From NCBI GenBank assembly GCA_037974665.1, contig CM075767.1, positions 23,027,498 through 23,091,497 of the forward strand: a stretch of DNA of 64,000 bases, given 5' to 3'. Source of the stretch: Ehretia macrophylla (Eukaryota; Streptophyta; Magnoliopsida; Boraginales; Ehretiaceae). Both the position numbers and the translations under genes were made by a program. The notes under the pieces were generated by a model. The model did not search any database. It was not told the origin of the DNA and saw only the letters and a program-made list of their open reading frames with translations. Below, piece by piece: positions 1-64,000 of the stretch; the first letter of the stretch is position 1; each line of letters opens with the position of its first letter.

Positions 1-1697
1 GTTATTATCTATGCGAGGTTGCTGTTTATTCTCTCTATTAAAGTTTATTTAGGGTTCAATATAATTTCTTATCTTATAATACTCGTTTAGACAACAGGTA
101 AGTTGGTTTTCTTATTATATTAAGTTTTAGGTTTTCTTATTAGACCGTCTTTCTAATTAGTTTAGTTCTCTAGTCTCACTCACAGCCAAGTTATGATGCC
201 ATAAATAGGCACTTTCACATTGTATTTCAACATCTGGCTTGGTAAATTGTTCTTTTCATATTCTATCAATCTTCAATAAGAGCTCCGAGGGACTTAAGTG
301 GAAACTAAATTTCATCAAAGTGACATAGTGTTGTTACCTCAAAAGATGAGGGGGGCAAACGAAAATCAAATTACTTTTTCGTATAAAGCTTATGGAAGAT
401 ATAACCACTCAAAAGCTATGAAAGATGAAGGGTATCATCTGGAAGTTGTTTTCTCACGTCACATTCTTATTTCAATGATTTATAAATTTGCAATGTAAGT
501 GTTGCCTTTGGAAAAGTCAAAAGATATCAAACTTTTAATATGGTGCTTATTTATATTTGGCCCAATAATATAACAATTTAAATCCAAAAGGAGATCCCAT
601 TCCAAAATACTAGTATGTTAGATATGAGAACCTTTTATATTTAAGAAGCACCCCTTGTGAGGGTGAAATTCTGATGTTGGATCATTACATTTTACCCTTA
701 AATTAAGAGCTGACGCCTATGTCGGGATAGTCTATCGACACTAGTCAGGCAGTAGCCCTTTTCTTCTAACGACTGTACTCGTTTGTCAGTATTCAGTGTG
801 ACACTTACTACACCTTAATCCAGCCTATAGTCGCCTATCGACACTGACTCGGCGGCTGCACTTGTCTATCAGTATTGAGTGTGGCACTACCACACCTTAA
901 TCTAAACTATAGTTTTCCCTCCATGGAGTACACTCTTAACGAAAGTACCAATATAATAAAATAATCCCAAGAATGTAACAATTCAAGCTTAAAGGGAGAG
1001 TCCATCCTAAAATACTAGTCTGTTAGTTGGGAGGACCCCTTGTACTTAAAAAGTATTCATTACGAGGGTGAAATTTCAATATAGGATCATTACAATATCC
1101 TATTGTATGGACTAATTTTTAGGGTATTAAAAAAAATCGAATAGAGGTGAAGATGACCTTATCGTCAAGGAAAAGGAAAATGAAAAGGATAGGTCAAGTG
1201 AAAAAAGATCGTTATGAGTCAATCATTTTGACTGATTGATGTGCTATACGTCTAAGAATGAATTTGTGTAAGTTTATACATCAAAGAATTAAGTAGAATG
1301 ATTAAATAACAATATGTTTTAATTAAATATTCTAAGTTTAAAGTACGACGTTAACCTCTATTGTACAAAAGAAAATAAAATTAAAATTCGGTAAGAGACT
1401 TTAAATTTTTTCGTGAAACTTAAATGACTTTAACCAACTCAATTGGAGTTTGTTAAGATATAATTTTGGTGATAAGTATAGACTGATGTCCAAGCTCCAA
1501 TGTTGTAGAGGGTAAGTCTACCAACCCGATTTCCTATAAAACAAAGGACCTAGATTGTCCCCAAGTTTCTCTTCTGACGCTCAAGTCGATTGTGGGATGG
1601 AGGAATATTCGAAAGCTTAAGTGAGTATAGAGTGTTTAGGCTAGAATTCGATACCTTTGAAGGTTGTGTGCTGTTGTATTTATATTTACTTAGAACC
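1..1697. repeat. Upstream flank block U, copy 1 (partner 36641-37986)
   Basis: Position 1 aligns with 36641 and the similarity runs, with gaps, to about 1697/37986. Both copies lie upstream of a receptor-kinase ectodomain gene. The first 300 bases look like a degenerate LTR: they share a TATA-like ATAAATAGGCACTT stretch and the phrase GGTTTTCTTATTAGA with the miniature LTR element at 27114. The 66-residue ORF at 298-498 has no recognisable domain and the partner copy breaks it, so I do not call it a gene. Confidence 0.7.
561..1094. mobile_element. TRIM-like insertion with 129-bp direct terminal repeats
   Basis: Two direct repeats of equal length, 561-689 and 966-1094, flank about 276 bp. Each contains a TGTAACA-like start (mutated to TATAACA in the left one) and ends ATCATTACA, so a 121-bp LTR (569-689 and 974-1094) is possible. 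The homologous block at 37111-37130 passes straight through without this sequence, showing it is an insertion or deletion of roughly 560 bp. Between the repeats lies an imperfect ~100-bp duplication (about 726-830 and 831-916). I could not find a clean target duplication or primer site, so the class is an inference. Confidence 0.5.
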
Positions 1698-2264
1698 TTT
1701 GATTATGATAAGAATCTTTAAAATCGTGGTAAGACGATCTTATCTCCAGTTTGAACTTAATCATTAATTATCTCTTCTTTAACTGAAGCAATACATATGG
1801 ACGTTTAGAGAAGTCCCTATATAGTGCCTCACGGACCAGACTCGTTGTCCAACCTACTTGGCCATGGTTGGGGACCTGTTTCCTTCTTGGCTTCTAGGCA
1901 ACTCATATTTTACTCTATCAGAGTTAATCAAAGAGATTAAAATAGTTTTTGAAGAATCAGCTAGTCAAGACTTCGTTATGGTTGAAGGTTGTAGTTGAGT
2001 CTAGCTCGTAGGATGTGTTGTTCACACATAACTAGTGTGATCCACATAACATCTAAATGGTTAGATGTATGATTCAAAATTAATTGGTGAACCTCAAATG
2101 CATATAAAATCCATTTGGATAAGTGTTGCTTGCGTTCGACTATGTAGAAATAAGTATTTTCTTATGTTGGTCAATCAAGAAGTGGGTATGAAACTCTACA
2201 ATTTTTAAGGTGATGATTGGTATGTTAGAACAGGTTGATAATTGAATAACATTTTCTACTCTTT
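1698..2264. other. Intergenic, no gene seen
   Basis: No ORF with domain character. Part of 2040-2210 resembles the flank at 46750-46970 (both have GGTCAATCAAGAAGT), so it is an old piece of the upstream region shared by cluster members. Confidence 0.5.
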
Positions 2265-3020
2265 TCAATTCTCATGCTTGGTATGGAGTAATGAATTTGA
2301 GAATTCTATTCCCTATGTAATGTATTCCTATGAATATGATAATAGTCATTCCAGACAAAACACTTAGGTAGGGATTGGTACACTGGAATAATTTTAGACA
2401 AGAATAGAATGAGCTAAGAAATGGAATGAACTTAGGAATGAGAATGACATACTTGGTATGCTATAGGAATGAAGAGTAGTAATGAGAATGACTTGTATAA
2501 TTTGACATGTTTGCCCTTTTATTATTATACTATCAAAAGTAAGAATAAACATGAATATAATTGTAAATAACATAAATATAAGAAATAATAATAATAATAA
2601 TTGTTATTATTTTTCATTTTATTTTTATCATTATTATTATTATTATTTTTTATTTTTATAATAATAATAATAACTATTGCTTTATTTCTCAGTAAATATT
2701 ATTTTTGTTATTTTTATTATTAGTATTATTAATATTATTTTTATAATAATAATTTTTTAATTATTATTATAACTCTTTTGTTTTATTATTTTATTCTTAT
2801 TTTTAGTTTGTTATTATTATTGTAAAACTATAATACAAGTTATGTTTTATGGGGTATGTATGTTAGTCATCTGAGAAATAAGTTTATTCCTAAATATATA
2901 GGAATGAACTAATCTCATATGTTTGCTCTAAAATGACTATTCTTATATACGCGAGAATGAAATTACCTTAAGAATGAAATTTTCAAATTTATATTCTTTC
3001 ATACCAAACGTGAAAATTGG
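2265..3020. mobile_element. Putative terminal-inverted-repeat element with AT-rich core
   Basis: The left edge (CAATTCTCATGCTTGGTATG) and the reverse complement of the right edge (CCAATTTTCACGTTTGGTAT) match over roughly 30 bases. The core is mostly ATT/AAT microsatellite. I see no transposase and no convincing target duplication, so a MITE of unknown superfamily is the best description. Confidence 0.4.
2580..2850. repeat. ATT/AAT microsatellite tract
   Basis: Runs of AAT and ATT triplets with interruptions fill this stretch. A comparable TTC/TTA/TTG tract lies at 38741-39005, in the equivalent position upstream of the 39612 gene. Confidence 0.85.
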
Positions 3021-3319
3021 AATATAAGCTCGTAATCTTATGTTATATAATAGTGTTGGAATTTCTACAGTGCTTTGCTATTCAGATTGGTCAAGAGATA
3101 AAAATATCCGTTGAAGACTCAACTAGTCAAGTCGTCTGCTTAGGTTGGTTAATCAAGAGAGAAAGTCTTCCATCAGCCATGGCTGATGATTAGTCAAAAA
3201 ATAAATAGATAGAATTGTGACACATTATCATCGTGGAGTTAGTATTTAGAAAACTTTAATGACTAAGATGATTTGACCATCAGCCATGACTGATGGAAGA
3301 ATTTTCCATTTTAGCCAGT

Positions 3320-3450
3320 GATTTATTACTAGATTTTCCACATGGCCCCACTTATTAAGTCTGTTTGCTAAGTCTTTGCATAGATTTCCAAGTCAACTTG
3401 CGTGTTAGCACAGATGAAATCAGGAATAATATATTGTCAAGAAACAAACG
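3320..3450 (+). promoter_or_regulatory. Recurrent LRK10L promoter module, copy a (W-box core)
   Basis: Contains CACATGGCCCCACTTATT, then AAGTCAACTTGCG (GTTGACTT on the other strand, a W-box core), then a motif near GAAACAAACG. The same order occurs upstream of the ectodomain starts at 24406, 39612, 47209 and 60975. The W-box element lies about 150 bp before the ATG at 3545. Regulation by WRKY factors is an inference from the motif only. Confidence 0.55.
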
Positions 3451-3544
3451 TGTAGTTTACAAATATTAGATGATTCATACCCTGTTCATCTCTTCTTGTT
3501 GTTACTCTTTTCTCTGTTGTGCTGAATAGGGAAGTTTCATCAGT

Positions 3545-5864
3545 ATGGCTCTTTCCTCTTCTTTAATTGCCTTCGTTCTTTTGCACCTTCCGATCTTTCA
3601 CTTGGCTCGGGGGCAGAGAGAATCCCAGTCTAATTGCACAGAGTATTTCGAATGTGGAAGTCTTGAAGTGATGAACTTTCCTTTCTCCAAATTTACTGAA
3701 CCAAATTGTGGCTTGTGTGTGGTTGATTGTGATGCTAAGCCATCTCCAAAGATCAATCTATGGCCAGGGAGAGAATGGTATGATACTGTAGGCCAGCGAC
3801 ACGCAAATAAAATTAGGATCAAATTTTCGTGGCTTAAAGAAGGGGGGAATTGCATTAGATTTAATATTCCCCCTCATCTTCCAAGCTCTGCCTCAATATC
3901 ATTTACGGTCTCTCCCAACATTACATTGTTCAAATGTAATACCTCTTCTAGTGACCAGAGCTTAGATCATCATTTTAATGGTTATGAAAAGTTCACCAAT
4001 TGTGGTAAAGAACATGGCTTCCATGTATTCTACAACTATAGCTATACATATGATAGAGAGCCTAGCGCTGTTGGCACTCCTCCGGCTAACTGCTCAATTA
4101 TTCAGTTGCCAGTCGTTCCCCCATATCCAGATTTGGATCCTACGGACTTGTATGGTTTATTGGCTAGTGAATTTGATCTGGAATGGCATCTTTCTGTTAA
4201 TTGTTCTGATTGTCGCCACAGAGGTGGTCAATGTCTAACTGACAGTGAGAATCGATTCAATTGCTCCCAAGGTATAGGCATATCCACTGAAAATGGTAGA
4301 GACACATCTACTGAAAAAGGTATAGGTATATCCACTGAATTATGTGGTAATCCAAATTCATATAATCTTAATTGCTTGTTTGATATTCTTATTTCTATTC
4401 GGACATGATTAGATGATCTTTGTTCATTTTGAATGTCAAGGTTTAAGCATCCTGATTAAATGGAACTCATCTTCTTTATCACTAATATATAGTATTCTTT
4501 TAACATTGGTTGTTCTGTTTTTACTTGTTCCACAGGAAGTCATGATCTGCCCGTGATTCTTGGCACAGGTAGATATCCATATAAGCAAAATCTTTAATAA
4601 GTAAATATACATTTCCATACACGGTTTATATCCATATAGATAAGATTTCTGACAGGCAAATTACAAAACTCCTATCCAACTTCTGAAGTTTTTCTCTATT
4701 GATTTATAGTTTTAGGTGGAGGCGGTTTCATTCTCATAATATGCTCAGTCATCTTTATTATCTGGCGCCGTAGGAGAAAGAGCAATGGTCCTTCCTCAAG
4801 AACAGACCTTGAAGCGAGCAGTGTCTACCCTGGGGTTCCTGTCTTCCTATGCTGAGCTCGTAGAAGCCACTAGTAATTTTGATTCTTCCAAAGAACTTGG
4901 AGATGGAGGCTTTGGTATCGTATATTACGGTAAGAAGCTCCACATTTCAAGAGCCATGTAACAGGACTGCTAAACTTTCGGCCACAAAAGAATGGATTAA
5001 TCATTGGAGTGTCGTTATTAGTTTTAGAATTACTAATACCTTTACGATGTAGGCAAACTTCGAGATGGAAGAGAAGTTGCAGTAAAGCGTCTTTATGAGC
5101 GCAATTATAAACGTGTTGAGCAGTTCATGAATGAGATTAAGATTCTCACATGCTTGAGGCATCGAAATCTTGTTTCCCTTTATGGTTGCACCTCTAGGCG
5201 CAGCCGAGAACTACTCCTTGTTTACGAATATGTTCACAATGGCACTGTTGCGGATCATCTCCACGGTGAAAGAGGAAAAGAAAGATTACTCACCTGGCCT
5301 ATTCGCATGAACATTGCCTTCGAAACTGCCAGTGCATTGACATACCTCCACGCTTCAGATATAATACACCGAGATGTGAAGACTAATAACATACTTCTTG
5401 ATCACAACTTTTGTGTCAAAGTTGCAGATTTTGGGCTTTCAAGACTCTTCCCAAACGATGTCACCCATGTCTCAACCGCTCCACAGGGAACTCCTGGCTA
5501 TGTCGATCCAGAATATCGTGAATGCTACCAGCTAACCAATAAGAGCGATGTTTATAGCTTTGGAGTTGTCCTCATCGAACTAATATCATCATTGCCTGCT
5601 GTTGATATAAGCAGGCATAGACAAGAGATCAACTTGGCTAACTTAGCAATCAATAGGATCCAAAGTCGCGCATATGATGAGTTAATTGACCCATCACTGG
5701 GGTACACATCCGATCCTGAAGTGAAAAGAACGACTATTTCCATAGCCGAGTTAGCTTTTCAATGTCTGCAAGTCGATAAGGAACTGAGGCCGAAAATGGA
5801 TGAAGTATTGGAGGTTTTGACGGATATTAAGGAGGCTAAGGAGGACTTCCAAGTCTTGGAATGA
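3545..5864 (+). pseudogene. Chimeric LRK10-like receptor kinase, frameshifted
   Basis: Exon 1 (3545-4271) encodes a signal peptide and a cysteine-rich cell-wall ectodomain: GUB_WAK_bind (C..YFECGSL..MNFPFSKF..PNCGL) and WAK_assoc (LEWHLSVNCSDC..RGGQC). Exon 2 (4536-4568) is the short SHDLPVILGT linker. Exon 3 (about 4716-4929) gives the membrane helix, an RRRRK stop-transfer and the glycine loop GDGGFG. Exon 4 (5053-5864) gives the rest of the kinase: VAVKR, HRDVKTNN, DFG, GTPGYVDPEY, ending EDFQVLE and stop. The ectodomain is of the type found at 24406, 39612 and 60975, whereas the kinase is the class found at 49044-50104, so the gene is a fusion whose joint lies in intron 2. The exon phases still fit. 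A 2-nt loss near 4845, compared with 49190-49200, brings TGA at 4853-4855 before the glycine loop. Intron 1 read-through gives a 287-residue secreted ORF ending at 4408. Confidence 0.85.
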
Positions 5865-7053
5865 TGAACTATCCTTTCTCCAAATTTACTGGACCAAATT
5901 GTGGCTTGTGTGTGGTTGATTGTGATGCTCAGCCATCTCCAAAAATCAAACTCTCATCAGAGGGAAAGGGAGAATGGTATGAAACTATAGGCGCGGAACA
6001 CACAAATATACTTAGCATCCGTGCCCCATGGCTTGAAGAAAGGGGTTGCTTTCGTTTTAACTACTTGTTTTTTTCTCTCTCGGAGAAGTTGTAGATGATT
6101 GTGTTCATTTCCAATATCAACCTTATCACTAATGTATAGCATTGTTTTTACCTTGATTGCTTCAAGGCCAAGTTCTGCTGGGTAAAGCAACCCTGCATGG
6201 GTTCAGTCCTTTCCGATCCCTTGACCCCACAAAGGTTTTATAAATTGATTTGTAGGTTTTATACATGCAATTAACTCATATTCCTGCATGGATGAAATTA
6301 ATCATTTCCCCAAGTAGTTACGTTCAACGTTTTGGAATCTTACATACAGTAGACTTCGCCTACTAACTTTCTTTTGTTCGGGGGACAGGTGCGAGTAAGG
6401 ATCTTCTCATAATATAATATGTCCTAGTTTCATAAAGGTTGTCCCACATATGTAAGATTTAAACTTCCAAAAGCTTATGTAAGATATAACCTTCCACTCA
6501 TTCACAGTTTTTCGGACCCATTACATCTAAAATTAGACAGGTTTATATAGGGGTGAATTTAGAATTTTTTTCACGGACAACTAATTCCTTTTCTTAACAA
6601 GGGTTAATTACCGTTCCATATACAATTAACGTCCGCGCCCCTTGGTGGCATGATAATAAGGATTGTTTAGTTTTAAAAATATCTCTTTTCCAAACTCTGC
6701 TTCTATATCATTTACAGTCTTTCTCACATTTCATTGCTCAATCCATATGTAGATCCTCCTAAGGACTTGTTTAGTTTATTGGCTAGCGAATTTGATCTGA
6801 AGTTGTTCTAATTGCCGCCACAGAGGTGGCCAATGTCTAACTGACAACCTAAATCGATTCTATTGATGATATTCATTTTCTATAGCTATCACCCTAAACA
6901 TTATCCTGCCAGCTATTTATTTATTTATATATTGTCGTTATTGTTTAATTCTGGTGCAGGTGCAGGTAGCCATATGCGACTAATTCTTGGCATAGGTACC
7001 TACCGCGTCGGTTAAGCATATTTTTTACCATCTTCGTGTTAATGCATAATTTG
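5865..7053 (+). pseudogene. LRK10L ectodomain relic fused to the kinase 3' end
   Basis: Directly after the kinase stop the sequence turns into a second ectodomain copy (MNYPFSKFTGPNCGL, then CVVDCDAQPSPKIKL) up to about 6075. Further scraps follow: 6640-6720 (matching the RAPSWLENKDCF region), 6745-6860 (DPPKDLF..LASEFDL and the RGGQCLTD end) and a linker exon at about 6960-6998 (SHMRLILGIG). Stops and gaps remove any reading frame. The same relic follows the second kinase at 50105-51290, so the fusion predates the 11-kb duplication. The relic's kinase part resumes at 17256 after the retrotransposon insertion. Confidence 0.8.
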
Positions 7054-7242
7054 TGTAAAGAAAGATTTCCAGGAAAGACTGATTCTTATTCATATACAGT
7101 GTGTTTCTTATATAGAATTCACAATCATAAATCAAGGAATTGACAAAGGAAATAATATACAACTATGGAAATGTCCAGATTTCTAGCCTATCAAATAATG
7201 TGCTGATTTTTCTTGTTGACTTGCCTTCGTTATATCGCTAAC
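7054..7242 (-). repeat. 3' LTR of the outer copia element
   Basis: Begins TGTAAAG in + orientation. It is interrupted after CTAAC at 7242 by the inner element; the final base of the LTR is at 12635, beyond the inner element. It aligns without gaps to 17066-17255. Confidence 0.92.
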
Positions 7243-7531
7243 AAAAGGAAACAAGGCTGAAAAAATATAATACATTGCTCTCATGTTTATGTAATGTGTT
7301 TGAATATGATACAATACAATGTAATGATGCAAAGAATTACAAGGAATTTATAGGCTATAACATAAACTAAACAATGATGAAATGAGTTGCCATATGCAGT
7401 AGAAATGAGCTGTCAATGTGCAGCTCATGAACAATAAACATCACAGCTAGCCAATCACATGTGTAGCTGTATTCTTCTTCTTCTTTACAGCTATTGCAGC
7501 TGTATTATTCTTCTTTACAGATATTTCAACA
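7243..7531 (-). repeat. 3' LTR of the inner copia element
   Basis: 289-bp repeat, bounded outside by CTAAC (7238-7242) and inside by the polypurine tract (CTCCCCCTCAAGC in + orientation, 7532-7544). Confidence 0.92.
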
Positions 7532-7538
7532 CTCCCCC

Positions 7539-9119
7539 TCAAGCTGGGGTAAAGATATCAACAAGCCCGAGCTTGACAATAGCTGATTGGAGAAGTAATG
7601 GTCTAGTTGACTTAGTAAATATGTCAGCAGCTTGCTCGGATGATGTAACAAAATAAGGTGTGATAACCCCTGAGCGAACTTTTTCTCGAATAAAATGGAT
7701 ATCAACTTCAATGTGTTTTGTCCTCTCATGAAAGACTGAGTCAGATGACAACATAATAGCAGATTTATTATCACAGAACAAGGTAGACGAGTCAATCACT
7801 GGAAAGCCCAACTCAGTCAGGAGATAGCGTAACCAAAGAAGTTCATATGTTCCTTGGGCCATAGCACGGTACTCAGCTTCAGCAGAAGATCGCGAGACAA
7901 CTGCTTGCTTTTTACTTTTCCATGAGATAAGGTGATTGCCACGGAAAGTACACATACCCGAGGTAGAACGCCTATCACTTTTTGACCCTGCATAATCAGC
8001 ATCAGTGTAACAAGACAATCCCTCCTGTATTCCAGTTGTATAGAAGATACCAAGACCAGGATAAGATTTAAGATACCGGAGGATATGATAAACAGCATCC
8101 AGATGAGAAGTACGAGGTGCGTGCATGAATTGACTTACAATACTCACTGCATAGGTTAGGTCCGGCCTTGTGTTAGTCAAGTAGATAAGCCGACCTACAA
8201 GTCTCTGATATACTGATGGCTCAGCTAACAGTTCCCCTGATTCTGCTGTCAATTTAAGATTTGGGTCCATAGGAGTAGAAACAGGGCGACAACCTAGCAT
8301 ACCCGTATCTTGAAGAAGATCCAATGCATACTTTCTTTGCGACAAAGATATACCCTGGCGATTTCGGGCCACTTCAATACCAAGGAAGTATCGGAGCATG
8401 CCTAGATCTTTAGTGTCAAAGATCGTCCCAAGGTCTCGCTTCACTTGAACAATTCCCTGAGTGTCATCTCCAGTAATGATAATATCGTCCACATATACTG
8501 AGATAATGATACATCTACCTTGAGAATGGCGTCGAACAAAGCATGTATGATCTGAATGACACCTAATGAACCCCATTGTAAGGACCACTTCACTAAAACG
8601 GCTAAACCAAGTTCGAGGGGATTGTTTAAGCCCATAGAGAGATTTACGAAGACGGCAAACTTTCCCGGAATACTCCCCCTGAGTCCGAAAACCTGGTGGA
8701 GGATCCATGTAGAGAATCTCAGAAAGGTTACCATTAAGAAAGGCATTCTTGACATCTAATTGGTGAAGAGGCCAAGAAAAAGAGGCATCTAAGGAGACCA
8801 AGAGCCGAACATTAATTAATTTGGCAACAGGAGCAAATGTGGCACCAAAGTCCTTGCCTGGTACCTGAGTAAACCCTTTAGCAACAAGGCGTGCCTTATA
8901 TCGATCGATGGTGCTGTCAACAAGGTACTTCACATTAAACACCCACTTACACCCAACTGTCCGTCCACCAACTGGAAGATCAACTAGCTCCCACGTTTGA
9001 TTTTGCTGTAAGGCATCCATCTTTATTTTCATAGCGGCCATCCATAAAGGATCCTGGAGAGCCTCATGAATGGAGCGAGGGATAAAGACTGAATCAACCT
9101 GACTAAGGAAAGATTTATA
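7539..9119 (-). pseudogene. Inner copia: reverse transcriptase and RNase H
   Basis: In the same frame as the upstream gag-integrase segments but cut off by TAG at 9120-9122. It shows the copia RT block (WELVDLP..KWVFNVKY, KARLVAKGFTQ, QLDVKNAFLNG), the catalytic YVDD in SVYVDDIIITG, LYGLKQSPRTWF, and the RNase H block (DADYAGSKSDRRSTSG, SWKSKKQAVVSRSSAEAEYR, CDNKSAI, HERTKHIEVD). It ends LGLVDIFTPA just upstream of the polypurine tract. The product copies the element's RNA in virus-like particles. The first methionine (9041) is internal to the polyprotein and not a genuine start. Confidence 0.9.
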
Positions 9120-10859
9120 CTAATCGGAGAGACCCTGAAATGACACAAACTTGGCAATAGGATGATTAGTACTACATGAAAGTAAGTAATGAGAAGGTGG
9201 ACGCCGTTCACAAGTAGGGTAACGAGGAGGTGCAGGTTCAGGGACCACGGAAGAAGAAGGGTTACCTGAATCCGGAGAAAAATCTGGCAATGGAGCAGAA
9301 GCACGAGGACACCGGGAGTAAACTTGTAATGGAGCGGGAGAATAACTAGGTGAAAGAGTATTACTAGAGTGCGGTGGTGGTTCATTAGTGGGTTGAGATG
9401 TGTCAATAATAGGAATAGGACGAGGAAAAGGAGGGTCCTCTATAGAGAGCACCCCAGGAAGTTGCTCGAAGGCAAGAGAATTAGAGAAAAAAGGGATAGC
9501 CTCAAGGAAAGTGACATCAACTGAGTGGTGAAAGTGACGAGTCACAGGATCATAACACCTATATCCTTTAGACATGGAAGAATACCCAAGAAAGACACAA
9601 CGTATAGCTTTATCATCTAGCTTAGTGCGAGTCGGGCTACGATTTTGAACAAAACATGTACAACCAAAGACTCGCGGGAGAAGAGAAAAAAGAACAGTAT
9701 TTGGTCGGAGAATATGCAAGGGTGTTTGACTTTGGAGGACACGACTAGGGGTACGATTGATGAGGTATGTTGCAGTGAGTACAGCTAAGTGCCAGAAATA
9801 TTTTGGGACATTCATTCCAGATAGAAGACATCGGACCATAGACATAATGTGACGGTTCTTTCGTTCTGCCACACCATTCTGTTCAGGTGTATAAGGACAA
9901 GTAAGCTGCTGAAGAATTCCTTTTTTATTGAGTTCGGCTCGAAAATCGTTGGTTAGGTATTCTCTGCCATTGTCAGACCTAATATTGCGAACAACAGTGT
10001 GGAATTGGGTTTTCACCATTTGAAGGAAATGAGTGAAATGGGTGAAGACTTCAGATTTTTTCTTCATTAGGTAGACCCAAGTACACCGACTATGATCATC
10101 TATAAATGTCACATAATAACGATGTTGAGAGAGTGCCGTGACAGGAGAGGGACCCCAAATATCAGAGTGAACAAGATCAAATGAACATAGAGCTCGATGC
10201 ATACGAGGAATATATGTAGTGCGAGTATGTTTTGACAATTCACAAGTCACACAATTAAATTTAAAATCCTTGCATGCTTTTTTAAAAGAAGGAAATAACC
10301 AACATAAATATTGAAAGTTTGCATGTCCTAAACGAGCATGCCACAAGTCTAAATTTTGAATAGAACCAACAGGAGTATCAAAAACTGGAGACACAGAAGC
10401 ATGTAGACTTGACAAGGGTATTATAGAGGTTGGAGGTTTGCCAAAGTAGTAAAGTCCATCGTGTTCATATCCCCTGCCAAAAGTCTTCTTCGAAGTCAGG
10501 TCCTGTAGAAAACAACGGTCGGGTAAAAAAATAGCTGCACAATGAAGACTCTTGGCAAGACGACTAACAGACAATAGGTTATAAGCAAAGTTGGGCACAT
10601 AGTAAACAGAGCGAAGAGTTATATCTGAGGATAAACAGGCATCTCCCTGACAACGAATAGGAATAGATGTTCCATTGGCAATTTGAACGGATTGATTTAT
10701 GGAGGTGACAGGAGAAGAAAAAATGGAAAGCTCACCAGTCATATGATTATTGTCCCCAGAATCCAGAATCCAAGATGGTTGGCCTGACTTACCATGAAGT
10801 GCAATAGGAGTACCTGTAACAAGAGCAGTCGTGGGGCCATATAATGAAGATAACCCCAA
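9120..10859 (-). pseudogene. Inner copia: protease and integrase
   Basis: The protease has lost its canonical site: WILDSGDNNHMTG stands where copia has DSGA(S/T)xHM, so residue A reads D. The GAG-pre-integrase and integrase follow: HARLGHANFQ..C..C (HHCC zinc site), then DLVHSDIWGPSP, TFIDDHSRCTW, SDNGREYLTNDF and the E of EQNGVAERKNR, completing the DDE triad. The C-terminal region has the copia VFLGYSSMSKGYRCY motif and a proline-rich linker. It ends at TAG (9120-9122), in frame with the RT segment. Confidence 0.88.
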
Positions 10860-10865
10860 GTGGAG

Positions 10866-11189
10866 TTATAGTTGAGCAATCTGAGCCTGAAGTTGACTAT
10901 AATCGGGTTGGGCCGGAACTAATTCTGTTGAGGTTGATTCGGCCACAGCCCCAATACGAGGAGCTCTTTTCTTTTGCCCACCACCACGGTTTCTAGAGTA
11001 TTGTTGCTTTAATTCAGAATGAAGGATAAAGCATCGATCAATGAGATGACCAGTCTTCCGACAGTGTTGGCAATAAGGACAAGTGCTGGTTTGCCTAGAA
11101 CTGGAAGGAGCAACAAATGCCATCTGGTCCAGAATAGGAGAAGCGGGCTCTGGTGCAAGGAGAAGACGCCTTCGTTCATCACCATCCAC
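10866..11189 (-). pseudogene. Inner copia: gag C-terminus with zinc knuckle
   Basis: Part of the gag-pol frame between TAG (11238-11240) and TAA (10866-10868). It carries a knuckle-like CPYCQHCRKTGHLIDRCF segment, the RNA-binding nucleocapsid motif of copia gag, with a basic tail (NRGGGQKKRAPR). Probably translated only as part of the polyprotein in the intact ancestor. Confidence 0.8.
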
Positions 11190-11237
11190 AATTGCAAATG
11201 CCTCAAATAAAGATGGCAGAGGAGATGTATTTAAAAT

Positions 11238-11840
11238 CTAAGTCCGAAGATTCTCGAATTCAGGTTTTAATCCCATCAAGAACTGATAAGTCCGACGATG
11301 ATCAAGACGTTTAGCCTCAACCTCAACATTATTTGGAAAATCACTCAAAGGCTCATATTGAGCTAGCTCTTCCCATCTAGTTTGGAGATACCCGAAATAA
11401 TCCGCAATAGATAGTCCCGAAGTTGCTTGAGAAGCATGAGAAATTTCACGGTAAAGCTCGAAGATTCGAGAATCATGGCGTGCATGGGCATACGTCTTTG
11501 TTAGGGCAGTCCATAGACCATGAACTGTCTCGTGATACACAAACATATTATAAATCCGATCCTCCATAGAATTGAACATCCAACCCAAAATTATACAATT
11601 GTCCGCATCCCATTGACCATAATCAGGATCAGTTTCTTTTGGCTTTTTCTCTGTGCCTAAAATCCATCCAATTTTATGTTTTCCACCAAGATAAAGGCGA
11701 AATGAACGAGACCAGGCATGAAAATTTTTTCCATTCAATAATACACTTGTAACACACTGTGCTGGAGCATTAGATTCACGAGAAAAATCTACACGAGGAG
11801 CACCAGATGCCTGACTTGTTGCTGCCTTTTCAGTGGTCAT
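11238..11840 (-). pseudogene. Inner copia: gag N-terminal capsid region
   Basis: Starts ATG at 11840 and encodes a UBN2/retrotran_gag-type domain: SVLLNGKNFHAWSRSF, LGWMFNSMEDRIY, GLWTALTKTYA, then RWEELAQYEPL and FLMGLKPEFENLRT. It stops at TAG 11238-11240, where copia gag proteins commonly have glutamine (LR.QIL), so CAG to TAG is likely. The downstream frame continues without a shift. Confidence 0.87.
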
Positions 11841-12327
11841 TGATGCAATAACTTGGATGAAATAGCTTATAAAGATAATAGTTTAAGAAGCATTGAGAAA
11901 AATATAATAGCGTATGGATGTCATGACATGTTAAATCTAATGAAAGACAAAGGCATGTGAAAAAGAGCAGGTTGACGCATGAAAATTGCAGAAATGGAAA
12001 GAAGAGACTGAGCCGACCATGATGGTGATAATTTCACGTGAATCTGGTCGTCGTTGGCGGTGCGTGAGATGCACGTACCTTGGGTGGTGGTGCGTGGGGC
12101 TACAACAGGTGGTTGTCGGCGACGGGAAAGGGTTCTCCTAGGTCGGATTTTCGTGCTGAGTGCGATGATGGTGATAGATCTGTTGGAAGAAGACAGAAGA
12201 AAAAGAGAGAGAAAAAAATATAACGATGAACAGTAAATGGCTGACAGAAGAAGACGATGAACAATGTTTTTTTTTTTTGTTTTTTTGTTTTTTTGTTTTT
12301 GGTGAAGGCAGATTCTCTAACGTTTTG

Positions 12328-12340
12328 GCTCTTGATACCA
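12328..12340 (-). other. Primer binding site, inner copia
   Basis: TGGTATCAAGAGC on the - strand directly follows the 5' LTR. It resembles the initiator-methionine tRNA-complementary site typical of copia (TGGTATCAGAGC), with one extra A. Confidence 0.85.
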
Positions 12341-12629
12341 AAAAGGAAACAAGGCTGAAAAAATATAATACATTGCTCTCATGTTTATGTAATGTGTTTG
12401 AATATAATACAATACAATATAATGTTGCAAAGAATTACAAGGTATTTATAGGCTATAACATAAACTAAACAATGATGAAATGAGTTGCCATATGCAGTAG
12501 AAATGAGCTGTCAATGTGCAGCTCATGAACAATAAACATCACAGCTAGCCAATCACATGTGCAGCTGTATTCTTCTTCTTCTTTACAGCTATTGCAGCTG
12601 TATTATTATTCTTTACAGATATTTCAACA
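12341..12629 (-). repeat. 5' LTR of the inner copia element
   Basis: 289-bp copy, 97.9 percent identical to 7243-7531 by my count. The A-rich and TATA-like stretches on the - strand are the likely element promoter. Confidence 0.92.
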
Positions 12630-12635
12630 CTAACA

Positions 12636-13855
12636 TTCCCCCTCAAGGTTGGAGTGTATAGATCATGCACTCCTAACTTGCTAAGTAGACTGATGAATTG
12701 TTGTCGTCCTAATGGCTTGGTGAACATATCTGCCAATTGTTGAGATGTAGGAATGTAACCTGTTTTAATCAAACCTGATTGTATTTTTTCTGGAACTAGG
12801 TGGCAGTCTAACTCGATATGTTTGGTTCTTTCATGAAAAACTGGATTCGAAGCTATATGAAGAGCGGCCCTATTGTCACAGAATAATATTGCTGGTTCAG
12901 GATGGTAAAACTTTAGCTCGTGTAGCAAGTATTTCAGCCAAGTTATCTCGTAGCTTGTATTTGCGATGGCACGATACTCTGCTTCAGTGGAAGATCTTGA
13001 AACTATAGGCTGCTTTTTGGTTTTCCAAGAAATAAGTGACTTCCCAAGCTTTACACAAAATCCAGTTGTTGACTTCCTTGTGATTGGGCAACTCGCCCAA
13101 TCTGAGTCACAGTATGCCTTAAGGGATAATGAATTATCTGAAGGAAACAGAAGTCCTTGTCCAGGAGAATTTTTAAGATAACGAAGTAACCTCATCGCTG
13201 CATCAAGGTGTGGTTTGTGAGGAGCATGCATGAATTGACTGAGTGTATGCACTGAAAACACAATGTCAGGACGAGTGATGGTCAGGTATATGAGTCTCCC
13301 TATGAGCCCCCTGTATGTGGATGGTTCATTCAAGAGTACACCATCGTCATTGGTCAGTTTAAGATGTTGTTCCATGGGGAAGTCGTGAGGGCGGGCACCA
13401 ATATATCCTGCATCGTTAAGAATGTCCAAGGTATACTTTCTTTGAGAGATGTATATACCTTGTCTAGATCGTGCAACTTCAAGTCCAAGAAAGTATTTGA
13501 GTGGTCCAAGATCCTTTATGCGAAATCGTTCTTGAATAAATTGTTTTAAATGAGTAATTGCTTCAGGATCATTCCCACCAATAATGATGTCGTCCATATA
13601 AACTAGAACTGCAATAAATGAGGAGGCATGACTGTGAGTAAATAAAGAATAGTCAGCTCGAGATGGAGTGTATCCAGCATCCTGCAATGCAGAAGAGAGT
13701 TTGGCAAACCAATTTCTGGAGGCCTATTTGAGACCATAAAGAGATTTATGAAGCCGACAGACTTGATTCTCCCTCTGTTTGCCAACTCCAGGTAGAAGAG
13801 TCATGTAAACTTCTTCATGTAAATTTCCATGTAAGAAGGTGTTGTGGACATCAAG
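12636..13855 (-). pseudogene. Outer copia: reverse transcriptase 3' part and RNase H
   Basis: Continues the pol frame past TAG at 13856-13858 and contains a second TAG at 13724-13726. Between and after them: [23 protein letters not shown](stop)ASRNWFAKLS, YMDDIIIGGND (catalytic YMDD instead of the commoner YVDD), FLGLEVARS, then RNase H (YCDSDWASC, SWKTKKQPIVSRSSTEAEYRA, CDNRAALHIASNPVFHERTKHIE, ADMFTKPLG). The end at about 12640 abuts the polypurine tract TTCCCCCTCAAGG (+ orientation). Both stops fall on residues that are glutamine in the family. Confidence 0.88.
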
Positions 13856-15565
13856 CTAGTGAAGTGTCCAATTTCGGGAAGCTGTAACAGCAAGAAAACA
13901 TCTGACAGTGGTTAATTTAGCAACAGGTGAAAAAGTCTCATAATAATCCAGGCCCTCTTGCTGAGTGTAGCCTTTGGCTACGAGTTGGGCCTTATAGCGT
14001 TCAATGGAGCCGTCAGCTTTATATTTAATCCTGTAAACCCATTTGCAACCAAGTGGCTGCTTTCCAGGTGGTAGTGAGACAATTTTCCATGTTTTATTGG
14101 CCGTGAGAGCAGACAATTCTTCCTCCATAGCTTGACGCCAATTAGGATCTTGGGCTGCCTGGTTATAAGAAGTAGGTTCTATGTTGCTAGAAATAGTGGA
14201 AAAAAAACAATGATGACGACTAGAAAGGCAATCGTAAGAGAGATAGTGTGAGAGAGGATAATGAGTACCTGTAATGGAACCTTGCGTCAAAGAAGGCGTT
14301 GGAGTGGGCACAGAAGCTTGAATGGTATTGCATGTGTAGTCACTGAGATGCGCTGGAGGTCGGTGGGTGCGAGTAGAACGCCGAATCGGTTGAGGAGGAA
14401 CAGGTGGGTGTACTGGAGAGGATCGTGGAACAGATGGAGAAGACGGGGAAGTGTCATTAGTGGCATCATGTGGTGGTATAAATGTGGGTGAGGTGTCATT
14501 AATGGGAATGGGAAGAACAGGAGAGGATTCAGGTGGTAAAGACTCAAAGGTGTCTGCGAGTGGGAAAATGGTCTCATGAAAGACTACATCGCGACTAGTA
14601 AAGATTTTGCGTGTATTGAGATCATAAAGCCGATATGCTTTCTGGCCAAAAGGATATCCCAAAAAAATGCAAGGACAGGCACGATTATCAAATTTATGGG
14701 AGGGGATGAGATTAGTGGCAAAGCAGAGACATCCAAATACTCGTAAATAATGATAAGGAGGTGGATGGCGCATTAAGAGTTCATATGGAGATTTACCTGA
14801 TAGAATAGGTGTGGGCATACGGTTTATAAGATAAGTAGTTGTGAAAACACAGTCGTCCCAGAACTTTAAGGGAAGAGAAGCCTGGAAACGAAGTGCCCAA
14901 GCAACATCTAAGATGTGTCTGTGCTTGCGTTCCGCGACACCATGTTGTTGGGGTGTAGAGACGCAACTATGCTGTTGAATGACGCCTTTATTTGTTAAAA
15001 AGGTGGTGAATTCTTTAGAGAAAAATTCAGAACCATTGTCACTGCGAAAACGTTTGACTGAACAAGAAAATTGAGTCTTGACCATCTTAAAAAAATTTTG
15101 TATGATGTTACAAGTTTCAGATTTGTGTCGCATGAGATAGACCCAAGAACATCTGGAAAAATCATCCACAATTGTTAAAAAGTAATGCGCACCAGCAACG
15201 GAGGGGAGAGGAAGAGGTCCCCAAATATCGCAGTGTATTAATTCAAATATAGAATATGTAGAAATAGAACTCTGTGGAAAAGAATTCTGAGTTTGCTTTG
15301 CTAATGGACAAGTTGAACATATAAACTTAGAATCAAAAGAAATGTTTAGTTCCCTGGTAGACAAGTGACGAACACGAGCAGGCGAGGGGTGACCGAGGCG
15401 TTGATGCCAGACCTTAGGAGGCACGTTGGTGAGAGTGGCGTGGGAGGATGATTGCGGTGTAGGTGGAGGCATAAAAAGGTATAGACCGTTGACTTCTTTG
15501 CCCAAACCAATCGTCTTCTTCATGGCAAGGTCCTGAAAAACATAAATGTCAGGGTAACAAAACAA
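13856..15565 (-). pseudogene. Outer copia: integrase and reverse transcriptase 5' part
   Basis: A 569-residue open segment. It has HQRLGHPSPARVRHLS and CSTCPLAKQ (HHCC), DIWGPLP, TIVDDFSRCSWVYLM, RSDNGSEFFSKEF and QQHGVAERKHRHIL (DDE integrase), the VFGCLCFA/CIFLGYPFGQKAYRLYD C-terminal motif, a proline and serine-rich linker, then WRQAMEEELSAL, GCKWVYRIKYKADGSIERYKA and AKGYTQQEGLDYYETFSPVAK of RT. It ends at TAG 13856-13858. Its upstream end is a frameshift near 15570 relative to the protease segment. Confidence 0.88.
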
Positions 15566-15807
15566 TTTAGCGCTTTTGTGAGCTTGCTAACAGAGAGTAA
15601 ATTAACATTAAAACGAAGAACATAAAGGACATCATTTAAATAGAGATCGGAGTTTAAAGAAACAGAGCCTGAAGAGGAAACTGGAACATAATCGCCATTA
15701 GGTAAGCGAATAGAAGAATGATAAAGGGAAGAATAGGAGAACAGGGGATCACGAGTGCACACCATGTGATCTGTGGCACCTGTGTCAATGATCCATGCCA
15801 TTTTTGA
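15520..15807 (-). pseudogene. Outer copia: protease segment
   Basis: Contains the aspartic protease site WIIDTGATDHM and the downstream LPNGDYVPVSSSGSV and LLSVSKLTKAL. In frame with the gag C-terminal segment but separated by TAA at 15808-15810, and shifted near 15570 from the integrase segment. Confidence 0.85.
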
Positions 15808-16966
15808 TTAGGAAAAAAAAGCACCAGCAGAGAATAAACAAGAGGCTTTACCTGTGACATTGGCTAGAGAGTACGAAGTACCTTCATTAAGGAGGGCTAA
15901 AATCTGTTTGTACTGGGCTGGAGTGAATGAAGGGATAGAAGCAGGGGCGTCAATATTCTGGTCTTGAGGACGGCTACCTGAGGCGGCATGTGAGGAAGAT
16001 TCAGACTTGGGCTGGTGATTGCGATGGCCAGGTGAGTAACCATGTAGTTTCCAGCAACGATCAATGGAGCGGCCAATACCTTGAAGACCAAGGTTGTGAC
16101 AGTACTCACATGTGGAGCGATTGCGCCCCGATCCACGAGAATTGGAAGTATTACTGCTTTTGGAATTGGGCTTGAAAGGTGAAGAATGACGATGAGCAGC
16201 CAGGGCAGTAGTGTCAGAGGGAAGAGCAGCGACAAGAGCAGCGGCTTCGGAAGAAGGAGACAACGTAGAGACTTCGCGTTGCTTTTCTTCTTGGAGGACA
16301 AGAGCATAGGCTTTATTAATGGATGGTAGGGGATCCATGAGGAGGATTTGACCTCGGATGGCACCATAAGAGTCATTGAGACCCATAAAAAATTGAAGGG
16401 CCCGTTCTTCTTGGAAACTAGAGGAGAGAGTTTTCATAGCCCCACAATTGCATGGAGGCACTGGATGATAGGAAGATAATTCATCCCATAGGGATTTTAG
16501 CTGATTGAAATATGTGGCAATGGAGGAATTGTGTTGCTACAAAGAAGAGATAGCACGACGGAGCTGATATATACGTGGCGAATTACTCTGCAAAAATCGT
16601 TCGCGTAGATCAGTCCAAACGGCAGAAGCAGCATCTGTATAGATGACACTATTAGCGATGCCAGGATCGACAGAATTGAGAAACTAGGAAAACAACATAT
16701 TATTGCACCGTTGCCAAAGAGCAAGATCGGCAAGAGCAGTTGCCGCATCAGGACAAGGTAACGAACCATCGATGAAGCCGAGCTTATTTTTGGCACTAAG
16801 TGTCGCTTGTGAGTATGCGGGAGACGAGGGTGCTAACTAGAGTGTCTGAGGTATGAAGATAATATGGCTGGGAGACATCCGAGGACAAAGGTTGAGGGGA
16901 TGCGGATGACGGAGGAATTATAGAAGAGGAGACGGTGGCTGGTGGGGAAGAAGAGGTAGCAGCCAT
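15808..16966 (-). pseudogene. Outer copia: gag, frameshifted
   Basis: The likely start is ATG at 16964-16966 (MAATSSSP). Pieces in different frames give a capsid region, and 16461-15808 gives PCNCGAMKTLSSSFQEER, ALQFFMGLNDSYGAIRGQIL and the zinc knuckle CEYCHNLG..DRCWKLHGYSPGH. At least two frameshifts and a stop near 16683 prevent a continuous product. Confidence 0.8.
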
Positions 16967-17051
16967 GGATTAGAGAAAGGTTCGAATGTTGTCTCTTGGT
17001 TGTTTTGTATTTGTGTTTTTTTTTTTTTTTGTGGAAAGAGATTCTAAGGAA

Positions 17052-17065
17052 CCTGTCTGATACCA
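17052..17065 (-). other. Primer binding site, outer copia
   Basis: TGGTATCAGACAGG on the - strand directly after the 5' LTR; the first nine bases match the initiator-methionine tRNA-type site of copia. Confidence 0.85.
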
Positions 17066-17255
17066 TGTAAAGGAAGATTCCCAAGAGAGTTATATTTTTA
17101 TTGATACACAATATGTTTCTTATATAAGATTTACAATCATAAATCAAGCAATTGTTAAAGGAAATAATATACAACTATGACAATGCCCAGATTTCTAGTT
17201 TATCAAATCATGTGCTGATTTTCCTCGTTGACTTGCCTTCGATATATCGCTAACA
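17066..17255 (-). repeat. 5' LTR of the outer copia element
   Basis: 190 bp, TGTAAAG...CGCTAACA in + orientation. Followed by target duplication ATTTG (17256-17260). Confidence 0.92.
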
Positions 17256-17884
17256 ATTTGAGATCACATAAAATTGCAGTAGGCATTGCTTGAGGGTTAG
17301 AGTATTTACATTGTCTTTGTAATACTCAAATTCTACATTTCGATATAAAGCCTCACAACGTTATTCTTCTTGATGAAGAATTGTGTCCGAAAATCTCTGA
17401 TTTCGGACTATCTAAACTATGTACTAAGAAAGTAAGCATTGTATCAATATTGGGTGCACTAAGGACCATTGGATATATTGGTCCAGAAGTTGTTTGCAAA
17501 TCATTTGGAAGGGTTTCTCATAAGTCAGATGTTTATAGTTATGACATGGTGATTCTTGAAATGGTTGGAGGAAAAAAGAATGTTGATGTTGGAGTTGGTC
17601 ATACTAGTGAGATAAACTATCCACATTGGATCTACAAACAACTTGAACTAAACCAAGAGCTTGGATTTGATGGAATTTTGAATGAAGAAGAGGATGAGAA
17701 AGCAAGAAAGATGATTATCGTGAGCTTGTCGTGCATACAAACAAATTTCTCAATCCGACCATCAATGAGTAAGGTAGTAGAAATGCTAGAAGGAAACTTG
17801 GACTCCTTGCCAATTCTTCCAAAGCCCTACTTATTTTCTCCCTCTCGATCACCAATCAAAACGTCAAATGTACAAATAACTTGA
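17256..17884 (+). pseudogene. LRK10L kinase relic, N-lobe missing
   Basis: Resumes the relic gene cut by the copia insertion. It begins inside the kinase (KIAVGIA..GLEYLHC region, with gaps), then 17381-17884 gives [79 protein letters not shown] and a C-terminal [10 protein letters not shown] tail to stop. The glycine loop, VAIK lysine and catalytic loop are missing or damaged. Copy B carries the same truncated relic at 51290-51900. Confidence 0.85.
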
Positions 17885-18199
17885 TATTTGTGATAAGCTT
17901 GGATCTATGTGTTCTACTTGTTGAAATGGACCTTCTTGAAAGGCTATTTTGAAATATCCGTTCCACACTATTTCTTAAAGGAATTGAACTTTTACCTTGT
18001 GGTTATAGTAGTCTGTAACATCAAGAGTTGAGGTTGTATCCATAACTATGAAAATCCAAGTTATCCTATATGTTAATTGAGTAAAGTGCATACTACCCAA
18101 TATGATTTACTGAATTTGTATGCTAAACCCTAAACCCTATGTTATTTTAATTTGGAATAAAAGACTAGTAATTTTTGAAATATTGCACGTCACTCCGAT
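17885..18199 (+). other. 3' flank of kinase relic
   Basis: Similar to 51902-52200, 29362-29480 and 42840-42990 (shared GTTGTATCCA and CCAAGTTATC phrases). It includes two telo-box-like AAACCCTA units at 18122-18137. No gene. Confidence 0.6.
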
Positions 18200-19527
18200 T
18201 GTAATACCCCCAATATTTTTAATAATAATAAATAAAACATTAATATAGTGGTGTATTAATTTATAGACAAAATTTAGCCAAGGATTCTTGTTGATTCAGT
18301 GCACTACTTTGAGATCTTTACTTTTGGCTAAAGAATGTAAATGGGGAACAAGATCATGCCAAGATAAGTGATGTTTATCATCAAAGTGTAAGTTATAATA
18401 TTTTATAATGATAAAACATGGCCAAAAATGATCTTGATAGTGCCTAGACTCGTGAGATTGATGGTTCTTTTGTGCTATAACCATAATTCTACCAATTTTT
18501 CCAAGATAGACTATTTTATTCAAAGGTGAAACCATATGAATTATTTTAATGAATGTGCAATCATTTTAGCTATTATTTTAGTGATTAGATTGGGAACAAA
18601 GTTGAGTGATTTCCGTAAGTGGTTATAATGCTAAAGCCACCAATTTGTCCAAGATGGTTTATTTTAATGCTAAGGTGCAATACTTTGGGCTATAAATTAA
18701 GTACCATATTCTCTTTTGTTACAAAGAATGAAAGTTTGCAGAGATTCATCCTACCCGTGCAAGGCATAGGATATTAGCAAGTCCAACTTCTATTTTTTTT
18801 GGATTTGGTGATTTTTGGCATCTAAAGCTTTTGGTTAATTTATGTAAGTAATTTACCTATTTTTTTTTGATTTACCCCATTTGTTGTTCTGCAAATATCA
18901 TTCAGTTCGTTATTCTGTTTGATAAGTCAAGTTTGAGCTTTTGATTCAGGTCCTACGAACTATACAAGCTGTGTATCGAATCCTATACGGCTGGGAGTTA
19001 ATTAGTCGTCTCTGCTTGTTGTCGAATAGTGTTATCGACTATTGTGAATTTTGAATTTGTACGTGTGACCGCACTGCTGTAAAGTAGCCACGGCTTGTTA
19101 TAGTGTCCCGTAGTTCCTGATTTTATTTCGTGATTATTTGGATATTTTATTGATCTTTGAACTATCGCTTTCTTGGGGGAAAATCTATTTATTGAGCATT
19201 GTTCCGCTCACTCCTTTAACTTTTTCTTTGCAGACAACAAAGTTAGATCGGAGTTTACTGGGTTAGAAATCATGTGACCAGAACTAAAGATTCGAGTGAA
19301 TTTGTGGAGATATATGATTATTATTATTTTTGGAGAATTCTTTTGTAATTAAAGTTATAATTCTTATTTTTCGGGACTGTAGAAGCTCTGGATTAATTAT
19401 TTATTAATGGATTTCAAGCTCGTTTTATTGAGAGATTTGAGCCTTGCGTGCTTAGGAGGACTTGTCTTTCTAGGCGCGCGGCGGTCTCGTCCCGGATTTA
19501 CCAAGTGTTTAATTTCGGGGCGTGACA
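18200..19527 (+). mobile_element. Solo LTR, probably Ty3/gypsy, copy A only
   Basis: Starts TGTAATACCCCCAATATT and ends TTTCGGGGCGTGACA, with target duplication CCGAT at 18195-18199 and 19528-19532. Copy B reads straight through the empty site near 52640. No internal genes, primer site or second LTR are present, so it is a solo LTR of 1328 bp. The TGTAA(C/T)ACCCC...GTGACA ends are typical of plant gypsy elements. Confidence 0.9.
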
Positions 19528-19532
19528 CCGAT

Positions 19533-22131
19533 CCTTTGTGAAATCAAGTCCACCTTCAAATAAAATTGAACCAGGAAAAATCCTCAAAAGTTTCAAGAAA
19601 TAATCTGAAAATCTCCAAGAGATATTGAACTAGGATTCCACTATCAACATATTCACCAATACCGAAGGCTTTGGGCATACCTCTATATCCCTATCTGAAA
19701 AACTAATCCACGAATCAAAAGGAGTCATTTTGGCGCCCGCAATAACAATTTCAGCTCCGCAATAACAATTTCAAGCTCAAGAAAAACAATACTATCCTGT
19801 GCAATGCCCCTAAAATACCCAATACATGGCTTTGAGGTTTTATCTTTTGCACTAATGAACCGAGGCTCCTTTGAAGATTCGGCTAATCCCTTGCTAGTCA
19901 ACGTACCCCATGAATGTGTTCCCTACTCTTAGTGCAATTGTCTAAAAAAAGGGGAAAAAATAAAGACAATACCCTCTAGTACCCTTCATATCATAGCTAC
20001 ACACTTCCCGTCCATACTATTACGCTTTCAAATCGTTTATAAAATCTGAGTACAAAACTCATTACATATGCAGGGACCCTATGGATGTTTTTCAATTGGT
20101 CTTCTTTGGCATGGGTGGAGTTATGATTTATCTTCAGTGGAGGCTAAGTCACATAATTAAACATTCATATATAAATAATTTTTTTGGCAGAGGCTGAACT
20201 GATTTTTAATCTAAAAATACTTTAAAAAATACACATTTTGAGATAAAATTTGAGTTCAGTGGGAGTTGTAGTCCCTACAGATCTAAGAGTAGCTCCGTCA
20301 CTGTTCCTTGGTATATGAAACCGACAAACTTATAAAGTTTTTCGCAAAACGTGTTTAACTAATTTGGACAGAAACTTTTTTTGCGGAAACTTATTATTCA
20401 TTAGCTTTCTTGTTTGAGGTCAAGATTTAACATAGGAAATTATAAGATGGTTCACGAAATGAATTTGACAAATAAAACAACAGAGATACATATATAGGTC
20501 AAGCGCGGATGCCATTTGAAGTCTAAGATGTCATTATTTAGAATATTAATTGGCTTTCATTATTTAGATCAAAATGTTGAAAAAAAATTTCCTTTTACTT
20601 TTTTATGTGAAGGCTTTTCTAAGTTCCTTCAAAATTCAAAATCAACATTTTAGCATCTTTTAAAATAATAAATCTTGAAGATTATTATTTTTGGAGTGAC
20701 ATTTCTATTAGTAATTGTTTAAATTGAAAAATGAACAGTGATACTCCCTACCGGTAAAGATTAGACTTAATTAGGGTTTGAATTTTTCAATAGATAATTG
20801 TCTGAGGTGTCTCCTTTTACTTTTTTAATATTTTACAAATTAACTTGGTAGTATTTTACATATTAACTTGATTGTATTAACATTTATTCCACTGAAATGT
20901 CTTACTAAGAATTGCTAATTAATATATAAATATTTTGTCAAAAAGTTCAAACAAAGGAAAAAAGACAACCAAGACTTTAATGCTAACATATGTTACACTA
21001 CTCCAAAAATAACCTATTAAATAGAAAAAACTAGAAAAAGAACAAGAGAATGTCACATTACATTATATAGCTTGTGTTGATAAAAAATTTTGAATTAACC
21101 CTTGACCCACTCAATCTTTCGTGAACAATGAACCATGAACGATAAATACTAGTGAGCTTCTTATGGCGATCAACACTTGATGGTGAAACCTTTGTACTTA
21201 ACTTAGAAATTGAAATACCAACTACATACTCTAGAAAATAAAATAGGATTAAACAAAAAGAGATCTCTAAATGCTGAGAAAGCTTGAGAAAATATGTTCA
21301 TCACTGTTTCCATTAATTGGCTAATAGTTGACAGTTAAAGACCACTCCTTTCCAATTAAACATGTAAAATTCACTTAAATTTTAAGTCAAAAGTGCATAA
21401 TCAGTTGGATTTAAAAAAAAAAAAAAAAAATTCAAGACTTTTGTCATCTGAAAGTTGCTTTCTAATGTCACATTCTTATGCCAGTGCTATGTTAAGTCGC
21501 ATTTAGAACAGTCAAAAGGATATGAAATTTCTAAGTTTGGGGTGACGATATATCTTATACTTCAATTCTCTACTTCATAAAGCTCTTTTTCTTGGAAAAA
21601 GTGAGAAGAAAAAGAAAAACAGAAAGGATAGGGCAAGGGCAAAATGATAATTGCAGTAAGTCAAACATTTTGACCGATTCAAATGAATTAAATATATATG
21701 AAAGAATTGAGTAAATTTAAAATTCGGTAAGAGACTTTTAAATTTAAGCATGAAACACTAAATGACTTCATAATGAAATCAATTCAGATAGGTTAAAGAT
21801 AAAATAGCTTTTGAAGAGTCAACTAGTCAAGTATTTTTTTTGCACATTGACAGGTTTTTTTTTTTTTTTGGTCCGGGTGAGAATTTTCAGCTTTAGCTTT
21901 TTGCTTTTTTTGCGCCTGGGCGGGTTTTCTTTTCCCCTGGGTGACAATTTTCTGCTCTTTTCAGTTTTTGTTCTTTTCTTGTTTTCTTTTGACCTTCTTG
22001 GTTCGTTGTCATATTATTTATTTATAAAAAAAATTGCATTGTTCTTTTTTATATGAAATACACATTTACTGGATTAGCAAAAAAAAAAATCAATTTTTTT
22101 TATGGCTGGAGTTGCACTTGCATCTAATTAA
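19533..22131 (+). other. Duplicated intergenic flank (partner 52645-58775)
   Basis: Matches copy B apart from that copy's solo LTR. 19533-19990 also resembles 29700-30170, so this is a conserved 3' flank of the kinase copies. No confident coding sequence. Poly-A and poly-T runs occur at about 21410-21430 and 21850-21865. Confidence 0.7.
20109..20303. mobile_element. Short inverted-repeat MITE-like element
   Basis: The left end ATGGGTGGAGTTAT pairs with the right end TAGCTCCGTCACTG as an imperfect inverted repeat. The same element in copy B starts at about 53201 (GCAGGGGCGGAGTTA) and is interrupted by the solo LTR at 53364. Confidence 0.5.
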
Positions 22132-22142
22132 CTAACTATGTG

Positions 22143-22174
22143 GTTTCGACAAAAAAATAAAAAAAATAAAAAAA
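22143..22174 (+). mobile_element. Minute retroposon tail, 32 bp
   Basis: GTTTCGAC followed by an A-rich run with two T interruptions, flanked by perfect 11-bp duplications CTAACTATGTG (22132-22142 and 22175-22185). Copy B has a single CTAACTATGTG there, so this is a recent insertion consistent with a severely 5'-truncated SINE or LINE. Confidence 0.65.
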
Positions 22175-22185
22175 CTAACTATGTG

Positions 22186-23271
22186 TTTCACACATAGCAG
22201 AGATCCTACATATATATACATGGAGTCCATTAGTGTGTGCCGTTTGCAGCGGGATAGAAAGATTTTCTTATGGCTGGTCAATCAGAAAACGTGAATAGAA
22301 AATTCTACAGTCTCTTAATGAAAATTCTAGCCAATGAATAACGTCCTAGATATTTCACATGAGCCCACTTATTGCTCTAAGTCACTCCCTCTTGGACTTA
22401 TGGTATGATTTCCATTTTACAAGTTGACTTGCGTTTGCACTGGCAAAACACAAATATTTAATGGATTTGTTTTTTTATTTATTTATAAAAAATATAGATT
22501 TGTCCCCTCATGAATAGCAAAAAAGATGTAAACATTTTTAAAATATGGATTAGCCGTGGTGGTTAGGCATAAGTACATTTATATGGTTGGGGGTTCTATT
22601 CACCACGGTTGTATGTGTTACTTTTCTAGTTTTTGCTTAGTTTTAAGTTGGTAAAAAAAAAAAGGCTAGAAAAGTGAAGAGGTACATATGTTGTACCTTT
22701 TTTTTAAAAAAAAAAAAAAGCTATCATCCACAAATTGCAAAATTTGTAAATTTTTTTAAAAACATAGAGTTATTTGTGATTGTTAGTCACAAATATTATT
22801 ATATTGATGGTTGGGGTTCAAGTCACTATAATTGTATTTTATTTTTTACTAGTACGTGTATATCTATTAAATTTAAATAGATATATATAACTTTTAACTT
22901 TAATTTTAAAAATTGAGTTTTCTTTGAACTAACCCCATGTTATGTAATTATCAATATTAATGGATATTCATTCTCAACTTTATGATGATAATATTTATCT
23001 AAGTCCTATATCCTGATTCTATGTAAAGTTTAGCTTTATGTCACTTCTCTTATATTTTGACTATAAATAGGATTCTGTATTATAAAATTACACCAATAAA
23101 TTCAATACAAATTTGTTCTCTCTCTATAATAATATTGTATCTAGTTTTATAACACCCCAAAAATATTGTACAAAAATAATGTGCAAAAAAACATTTCAGC
23201 TCCCAACACTCAGACTTCTGGTGACGCCTCTGACTTCATCGTTTAATTCCTCAACATAGATCTTTCTCAGT
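22186..23271 (+). other. Intergenic, with promoter module copy b at about 22341-22450
   Basis: Contains the shared LRK10L promoter module (CCCACTTATTGCTCTAAGTC, then AAGTTGACTTGCGTTTGCAC), followed by AT-rich sequence. The module is about 820 bp from the next ectodomain start, unlike the other copies. Partner is 58800-59866. No gene. Confidence 0.55.
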
Positions 23272-23750
23272 ATGGCTCTTTCCTCTTTTCTAATCTCCTT
23301 TCTTTCACATCTTCTGATCTTTCACTTGGCTCAGGGGGGACAATACATCCCAGTCTATCTGCACAGAGTATTTTGAATGTGGAAGTCTTGGAATCATGAA
23401 CTGTCCTTTCTCCATATTTACTCAACCAATTTGTGGCTTATGGCATGCGGTAGATTGTTTGCTAAACCTCCAAGAATCAAACTGTCGTTAGAGGGCTAAT
23501 GATATGATAACATAGGCAAACAATTACACGCAGATACAATTCACGTCCGCGCCCCTTTGTGGCTTGATACGAAGGATTGCTTGGGCTCTTAATTTCAAGA
23601 TTAAGAGTAGTCTAATGGTAGGTTACTCTCCTAGAAGTTGGAAGACCAGTTTTGAATATCAGGATGAGAAAAAAAAAGGGATTGCCTTAGTTTTAAAATA
23701 CTCTTACACTTAAAATTTTTTGGGATCTGTAGGGGTAGCAACCCCCACTA
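23272..23750 (+). pseudogene. LRK10L ectodomain relic with SINE insertion (copy A)
   Basis: Starts ATGGCTCTTTCC like the other family members. It can be followed through signal peptide, C..YFECGSLGIMN, PFS, and the VDC and PRIKLSLEG regions with frameshifts, to the RAP.WL..KDC motif, where a SINE splits it. After the SINE a short piece (LVLKYSYT) remains. No WAK_assoc end or kinase follows. Partner 59867-60310. Confidence 0.8.
23586..23678 (+). mobile_element. tRNA-derived-type SINE (copy A)
   Basis: About 93 bp with a box A-like TAGTCTAATGGTAGG, a degenerate box B (GTTTTGAATATC) and an A-run before the target duplication. The right duplication GGATTGCCTTAG is at 23679-23690; the left one is mutated. 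The better preserved partner is at 60181-60280. Confidence 0.7.
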
Positions 23751-23789
23751 CTCGCCGTATGCATCCGCTTGTAGGTTTTTGTTATATGA

Positions 23790-24405
23790 TAATGTTGGAA
23801 TTTCTACAGTCCTTCCATTTTCAGATTGGTTGAGGAGTCAACTAGTCAAATCGTCTGCTTAGGCTGGTTAATCAGGAAGATGAGTAGAAAAATTCTACAA
23901 TCTCAGAATGAAAATTCTAGCCAATGAGTTTGTATTACTCTATATTTTCTTACATGTCCCCACTTATTAGCTCTTTTTTTTAAGTCTTTGTAAATATTTC
24001 TAAGTCATTTAGTGTGCGCGTTTGCAGCCATGTGGTTCACACAAAACTGAGATTCCATATATATATATGGAGCCCATTAGTGTGTGGGTTTGCAGCAATT
24101 TAGTAGAGGTTTAAGGCCGCACAATATAACTAACAAGATTCGAGTTGATAACCTCTTGCATTCATAGCGAGTTACATACCACTGGACCAAAGCCCTAATG
24201 GTAACGTCCTACATATTTCACATGGCCCAACTTATTGGTCTAAGTCATTCCCTCTTGTCTTATGCTAAGATTTCCATTTTCCAAGTTGACTTGCGTTTGC
24301 ACTGACGAAACTGGATACACATTGTCGAGAAACAAACGCAAAATTTTACTATACTTGATGGTTTAATTCCTCAACATATCTCTTTTCTTGTAGTTGTTTC
24401 TCGGT
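23790..24405 (+). promoter_or_regulatory. Promoter region of the 24406 gene, module copies c and d
   Basis: Two partial tandem copies of the shared module: 23930-24030 (ATGTCCCCACTTATTAGCTC, but no W-box core) and 24208-24340 (CACATGGCCCAACTTATTGG, then CAAGTTGACTTGCGTTTGCA). The second lies about 115 bp before the ATG. Partner 60390-60974. Confidence 0.55.
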
Positions 24406-27038
24406 ATGGCTCTTTCCTCTTCTTTAATTGCCTTCTTTCTTTCGCATCTTCTAATTTTTCACTTGGCTCGGGGGCAGAAAGAATCCCAGTCTAACTGCTC
24501 TCAGTATTTTCAATGTGGAAGTCTTAGAATCATGAACTTTCCTTTCTCCAAATTTACTGAACCAAATTGTGGCTTGTGTGTGGTTGATTGTGATGCTAAG
24601 CCATCTCCAAGAATCAAACTGTCATTAGAGGGAGAATGGTATGATACTACAGACAAACAAGTACAGGCAGATACAATTAACGTCCGCGCCCCTTCGTGGC
24701 TTGAGAATAAGGAGTGCTTTAGTTTTAAAAATCTCTCTCTTCCAAACTCTGATTCAATATCATTCACAGTCTTTCCCCACATTACATTGTTCAAATGTAA
24801 TGTAATATCTCTTCTTGAGAATAAGGATTGCTTTAGCTTCGATCATCATTTTAGTGGTTATGCAAAGTTCACCGGTTGTTGTGAACTGCATGGCTTCCAT
24901 GTATACTACACCTAAACAGATGAAAGAGATCCAAGTGCTCTTGGTACTCTTCCAGATAGCTGCTCGATTATTCAGTTGCCAATCGTACACTTCGATCCAT
25001 ATGTGGATCCTCCTAAGGACTTGTATGGTTTATTGGCTAGTGAATTTGATCTGCAGTGGCATCTTTCTGATAATTGTTCTAATTGTCACCAAAGAGGTGG
25101 CCAATGTCTAACTGACACCGAGAATCAATTCCATTGCTCTGGAGGGACAGAAATATCCACCTCCAAAGGTATAGGCATATCCATCGAATTTTTGTGGCAA
25201 TCCAAATTCATATGATCTTAATTGATTGAGTATCAAGGTTTAAGCATCCTGATTAAATGGAACTCATCTTCTTTTTATCACTAATGCAGAGTATCCAAGT
25301 TCTGTGTTACTTGTTCTGCACGAGCTCATATTCTAGACAAATCACACATGTACATATTGATTTAACCAAAAACTACTTGCACATACCAGTTATATGCATA
25401 CATACAAGCACTAGGTGCGAAACAAAACAAAGATTTGTTAGAACCCTATAAAAGAAAATAGTATTTGTAAAATATAAAAATAAAATGTTTAGTTATCTAT
25501 TCAAACAAGATATATAAATTCATTGGCTCTCACGCTCAAGGTAAATTCTCATCTATTTTTTATTTGTATAAATGTGATGAGCCTTGTTAGGCAGTTGAAT
25601 TCAGCAAATGCAAACCCGCCCCACCAGTAGCACAAAAGTACCCCCCAATAAGAAAAAGCAAGAATGACAACTTTTTTCAAGCTTTTACATAATTATAATC
25701 TGATCTTTTACATAATTTCCTTTTTTCTAACACAAAATCATTCTACCCGTGATTTAATTCTATTTTTGTTCGTTTTGATTTATTTTTTGGTGCAGGAAAG
25801 CGCAGTTTGCAACTTATTCTTGGCACATGTACCTTCTGTAATTAAAAGTGCTACTTGGACATATTCATGTATCAATGCATCAATTACATCCATAATTTTA
25901 TATTCTTGTACTTCATAATAAATTTGTTTCTATTTACTAATTGCAGTTGTCCCTGCTAGTGGATTTGCAATACTCACGCTAGTCTACTGTTGCTTAAGAA
26001 GGAAATGCTCAATTTTTAATTTTAAAATAGACAAATGCCAAGATGTGGAAATCTTTTTAAAGAATTATGGTTCACTTGCTCCTAAGAGGTACCACTATTC
26101 TAATGTTAAGAAAATGACAAGCTCTTTCAAGATTAGATTAGGTGAAGGAGGCTATGGTTCTGTATATAAAAGTAAACTTCGTGATGGTAGTTTTGTTGCA
26201 GTGAAGATGTTGAATGACACAAAGGGAAATGGAGAAGAATTTATCAATGAGGTCGCAAGTATTAGCAGGACTTCTCATGCTAACATTGTCAAGCTTCTTG
26301 GGTTCTGTTTTGGGTGCAACAAAAGAGCTTTTAATCTATGAGTTCATGCCTAATGGATCTCTTGAGAAGTTCATCTATGAGAAAAAATCATTGGTAGATC
26401 GCCAGTTGGGATGGGAAAAATTGTACAAAATTGCAGTTGGCATTGCTCGAGGATTAGAGTATTTACATTGTCTTTGTAATACTCAAATTGTGCACTTTGA
26501 CATAAAGCCGCATAACATTCTTCTTGATGAACAGTTTTGTCCTAAAGTTTCTGACTTTGGCCTTTCTAAATTATCTACTAGGACAAAAAGTATTGTATCA
26601 ATATTGGGTGCGCGAGGGACAATTGGATATATCGCTCTCGAAGTTGTTTGCAGAAATATTGGAGGGGTCTCTCATAAATCCGATGTCTATAGCTATGGCA
26701 TGATGATTCTTGAAGTCTTTGGAGAAAGAAAGAATGTCGATGTTAGAGTCAATCATACCAGTGAGATATATTATCCGCATTGGATCTACAAGCAACTTGA
26801 ACTAAACCAAGAGCTTGGATTTGATGGAATTATGGATGAATAAGAGAATGAGAAAGCAAGAAAGATGATCATGGTGAGCTTGTGGTGCATACAAATAGAT
26901 CCATCAACTCGACCATCAATGACTAAGGTGGTAGAAATGCTAGAAGGGAACCTAGACTCCTTGCAAGTTCCTCCCAAACTCTACTTATTTTCGCCTTCTC
27001 GGTCACCGGTTGAAGTTTCAAGTGTAAAAATAAATTAG
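24406..27038 (+). pseudogene. LRK10L receptor kinase with three lesions (copy A)
   Basis: Exon 1 (24406-25168): signal peptide, GUB_WAK_bind (QYFQCGSLRIMNFPFSKF, PNCGLCVVDCDAKP) and WAK_assoc (LQWHLSDNCSNCHQRGGQCL). Exon 2 (25796-25828): RSLQLILGT linker, with its last base changed (AT/GT instead of AG/GT). Exon 3 (25947-27038): membrane helix, [12 protein letters not shown], kinase with [51 protein letters not shown] and the [18 protein letters not shown] tail. Lesions by comparison with copy B: TAA at 24913-24915 (TAT in B), one extra T near 26325 in the N-lobe, and TAA at 26841-26843 (GAA in B). A small difference at 24790-24840 duplicates a LENKDCFSF-like segment. The start at 24406 is chosen because all relatives share MALSSSLI; an in-frame ATG exists at 24394. 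Confidence 0.88.
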
Positions 27039-27113
27039 TATTGGTAATATTTATTCCACTGTTTTCCTTTAAAGGAATTCTACTTTTACCTCGTTGTAGT
27101 ACTCTGTAACTTA

Positions 27114-29361
27114 TGTTAAAAGAATTTAGGTTTTCGTATAATTACATGATTGAAGCATTAATTTAATATTAAATTAATACAATTACAGGTTTTCTTATTA
27201 GATTAAGTTGTTTATTATTTAAGTTTATTATTCTTGTTTACTAAGTTTTGCATCCTATAAATAGGCACTTATATTGTACTTTATAATATGTCGAATAACA
27301 CACCATGTAGGTCGTTTTGTTTATTCTTTTTGTTTAGAGCCACCGTTGGTGGTAGCTTTTACTATTGTTCACTTTTGTATATGTTTTCTGTCCTTTTTTT
27401 TTTATTTTTTTGTTTAACATGGTATCAGAGCCCATGTTTAAATATTGGAAATGATATGAAGAAGATGTTCTGGGTGTTATTGGAGTTTTTTCAACAAGTT
27501 GGATTTGACTTTGCAGTTCGTTTTGCCAAATTTGGTGTTCTTAAAGTTTAGGGTGTTCTTGTCGAGTTTTGAATTTGGGCATTAGTGTAGTGATTTTTCG
27601 TCATCTTTTTGTGTCATTAGTATTTGGGTTTTGGCCTTTAGGCAATTTGGGCCTCCAAGCACTTTGCTCCTTCGGGTATTTGAGTCTTCGAACGTTTAGC
27701 CTTCCAGCATTAGTTCTTTGTTCTTTGGCCTTCGGACATTAGTTTTACAAATTTGCCTTTTAGGTATTAGTCTTCAAAATTGTTTTTTTTTCATTCTTTT
27801 AACTTGGTGTGTATTTTGTTGCGGATGTTGGTAATGATTTCAAGACACCTTGGCAATTCAGTTAGTAAACTCAAGTTTCTCTACTTGATTTTGAAGGAAG
27901 CTGTTGAAAGAATTTAGGTTTTGGTATAATTACATGATTGGAGCAATAATTTAGGATTAAATTAATACAATCACAAGTTTCCTTATTAGATTAAGTTTCC
28001 TATTATTTGACTTTATTATTCTTGTTTACCAAATTTTGCGGCCTATAAATAGAAACTTCTATTGTACTTTACAATATATTGAATAATACACCATGTAGTG
28101 ATTTTTTGTATTCCTCTTGGGGCAAAAATCATTTTGGTCCCTGAGGTTTGGTATAAAATCCAAACTGGTCCCTGAGGTTTGCAAAAAGACCAAATAGGTC
28201 TCTCCCATTATCTGTGACTTAATAGTCAAATATTTTACCAAATAAAAAGACTTAAATGACCTTGCTTTAGTGGTTGGAGATTTGGAGGGGAGGAAAAAAA
28301 AAGATTAGGACCATGCAACAAGCACAACTATTTAAGCACTCAAACCATTTTGTCTCCTCATTTGAAAACAAAAAAGAAAAAATAATAATAGATGAAAAAA
28401 ATTCAAATATTAAATGTGAAAAACTAATTCACATGTAACGAATTCCTCTTCTATTATTATTTTTTCTTTTTTGTTTTCAAATGACGAGGAATTTGTTACA
28501 TGTGAATTATAGTGAATTTATCACAAGGTTATACATTCTATTGTCTAATATTGCACCTCAATACATTTTTCAAGTTAGTTAAAAGTCGGACAACATTTGT
28601 AGTTGGAGGACATATATCCAAAATTTAAGACTTTAAAAGCCACAATTAGTGGCTACCTGATACTAAATTCAACTTTCGGGGACAAAGTATTAGTTATAGA
28701 TATACTTGACTTTCTCTTTAATTTATATTTAATTTTACACTATTATAAATATTAAAAATTACAGACTATTCAGTCATATAATATTTCTATAATCTGAAAA
28801 TGATGAAGGAGATTACATAGTTGATCAAATATATCAGATATCAGTAATTCCATAAACTCACTCAAAATTAAAGGAAAAACAAACTAAAGACAACCCAATC
28901 AACATTACCAAAGAAAGAAAAAAAAAAGGTGTATTCTAAAAAAATTAAGAGCCAAACTCTTCTAAGTAGCAAGAATTTTGTTGTTGTTCCTTTTTTTTTG
29001 GTGAGAAAGAGGATGAATTAAAAGTGATAAAAGAAAAAAAAATGGCTTGGGTGCTTAAATAGTTGTGCCTGCTGCATGGTCTCAATCTTTTTTTTTTCCT
29101 TCCCTCCAAATCTCCAACCACTAAGGCAAGGGCATTTAAATCTTTTTATTTGATAAAATTTTTGACTATTAAGTTATATATAAAGGGAGGGACCTATTTG
29201 GTCTTTCTGCAAATCTCAGGGATCAGTTTGGACTTTATACCAAACCTCAGGGACCAAAATGGTTTTTGCCCATTCCTCTTGTTTAGAGCCACTGTTGATG
29301 GTGACTCCTACTATTGTTCGCTTCCGTATATATTTTCAATCTTTTTCGATTTTGTTTAACA
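27114..29361 (+). mobile_element. Miniature copia-type LTR element (TRIM-like)
   Basis: LTR 1 is 27114-27419 (TGTTAAAAG...GTTTAACA). The primer site TGGTATCAGAGCCC follows at 27420. The internal region is only about 480 bp with no ORF of note. LTR 2 starts at 27902 and ends at 29361, interrupted by a Mutator-type insertion (28120-29271). The target duplication is ACTTC at 29362-29366 and ACTTA at 27109-27113; copy B has ACTTC at its left side. A TATA-like CCTATAAATAGGC lies at about 27255. It is present in both copies of the duplication. Confidence 0.85.
28120..29271. mobile_element. Mutator-type non-autonomous element with long inverted repeats
   Basis: Begins GGGCAAAAATCATTTTGGTC and ends with its inverted partner (ACCAAAATGGTTTTTGCCC). 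The inverted repeats extend about 200 bp, including the CCTGAGGTTTGG phrase. A perfect 10-bp target duplication ATTCCTCTTG is at 28110-28119 and 29272-29281. A second inverted repeat lies inside at about 28358-28395 and 28452-28492. No transposase. Confidence 0.85.
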
Positions 29362-30173
29362 ACTTCAAGGAGATAGAAGTTGTATCCACAACAATAAAAA
29401 TCCAAATTATCCTATCATTTTAATTGCGTAAAATGTATACCATCCCATGCATTTATGTAATTTGTACATTAAATTCTGTTTTAGTTTAACTAATAGTAAA
29501 ACACTTGTATCTTTTCAAAACTTGCATGTTACTCCTTCCATCAAAATGAGTCATTCTTCGAATACAATGGTCATTACGAACTTAGGAAAGTCAAGTACTC
29601 TGTGTTGAATTAGGTAATTTGTAAAGGTTGAAATATTGAGAATCACTTTATTTGGTTGACATAAAATATATATATGCAAGTATTTTTGATATATAATATA
29701 CTCCCGCTTGTTTCCAACAAAAAAAAAGAAGACAAAATCCTTTATAAGTTTCGAAAAATAATCTCAAAAACTCCCAAAAATACTGAACTACTAGAATCAA
29801 TGACTTGGCAAAATATGATTTGAGTGAGACCATTAGACCAAGCAAGAATTTGCCACAAAAAAAGAGTCGTTTTGGCTCAACAACAATTCCATGTTCAATC
29901 AAACAATATTATCTGGTGCAGTGCCCCTAAAACGAGGCACTACATATATATGGCTTAAGGCTCTATCTTTTGCTCTCATGAACAAAGCCTCCTTTGATGA
30001 TACGACTAATCCCCTTACTAGTGAACTTGCCCGATGAATTGACCAGGAAAAAAAAAATGAAAAGAACTTTCCCCATGAATGTGTTCCCTAGTTGAATCTG
30101 CAGGGTCTTTTTAAAATAAAGAAATCAGTCAAAGAATACCCTCAAGTACTCTGGAGATAGTTTTACGCCCTTA
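29362..30173 (+). other. 3' flank of the 24406 gene, continued beyond the TRIM
   Basis: Continues the sequence seen after other kinase copies (compare 18010-18060 and 42900-42970), then resembles 19540-19990. Antisense reading shows coding-like fragments but no recognisable domain and many stops. No gene called. Confidence 0.6.
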
Positions 30174-30720
30174 TCTGTGTTTGCACTTGTTGGTTATAGT
30201 AACAAAATTAATTTTTTTCTCTTTTCAAGATGAACTTCTAAATAGTACCTTAAGCTAACATCAGTTTGGTGTTTTAAATGTTCCCCTCGTTTTAAGCCAT
30301 AATCAGGTAAATAAAGCTAGATGGAAGTACCTAATATTTACTGTTTTCTGCTCAATTTTAGAACATAGCTAATCTGCAATCATAAAGCATTCTTTTTCTG
30401 TAATGTATGTGGCTTGACCATATCAAGTATTAACACGTCATTTTTTGTATTAATTGTTTTCATGATTTCATATTTACTTCTTAAATTTTAATAACTATAA
30501 ACTTCTCATTGATTCAAACTCTTATTTATCATCGAGTGAGTGATAATAGGGAGATTGACAAGAAAAAATCTTTGCTATATCATTATCACAAGAGAAAGGT
30601 CACAAAACACGTGTACTTGACCAATCCCTTTAGTAAAAAGGTATTTTTGACTACCTCTTTTATTATTGAGAACTGTGGCTTATCTCGTCCTTTTCTCTTT
30701 CGTCCATTCGTTTGTTAAAA
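30174..30720. repeat. Spacer repeat R, copy 1
   Basis: Related to 33535-34040 and 43560-43830 (shared CACTTGTTGGTTATAGTAAC, TTAAGCCATAATCAGGTAA and GACCAATCCCTTTAGTAA). The copies punctuate the cluster. No gene. Confidence 0.7.
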
Positions 30721-31074
30721 AATTGTAAAATATCTTTTACGCCCTTGACTTTTACCCCTCTTCCTTTTTCCCTTCTTCTTTCTTTTGCACCTCTCTTTGT
30801 TATCTATCTCCGGTCAGTTTTGTCAATTAGCATTGCCAATTCATTTTCAGCTTTACTCTTCTTTCCTACTCTCCAACCCCAAGAAGAAAAAATAAAAAGG
30901 ATAAAAAATAACTTCCGTTCATTTTTTTCCACGCATGTCCAATTATGCGTGAATTCTCCTAAACTACAACTAATGCTCCACAAAGTCCAAATGCATTGCA
31001 ACAATGTTTTTGACCAAAGTCTTGACAACAATTCTTAGGATAAAATGGCCAGAGAGCATTCTTCAATTTTTCGT
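30721..31074. other. No supported gene
   Basis: A 108-residue ORF on + (30712-31038) is leucine and phenylalanine-rich with no domain, and its antisense is also open. I see nothing else. Confidence 0.4.
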
Positions 31075-31449
31075 GCTTTTAACCATAGTTGTTGTTGAAT
31101 CGTGAACTGTATCGTGAATCGAAATGTCATTTTTTTGAGTTGTGAATCGTAGCGATTCGGTCACAAATTAAAATCTAGATTAATCTGATATATTATGTTT
31201 CTATTAACAGTTTTTAGTTGAAATTCTTCTTTTGAATGAATATTAATATATGTTTTTTGTTACTTTTTTAATAATCACTATCTTGCAAACTAAATTCCAA
31301 AGCAATTTTATGTCCAAACTACAAAGACCACATATGATTGCTTGTGAATCTCAAAATTAATATATATATATATATAGTACCATTGCTTGTGATAAAGAGT
31401 AAAATAAAACAAGCTAATATAATTTGGTTTTTGTGTCTGATGCCCAAAA

Positions 31450-31536
31450 TTTCTTTGCTTTCTAAATGATAAGTTAACTTGGACATCAGTAATATTTCTT
31501 TGCTTTCTAAATGATAAGTTAGCATGGACATCAGTT
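31450..31536. repeat. Two-copy tandem repeat, about 44 bp
   Basis: The phrase TTTCTTTGCTTTCTAAATGA occurs twice in succession with the following GACATCAGT, differing at a few bases. Confidence 0.85.
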
Positions 31537-31767
31537 ATATCACTTTGTCTGAAGTCTCATTCTTCCTATCCATTTTCTTCTCTATGTCCTTGCCTTCCTA
31601 GTTACTATCATTTCTTTGTAGCATTTAGTTGCTTGTTGGACTCCAATAACAGCAAATGATCCACAGGTACAATACCATTAATGAGTGCAACAACGAAGCA
31701 GGATATGCAAACAAGATTATGAACTACAAGAATAAGATCAAATGGTGTATGTAACAATGATAATAAA

Positions 31768-32090
31768 TTAATTAAAAGAAATTAAACAAAGAACATATCT
31801 GCAAAATGTTTCAACCTTGAAGCGCAATCCATTATCAAGTTGAACATAAGTTTGGAATTCGCCGTCAAGTGTACTTGCTACAACAGTGATAATCCAGGGC
31901 GCAACATTTGAAACAGTTTTTTCACATGGTCCTTTATTCCCAGCTGAACATATAACTGGTATGCCATTCTTCACGGCATGGAATGACCTAATGGCAACAG
32001 AATCTTCAATGTACTCTATCGGTTTTCCTCCAATAGACGCTGAAATCACATCAACTTCATCATATATGGTGCAGTTTGTGAGTGTGGTCT
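31768..32090 (-). pseudogene. Subtilisin-like protease (S8) exon fragment
   Basis: The - strand encodes EVDVISASIGGKP, SVAIRSFHAVKNGIPVICSA, GNKGPCEKTVSNVAPWIITV and ASTLDGEFQTYVQLDNG. This is the region of plant subtilases that carries the oxyanion-hole asparagine (SAGNxGP), closest in wording to the SBT5/AIR3 type. The exon appears to end at about 31816 (RFK, then a GT donor on the - strand), so part of an intron was carried too. The catalytic Asp, His and Ser regions are absent. It lies inside the putative Pack-MULE, so it is best read as a captured fragment. Confidence 0.82.
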
Positions 32091-32243
32091 GAATGGCGAA
32101 TGATTCAGTGAATCGTACGATTTGATACGATTCATAGACAATTCATGTTGATTGACGATTCTCCCATTCGATTCGTATCGATTCTTTGCTGAATCGTATC
32201 GAATTATACAGTTCGCAACGATTTCGACAACAGAGCTTTTAAC

Positions 32244-32489
32244 AGACTCATATTACATTTAATTACATACACATATATGTATGTATGTATCAAGAACGAT
32301 TTTAGTAAAAAGTAAAAAAAAAAAAAAAAGTACAAAGAAAGAATAGAAATACACGCCCAAAGGCGAAATCGAAACCATGTCCATGCGAGCACAAGGATCA
32401 AACAATACAAAACAAAACGAGCTCAAAACATGGAAAACGTAATAATTACAAAAACAAGAAAAACCAAAAACAAGTGAACCCAATCCTAA
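32244..32489. other. No gene seen
   Basis: Low-complexity, A-rich sequence with a poly-A run near 32312-32329 and CATACATACA-like words. The ORF on the - strand across it is a shadow of the LINE relic. Confidence 0.5.
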
Positions 32490-32940
32490 GATTTGCTCTA
32501 TGCAAGAAGTATTTGGATTGATGCATCGAGACTTGAACATCAATGCAAAGTCGGCAAAGTGATTCAAAATGGAAGATGGAAATGGCCAAGAAGCCTTTCT
32601 TCTCTGGCAACAAATCTTGATGACATGCCTTCGAATTCTCGCAACAGCGATGTGATCCAGTGGTACATTGGATCCAATGAATCCTTTCAAACTCACTCTA
32701 CCTGGGAATCTCTGAGAACAAACCATCCAAAAGTGCCATGGTATGATCTTCTTTGAAAACAGGGTTTCATCCCAAAGCACAGTTTCTGTTGTTGGCTTGC
32801 AATCTTGAACAGACTGCCTACAAAGGTTCGTATACTCAATTGGGGAATGCAAATTGATGGTAGATGCTCTCTTTGTCATATGTATTTGGAAACCAAGGAA
32901 CACCTTTTCTTTGACCGTTCTTTTGTTATTCTTATATAAT
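32490..32940 (+). pseudogene. LINE reverse transcriptase C-terminal relic (zf-RVT)
   Basis: On + the frame from 32493 gives a region typical of the tail of plant LINE ORF2: WESLRTNHPKVPWYDLL, then TGA near 32754, then HSFCCWLAILNRLPTKVRIL, CSLCHMYLETKEHLFFDRSF. The CxxC...HLFF pattern and the (K)H.F..WLA..NRLPT motif match the zinc-binding domain found after LINE reverse transcriptases. The polymerase itself is missing. Confidence 0.75.
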
Positions 32941-33168
32941 AGCGTTGGGATTTTTACAGTCCTTTCGTATTGAGATTGGTTCAAGAGATGAAAAAATCTG
33001 TTGAAGAGTCGACTAGTGAAGCCGTCTGCTTAGGCTGGTTAATCAGGAAGATGAGTAGCATCCTATCCAATGATTTCGTATTACTCTATATTTTCTACAT
33101 GTCCCCACTTATTAGCTCTCTTAGCTAAGTCTCTGTAAAGATTTCCAAGTCAACTTGCATATGCAGTG
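32937..33168 (+). promoter_or_regulatory. Relic LRK10L promoter region, module copy e
   Basis: Matches the upstream regions at 3055-3420 and 23800-24030: the words TTACAGTCCTTTCGTATT..GAGATTGGTT, GTCTGCTTAGGCTGGTTAAT, ATGTCCCCACTTATTAGCTC and CCAAGTCAACTTGCAT. It has no ectodomain after it; a copia fragment follows instead. Confidence 0.7.
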
Positions 33169-33534
33169 AGTATTGTAAGCCAATTCATGTATGCACCTCG
33201 TACCTCTCATCTGGATGTTGTTTATCATATCCTTCGGTATTTCTCCTGGACTTGGAATCTTTAATGCAACGGGTGTACAAAAAGGATTATCCCGTTACAT
33301 TGATATGGATTATGCGGGGTCAAAGAGCGATAGACGTTCTACCTCAGGGATGTGCACCTTTCGTGGCAATCACCTTCTCTCATGGAAAAGTAAGAAGCAA
33401 GCAGTTGTCTCACGATCTTCTGTGAAAGCTGAGTACCGTGCTATGGCTCAAGGAACATGTGAACTACTCTGGTTACGCTCTCTCTTGTCTGAGTTAGGGT
33501 TTCCAATGACCAACTCATCCACTTTATTCTGTGT
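33169..33534 (+). pseudogene. Copia RNase H scrap
   Basis: The + strand encodes the copia RNase H block close to the inner element's: DYAGSKSDRRSTSGMCTF, SWKSKKQAVVSRSS and AEYRAMAQGTCELLWL. It has a 12-bp deletion near 33240 and no LTRs. It ends in STLFC at about 33534, where spacer repeat R starts. Orientation is opposite to the 7-17 kb elements. Confidence 0.88.
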
Positions 33535-34679
33535 TATCACTTGTTGGTTATAGTAACAAAATTGATTTTTTTTTCCATGATGAAATTCTAAACTGTACCT
33601 TAGGCTGACATCAGATTGGTGTTTTAAATGTTCCCCTAGTTTTAAGCCATAATCAGGTAATTAAAGCTAGATGGAAGTACCAAAACTTGACTGTCTTCTG
33701 CTCAAGTTTAGCACATAGCTAATAGCTAATCTGCAATCATAAAGCATTTTTTGTTTTTGTTTTTTTCTTGTGCTTTTTTTGCATCCATGATAATGTATGG
33801 CTTGACTATATCAAGTATTAACACATCATTGTTTGTATTACTTCTTTTCAAGATTTCATGTTTACTTCTCAATTTTTAATAACTATAAACTTCTAAATAG
33901 ATTCAAACTCTTATGTATCATCGAGCTAATGAGAATTGAGAGATTGATCGACTAAAAAAAAAAAGAGATTGACGAAGAAAAAATCTTGGCTATGTCATTA
34001 TCTCAAGAGAAATGTCATACATGACCAATCCCTTTAGTAATTAAAGCATGACTGGAACTTACGTACATAAATCCAAACGTTTAACATCTTCCACCACTTC
34101 AAGTTACATGAGAACAGACCAAGGGCACTGCCAATAATAGACTATAGACCTGATTTCGTCCTTGATTTAATCTTCTGTGAAGCCAAGAGCTAACCCTACA
34201 AGCCACAACATTGACGTAGTCTCTGGTATATATTTGGTATTTATATACGGGTCTAGCTAGAACACATCCATATCAGGCAAAGCTTGACATTAAAAAGGCA
34301 GTTCTCATAAAATGGCACAAACAACTGAACCAAGTTATATAGCAAGGAATTGGCCTAGAGTTCTATTTCCAAAAACGGCATATGATTTTGTTACTTTGAA
34401 AAGAGTTATAGCCATTTAAATGAAGTTGTGTATGATTGTCGACTATAAGCTATAAACAGAAATAGAGATGAATTTTGTATTCTCTCCTGCTTTCTCAACA
34501 TTTTGAGGTCTCTTTTGTTTTATCACTGATCCTAATTCATTTTTTAGATTATGTAGTTAATATTTTAATTTTTTTTTACCTACTAAATCAAACTATAAAC
34601 CAAATATTGCTCATTGTGCCACAAACTGTTGTTCGCCATAGAACACCATTTTCTATACGCCATCCATTGTTCACAAACA
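33535..34679. repeat. Spacer repeat R, copy 2, and following flank
   Basis: 33535-34040 matches 30178-30620; 34040-34310 matches 43810-44500 (shared TATATACGGGTCTAGCTAGA). The remainder to 34679 has no gene; a 76-residue ORF at 34475 lacks any domain. Confidence 0.65.
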
Positions 34680-34684
34680 GTTTG

Positions 34685-36617
34685 TGTCACGCCCCAAACT
34701 CATGAACTCAAATGGGTTCAAGACGTGACACGCCTTATACCAAAAGGAGTAATCCTTTCGGGATACAAGGCTACGAATCCATAAATCAACCAAAAAAAAA
34801 CAGAGCACTAAAAATTTGCCATTTATTAAAAACTGTTGCACTCCAAGCATTTAAAATATAACCTAAAAAAAAAATGAGTACAATTAAATCATCAATTGAC
34901 AACTCTGACATTGTGTGAAATTAGGAAGATAATGTCTCATCACTAAAATGCTGATTCAATAATAAATATAAAAGCATCTGCAACCCCCTCTCGCTATTGG
35001 CTAGTGCCCATCACTTACCCGCTATTATCTGAAAAAGAAAAGGAAAAAAAAAACACAAAAGGGGTGAGCAAACAAAAGCTTAGTAAGTGGGGAGGGTCTT
35101 CCCCCAAAGATGACAAGAGTGAATGCTGATAAGTGGAGCAATAGAATAGACCAAAAGCAACAACATTGTGAGGACACATCAAATGAAGGATATATAACTG
35201 TCAATCAAAAGGACGCGATTCATATCACAATAAAATGCGAGTAATGTGAACTAATAGAAAATCACGTAGGGCAAGTTGTAACTACAATGTAACACATCAA
35301 TCACGATAATAACACGTTGTAGGAATAAGGCCCCTACAGGCACTCACGACATGGGTATAAGGCCCCTACAAGCACACACATTATGGGATCCCAATTATTG
35401 CAAGATAAGGCAAGCATTCGCCAAACACGTCACGTCACTTCTCGTTATAACACAAGTTACATGACAAAGATTTAACAAATAATACACGAGTGCATAAAAA
35501 TATTCATGTAACGTCCAGGAATCAAGTTGAAGAAAAAGACAATCTGATCCACTAAGCAATCAAGTGTAGTATATGTGCTTGCATTAAAATGATAGACAGG
35601 TTCCATAAAAAAAAAGGAGAAGAGCTATTCCTCCCTAGCCCATTAAAACAAAGGGTGACAGTAGGATTCAATGATAGAAAGAAGTGAAAGCCAAGAGATT
35701 TATGTTGAATGTACAATAGCAATGATAAAAGTATTATATAGAGGCCATGCACATGAGACCGTGGAAATATATGATAGTTTACGAACCATTGTTGGAAGTA
35801 TTACTTTGATAAACGGATAGCAAGGCATGGATGAGAATTGTTGGCTCTAGCGCACAAAAGGGGTCGATAAACTATCATAATGACCAATAATTTCAATTGA
35901 TAAATTGAGACGATCAGTGTTCAGGAACAATAATCGCAAGAAGAAAATTGGCAAGAATGAAATATGTATACACAACAATAAAGTGAATGGTGCATCGAGC
36001 AGATGATAGTATTGGATTATATGACCCCAATAGAAACATTTATGCATCCTCGAGAAAGTATTCGTTTAAGGAAAAATGAGCAAAGATTTAAAGGTTTGAT
36101 ATAAAAGAACTCACTATCAACAAGGTAGAGGATCAATTCATATGTAGATGGCACAGGAGAAAAAAAAATGTCACAGTTCCTCAGTGTGCAATAACATACA
36201 GGAGTCTTTCACAAAATTGGGAGAAGAATGAACACGAGAAAATAAATAACCCCACTTACCTCAATCACCAAGCCTTTCAAATCAAATCACTTTTAAAGTC
36301 TTCTAGAATTAAACTTCGTAATGAAAAACGCTCAAAGAAGCGACTCAAATCACTGGGTCTATAGGCTCTTGGTTACCCTCCATATCTTTTTCTTAGAGAA
36401 AGTTATGAAAAAATTGAAAGAAATATATATATTTTTTGAGTGAGCGTACGATTTGGAGTCTAAATAACTGACTATCACTTTATCTCAAATAAGAGTCCTA
36501 CCCAAATTGTGTCACTAGTTAATAGCCTTAAATCTGGAAGTTACAAATTCAACTCTAGATAATGACTTAGTGGCTGAGTAGATTGGCTCCATACTTTCAA
36601 ATGGCTAGGATGTTACA
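34685..36617 (-). mobile_element. Solo LTR, probably Ty3/gypsy, minus strand
   Basis: On the - strand it runs TGTAACATCCTAGCC...GGGGCGTGACA. The target duplication GTTTG is at 34680-34684 and 36618-36622. At 1933 bp with no coding domain or second LTR, it is a solo LTR. The 65-70 residue ORFs inside are not convincing. Confidence 0.85.
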
Positions 36618-37323
36618 GTTTGTGCCTTTGTTGGTTTGTTGTTATTATCTTTGCGAGGTTGCTGTTTAGTCTCTCTTTTAGAGTATATTTAAAGTTCAAT
36701 ATAATTCCTTATATTATGATACTAGTTTAGACAATAGTTAAGTTGATTTTCTTATAATATTAAGTTTCAGGTTTTCTTATTAGACGGTCTTTTTAATTAG
36801 TTTAGTTCTCTAGTCTTCCTCACCAAGTTATGAAGTAATAAATAGTTACTCTCATATTGTATTTTTTAATGTCAAGATTTCATCAAGTGACATAGTATTG
36901 TTACCTCAAAAGATGAGGGGGGCAAACGAAAATCGAATTACTTTTTCGTATATAACGGTTATCGAAGATATGACCACTCAACAGCTATGAAAGATGAAGG
37001 GTGTCTTTGGAAAGTTGTTTTCCCACGTCACATGCTTATTGCAATATTGCTTTATAAATTTCCAATGTCAGTGTTGCATTTAGAAAAGTCAAAAGATATC
37101 AAACTTTTAATATGGTGCTTAATTTTTGGGGTATTAAAAAAAGTCGAATAGAGGTGATCGAAGATAACCTTGTCGTGAAGGAAAAGGAAAATGAAAAGTA
37201 TAGGTCAAGGGAACAAAGATAATTGCAATGAGTCAAACATTTTGACTGATTGATGTGTTATTCATCTAAGAAAGAATTTGAGTAAATTTATACATCAAAG
37301 AGTTTGGTACAATAATTAAATAA

Positions 37324-37610
37324 GGGTGAACTGCACCAGACCCCCCTTTGGTTAGTTATAAGTGTACAGATCCCCCTGTTGTCTCAAAAGTGCACCAGAC
37401 CCCCCTATGGTCTGACTTTTGATGTACACAGCCCCCCCTCCTTTGCACACGACCCCCCTGTGGTTTGAAAAAAAATTTGACGAAAAATTTGACGGAGGGG
37501 GGTGGTGTGCACCAAGAGTCGGACCATAGGGGGTCTGATATAGTTTTGAAACTACAGGAGGGTCATGTGCACTTATATGTTACCACAGGGGGGTCTGGTG
37601 CAGTTCACCC
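37324..37610. mobile_element. Mutator-type MITE, near-perfect hairpin
   Basis: Starts GGGTGAACTGCACCAGACCC and ends with its inverse. The inverted repeats are about 130 bp each, so almost the whole 287 bp folds on itself. The target duplication ATTAAATAA is at 37315-37323 and 37611-37619. The other U block has the unoccupied site near 1308. The 76-residue ORF here is not a gene. Confidence 0.88.
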
Positions 37611-38740
37611 ATTAAATAATGATATATTTCAAACTATGACTTTAGCCTTCATTGTACAATTGAAAATAAAATTAAAATTCTTTAAGAGACTTTAAATTTT
37701 TGTGTGAAACTAAAATGACTTTAACCAACTTAATTGGTATAATTTGTTAAGGTGAAATTCTGGTGATAAGTATAGACGGGTGTCCGAGCTCCAATGCTAT
37801 GCAGGGTGAGTCTACCGAGCAAATTTTCTGTAAAACAAAGGACTTAGGAGTGCCCCCAAGTTCCTTATCTTACGCTCAAGTCAGTTACGAAATGGAGGAA
37901 TATTCGAGAGCTTAAGTGAGTGTAAAGTGTTTAGCTAGAATTCAATACCTTTGGAGGCTGTCTGGCTATATTTATTCTTACTCAGACCATGTCTGTTGCT
38001 TTTGTGGAGAAAAGAATATACATAGCGTTTGTTTTACATGCATGTTGCTTTTCCTGATTCTACATTTCATTTTAGGTGGTTGTTCTTGAATCAAGTAAAA
38101 TTGTGTTCGTTGGAGTTGTAATTTAGAACTAGGATCTAATAAGTGAATCATTCACTCTAGCCATTTTTATAGAAATCTTCTAAACTCTAGATATAGTTGT
38201 AGGAAACTTCTAAAAAGACATTGTCATTTTGTTACAAGTCCCACACATGATAAGTTAAAGTAGATAATATAAATACAAGATTACAGTTAGGTGTTTCACA
38301 TTAAATATTGAGAAAATTATCAATTGGTTAATACTAAATATTGAACTGATGGTTGAATTTATAATTATTCTGTAATATTTAATTCTTTTGACAATTTAGC
38401 TTTCTTTTTTCTTTTTTCTTTTTTATGTTTTGTTTTGGACAATTTTATGATAGTACTAGTAATCAATAATGGAATGAAAATATAACACTTATATGATAGC
38501 CTAATTTCAATTGAATAAACGAAGGGTATTTAAATAAAATATAATTATTAATTCCAATTTTACATATATACCAAACACAATTTGTATTTATAAGTGACAG
38601 AATTGACTTAATATTATTTTACAATTTCAGACAAAAGAATTCATTTGTAAATACAAGTTCTCGCGAAATTCATTTATAAATGAAATGAATTTCCCAGGAC
38701 AAGTGTTTCCTTAGTTCTTCTCCTTTTTCTTCTCGTTCTC

Positions 38741-39005
38741 CTTCTCCTCCTCCTCCTTCTTCTTCTTCTTCTTCTTCTTATTATTATTATTTTATTATTA
38801 TTATTATTATTATTATCATTATTATTCTTCTTCAAATGACCAAAATTCTTTCAAAACATAGAACATGTATATAGTATAAAAAGAAAATCCTATATTATTA
38901 TTATTATTGTTATTATTGTTGTTGTTGTTATTATTGTTGTTGTTGTTGTTCTTCTTGTTGTTTCTATTATTATTATTATTAGTGTTTATTAATAATATTA
39001 TTTTT
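38741..39005. repeat. TTC, TTA and TTG triplet microsatellites
   Basis: A TCC/TTC run passes into TTA/ATT and then TTG/TTA runs. The asparagine-rich ORF on the - strand (38822-39148) is simply this repeat translated. Confidence 0.9.
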
Positions 39006-39397
39006 TTTAGATAACCAAAATGCCTTTTCAATACATAAAAGTGTATAATAATGAAACATTTTTTTTTATTAAATACTAGTATATTTATTAATTTATTATT
39101 ACCACTATAACTATTGAAAATATTATTATATTTTTTAAGAAATAACATGTATATTATAAAAAAGCAATCTTGTCATTTTATGAAAGTCATTTTCAATAGT
39201 AACCTAGTATGCTGACTACCAAACATGCGTTTTGAATTAATACATCCATTTCTATTTTCATTCTTATCACTTATTAAGTATGATATAATCTTTACCAAGT
39301 TCATTCCAATCTCAATAAATTTTATTTCATTCATGTTCAAATTTATTTCAAAATACTGATCGCTATCTTCATAAAAATTATAGCCTACAATTACTTG

Positions 39398-39515
39398 CTA
39401 GGTACGTATTTCACATGGCCCCACTTATAGCTCTAAGTCATTCCCTCGTGTCTTATGCTAAGATTTGCGAGTCAACTTGCGTTTGCACTGATGAAACTAA
39501 ATAAATTGTCGAGAA
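39398..39515 (+). promoter_or_regulatory. LRK10L promoter module, copy f
   Basis: CACATGGCCCCACTTATAGC, CGAGTCAACTTGCGTTTGCA and GTCGAGAAACAAACGCAAAA occur in order; the W-box core is about 137 bp before the conserved ATG at 39612. Confidence 0.6.
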
Positions 39516-40375
39516 ACAAACGCAAAATTGTAGAATACTAGATGGTTTATTTTCTCTACCCATCTTCCTCTTGTTGTACTTTTTCTGTTATGCTGAATGG
39601 GGAAGTTCACTATGGCTCTTCCCTCTTCTTTAATTTCCTTCATTCTTTCCCATCTACTAATTTTTCACTTGGCTCAGGGGGAGAACAATTTCCAGTCTAA
39701 CTGCACTGAGAATTTCGAATGTGGAAGTCTTGGAGTCATGAGCTTTCCTTTCTCCAAACATACTGAACCAAATTGTGGCTTGTCTATGGTAGATTGTGAT
39801 GCTAAGCCTCCAAAAGTCAAACTGTCTTCAGAAGGAAACTGGTATAATACTATAGGCAAGCAACACATGAACATAATTAGGATCAACATTCCGTGGCTTC
39901 AACAGAAGACTTGCTTTAGATTTAATACTCTCTTTCTTCCACACACTGCTTTGATATCATTTACAATCTTTCCCAACATCACATTGTTCAAATGTGATCC
40001 TAGAGACCAGAGCTTACATGATCATTTTGCTGGTTATGTAAACTTCACCAGATGTGAAGCGCAAGGCTACCATATATACTATAAGTATCCAGATGATAGA
40101 GATCATCCTAGTGCTATTGTCACTCCTCCACCTAGCTGCTCAATTTTTCAGTTGCCAATGATACCCTTTGATCCAAATTTTGATCCTAAGGACTTGTTTA
40201 ACATATCGGCCAGCGAAGTTAATCTGGAATGGCATCTTTCTGCTGATTGTTATCGTTGTCACCACCGACGCGGCCAATGCCAATTAGACAGCGAGAATCG
40301 ATTTCATTGCTCGAAAGGTATAAATAAGCACCTTTTTTTTTTATTGGCTGAGTTTGTCAATAGTGTGATTGTATA

Positions 40376-41390
40376 GTTTATAAGTGGGTATTGTATGTAT
40401 AAATGATAACTTGGATTAACTATTTTGGCTTAGTAGAAAAGAGATCCAAGTAGTTATTTTTTTATACCTACAACACCAGTCTCGTTTGCGGGTTTGGGAG
40501 TTTAGGCTTGGGGCGCGATAGAATGATATTCAGAGCAAGTCACTAGCCAGTGCGGGAACAAAGTGTTATGCAGAACAAAGCTACACTAAGGAGATGGTGG
40601 GAGTCACCTTTTGAACCCGTAGAAGTTACCTCTAGAATCTTTCACTGCTTGGTTGGTCTTGGGTATGTGCTCTAAAATCTTTCACCAGCTAGTTGTGGGA
40701 GGTGTTTATGAATGGTTTATAAGCGGGTATTTTGAATATAAAGAATAATTTATGTTAACCATTTTGGGCCAGTAGAAAAAAAATCCAAATAGTTATTTTT
40801 TTATGAGAAAAATGTCACATTTAGTCCCTTTTGTTTCCTTTTACTTTCAATTTGGTCCCCATTGTTTAAAATGTCTTAATTTTATCCCTATTATTTTTTT
40901 AAAAAAAAGTCTCAATTTTATTCCTATTGTTTTAAAAAAATTTCAATTTCATCGTTATTATTTTTTTTAAGTTACAAATTTGTCCATATTGTTCAAAATT
41001 AATCAATTTAATTCATATTATTTTAAAAAAAAATCAAATTTGTCCCTGTTGTTTCTCAAAAAATTTCAATTTAGTCGTGAAATAATAAGGACAAATTTGA
41101 AATTTTTAGAAAATAATAGGGATAAATTAAAAATTTAGGAAAACAATTAGAACGAAATTGAAACTTTTTAAAAATAACAAGGACGAAATTAAAATTTTTA
41201 GAAAATAATAAGAATGAAATTGAAAACTTTTGGGGAAATAATATGGACGAAATTGAGACATTTGAAATAATAAGGACCAAATTAAAACTAAAAGTAAACA
41301 ATAGGGACTAAATATGAAATTTTTTCTTTTATTATACCTACAATATTAGTCTCGTTTGCGAACCTAGAGTCTAAACTTGAGGTGTGACAA
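40376..41390. repeat. Direct repeat in intron 1 (about 40376-40515 and 40714-41390)
   Basis: The phrase GTTATTTTTTTATACCTACA and its surroundings occur twice; the second copy is split by the MITE at 40805. Both units run on into TTAGTCTCGTTTGCG-like text. Confidence 0.75.
40805..41326. mobile_element. Inverted-repeat MITE, Mutator-like, in intron 1
   Basis: The two ends are inverted copies (left ATTTAGTCCCTTTTGTTT, right as AACAATAGGGACTAAAT), and the core repeats TTTGTCC/AATTTCAATTT words in opposite orientations. The first unit of the intron repeat shows the empty site. Probable 9-bp target duplications TTTTTTTAT and TTTTATTAT differ at one base. Confidence 0.7.
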
Positions 41391-42807
41391 CAAGCAAATT
41401 TGATTAATCAAAAAGATACGTAAATCTTATTAATAGTATTTACACAGTATATTCAAGATTATTACAATATGCTATCCTCAATGTTCCAATAAATAAGCAC
41501 TTGTATTTTTATGCAATTATGATGGTAGTCACTTTCTGTGACACACATTAGTCTATGAGACTAAAAATTATCCTACTTTTTGTCGTTTTGGTTTACTTTT
41601 TGTGCAGGTCATGTTGCACGAAGTCATCTGCACCTAATTCTTGGCATAGGTACCTCCTCCTTTAGTACAGTATTAATTGCTTAGCGTATATTCACTTCAA
41701 AATGAAAAACTAGAGATTCCTGAAGTACATAAATTTGTTTTTTCTTTACAAAATGCAGTTGCCTCTGCAAGTGGAGTTGGGATACTCACAATTATATTGT
41801 TCTGGTTGAGAAGGAAGTACTCAATTTTTAATTTTAAAATGGATGAATACCCAAATGTGGAAACCTTCTTAAAGAACTATAATTCACTTGCTCCTAAAAG
41901 GTACCACTATTTTGATGTTAAGAAAATTACAAGTTCTTTCAACATTAGACTAGGTGAAGGAGGCTATTGTTCTGTATACAAAGGAAAACTTCGTGATGAT
42001 AGTCTTGTAGCAGTGAAGATCTTGAATGAATCAAAGGGAAATGGAGAAGAATTTATCATTGAGGTGGCTAGTATTAGTATGACTTCTCATGTTAACATTG
42101 TCAAGCTTGTTGGTTTTTGTTTTCAGCGCAAAAAAAGAGCTTTAATCTATGAGTTCATGCCTAATGGATCCCTTGAGAAGTTCATCTATGATAAACAATC
42201 CTTTCTAGATCGACAATTGGGATGGCAAACATTGTACAAAATTGCAGTAGGCATTGCTCAAGGATTAGAGTATTTACACCGTGATTGTAATACTCAAATT
42301 CTACACTTTGACATAAAACCACATAACATCCTTCTTGATGAAGAGTTTGGTCCAAAAATTTCTGATTTTGGACTTTCTAAATTATGCACTCGGAGAGTAA
42401 GTAGTGTATCAATATTTGGTGCACGAGGGACAATTGGATATATTGCTCCGGAGGTTATTTGCCGAACATTTAGAGTGGTCTCTTATAAGTAAGATGTCTA
42501 TAGCTATGACATGATGATCTTGGAAATGGTTGGAGGAAGAAAGAATGTTGATGCTAGTGTCAATCATACTAGTGAGACATACTATCCAAATTGGATCTAC
42601 AAGCAACTTGAATTGAACAACAAGCTTGAACTTGATGAAATGTTGGATGAAGAAGAGAACGAGAAAGTCAGAAAGATGATTATAGTGAGCTTGTGGTGCA
42701 TACAAACAGATCCCTCAACTCGACCATCAATGACTAAAGTGGTGGAAATGTTGGAAGGGAACCTGGTATCCTTACAAATTCCTCCCAAACCCTAATTATT
42801 TTCTCCC

Positions 42808-43559
42808 CCTTGATCACCAGTCGAATCATCAAAAATATAAATTAGTATTAGTAATGTATATTGCACTCTATTTCCTTAAAGCAATTCAACTTTCACCTTG
42901 TGGTTGTAATAGTTTGTAACTCCAAATAATTGAGATTGTATCCATAACAATGGAAACCCAAGTTATCTTATAATTTTAATTGTTGCCACCACACATGCCC
43001 ATGAAATATAACTTCAAACTAATGAGCAAAGAAATAGGGAAACAATAGGCTCAGGAAATAAAAAGACATTGTAAAAATGGCTTGATAAGACTTGGTGGAA
43101 ATGGTAGTGGATCGAGCATGGAGGGGTTGGTGTTGGTGCTGGAGTTAGTAGAGGTAATGTAATAGGAGGAGTTCTTGGGGTAGATGATTTGGTTGTCTAT
43201 TTGTTTTCTGATGATTCTCACTAAAAAGACGAATTGCATAAATGAAATTAAAGTTAGTTAAAGGATTAAAATGTTGCATTTTGAGGATAAAAGACTTAAT
43301 TCTCAAAATGTTGCAATGTCAAGATGGTGCAAGGGATGAAGGTCAATGGTTCTTTTTCTTCGGTAATCACCAAATCAAATTGGGAAAGTAATAATAGAAC
43401 AGCTTCAATCAAGTATAAATTTGGAAACATTCAGAATAATAAGGAAGGGATTAAAATTGGATATAGGGATCAAAGCATGCAGATGTACAAGTCTTATCAC
43501 TGAAAATAATAATTTGAAGGAAACTAAAATAACCTGAAAAAGATGAAGTAATTGGCTGC
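42808..43559. other. 3' flank of the 39612 gene, no gene seen
   Basis: 42840-42990 shares the kinase 3'-flank phrases (GTTTGTAACTCC, GAGATTGTATCCATAAC). The remainder is unannotated; a 62-residue antisense ORF at 43051-43239 has no domain. Confidence 0.5.
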
Positions 43560-44510
43560 TCATATCAAGAATGTTAACATTCGACTATTCTATTAAAATT
43601 TTTAAAATTTTAATAACTATAAACTTCTAACGGATTCAAACACTTATGTTATATATCATTGAGTAAGATTGATAGACAAAAAAAAAAAAAAACCGAGATT
43701 GATGAAGAAAAAATCTTAGCTATGTCATTATCACAATAGAAATGTCATATTACTAGACTATGAAATATAGCGTCACAAAGCACGCATACTTGACCAATTC
43801 CTTTAGTAATTAAAGCATGGCTGGGACTTATGTGCAAATATCCAAATGTTTAACATCGTACGCTAGTTCAAAAAAAAAAAACATCGTACGCTACTTTTGT
43901 TCAAAAAAAAAAAAAAATCGTATACTACTTCAACTTGCATGAGACAGCCCATTATTGACCATACACCTGATTCCGTCCTTGATTTGATCTTCTTCTGGGT
44001 AGCCAAGAGCTGGACTCTACAAGCCACAACAGTGACTTAGGTTTTGTTTAACCTAATTTTTTGACACTTGAAAGTATTTTATATGAGTTTAAAAGTTAAT
44101 CTAATCTACTTGGTATATTTTCGGAAGTATTTTTTGGTAAAAGTTGAAGTTAAAAAAAGTTAAAAAACAAGAAGATCCAAATTGAAGCTTTTCAAAATAA
44201 GTTTTTGTGAAACTGTTTTTACATAATACAATGAGCTCTTTTTTTCTTTCTCAAATATACCTCTTGATATTTTTTAAAATTTAACATTACTCTCAAATTT
44301 TTTAAAAATTCAACATTGTTTAATATAAGTTAAATAGTCAACGACTTTTGTTTAACAGCATTTCTAACCAATATTCTACTACTAAAAATTTTATAATTCA
44401 AAAATTAAAATTTTACAGATAAGTCAAACAAAACTTTAGTCCCTATAGTCCCTGATATATATTGGGTGTTTATATACGGGTCTAGCTAGAACGCATCACA
44501 ACACAGTTTT
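43560..44510. repeat. Spacer repeat R, copy 3, with small insertion
   Basis: 43600-44035 and 44445-44500 match 33880-34310. The stretch between about 44042 and 44437 is extra and has inverted ends GTTTTGTTTAAC and GTCAAACAAAAC, suggesting a hAT-type MITE; the target duplication is unclear. Confidence 0.6.
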
Positions 44511-44653
44511 CATAAAATGCTCATGCTAGTAGTTGTTGTTAATCTTTTGCGATGACGCTGTTCATTCTCGTCTTGAAAAGGACAAAAAAGAAAAGAAAAA
44601 ACAACGGAAGGGGTACATTTAAGGCACTTTTCAATTGTTTTCTCATGTTTCAC

Positions 44654-44656
<3 letters not shown>

Positions 44657-44708
<52 letters not shown>
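44657..44708. repeat. (AT)26 microsatellite
   Basis: Uninterrupted AT dinucleotides for 52 bases. Confidence 0.97.
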
Positions 44709-44710
<2 letters not shown>

Positions 44711-45090
44711 TCATGTCACGTGCTTATGTTAGTGGTCTGTAATTCCCTGTGCAAGTGTTGCATTTAGAAGAGTCAAAAATATGAAAATTCTAAATTGGGG
44801 TGACAATGCACTTCATACTTTGAATCTCTACTTCCGAAAACTCTTGGAAAGTTCGAAGAAAAAAGAAAATGAAAAGAATAGGGCAGAAACAATAGTAAGT
44901 CGAAACTTTTTTGACCAATTGAATATCAAATATGTAAGATGTTTGCAAAAGAATTGAGTAAATATAGAAGTCGATAAGAGACTTTCCTTCAAGTATAGCC
45001 TGAAACTAAAATGACTTAACCAACTCATTTCGATAATTTAAGAGACTAAAATAGTTTTTGAAGAGTTTGTAAGCATATATTTATTTCGGG
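44709..45090. other. No gene seen
   Basis: Resembles flank sequence at 21490-21830 in wording (GGGGTGACAATGCACTTCATA, GGGCAGAAACAATAG-like), so another piece of the repeated upstream region. Confidence 0.45.
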
Positions 45091-46268
45091 CACCATTTGT
45101 TTGCCATAAAATAACTTGCTATTAGAAAATATTTTCCTGAAATACAAAATATTTTCTACTGTTTAGTTTTCACACTCAAAAATATCTTCTGGTGTTTAGA
45201 TGTAATAGTGAAAGACACATTAAGACTATTACATATTAATTGTTTTAAAAATATTAATTTAATATTATTAATTAAATAATTAAAAACTATTATTTTGTTG
45301 ATAAAATTTAAATAATTTTGAATAATTAGTAAAAAAATTAATCAATTCATAATTTAATAATTACTACTAATTTATAACATTAGATAAATTATTAACTAAT
45401 AGTATAAAAATAAATAAAATATTAATTTAATTAAATTATTAATCAATGTTAAATATAATTTTATTATTTATTCAATAATTTATTAGTCATTAAATTAAAT
45501 TAATAAATTTTTATTATCAAATAAATTAATTTTTCATATAATCATTACTAATTTATAAAATTAAATAAACAAGTAATTAAATAGTTATTAAATAAAAAAT
45601 AATCAAATAATTTATTAGTTAGTTAATTGATTATTTAATTAATATTAAATATAATTTTATTAATAACTATTAATCAATGTTAAATATAATTTTATTATTT
45701 ATTCAATAAATTATTATTCATTAAATTAAAATTAATAAATTTTTATTATCAAATAAATTAATTTTTTGAATAATCGTTACTAATTTATAAAATTAGATAA
45801 ATAATTAATTAAATATTTATTAAATAAAAAATATTAAAATAATTTATTAGTTAGTTAATTAATTATTTAATTAATATAAATATAATTTTATTAATTATTG
45901 ATTTAAATAATTTATTAGTTATTAAATTAAAATTAATTATTTTTTATTATTATGAAATTAATTTTTATTAATAAGTAACTTAATTTTTATATTAATAATA
46001 AAATAAAATAAATTCAAAATGTGAGGGAAATGAGTTAGGGTTGGGTTGAGGGTAGGGTGGGGTTGGCGTGGGTAAAGGTGGGGTAGAATGAGATGAAAAT
46101 GTTTTTTTCTCTCGATGGTCATGAAAATATTTTTGACACATTTCAACTAAATATTTTCTTTTGACTGGAAAATATTTTTCGCTTGACCAATATTCCTGTG
46201 TTATCAATCACCGAAAATTAGAAAAATATTTTCTAGGATAATATATTACAACAAACAAATGGAGCCTC
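45091..46268. mobile_element. Putative hAT-like element with AT-rich tandem core
   Basis: Left end GGCACCATTTGTTTGCCAT and the reverse complement of the right end GGCTCCATTTGTTTGTTGT match, continuing into a shared AGAAAATATTTT. The core (about 45230-45960) consists of diverged repeats with a period near 235 bp, recognisable by TTTTTATTATCAAATAAATT at about 45508 and 45744. No clear target duplication; superfamily is a guess. Confidence 0.5.
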
Positions 46269-46409
46269 GTTATACATGATTTTACAACACAATATACAAA
46301 CATGAGTAATAGCGGAATCACATAGTTGTTTAAGCTATGATAAAGAAAATTATAATCGCTACCTGATTATTGACAAATGCTTTCATCTCTCTTCCTAACT
46401 AGAGTTAAT

Positions 46410-46532
46410 GAGAACAGTCAGTTAGGAATAAAGTAGGAGAGAATATCCAGTAATGTATTTATAGTTCATAGTTACTGTTAGGGATAAAGTAGGAGAGAAG
46501 ATCCAGTAATGTATTTATAGTTTATAGTTTAA
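46410..46532. repeat. Two-copy tandem repeat, about 55 bp
   Basis: AAAGTAGGAGAGAA followed by ATCCAGTAATGTATTTATAG occurs at about 46429 and 46484. Confidence 0.85.
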
Positions 46533-46699
46533 ATTAACATGCCCACCCATAAAAGACTTAGTCAGAATATACAGATTTAAACACAAGCTAACTGTATTTA
46601 CTAATGAGAGACTTAAAATAATATGACCACAAAACAATCTATGGATAAGATATTCAGCATATTTAATTAGATAAAATATAATTAACGGCGATCCACATG

Positions 46700-47208
46700 A
46701 TGAAAAATATTCCAACAATCTAGTGAAGTCCTCTCATGGTTGGATGTTGAGTTGCATGTGGATGGCCTAATGTGTAGTTCACACATAATTGGTCAATTCA
46801 CATCCCCTCTGAATGGTATTATTTGTGGTTCATACTTAATTGATAGACCTCACATACATGTAAGACTTATCAATATGTGTACATTTTGCTTCATACTAGT
46901 CAGATGTAAGTCTTTTTTATGGATGGTCAATCAAGAAGTTGAGTACGAAGCTCAACAATCTCTTAATGGAAATTCTAGCATGTGATATTTGACACGGCAC
47001 CACTTATAGCTCCAAGTCTTTCCCTCGTGTCGTACGCTAAGATTTCCAAGTCAACTTGCATTTGCATTTTGACAAAAAATAAAAATGAAAAAATAAAAAA
47101 TAAAAAGAAAAAGAAAAAACTTGTGATTGCACAGATGAAACTATAATATGGTTTAGTTCCGCTTACCTATCTTCCTCTTATCGTGGTTCGTTTTCTACCA
47201 TGCTGAAT
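46700..47208 (+). promoter_or_regulatory. Upstream region of a relic, promoter module copy g
   Basis: Similar to the flank at 2040-2210 and then to the shared module (GGCACCACTTATAGCTCCAA, TTCCAAGTCAACTTGCATTT) about 155 bp before the relic ATG at 47209. The 81-residue ORF at 46740 has no domain and lies across this repeat. Confidence 0.5.
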
Positions 47209-47385
47209 ATGGCTCTTTCCTCTTCTTTAATATCCTTCGTCTTTCGCAACTTATCTTTTACTTCTCTATGGGGGAGAATACATCCCAGTCTAACTGCACT
47301 GAGTCTTTTGAATGTGGAAGTCTTGGAGTCATTTCCAAGAATCAATCTGTGGCCAGAGGGAGAAGTAAAATTAGAATTCCTCTAG
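47209..47385 (+). pseudogene. LRK10L ectodomain relic, short
   Basis: ATGGCTCTTTCC start, signal peptide with a shift, then C-terminal scraps matching ESFECGSLGV and PRINLWPEGE with the intervening segment deleted. Nothing of WAK_assoc or kinase follows. Confidence 0.8.
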
Positions 47386-48193
47386 ATATTTTTTTGGTCA
47401 TTCAATTCCTCAAGAATGAAAAGGTTATTGCATGACTTTTGCAGCATCGCGTTAATTACGTTTTTTACTTCGAAATTTTTTTATGTTATACACGTCTTTT
47501 CTCACTTTAATTCCATCCAGTGACTGAGAATCTCTGTTTCACCCTAAATATTTCTAAATGACCATATTTTTGGTGCCACGAATACTGATAAATTTGACTA
47601 AACAACTCAACACTGCTTGGTACTTTAAGAATTCCAATTTTTCGCCAACTTGTGTAGAAAACAAAAGTCTGGATTTCGTGTAGATAACACCACCTTGACG
47701 TATGACCTAATTAGTTGATTCTTTATTCCAACAGAATTAAGTTTCCATTTTCATTGACAATATTCACGTAATAGCGCTCGTTGCGTGTAAAGAGATCAGT
47801 CTAGTGGGTAAGCTTTTAAAATGTAGAGGAGAGACTAAATTACATCTCACGTTCAAATTAGTTAAAAAATTATTTTTCTTAAAGATAAATCTTATAAGCT
47901 TTGTGTTAGACTAATTTCGACTATGTCTCATCTAAATAAGATCATATTTTTCCAAATATAGTTTTCCGTCATAGAAAAATATCCACATAATAGCTAGACT
48001 AAGTCTGGCAAAGGTCGGTCTCATGTCGCTACATGAAAATAGTGAAAGCAGAAGTAAATATTCAAACTCTTGAACCTCTCCTTGAATTTTACACCTCTAT
48101 CCATCTATAGAGCTAGCTTGTTGCTGTTTCCAAATTCTCCTCTCTCCCTACTTTCTCTCTCTCTCTCTCTCTCCCTCTCTCTCTTGAAGAGAA
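47386..48193. other. Upstream region of the 48194 gene
   Basis: No gene. Contains a CT-repeat (48156-48184) just before the ATG, a common feature of plant 5' leaders. Confidence 0.5.
48156..48184 (+). repeat. CT-rich microsatellite in 5' leader
   Basis: CTCTCT run interrupted once by CCC, ending 9 bases before the ATG at 48194. Confidence 0.85.
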
Positions 48194-50104
48194 ATGCATG
48201 TCAATCTCTACCAACCCTTTTCTCTGCTGATCACAATTAGCCTCATCTACATTCCAATATCTTTCTGTGAAGAAAATGAGCAATATCTAAGCTGTGGTAA
48301 GTTCCTTCGCTGTGGAAACCTTGACAATGTTGGCTATCCTTTCTATGGAGATGGCCGACCTGTCCACTGTGGCCATCCAGGTTTCGAGTTAAACTGCGAA
48401 AAAAATATCCCATTCATTACAATCCAAAAGGTCACTTACCGTGTCCTAACAGTCGATAACACAACACAGCATCTTACTATTGCCAGAGACGATCTGTGGA
48501 ACAATATTTGTCCCACGCTTCTATACAACACTTCCCTGGATTTCGACATCTTTGATTACGACACGAATGAGCGAAACATTACTCTGTACTATGGTTGTTC
48601 CACAATTTCAGGCCAACCATATGAACCTCCTAATCGGTTTGATTGTTCCGTCAATGATACCACCGGCTTTGGCTTTTATTTGCTCCCAGATGAGCCTGTT
48701 TTGGACTATTTATGCATTGATAGTATCAAAGTTCCGGTTAATCAAGCAGCTGCCGAGAATTTAATTGACCTTAAAGCTTCTGGTGATAAATTGAAAACAG
48801 CTCTAGCTAGTGGCTTCGGTTTAAAATGGTTTGCCATGGAATCGATAAGTTCTTATCTGTATCTAGACATGGTTTTCACTTTCTTGTTATAACAGGGCCA
48901 TCCCCATTCTTTAACTCGGGAATCAAATTGACACTCCTCATATCAACGATCCAGATAATATGCTCACCTTAACCACGTACAAAATAAACAAGTGTGAATT
49001 TTGACGATGTTTGTTATATATATAGTGGTTTAATTTTGCCGCGATGCTCATAATTTGCTTAGTCATCTTTATTATATGGCGCCGTAGGAGAAAGAGCAAT
49101 GGTTCCTCATACATTCATTCGCGAATTACATCTTCTGATCCTTCCTCAAGAACAGACCTTGAAGCGAGCAGTGTCTACCCTGGGGTTCCTGTCTTCTCCT
49201 ATGCTGAGCTCGTAGAAGCCACTAGTAATTTTGAGCGCAAACTTCGAGATGGATTAGCTTTAGAATTACTAATTCTTAACCTTTATGATATAGGCAAACT
49301 TCGAGATGGAAGAGAAGTTGCAGTAAAGCGTCTTTATGAGCGCAATTATAAACGTGTTGAGCAGTTCATGAATGAGATTAAGATTCTCACATGCTTGAGG
49401 CATCGAAATCTTGTTTCCCTTTATGGTTGCACCTCTAGGCGCAGCCGAGAACTACTCCTTGTTTACGAATATGTTCACAATGGCACTGTTGCGGATCATC
49501 TCCACGGTGAAAGAGGAAAAGAAAGATTACTCACCTGGCCTATTCGCATGAACATTGCCTTCGAAACTGCCAGAGCATTGACATACCTCCACGCTTCAGA
49601 TATAATATACCGAGATGTGAAGACTAATAACATACTTCTTGATCACAACTTTGTGTCAAAGTTGCAGGTTTTGGGCTTTCAAGACTCTTCCCTAACGATG
49701 TCACCCATGTCTCAACCGCTCCACAGGGAACTCCCGGCTATGTCGATCCAGAAAATCACGAATTCTACCAGCTAACGAATAAGAGCGATGTTTATAGCTT
49801 TGGAGTGGTCCTCATCGAACTAATATCATCATTGCCTGCTGTTGATATAAGCAGGCATAGACAAGAGATCAACTTGGCTAACTTAGCAATCAATAGGATC
49901 CAAAGTCGCGCATATGATGAGTTAATTGACCCCTCACTGGGGTACACATCCGATCCTGAAGTGAAAAGAATGACTATTTCCATAGCTGAGTTAGCTTTTC
50001 AATGTCTGCAAGTCGATAAGGAACTGAGGCCGAAAATGGATGAAGTATTGGAGGTTTTGAAGGATATTAAGGAGGCCAAGGAGGACTTCCAAGTCTTGGA
50101 ATGA
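48194..50104 (+). pseudogene. LRK10L1-class receptor kinase, catalytically dead
   Basis: Exon 1 (48194 to about 48890): signal peptide (SFCEENEQYLSCG), GUB_WAK_bind (FLRCGNLDNVGYPFYG..PVHCGHPGFELNC) and the start of WAK_assoc (GCSTISG, LASGFGLKW), but the C-terminal Cys-rich end is missing. About 49030-50104: membrane helix (LIICLVIFIIW), RRRRK, SYAELVEATSNF, then the glycine loop is absent, replaced by RKLRDGLALELLIL. VAVKRL is present. HRD reads YRD (TAC at 49608-49610), one base is lost near 49651, and DFG reads GFG (GGT at 49667-49669). The remainder (DVYSFGVVLIE, LRPKMDEV, FQVLE) is intact in the next frame. Same kinase class as the 3545 gene but with its matching ectodomain. Confidence 0.88.
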
Positions 50105-51900
50105 TGAACTATCCTTTCTCCAAATTTACTGGACAAAATTGTGGCTTGTGTGTATTGTGATGCTCAGCCATGTCCAAAAATCTCAAACTCTCATCAGAGA
50201 GAGAGGGAGAATGGTATGAAACTATAGGCGCGCAACACACAAATATACTTAGCATCCGTGCCCCATGGCTTGAAGAAAGGGGTTGCTTTCGTTTTAACTA
50301 CTTGTTATTTACTTGACGGAAAAGTTGTAGATGATTTGTGTTCATTTCCAATATCAACCTTATCACTAATGTATAGCATTGTTTTGACATTGATTGCTTC
50401 AAGGCCAATAAGTTCTGCTGGGTAAAGCAACCCTGCATGAGTTCAGTCCTTTCCCTTGACCCCACAAAGGTTTTATAAATTGATTTGTTGGTTTTATACA
50501 TGCAATTAACTCATATTCCTGCATGGATGAAATTAATTATTTCCCAAGTAGTTACGTCTCAGCGTTTTGGAATCTTACATACAGTAGACTTCGCCTACTA
50601 ACTCCTCTTTTGTTCGGGAGACAGGTGCGAGTAAGGATCTTCTTATGTCCTAGTTTCATAAAGGTTGTCCCACATATATCTTCTTATGTAAAGCATATGT
50701 AAGATTTAAACTTCCAAAAGCTTATATAAGATGTAACCTTCCACTCATTCACAGTTTTTCGGACCCATTACATCTAAAATTAGGCAGGTTTATATAGAGG
50801 TGAATTTAGAATTTTTTTTCACGGACAACTAATTCCTTTTCTTAACAAGGGTTAATTACCATTCCATATACAATTAACGTCCGCGCCCCTTGGTGGCATG
50901 ATAATAAGGATTGTTTAGTTTTAAAAATATCTCTTTTCCAAACTCTGCTTCTATATCATTTACATTACATCGCTCAATCCATATGTAGATCCTCCTAAGG
51001 ACTTGTTTAGTTTATTGGCTAGCGAATTTTATCTGCAGTTGTTCTAATTGCCGCCACAGAGGTGGCCAATGTCTAACTGACAGCCTAAATCGATTCTATT
51101 GATGATATTCATTTTCTATCACCCTAAACATTATCCTGCCAGCCATTTATTTATTTATTTATTTATATATTGTCATTATTGTTTAATTCTGGTGCAGGTG
51201 CAGGTAGCCATATGCGACTAATTCTTGGCATAGGTACCTACTGCTTCGGTTAAGCATATTTTTTACCATCTTCGGGTTAATGCATAATTTGAGATCACAT
51301 AAAATTGCAGTAGGCATTGCTTGAGGTTAGAGTATTACATTGACTTTGTAATACTCAAATTCTACATTTCGATATAAAGACACACAATGTTCTTCTTGAT
51401 GATGAATTGTGTCCGAAAATCTCTAATTTCGGACTATCTAAACTACGCACTAAGAAAGTAAGCATTGTATCAATATTGGGTGCATGAGGGACTATTGGAT
51501 ATATTGCTCCATAAGTTGTTTGTAGATCATTTGTAGGGGTTTCTCATAAGTCAGATGTTTATAGCTATGACATGATGATTCTTGAAATGGTTGGGGAAGA
51601 AAGAATGTTGATGTTGGAGTTGGTCATACTAGTGAGATATACTATCCACATTGGATCTACAAACAACTTGAACTAAATCAAGAGCTTGGATTTGATGGAA
51701 TTTTGAATGAAGAAGAGTATGAGAAAGCAAGAAAGATGATTATCGTAAGCTTGTCGTGCATACAAACAAATTCCTCAATCCGACCATCAATGAGTAAGGT
51801 AGTAGAAATGCTAGAAGGGAACTTGGACTCCTAGCCAATTCCTCTGAAGCCCTACCTATTTTCTCCCTCTCGATCGCCAATCAAAACGTCAAGTGTACAA
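50105..51900 (+). pseudogene. LRK10L relic fused behind the second kinase (copy B)
   Basis: Same layout as 5865-7053 plus 17256-17884: ectodomain start (MMNYPFSKFTGQNCG), scraps at 50870-51100, linker exon at about 51203-51235, then the truncated kinase ([46 protein letters not shown]) from about 51290. It carries the uninterrupted site of the outer copia insertion (about 51285). Further stops and a 2-bp shift near 51600 add to the decay. Confidence 0.85.
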
Positions 51901-52200
51901 ATAACTTAATATTTGTGATCGGCTTGGATCTATGTGTTCTACTTGTCGAAATGGGCCTTCTCGAAAGGCTATTTTGAAATATCCGTTCCACACTATTTCT
52001 TAAAGGAATTCAACTTTTACCTTGTGGTTATAGTTGTCTGTAACATCAAGAGTTGAGAGTGTATCCATAACTATGAAAACCCAAGTTATCCTATATGTTA
52101 ATTAAGTAAAGTGTATACTACCCAATATGATTTACCGAATTTGTATACTAAACCCTATGTTATTTTAATTCGGAATAAAAAACTAGTAAGTTTTGAAATA
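51901..52200. other. 3' flank of kinase relic (copy B)
   Basis: Matches 17885-18180. No gene. Confidence 0.6.
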
Positions 52201-52618
52201 GGGTAATTTACTGAAATGATCCTACATCTTTTTCTTTTTGACATTTAAGTCGCGTATCTTTCATTTTGAGCAAAATGGTCATTCATCTTTCATTTTTGTG
52301 ACAATTGTTAGTCCTTGCAGCAAAATTCGTCAAAAAAATAACATTGATGAGCACGTGAATGACACGTAGACGCAAAATTCATAAATCTCTAGGGATAAAA
52401 TTATCATGCAATAAAATATAAGCATCCTAAAGTTTATGCATTTTGCAACCACGTACCATTTATGTGCTCACTAACGTTAATTTTTGATAAATTTTGCTCC
52501 AAGGACTAACAATTGTCACAAAAATGAAAGATGAAGGACAATTTTGTCCGAAAATAAAAGATATGGGACTTAAATGTCAAAAAAGATAAAGATGTAGGAC
52601 CATTTCAGTAAATTACCC
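52201..52618. mobile_element. Mutator-type MITE, copy B only
   Basis: Starts GGGTAATTTACTGAAATG and ends with its inverse. Target duplication TTTGAAATA at 52192-52200 and 52619-52627. Copy A has the single TTTGAAATA near 18172. Inverted repeats are long (over 120 bp). No ORF. Confidence 0.9.
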
Positions 52619-52627
52619 TTTGAAATA

Positions 52628-53358
52628 TTACACGTCACTCCGATCCCTTTGTGAAATCAAGTCCATCTTCAAATAAAATTGAACCAGGAAAAATCCTCAA
52701 AAGTTTCAAGAAATAATCTCAAAACCTCCAAGAAAAACTGAACTAGGATTCCACTATCAACATATTCATCAATACCGAAGGCTTTGGGCATACTTCTATA
52801 TCCCTATATGAAAAAGTAATCCGCGCACCAAAAGGAGTCATTTATCACCCGCAATAACAATTCCAACCTCAAGAAAAACAATACTATCCTGTGCAACGCC
52901 CCTAAAATACCCAATACATGGCTTTGAGGTTTTATCTTTTGCTCTAATGAACTGAGGCTCCTTCAAAGATTTGGCTAATCCCTTGCTAATAAACGTACCC
53001 CATGAATGTGTCCCCACTCTTAGCGCAATTGTCTGAAAAAAGGGGGAAAATCAAGACAATTCCCTATAGTACCCCTCATATCATAGCATCACACTTCCTA
53101 TCCACACTGTTACGCTTTCAAATTGTTCATAAAATCTGAGTGCAAAACTCATTTACATATGCAGGGACCCTATAGATGTTTTTCAGTTGGTCTTCTTTGG
53201 CAGGGGCGGAGTTATTATTTATTTTCATTGGGGGCTAAGTCACATAATTAAATATTTATATATAAATAATTTTTTTGATGGAGGCTGAACTAATTTTTAA
53301 CCCAAAAATACCTTAAAAAATACACATTTTGGGATAAAATTTGAGTTCAATGGGACTT
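52628..53358. other. Duplicated intergenic flank (copy B)
   Basis: Matches 18183-18199 and 19533-20270. No gene. Confidence 0.65.
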
Positions 53359-53363
53359 GTAGT

Positions 53364-56300
53364 TGTAACGCCCCAGCCTAGAGGGACTCTTAATTTATTA
53401 TATTTAATTATTATATGTGCATATTTGACTTAATTGCCCTTTATATTGTTTTTACTTGGTTAAAATTTATGTTTCATAGCCCCAAAACAAATTTTAAACT
53501 ATTTTAATTCTCGAAATTAATATTTTTCCTTGATTATACTTTATAAATAATGTATTAGTTCATTGACAGAATGTGCATTGTATATCCCGAGCGTGAGATA
53601 GAAAATGTTTAGTGTTCCCGAGTGAATAGTGATAGTTTAATTGTTTTTGGGCCTTTAACATTCTAACTAATTTCCTACCAAGTTATATAGCCCAATTATA
53701 TTTAATAGAAGCCCAACCCATTAGCTAACCATTTATTTACTTATATTACATACTTATACATATAAATTAATCATAACAAAGCAAAAACAAGAGCAAAAGA
53801 AGAAAGAAAATCGGAAAGAGCAAAGGCAAAAAACGTGAGACCTCTTGTGAGCTAGGGCTTAGTTCATCTTCAAATTTCAGCCACTTTAGCAAGAATTAGA
53901 GTGATCTCTAGGTAAATTTCAGCCTTTTCTAGCATAACCAAGGTGAGGGATCATGTTAATTGCATTTTGTATGGATTATTTTGCTATATGTATGTGTATC
54001 ATGTTGTAGAGATTTGATCAAGTTGTTGGAAATGCATGTAAGGTTCTATATTTATTGTGTAGGGTATGGTACTAGTTCTCTACTGTATGCTTATTGTAAT
54101 ATAACATGCAATTATAATTGTTACCATTGTATCGCAAGTATGATCAAAGTGGAGGATTATGTGTTTGATTTAATGCTTAAGTGAAGTGTAGAGATTATTT
54201 GATTGCTAGAGCAATGACCAAAGGAAGACAAATGCAAGAAAACAAGCTAAATAGACATTAGAGCAATTATGAGAATTCAGGACAATTTGCGCAACGAATT
54301 TGCAGAGATGATTTGAGGTAGCAAACGATGTCAAAATTGGCTGAATTTATTTTATATTGTAGCTAAGATCTTAAGGAACAATTTCTCTTTTGGGTTAAAG
54401 ATTGAATTATGTCGTTAAAGGGTAGTTTTGGAGCCAAAACAGTAGGGTGACTGATTCTCGCGTAATTCAGGGCTGGTTGTACAATGATTTTCTAAAGGGC
54501 ATAAGTTGATGAGTTCAACTCTGAATTGGGAACCGTTTGAGGCTAAACCCATCTACACTTGATGAATTACAAATCTGTGAAATTTTAGACGCTTTAGAGG
54601 TCATTAAGGCTGCTAACTAAACTTGCAAAATTAAGAAAATGCAGTCAGAAATTTTAGTTTATATAGCTAAGTGATTAATGTTGCACTAAAGGCTAATTTG
54701 AGTTGAATAATGGTAGATTATAGGTAGCTGAAGGCTTGAGAGTAACAATTGTGAGCTGGTTAAAGTTCATTTTTAGCCTTTGGTAAAAAAAGAACCACAA
54801 TAAACAATGAAAAGGAACTAAAGTGGCAGACAAGGTTATGAGAAAAGCAATGAAAAAGAAAGAAAAGTTTGTACAGCAAAGTTTGGCAGCAAAAGTTAGG
54901 CGCATGCAATTGAAAATCGTTTTCACACTGCTGCGTTGCTTTGATTTTGGATATGGAATGAGCCTATAAATAGAGGCTCATTCCTCACCATTTTGCATCA
55001 CCAAAACATTCCAAATTAGAGAAAAAAATAAGCTTTCTCCTTAGTATTTTTTCTTCTTTTTTTTTTGTTCTATATTTGTGAGTGAGAGTTAGTTTCTCCT
55101 ATTATTTGAGAGAGTGATATTGTTCTTTTCTTATATTAGAGAGAAGGTTATTGTAAAATACTTCACATCATAGTGAAATCCTTCATTACTTGCCCGTGGT
55201 TTTTCCCTCGATTTGTTTGAGGGTTTTCCACGTAAATCTTGTGTCTTTACTTTCTCTGTTCTTATTCATATTTTAGCTGTGTGATACTGCTTGTCCCCAA
55301 CCATTCCGCTGCGTCGATACCCAACAACAATTACATGTTTGAAGAGAGTGCTCAAGTGGAATGAGGGTTAAATAAATATTAGTTGCATTGAATGCTAAAT
55401 GTTTAATATGTGACTAACGTGAACTATGTGCTCTGAATGTTTAAATAAGTTGAGCTTTGAATGAATGTTTAATGTGATGAATTATGGATAGTGACTTGCC
55501 ATTTAGATAATCAAGAGTAATTAGAGTCATGTACATGCTAGTGTAAGTTGTTAAAGAGTGTTTACAAGCGATGGGAAGTAAAGTATGTTTTCAATCATGT
55601 TCATGAGCTTAGCTTAATGTCATGCATTTTTAGTGTCCTGAGTACATATTAATGTTAACGTGCATGAGAGTGGCCTTTTTTGTCACTTCTCACCTATGCG
55701 CATTTAGTGTAATCAAATAATAAATGCTTCGACGTGGCTATGTATTATATGATATAAATTGTTCTCAAGTGAACTAACAATGTTAACAAGCGTCCAGCGT
55801 AGCGAAGGTTGCAACCTTAAGCGTCGGCCTGGATGTGGTGATCATTCACTGGGCGGCAGCGTACTTGCCAGTGGATACTAACCCGCTGAGGACTAGTCCC
55901 TAGTCGCACGGATGGAGTGTTCCATGGATGGGGTTGTAAGATCGAGGTACATTTGAAGTATACCCAGCGGAACGATAAGTGATGCTAGTAAGTGAAGACC
56001 CAATGAAGGACAAGCGTAGCTGAAGAGAAGTGAACCTGCATGGACAGAGCATTCCATGGGGTTAGCGATATCCTTTTTAAAGTGGTTATTTAGCGTTTTA
56101 CTGTTAATGCTTTCAAGTGTTAGCGTATAATGATAAATCCTTGTGTTCATAAATGTTTAGCTAATGTTTTAGAGTTCTTAATGCCTTAAAGCTTATCATG
56201 TCAGTGTAGCTTTCCGCATAGCTTATAATGCTTAGTTAAATGCTATTTGAATGCCTTATATGCATTGTACAAAAATAATTTTTAAAAGCTTCCCATTTAT

Positions 56301-56922
56301 TCCCTCCCTCACTGAGTATACATGTGTTGTATGCTCACCCTTCTTTTCTAACACTTTTCAGGTAAGACAGTTTCTGCTCCTCCGAAATCAGAGGAGAAGA
56401 GGCTCAGAGTTTCCTTGCGTGGTTGTGTTAGCTTGTCTGTTGTAGATCAAAGTGGATGTTGTGCAATATGTGGTTGTAATTGTATAAATCTAGTTTAAGT
56501 TGTTGACTTGTTTAAAGTTGAAATTAAGTTGTTAGTTGTATTGGTTGTATTTTATTGTTAAGTAGTTGGTTTGTATTGAACTAAATTAAATGATTATTTA
56601 CTTGTAGTAGTTGGTTGAAGTAGGCCTATGTAAATGGTTGAATGAGACTTAATTTATAAGTTAACTAAGTAGGAAATATTATAGTGATAAGATAAGCGGA
56701 ATTATAATCATAGTATGCTAATAACTTATGAACTATTGCACGTTTGTTTACTTTTGCTAAGTAGAAGGCTCGAATGGCCTTAGGATCTTGAGTATGTTAT
56801 CATATAGTTGTTATGTTGTGCTTTGTGGATCATTTCTTCTGAGTGCAGGACTGTGGTTAAGGTCGGGTTAATGTTAGTGGAGTGAATAGGAGTCTCGATT
56901 CCATGAGGGTCAGTACGTGACA
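53364..56922 (+). mobile_element. Large solo LTR, probably Ty3/gypsy, copy B only
   Basis: Starts TGTAACGCCCCAGCC and ends CAGTACGTGACA, target duplication GTAGT at 53359-53363 and 56923-56927; copy A shows the single GTAGT at about 20268. No gag or pol domain was found in 3559 bp. It carries a nested copia-type LTR. The end near 56320-56360 has the gypsy-LTR-like ACTGAGTATACATG..GTATGCTCACCC pattern. It sits inside a MITE-like element. Confidence 0.8.
54190..55333 (+). repeat. Probable nested copia-type solo LTR
   Basis: A TATA-like CCTATAAATAGAGG at about 54964 and a typical copia U5 (CCCGTGGTTTTTCCCTCG, then GGGTTTTCCACGTAAAT) at 55193-55236 followed by an LTR-end-like ACCCAACAAC. The 5' edge is uncertain and I could not define target duplications. 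No primer site follows, so it is not a full element. Confidence 0.55.
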
Positions 56923-56927
56923 GTAGT

Positions 56928-59866
56928 CCCTACAGATCTAAGAGTAGTTCTGCCACTAGTCCTTGGTATATGCAATCGACAAACTTATAAAGTTTTACCC
57001 AAAACGTATTTAACTAATTTGTATAGAATTTTTTTTTGCGGAAACTTATTATTCATTAGCTTTCTTGTTTGAGGTCAAGATTTAACATAAGAAACTATAA
57101 GATGGCTCACGGAATGAATTTGACAAATAAAACAATAGAGATACATATATAGGTCAAGCACGGATGCCATTTGAAGTATAAGATTTCATTATTTAGAATA
57201 TTAATTGGCTTTCATTATTTAGATCAAAATGTTGAAAAAAAATTTCCTTTTACTTTTTTATGTGAAGGCTTTTCTAATTTCCTTCAAAATTCACTCTGCA
57301 AAATCAACATTTTAACATCTTTTAAAATAATAAATCTTGGAAGATTATTATTTTTGGAGTGACATTTCTATTAGTAATTGTTTAAATTGAAAAATGAACA
57401 GTGATACTCCCTACCGGTAAAGATTAGACTTAATTAGGGTTTGAATATTTCAATAGATAATTGTCTGAGGTGTCTTTTTTTGCTTTTTTAATATTTTGCA
57501 AATTAACTTGGTAGTATTTTACATATTAACTTGATTGTATTAACATTTATTCCACTGAAATTTCTTACTAAGAATTGCTAATTAATATATAAATATTTTG
57601 TCAAAAAGTTCAAACGAAAGAAAAAAGACGACCAAGACTTTCATGCTAACATATGTTACACTATTCCAAAAATAACCTATTAAATAGAAGCAACTAGAAA
57701 AAGAACAAGAGAATGTCACATTTGTTGATAAAATATTTTGAATCCACCCTTGACCCACTCAATCTTTCGAGAACAATGAACCACAAACGATAAATAGTAG
57801 TGAGCGTCTTATGGCGAACAACACTTAATGGTGAACCCTTTGTACTTAACTTAGAAATTGAAATATCAACTACATACTCTAGAAAATAAAATAGGATTAA
57901 ACAAAAAGAGATCTCTAAATGCTGAGAAAGCTTGAGAAAATATGTTCATCACTGTTTCCATTAATTGGCTAATAGTTGACAGTTAAAGACCACTCCTTTC
58001 CAATTAAACATGTAAAATTCACTTAAATTTTAAGTCAAAAGTGCATAATCACTTAGTTTTTTTTTTTTTAAATTTCAAGACTTTTGTCATCTGAAAGTTG
58101 CTTTCTAATGTCACTTTCTTATGCCAATGCTATAGAACTTTGCAATGTTAAGTCGCATTTAGAACAGTGATATGAAATTTCTAAGTTTGGGGTGACGATA
58201 TATCTTATACTTCAATTCTCTACTTCATAAAGCTCTTTTTCTTGGAAAAAGTGAGAAGAAAAAGGAAAACAAAAAGGATAGGGCAAGGGCAAAATGATAA
58301 TTGTAGAAAGTCTTTGACCGATTCAAATGAATTAAATATATATGAAAGAATTGAGTAAATTTAAAATTCGGTAAGAGACTTTAAATTTCAGCATGAAACA
58401 CTAAATGAATCCATAATGAAATCAATTCAGATAGGTTAAAGATAAAATAGCTTTTGAAGAGTCAACTAGTCAAGTATTTTTTTGCTCCTTGGCAGGTGTT
58501 TTTTTTTTTGGTCCGGGTGAGAATTTTCAGCTTTAGTTTTTTGCTTTTTTTGCGCCTGGGCGGGTTTTCTTTTCCCCCGGGTGAGAATTTTCTGCTCTTT
58601 TCAGTTTTTGTTCTTTTCTTTGTTTTCTTTTGACATTCTTGGTTAGTTGTCATATTTATTTATAAAAAAAATTACATTGTTCTTTTTTATATGAAATACA
58701 CATTTACTGGATTAACAAAAAAAAAAAATCAATTATTTTTATGGCTGGAGTTGCACTTGCGTCTAATTAACTAACTATGTGGTTCACACGTAACTGAGAT
58801 TCTACATGTATATAGAGTCCATTAGTGTGTGCCGTTTGCAGCGGGAAACAAAGATTTTCTTATGGCTGGTCAATCAGAAAATGTGAATACAAAATTTTAC
58901 AGTCTCTTAATGAAAATTCTAGCCAATAAATAACGTCCTAGATATTTCACATGGCCCCACTTATTGCTTTAAGTCACTCCCTCTTGTCTTATGGTAAGAT
59001 TTCCATTTTCCAAGTTGACTTGCGTTTGCACTGGCAAAACACAAATATTTAATGGATTTAAAAAAAAAAAAAAATAGATTTGCCCACTCATAAATAGCAA
59101 AAAAGATGTAAATGTTTTTAAAATATGGGTTAACCGTGGTAGTTAGGCACAAGTACATTTATATGGCTGAAGAGTTCAAGTCACCACGATTGTATGTGTT
59201 ACTTTTCTAGTTTTTGTTTAGTTTTAAGTTGGTAAAAAAAAAAAAAAGGCTAGAAAAGTTAAGAGCTACATATATTGTACATTTTTAAAAAAAAAAAAAA
59301 TCTATCATCTACAAATTGCAAAATTTGTAAAATTTTTCAAAAACATAGAGTTATTTGTGGTGGTTAGTCATAAATATTATTATGTTGATCATTTGGGTTC
59401 AAGTCACTATAGTTGTATTTTATTTTTTGCTAGGTTTTTGCTAATACGTGTAGATCTATTAGATTTATATATATATAACTTTTAACTTTAATTTTAAAAA
59501 TTGAGTTTTCTTTCTACTAACCCATGTTATGTAATTATTAATATTAATGGATATTCATCCCAATATAGATTTTGGTTCGTAATTATCTTAACTTTATAAT
59601 GATAATATTTATCTAAGCCCTATATTCTGATTCTATGTAAAGTCTATCAATATATAACTTCTCTTATATTTTGGCTATAAATAGGATTCTCTGTATTATA
59701 AAGTTACACAAAAAAATTCAATACAAATTTATTCTCTCCCTCTCTATAATAATATTGTCTCTAGTTTTATAACACCCCAAAAATATTTTACAAAAAAAAA
59801 TCTCAGCCCCCAACACACTCGCCTCTGACTTCATCGTTTAATTCCTCAACATAGATCTTTCTCAGT
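56928..59866 (+). other. Duplicated intergenic flank (copy B), with promoter module h at about 58925-59040
   Basis: Matches 20272-23271 without that copy's 32-bp retroposon. The module copy reads CACATGGCCCCACTTATTGC and CAAGTTGACTTGCGTTTGCA. No gene; short lysine-rich ORFs (58462) are antisense to T-rich sequence. Confidence 0.65.
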
Positions 59867-60310
59867 ATGGCTCTTTCCTCTTTTCTAATCTCCTTTCTTT
59901 CACATCTTCTGATCTTTCACTTGGCTCAGGGGGGACAATACATCCCAGTCTATCTGCACAGAGTATTTTGAATGTGGAAGTCTTGGAATCATGAACTGTC
60001 CTTTCTCCATATTTACTCAACCAATTTGTGGCTTGTGGCATGCGGTAGATTGTTTGCTAAACCTCCAAGAATCAAACTGTCGTTAGAGGGCGAATGATAT
60101 GATAACATAGGCAAACAATTACACGCAGATACAATTCACGTCCGCGCCCCTTTGTGGCTTGATATGAAGGATTGCCTTAGGCCCTTAATTTCGAGATTCA
60201 AAAGTAGTCTAATGATAGGTCACTCTCTTATTAGTTGGAAGACCAGGTTCCAATCTCATAGGATGAGACAAAAAAAAAATGGATTGCCTTAGTTTTAAAA
60301 TACTCTTACA
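59867..60310 (+). pseudogene. LRK10L ectodomain relic with SINE (copy B)
   Basis: Start ATGGCTCTTTCC, then the same frameshifted ectodomain as 23272, split by a SINE at 60181-60280. Ends in the same short piece (CLSFKILLH-like) at about 60310. Confidence 0.8.
60181..60280 (+). mobile_element. tRNA-derived-type SINE (copy B)
   Basis: 100 bp, with perfect 12-bp target duplications GGATTGCCTTAG (60169-60180 and 60281-60292), a box A-like TAGTCTAATGATAGG, a box B-like GGTTCCAATCTC and a terminal A-run. It occurs at the same site in copy A, so the insertion predates the duplication. Confidence 0.82.
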
Positions 60311-60389
60311 CTAAATTTTTTTTGGGATCAGCTGGGGTAGCAAGCCCCACTACCCGCCGTATGCATCCGCTCATAGGTTTTTGTTGTAT

Positions 60390-60974
60390 GATAATGTTGG
60401 AATTTCTACAGTCCTTCCATTTTCAGATTGGTTGAGGTGTCAACTTGTCAAATCGTCTGCTTAGGCTGGTTAATCAGGAAGATGAGTAGGAAAATTCTAC
60501 AATCTCAGAATGAAAATTCTAGCCAATGAGTTCGTATTACTCTATATTTTCTTACATGTCCCCACTTATTAGCTCTTTTTTTTAAGTCTTCGTAAATATT
60601 TCTAAGTCATTTAGTGTGTGCGTTTGCAGCCATGTGGTTCACACAAAACTGAGATTCCACATATATATATGGAGCCCATTAGTGTGTGCGTTTGCAACAA
60701 TTTAGTAGAGGTTTAAGACCGCACAACATAACTAACAAGATTCGAGCTGATAAGACCAAAGTCCTAATGGTATCGTCCTAGATATTTCACATTGCCCCAC
60801 TTATTGGTCCAAGTCATTCCCACTTGTCTTATGCTTAGATTTCCATTTTCCAAGTTGACTTGCGTTTGCACTGACGAAACTGAATACACATTGTCGAGAA
60901 ACTAACGCAAAATTTTACTATACTTGATCGTTTAATTCCTCAACATATCTCTTTTCTTGTAGTTGTTTCTCAGT
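60390..60974 (+). promoter_or_regulatory. Promoter region of the 60975 gene, module copies i and j
   Basis: Module i (about 60540-60630) lacks the W-box core; module j (60775-60915) has CACATTGCCCCACTTATTGG and CAAGTTGACTTGCGTTTGCA about 115 bp before the ATG. Partner of 23790-24405. Confidence 0.55.
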
Positions 60975-63592
60975 ATGGCTCTTTCCTCTTCTTTAATTTC
61001 CTTCTTTCTTTCACACCTTATCATCTTTCACTTGGCTCAGGGAAACAATACATCCCAGTCTATCTGCACCGAGCATTTTCAATGTGGAAGTCTTGGAAAC
61101 ATGAACTTTCCTTTCTCCAAATTTACTGAACCAAATTGTGGCTTGTGTGTGGTAGATTGTGATGCTAAGCCATCTCCAAGAATCAAACTGTCATTAGAGG
61201 GAGAATGGTATGATACTACAGGCAAACAAGTACAGGCAGATACAATTAACGTCCGCGCCCCTTCGTGGCTTGAGAATAAGGATTGCTTTAGTTTTAAAAA
61301 TCTGTCTTCCAAACTCTGATTCAATATCATTTACAGTCGTTCCCCACATTACATTGTTCAAATGTAATATCTCTTTTGATGACCAGAGCTTCGATCATCA
61401 TTTTAATGGTTATGCAAAGTTCACCGGTTGTGGTGAACTTCATGGCTTCCATGTATACTACACCTATACAGATGAAAGAGATCCAAGTGCTCTTGGTACT
61501 CTTCCAGATAGCTGCTCGATTATTCAGTTGCCAATCATAGAATTCAATCCATATGTAGATCCTCCTAAGGACTTGTTTAGTGTATTGGCTAGCGAATTTG
61601 ATCTGCAGTGGCATCTTTCTGTTAATTGTTCTAATTGTCAACACAGAGGTGGCCAATGTCTAACTGACACCGAGAATCAATTCCATTGCTCTGGAGGTGC
61701 AGACGTATCCGCCTCCAAAGGTATAGGCATATCCATCGAATTTTTGTGGTAATCCAAATTCATATGATCTTAATTGATTGAGTATCAAGGTTTAAGCATC
61801 CTGATTAAATGGAACTCATCTTCTTTTTATCACTAATGCAGAGTATCCAAGTTCTGTGTTACTTGTTCTGCACGAGGTCATATTCTAGATAAATCACACA
61901 TGTAAATATTGATTTAACCAAAAACTACTCGCACATACCAGTTATATGCATATATACAGGCACTAGGTGCAAAACAAAACAAAGATTTGTTAAGACCTTA
62001 TAAAAGAAAATATTGTTTTTAAAATATAAAAATAAAACATTTAGTTATCTATTCAAATAAGTTATACAAATTCATTGGCTCTCACGCTTAAGGTAAATTC
62101 TCATCTATTTTTTATTTTTTATTTGTATAAATGAGATGAGCCTTGTTAGGGAGATGAATTCAGCAAGCGCAAACCCGTCCCACCAGTAGCACAAAAGTAC
62201 CCCCAATAAGAAAAAGCAAGAATGACAACTTTTTTCAAGCTTTTACATAATTATAATCTGATCTTTTACATAATTTCATTTTTCCTAACACAAAATCATT
62301 CTACCAGTGATTTAATTCTATTTTTGTTCGTTTTGATTTATTTTTTGGTGCAGGAAAGCGCAGTTTGCAACTTATTCTTGGCACAGGTACCTCCTGTAAT
62401 TAAAAGTGTTACTTGGACATATTCATGTATCAATGCATCAATTACGTCCATAATTTTATATTCTTGTACTTCATAATAAATTTGTTTCTATTTACTAATT
62501 GCAGTTGTCGCTGCTAGTGGATTTGCAATACTCACGCTAGTCTACTGTTGCTTAAGAAGGAAATGCTCAATTTTTAATTTTAAAATAGACAAATACCAAG
62601 ATGTGGAAATTTTTTTAAAGAACTATGGTTCACTTGCTCCCAAGAGGTACCGCTATTCTGATGTTAAGAAAATGACAAGCTCTTTCAAGATTAGATTAGG
62701 TGAAGGGGGCTATGGTTCTGTATATAAAGGTAAACTTCGTGATGGTAGCCTTGTTGCAGTGAAGATGTTGAATGACACAAAGGGAAATGGAGAAGAATTT
62801 ATCAATGAGGTCGCAAGTATTAGCAGGACTTCTCATGTTAACATTGTCAAGCTTCTTGGGTTCTATTTTGAGCGCAACAAAAGAGCTTTAGTCTATGAGT
62901 TCATGCCTAATGGATCTCTTGAGAAGTTCATCTATGAGAAAAAATCATTGGTAGATCGCCAATTGGGATGGGAAAAATTGTACAAAATTGCAGTTGGCAT
63001 TGCTCGAGGATTAGAGTATTTACATTGTCTTTGTAATATTCAAATTGTGCACTTCAACATAAAGCCGCATAACATTCTTCTTGATGAACAGTTTTGTCCT
63101 AAAGTTTCTGACTGGCCTTTCTAAATTATCTACTAGGACAAAGAGTATTGTATCAATATTGGGTGCGCGAGGGACAATTGGATATATCGTTCCCGAAGTT
63201 GTTTGCAGAAATATTGGAGGGGTCTCTCATAAATCTGATGTCTATAGCTATGGCATGATGATTCTTGAAATCGTTGGAGGAAGAAAGAATGTCAATGTTG
63301 GAGTCAATCATACCAGTGAGATATATTATCCGCATTGGATCTACAAGCAATTGAACTAAACCAAGAGCTTGGATTTGATGGAATTATGGATGAAGAAGAG
63401 AATGAGAAAGCAAGAAAGATGATCATGGTGAGCTTGTGGTGCATACAAACAGATCCATCAACTCGACCATCAATGACTAAGGTGGTAGAAATGCTAGAAG
63501 GGAACCTAGACTCCTTGCAAGTTCCTCCCAAACCCTACTTATATTCTCCTTCCCGGTCACCGGTTGAAGCGTCAAGTGTAAAAATAAATTAG
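60975..63592 (+). pseudogene. LRK10L receptor kinase, three frameshifts (copy B)
   Basis: Exon 1 (60975-61720): signal peptide, GUB_WAK_bind (EHFQCGSLGNMNFPFSKF) and WAK_assoc (LQWHLSVNCSNCQHRGGQC); 2 nt are missing near 61303 relative to copy A. Exon 2 (62354-62386) has a normal AG/GT donor. Exon 3 (62505-63592): membrane helix, [19 protein letters not shown], then HFNIKPHN (AAC at 63056-63058), where the catalytic Asp of HxDxKxxN should be. 2 nt are missing at about 63110, inside the DFG motif, and 1 nt near 63350. It ends with [19 protein letters not shown] and stop. The lesions differ from those of copy A, so both copies were damaged after duplication. Confidence 0.88.
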
Positions 63593-63667
63593 TATTGGTA
63601 ATATTTATTCCACTGTTTTCCTTTAAAGGAATTCGACTTTTACCTTGTTCTAGTAGTCTGTAACTTC

Positions 63668-64000
63668 TGTTAAAAGAATTTAGGTTTTTGTATAATTACA
63701 TGATTGGAGCATTAATTTAAGATTAAATTAATAGAATTACAGGTTTTCTTATTAGATTAAGTTTTTTAGTATTTGAGTTTATTATTCTTGTTCACCAAGT
63801 TTTGCAGCCTATAAATAGACACTTATATTGTACTTTACAATATGTTTAATAATACACCATGTAGGTCGTTTTGTTTATTCCTTTTGTTTAGAGCCACCGT
63901 TGGTGGCGACTCTTACTATTGTTTGCTTATGTATATGTTTCCTGTCTTTTTATTTATTTATTTTTGTTTAATATGGTATTAGAGACCAGGTTTAGATATT
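63668..64000 (+). mobile_element. Miniature copia-type LTR element (copy B), cut by window end
   Basis: LTR 63668-63973, 306 bp like its partner 27114-27419, followed by the primer site TGGTATTAGAGACC (63974). Left target flank ACTTC (63663-63667). The remainder lies outside the window. Confidence 0.88.

Follow-up and report, generated by a model that had tools for sequence, protein, structure and literature searches.

Receptor kinases are thought to gain ligand specificity partly by recombination between ectodomains and kinases, a process whose individual steps are rarely visible. For the LRK10-like receptor kinases considered here, we take the two kinase classes T1 and T2 to correspond to those named LRK10L-1 and LRK10L-2, and the T2 genes of the analysed DNA are labelled LRK10L-2 on the same assumption. 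Arabidopsis AtLRK10L1 gives rise to two transcripts (1.1 and 1.2) from distinct promoters (PMC10573068), and LRK10L-2 is listed in a 2023 paper among the extensively expanding RLK subfamilies (PMC10152718), which fits the large T2 array described below. The non-RD motif is reported to correlate with kinases of innate immunity (PMC4295470), so that the exchange of a non-RD partner for an RD kinase is of interest. Three further sources were consulted (PMC10203267, PMC10868138 and PMC7313013). An exchange of ectodomains between LRK10L classes was not seen in the literature searched, which comprised titles and the starts of abstracts, with most subscription papers outside its scope.

The stretch of DNA analysed, referred to as the window, comprises 64,000 nucleotides of contig C4 (C4:23027498-23091497) in the 1.58-Gb assembly (20 contigs) of Ehretia macrophylla. 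Within it lies a tandem array, in decay, whose LRK10-like receptor kinases belong to both classes. Genes in the window are named by position; copies elsewhere are L009 to L012 on C4 and L014 on contig C7. The T2 genes (24406, 39612, 60975 and fragments) combine an ectodomain that is divergent with a short linker exon and a non-RD kinase showing HFDIKPHN in the catalytic loop (HFDIKTHN in the fragment at 51301); the T1 genes are characterized by an RD kinase with the motif HRDVKTNN (changed to YRDVKTNN in 48194, a damaged copy) and an intron after the P-loop.

The 3545 gene resembles LRK10L-2, with its non-RD T2 kinases, in possessing a T2 ectodomain and linker exon, but differs from it, as does L009, in its RD kinase of the T1 class. 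In possible likeness to AtLRK10L1 with its two transcripts, the T1 loci on contigs C15 and C2 have three and two ectodomain-like stretches, respectively, before one kinase, and L009 has two ectodomain exons, arrangements that would be compatible with alternative first exons. Unlike in AtLRK10L1, a putative alternative ectodomain belongs here to another class, the divergent T2 class found elsewhere with non-RD kinases. In contrast to plant RLKs arisen by domain fusion, the exchange occurred between two related classes of one array, and open and broken products lie side by side in it.

Architecture of the 3545 gene

The locus at 3545-5864 is composed of an LRK10-like ectodomain of the T2 class followed by a transmembrane-kinase part of the T1 (RD) class (Table 1). 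The predicted exons have GT..AG borders, and introns 1 and 2 are both in phase 1. The preliminary description of this DNA had claimed that two receptor classes are joined here, and the alignments bear this out. The ectodomain matches those of the T2 genes 39612, 24406 and 60975 at 58-67% of residues and 78.7-81.9% of DNA positions, compared to 46.7% DNA identity with the ectodomain of 48194, whereas the DNA identity of the kinase (5055-5861) is 98.0% with that of 48194 and 48-51% with five T2 kinases of the window. The linker exon, likewise said to match the three T2 genes, does so above chance (its score against 39612, 24406 and 60975 was reached in 0, 0 and 1 of 200 shuffles), but its donor and the following intron are those of L009-L012.

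Table 1. Features of the 3545 gene and the 48194 copy, in window coordinates.
Feature	Position	Strand	Remarks
Exon 1	3545..4271	+	T2-type ectodomain, open; WAK_assoc-like C-terminal part
Intron 1	4272..4535	+	T2-type; common to L009 and L012; from ~4395 also to L010 and L011
Exon 2	4536..4568	+	Linker of 33 nt, encoding GSHDLPVILGT; phase 1 at both borders
Intron 2	4569..4709	+	141 bp; 89.9% identity with intron 2 of L009, 76-78% with L011 and L012
Exon 3	4710..4929	+	Encodes the transmembrane helix, the juxtamembrane part and the P-loop; two losses, one of 36 nt in frame (near 4788) and one of 2 nt (near 4845)
Joint particular to 3545	4763..4787	+	Left side L009-like, right side L011/48194-like; in the transmembrane exon
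First stop after the 2-nt loss	4853..4855	+	74 nt upstream of the last exon junction
Exon 4	5053..5864	+	T1-class RD kinase; HRD and DFG motifs intact
Second T1/T2 joint	5851..5864	+	Final kinase codons and stop are T2 ectodomain sequence
T2 ectodomain fragment and linker relic	5851..7053	+	Directly 3' of the kinase; duplicated at 50091-51291
Truncated T2 exon 1	47208..47362	+	BLAST match to T2 up to 47332; the 30 bases after it placed by eye
C7-like promoter and T1 ectodomain of 48194	47363..48889	+	Secondary ectodomain replacement; ectodomain end truncated
48194 copy, T1 transmembrane-kinase	49036..50104	+	P-loop deleted, 1-nt loss, HRD changed to YRD, DFG to GFG

The assignment of the kinase to T1 is based on HRDVKTNN at 5367 and on the intron behind the P-loop (GxVYYG; donor 4930, acceptor 5052). 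Exon 4 matches Pkinase in the Pfam scan at 8.3e-45 as an RLK/Pelle-type kinase domain, and its best relatives of solved structure are SYMRK kinases. For the ectodomain, WAK_assoc scores 25.3-25.6 bits and thus lies below the cut-off of 27; GUB_WAK_bind is absent from the T2 ectodomains scanned and present in the T1 ectodomains of 48194, L011 and L014. Classical WAKs carry EGF-like repeats before the membrane helix, and no EGF family is found among the listed Pfam matches, so that the gene does not qualify as one. When T2 and T1 ectodomains were compared as profiles, the match was unconvincing (probability 1.7). As expected of a plant gene, relatives of the kinase among prokaryote genome contigs and of the ectodomain among viral contigs were not found; Rfam yielded no match at the gathering threshold. 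A 24-base tandem repeat (4269-4339) at the end of exon 1 offers more than one candidate splice donor.

The window shows several further features. The stretches 1-27446 and 36641-64000 form broadly collinear blocks, roughly 75-98% alike depending on the segment, which resemble a large tandem segmental duplication. A reading of the window alone, in which the fusion arose at the left edge of such a duplication, was dropped once close copies had been located in the same genome and intron 2 had proved to be present in four other loci. Copia-type elements at 7243-12647 and 12545-16536, one flanked by a pair of ~300-base repeats (96% alike), are bordered on one side by a fragment of a T2 ectodomain and on the other by part of a T2 kinase starting near 17255; the open reading frames of the second adjoin the first. 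Short matches to L012/L011-type intron 2 within intron 1 of 24406 (25374-25408) and 60975 (61926-61958) look like relics, both genes using another linker exon further on. On the minus strand, an open reading frame at 31768-32142 resembles, by eye, a subtilisin-like protease fragment.

The same pairing elsewhere in the genome

The kinase search, in which 143 of 4,033 first-look candidates were scored and whose counts are hence lower bounds, revealed at least nine T1 loci with an identity of ~70% or higher, of which six lie on C4 (with 48194 split in two) while C15, C7 and C2 contribute one apiece; below these, identity drops to 52% for the next match. The ectodomain search, with all 105 candidates scored and matches representing pieces instead of genes, gave 79 T2 matches, 74 of them in C4 22.63-23.87 Mb and five elsewhere. 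At least six T1 kinases thus sit inside a T2 array of ~1.2 Mb. With both ectodomain types used as queries against the upstream DNA of each of these six C4 kinases, a T2 ectodomain was found directly in front of three (L009, 3545 and L012) and a T1 ectodomain directly in front of the other three (48194, L010 and L011).

The T2-T1 pairing is consequently not unique to 3545. L009, located 43.5 kb upstream, aligns with 3308-5854 across the whole gene, introns included, and comprises four exons encoding 663 residues with no internal stop and with its own tail. Its introns, judged from the exon lengths, are in phase 1 throughout, and its predicted product matches Pkinase at 1.9e-49 and WAK_assoc at 27.2 bits, both above the respective Pfam cut-offs (27 bits for WAK_assoc). 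L012 is also collinear with 3545, introns included, but broken, which leaves L009 as the single open gene among the three C4 copies found with this pairing. Exon 2, intron 2 and exon 3 of 3545 recur in L010, whose T1 ectodomain contains stops, and in L011, whose frame stays open for 625 residues up to the truncated tail. Upstream in L009 (2868-3606) lies another open T2 ectodomain exon, from which an in-frame splice to the same linker and kinase exons is possible (672 residues).

The suggestion that the ancestral fusion could have been a working hybrid receptor is made plausible by the existence of an open gene with the same pairing so close by; as far as the frames indicate, it is supported by L009, not by 3545, and the fusion was not an event of 3545 alone, given that L009 and L012 are collinear with it. 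The product of L009 would presumably be a plasma-membrane receptor, and its ectodomain might bind a wall- or pathogen-derived ligand.

Joints between the gene halves

The joint had originally been located in an intron of ~145 bp between 4569 and 4716. Intron 2 instead spans 141 bp, and alignment with relatives from the same genome, as had been advised, did place the youngest breakpoint of 3545, though within the transmembrane exon. The 3545 gene shows no mismatch at aligned bases to L009 over 4727-4787 and none to L011 over 4763-4929, from which it follows that the partner changes at 4763-4787; the right edge is uncertain by ~2 bases because the 36-nt gap adjoins. The introns to either side display the same step. 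Against L011, identity is 78.8% in the tail of intron 1 plus intron 2 and 96.7% in intron 3 (Fisher p 9e-7), and against L012 it is 81.4% and 93.5% (p 0.001). L012 and L011, a control pair with a common cassette, are reversed, at 98.9% and then 94.5% (p 0.02). A step is also seen against L009 (84.7% in introns 1 and 2, 94.3% in intron 3; p 0.005), so that homogenisation among the kinase halves may contribute to the difference. Judged by its sequence, the edge could stem from a crossover or from gene conversion; both would fit.

The second joint, at 5851, is common to 3545, 48194, L010, L011 and L012 and absent from L009, which keeps its tail. The intron phases fit on both sides of the linker exon, as had been stated. 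However, the T1 genes on C15, C7 and C2 possess, by eye, a linker exon of 33-36 nt with phase-1 borders between ectodomain and membrane exons, the introns of L009 are in phase 1 throughout, and the fit is therefore a family-wide property to be expected of any joint there, which carries little weight.

Order of ectodomain replacement

The ectodomain of 48194 is quite different from that of 3545, as previously noted, yet it is not the ancestral form. Intron 1 of L010 and L011 starts like that of the C7 gene (L014) and switches at TCTA to the intron 1 of T2-ectodomain genes, whose tail is identical between L012 and L011 at 136 of 137 positions. In L011 and 48194 the C7-like segment begins, at 47363 in the window, just behind the truncated T2 exon 1, a part which L010 lacks; within 48194, the matches to C7 extend over 47363-47765 and 47946-48834. 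The C7-like T1 segment, being flanked by T2 sequence, must have been inserted into a gene in which a T2 ectodomain and a T1 kinase were already combined. The swap leading to 48194 is thus the later event and the T2-T1 hybrid the older form. The T1 ectodomains of L011 and C7 differ at 41 sites across 239 codons, and the kinases of C4 and C7 (L009 and L014) at 259 sites across 266 codons, as expected for a transferred ectodomain. The absence of exon 2 and intron 2 from 48194 is its own deletion relative to L011. The array has exchanged ectodomains more than once.

Outside the array, one T2 gene was read on contig C10; it carries a T2 non-RD kinase, and both main exons are open. A search at E 1e-3 of the 10-kb stretches that hold the T1 kinases of C15, C7 and C2 yielded no T2 ectodomain. 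These loci are most simply explained if the T2-T1 hybrid was derived within the array and is older than the copies in the window. That the T2 kinase is the native partner of the T2 ectodomain is thinly suggested by this one outside gene and the genes of the window.

Damage and selective constraint

The 2-nt loss near 4845 does break the frame, in agreement with the preliminary description, and is confined to 3545, being absent from the five other aligned C4 copies (L009, L010, L011, L012 and 48194). Together with the separate in-frame loss of 36 nt in the juxtamembrane part, it leaves 3545 with an interrupted frame where its relative L009 reads through. A stop codon further than 50-55 nt upstream of the last exon junction usually subjects a transcript to nonsense-mediated decay; at 74 nt, the mRNA of 3545, if made, should be a target. 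The 3545 gene is a pseudogene, and the chimeric receptor lineage to which it belongs is real. The 48194 copy is more heavily damaged, the end of its ectodomain being cut and its P-loop being deleted with a short copy of exon 4 sequence standing there instead. This copy of the exon 4 start, at 49236-49254, resembles the outcome of templated end joining. Structure prediction for the 48194 ectodomain was uninformative (mean pLDDT 29.8).

The T1 kinase shows a synonymous excess. In exon 4, L009 differs from the five copies by 18-22 synonymous and 13-17 non-synonymous changes (P 0.0001-0.0009 against the neutral share), with values of 19 and 16 for 3545 (P 0.0009). Between 3545 and 48194 there are 8 changes of either kind in exon 4 (P 0.056), and 10 synonymous and 9 non-synonymous when part of exon 3 is included (P 0.024). 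Among the T2 kinases, the excess for 39612 and 60975 (45 synonymous, 60 non-synonymous; P 0.0005) indicates past constraint there as well; 24406 and 60975 gave 5 synonymous against 7 non-synonymous changes (P 0.24) in one comparison and 4 against 9 (P 0.48) in another, and the fragments 17294 and 51318 gave 12 and 20, with 3 counted as stop (P 0.26).

The ectodomains of L009 and 3545 (31 synonymous, 96 non-synonymous) do not differ from neutral expectation, and constraint in this part is indicated only by indels in multiples of three. The indels measure 3, 3, 3 and 6 in this pair, and all seven between 3545 and 39612 are multiples of three, whereas other T2 ectodomain pairs, involving broken copies, show indels of 1, 2, 5 or 7. 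The two ectodomains of L009 differ by 30 synonymous and 121 non-synonymous changes (one stop-counted change excluded) and by indels of 3, 3, 3 and 3; so low a synonymous number has a probability of 0.009, in one of several tests, uncorrected.

A scenario for the origin of the locus

Taking these data together, we consider it very probable that 3545-5864 belongs, as a disabled copy, to a small chimeric LRK10-like receptor kinase lineage which was reshuffled by later recombination. A T2 cassette of ectodomain exon and 33-nt linker exon would have been joined, once or a few times, to T1 transmembrane-RD-kinase exons in the T2 array, the shared phase-1 introns making such a joint spliceable, and the hybrid would survive as the open gene L009. 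In one hybrid the T2 ectodomain would then have been replaced by the C7-like T1 segment, giving L010, L011 and 48194. A T2 fragment would have cut off the kinase tail in five of the six C4 copies found, sparing L009. The 3545 gene itself would result from the union, near 4763-4787, of a 5' half resembling L009 with a 3' half resembling L011/48194, and the 2-nt loss would afterwards have stopped it in the juxtamembrane part, leaving any transcript subject to decay.

The window on its own suggests a simpler course, in which 3545 alone was made by an intron-2 deletion or crossover between a T2 gene and a 48194-like T1 gene, for T2 homology stops near 4571 and similarity to 48194 starts near 4730. 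Since, however, intron 2 and its flanking exons are collinear in L009 and L012, the unit of exon 2, intron 2 and exon 3 recurs in L010 and L011, and 48194 lost its own exon 2 and intron 2 relative to L011, a one-off fusion is extremely improbable. The joint and the 2-nt loss could also be products of the assembly, through a chimeric contig or unpolished indels; small single indels are typical of long-read errors, and near-identical tandem arrays, here with copies 85-98% identical, are prone to misassembly. With the same pairing at three separate and mutually different places, and with several lesions elsewhere being substitutions to stop codons, we find an artefact scarcely credible.

Gene conversion deserves more weight. 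If the hybrids diverged in place and an L011-like kinase overwrote the kinase half of 3545, no crossover would be needed; the clean switch of identity at 4763-4787 is compatible with this, and so is the weaker step against L009, as predicted for homogenised kinase halves. The matched tract, however, extends across the T2 fragment as far as 7053 and, after a break, recurs downstream, exceeding the usual length of conversion tracts, and we therefore regard conversion alone as rather unlikely. The stops and frameshifts in most copies of the window, with 3545 and L012 both broken, might further suggest that two pseudogene remnants were joined into a hybrid that never worked, L009 being open by chance and youth. 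This is quite improbable in view of the 663 open codons of L009 with its own tail, the synonymous excess in all five kinase comparisons with it and its ectodomain indels against 3545. Of the intact relatives with the same pairing that, if common among other species, would speak against the preliminary description, this genome provides one.

Implications

Open, recombined and broken products are preserved in one array, several joints can be mapped within ~30 bases, and for one replacement the flanking sequence reveals the order of events. Two open genes, L009 with a T2 ectodomain and L011 with a C7-like T1 ectodomain, share homologous linker-transmembrane-kinase modules; the close relationship of these modules behind different ectodomains constitutes a natural test of the role of the ectodomain. 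We tentatively put forward, as a possibility suggested by the sequences, that the array might serve as a natural platform for ectodomain exchange, in which a slowly changing RD kinase, as reflected in the synonymous excess, would be combined with interchangeable ectodomain cassettes. If this is true, ligand specificity in such receptors would shift by the swapping of cassettes at phase-1 introns, beyond point mutation alone.
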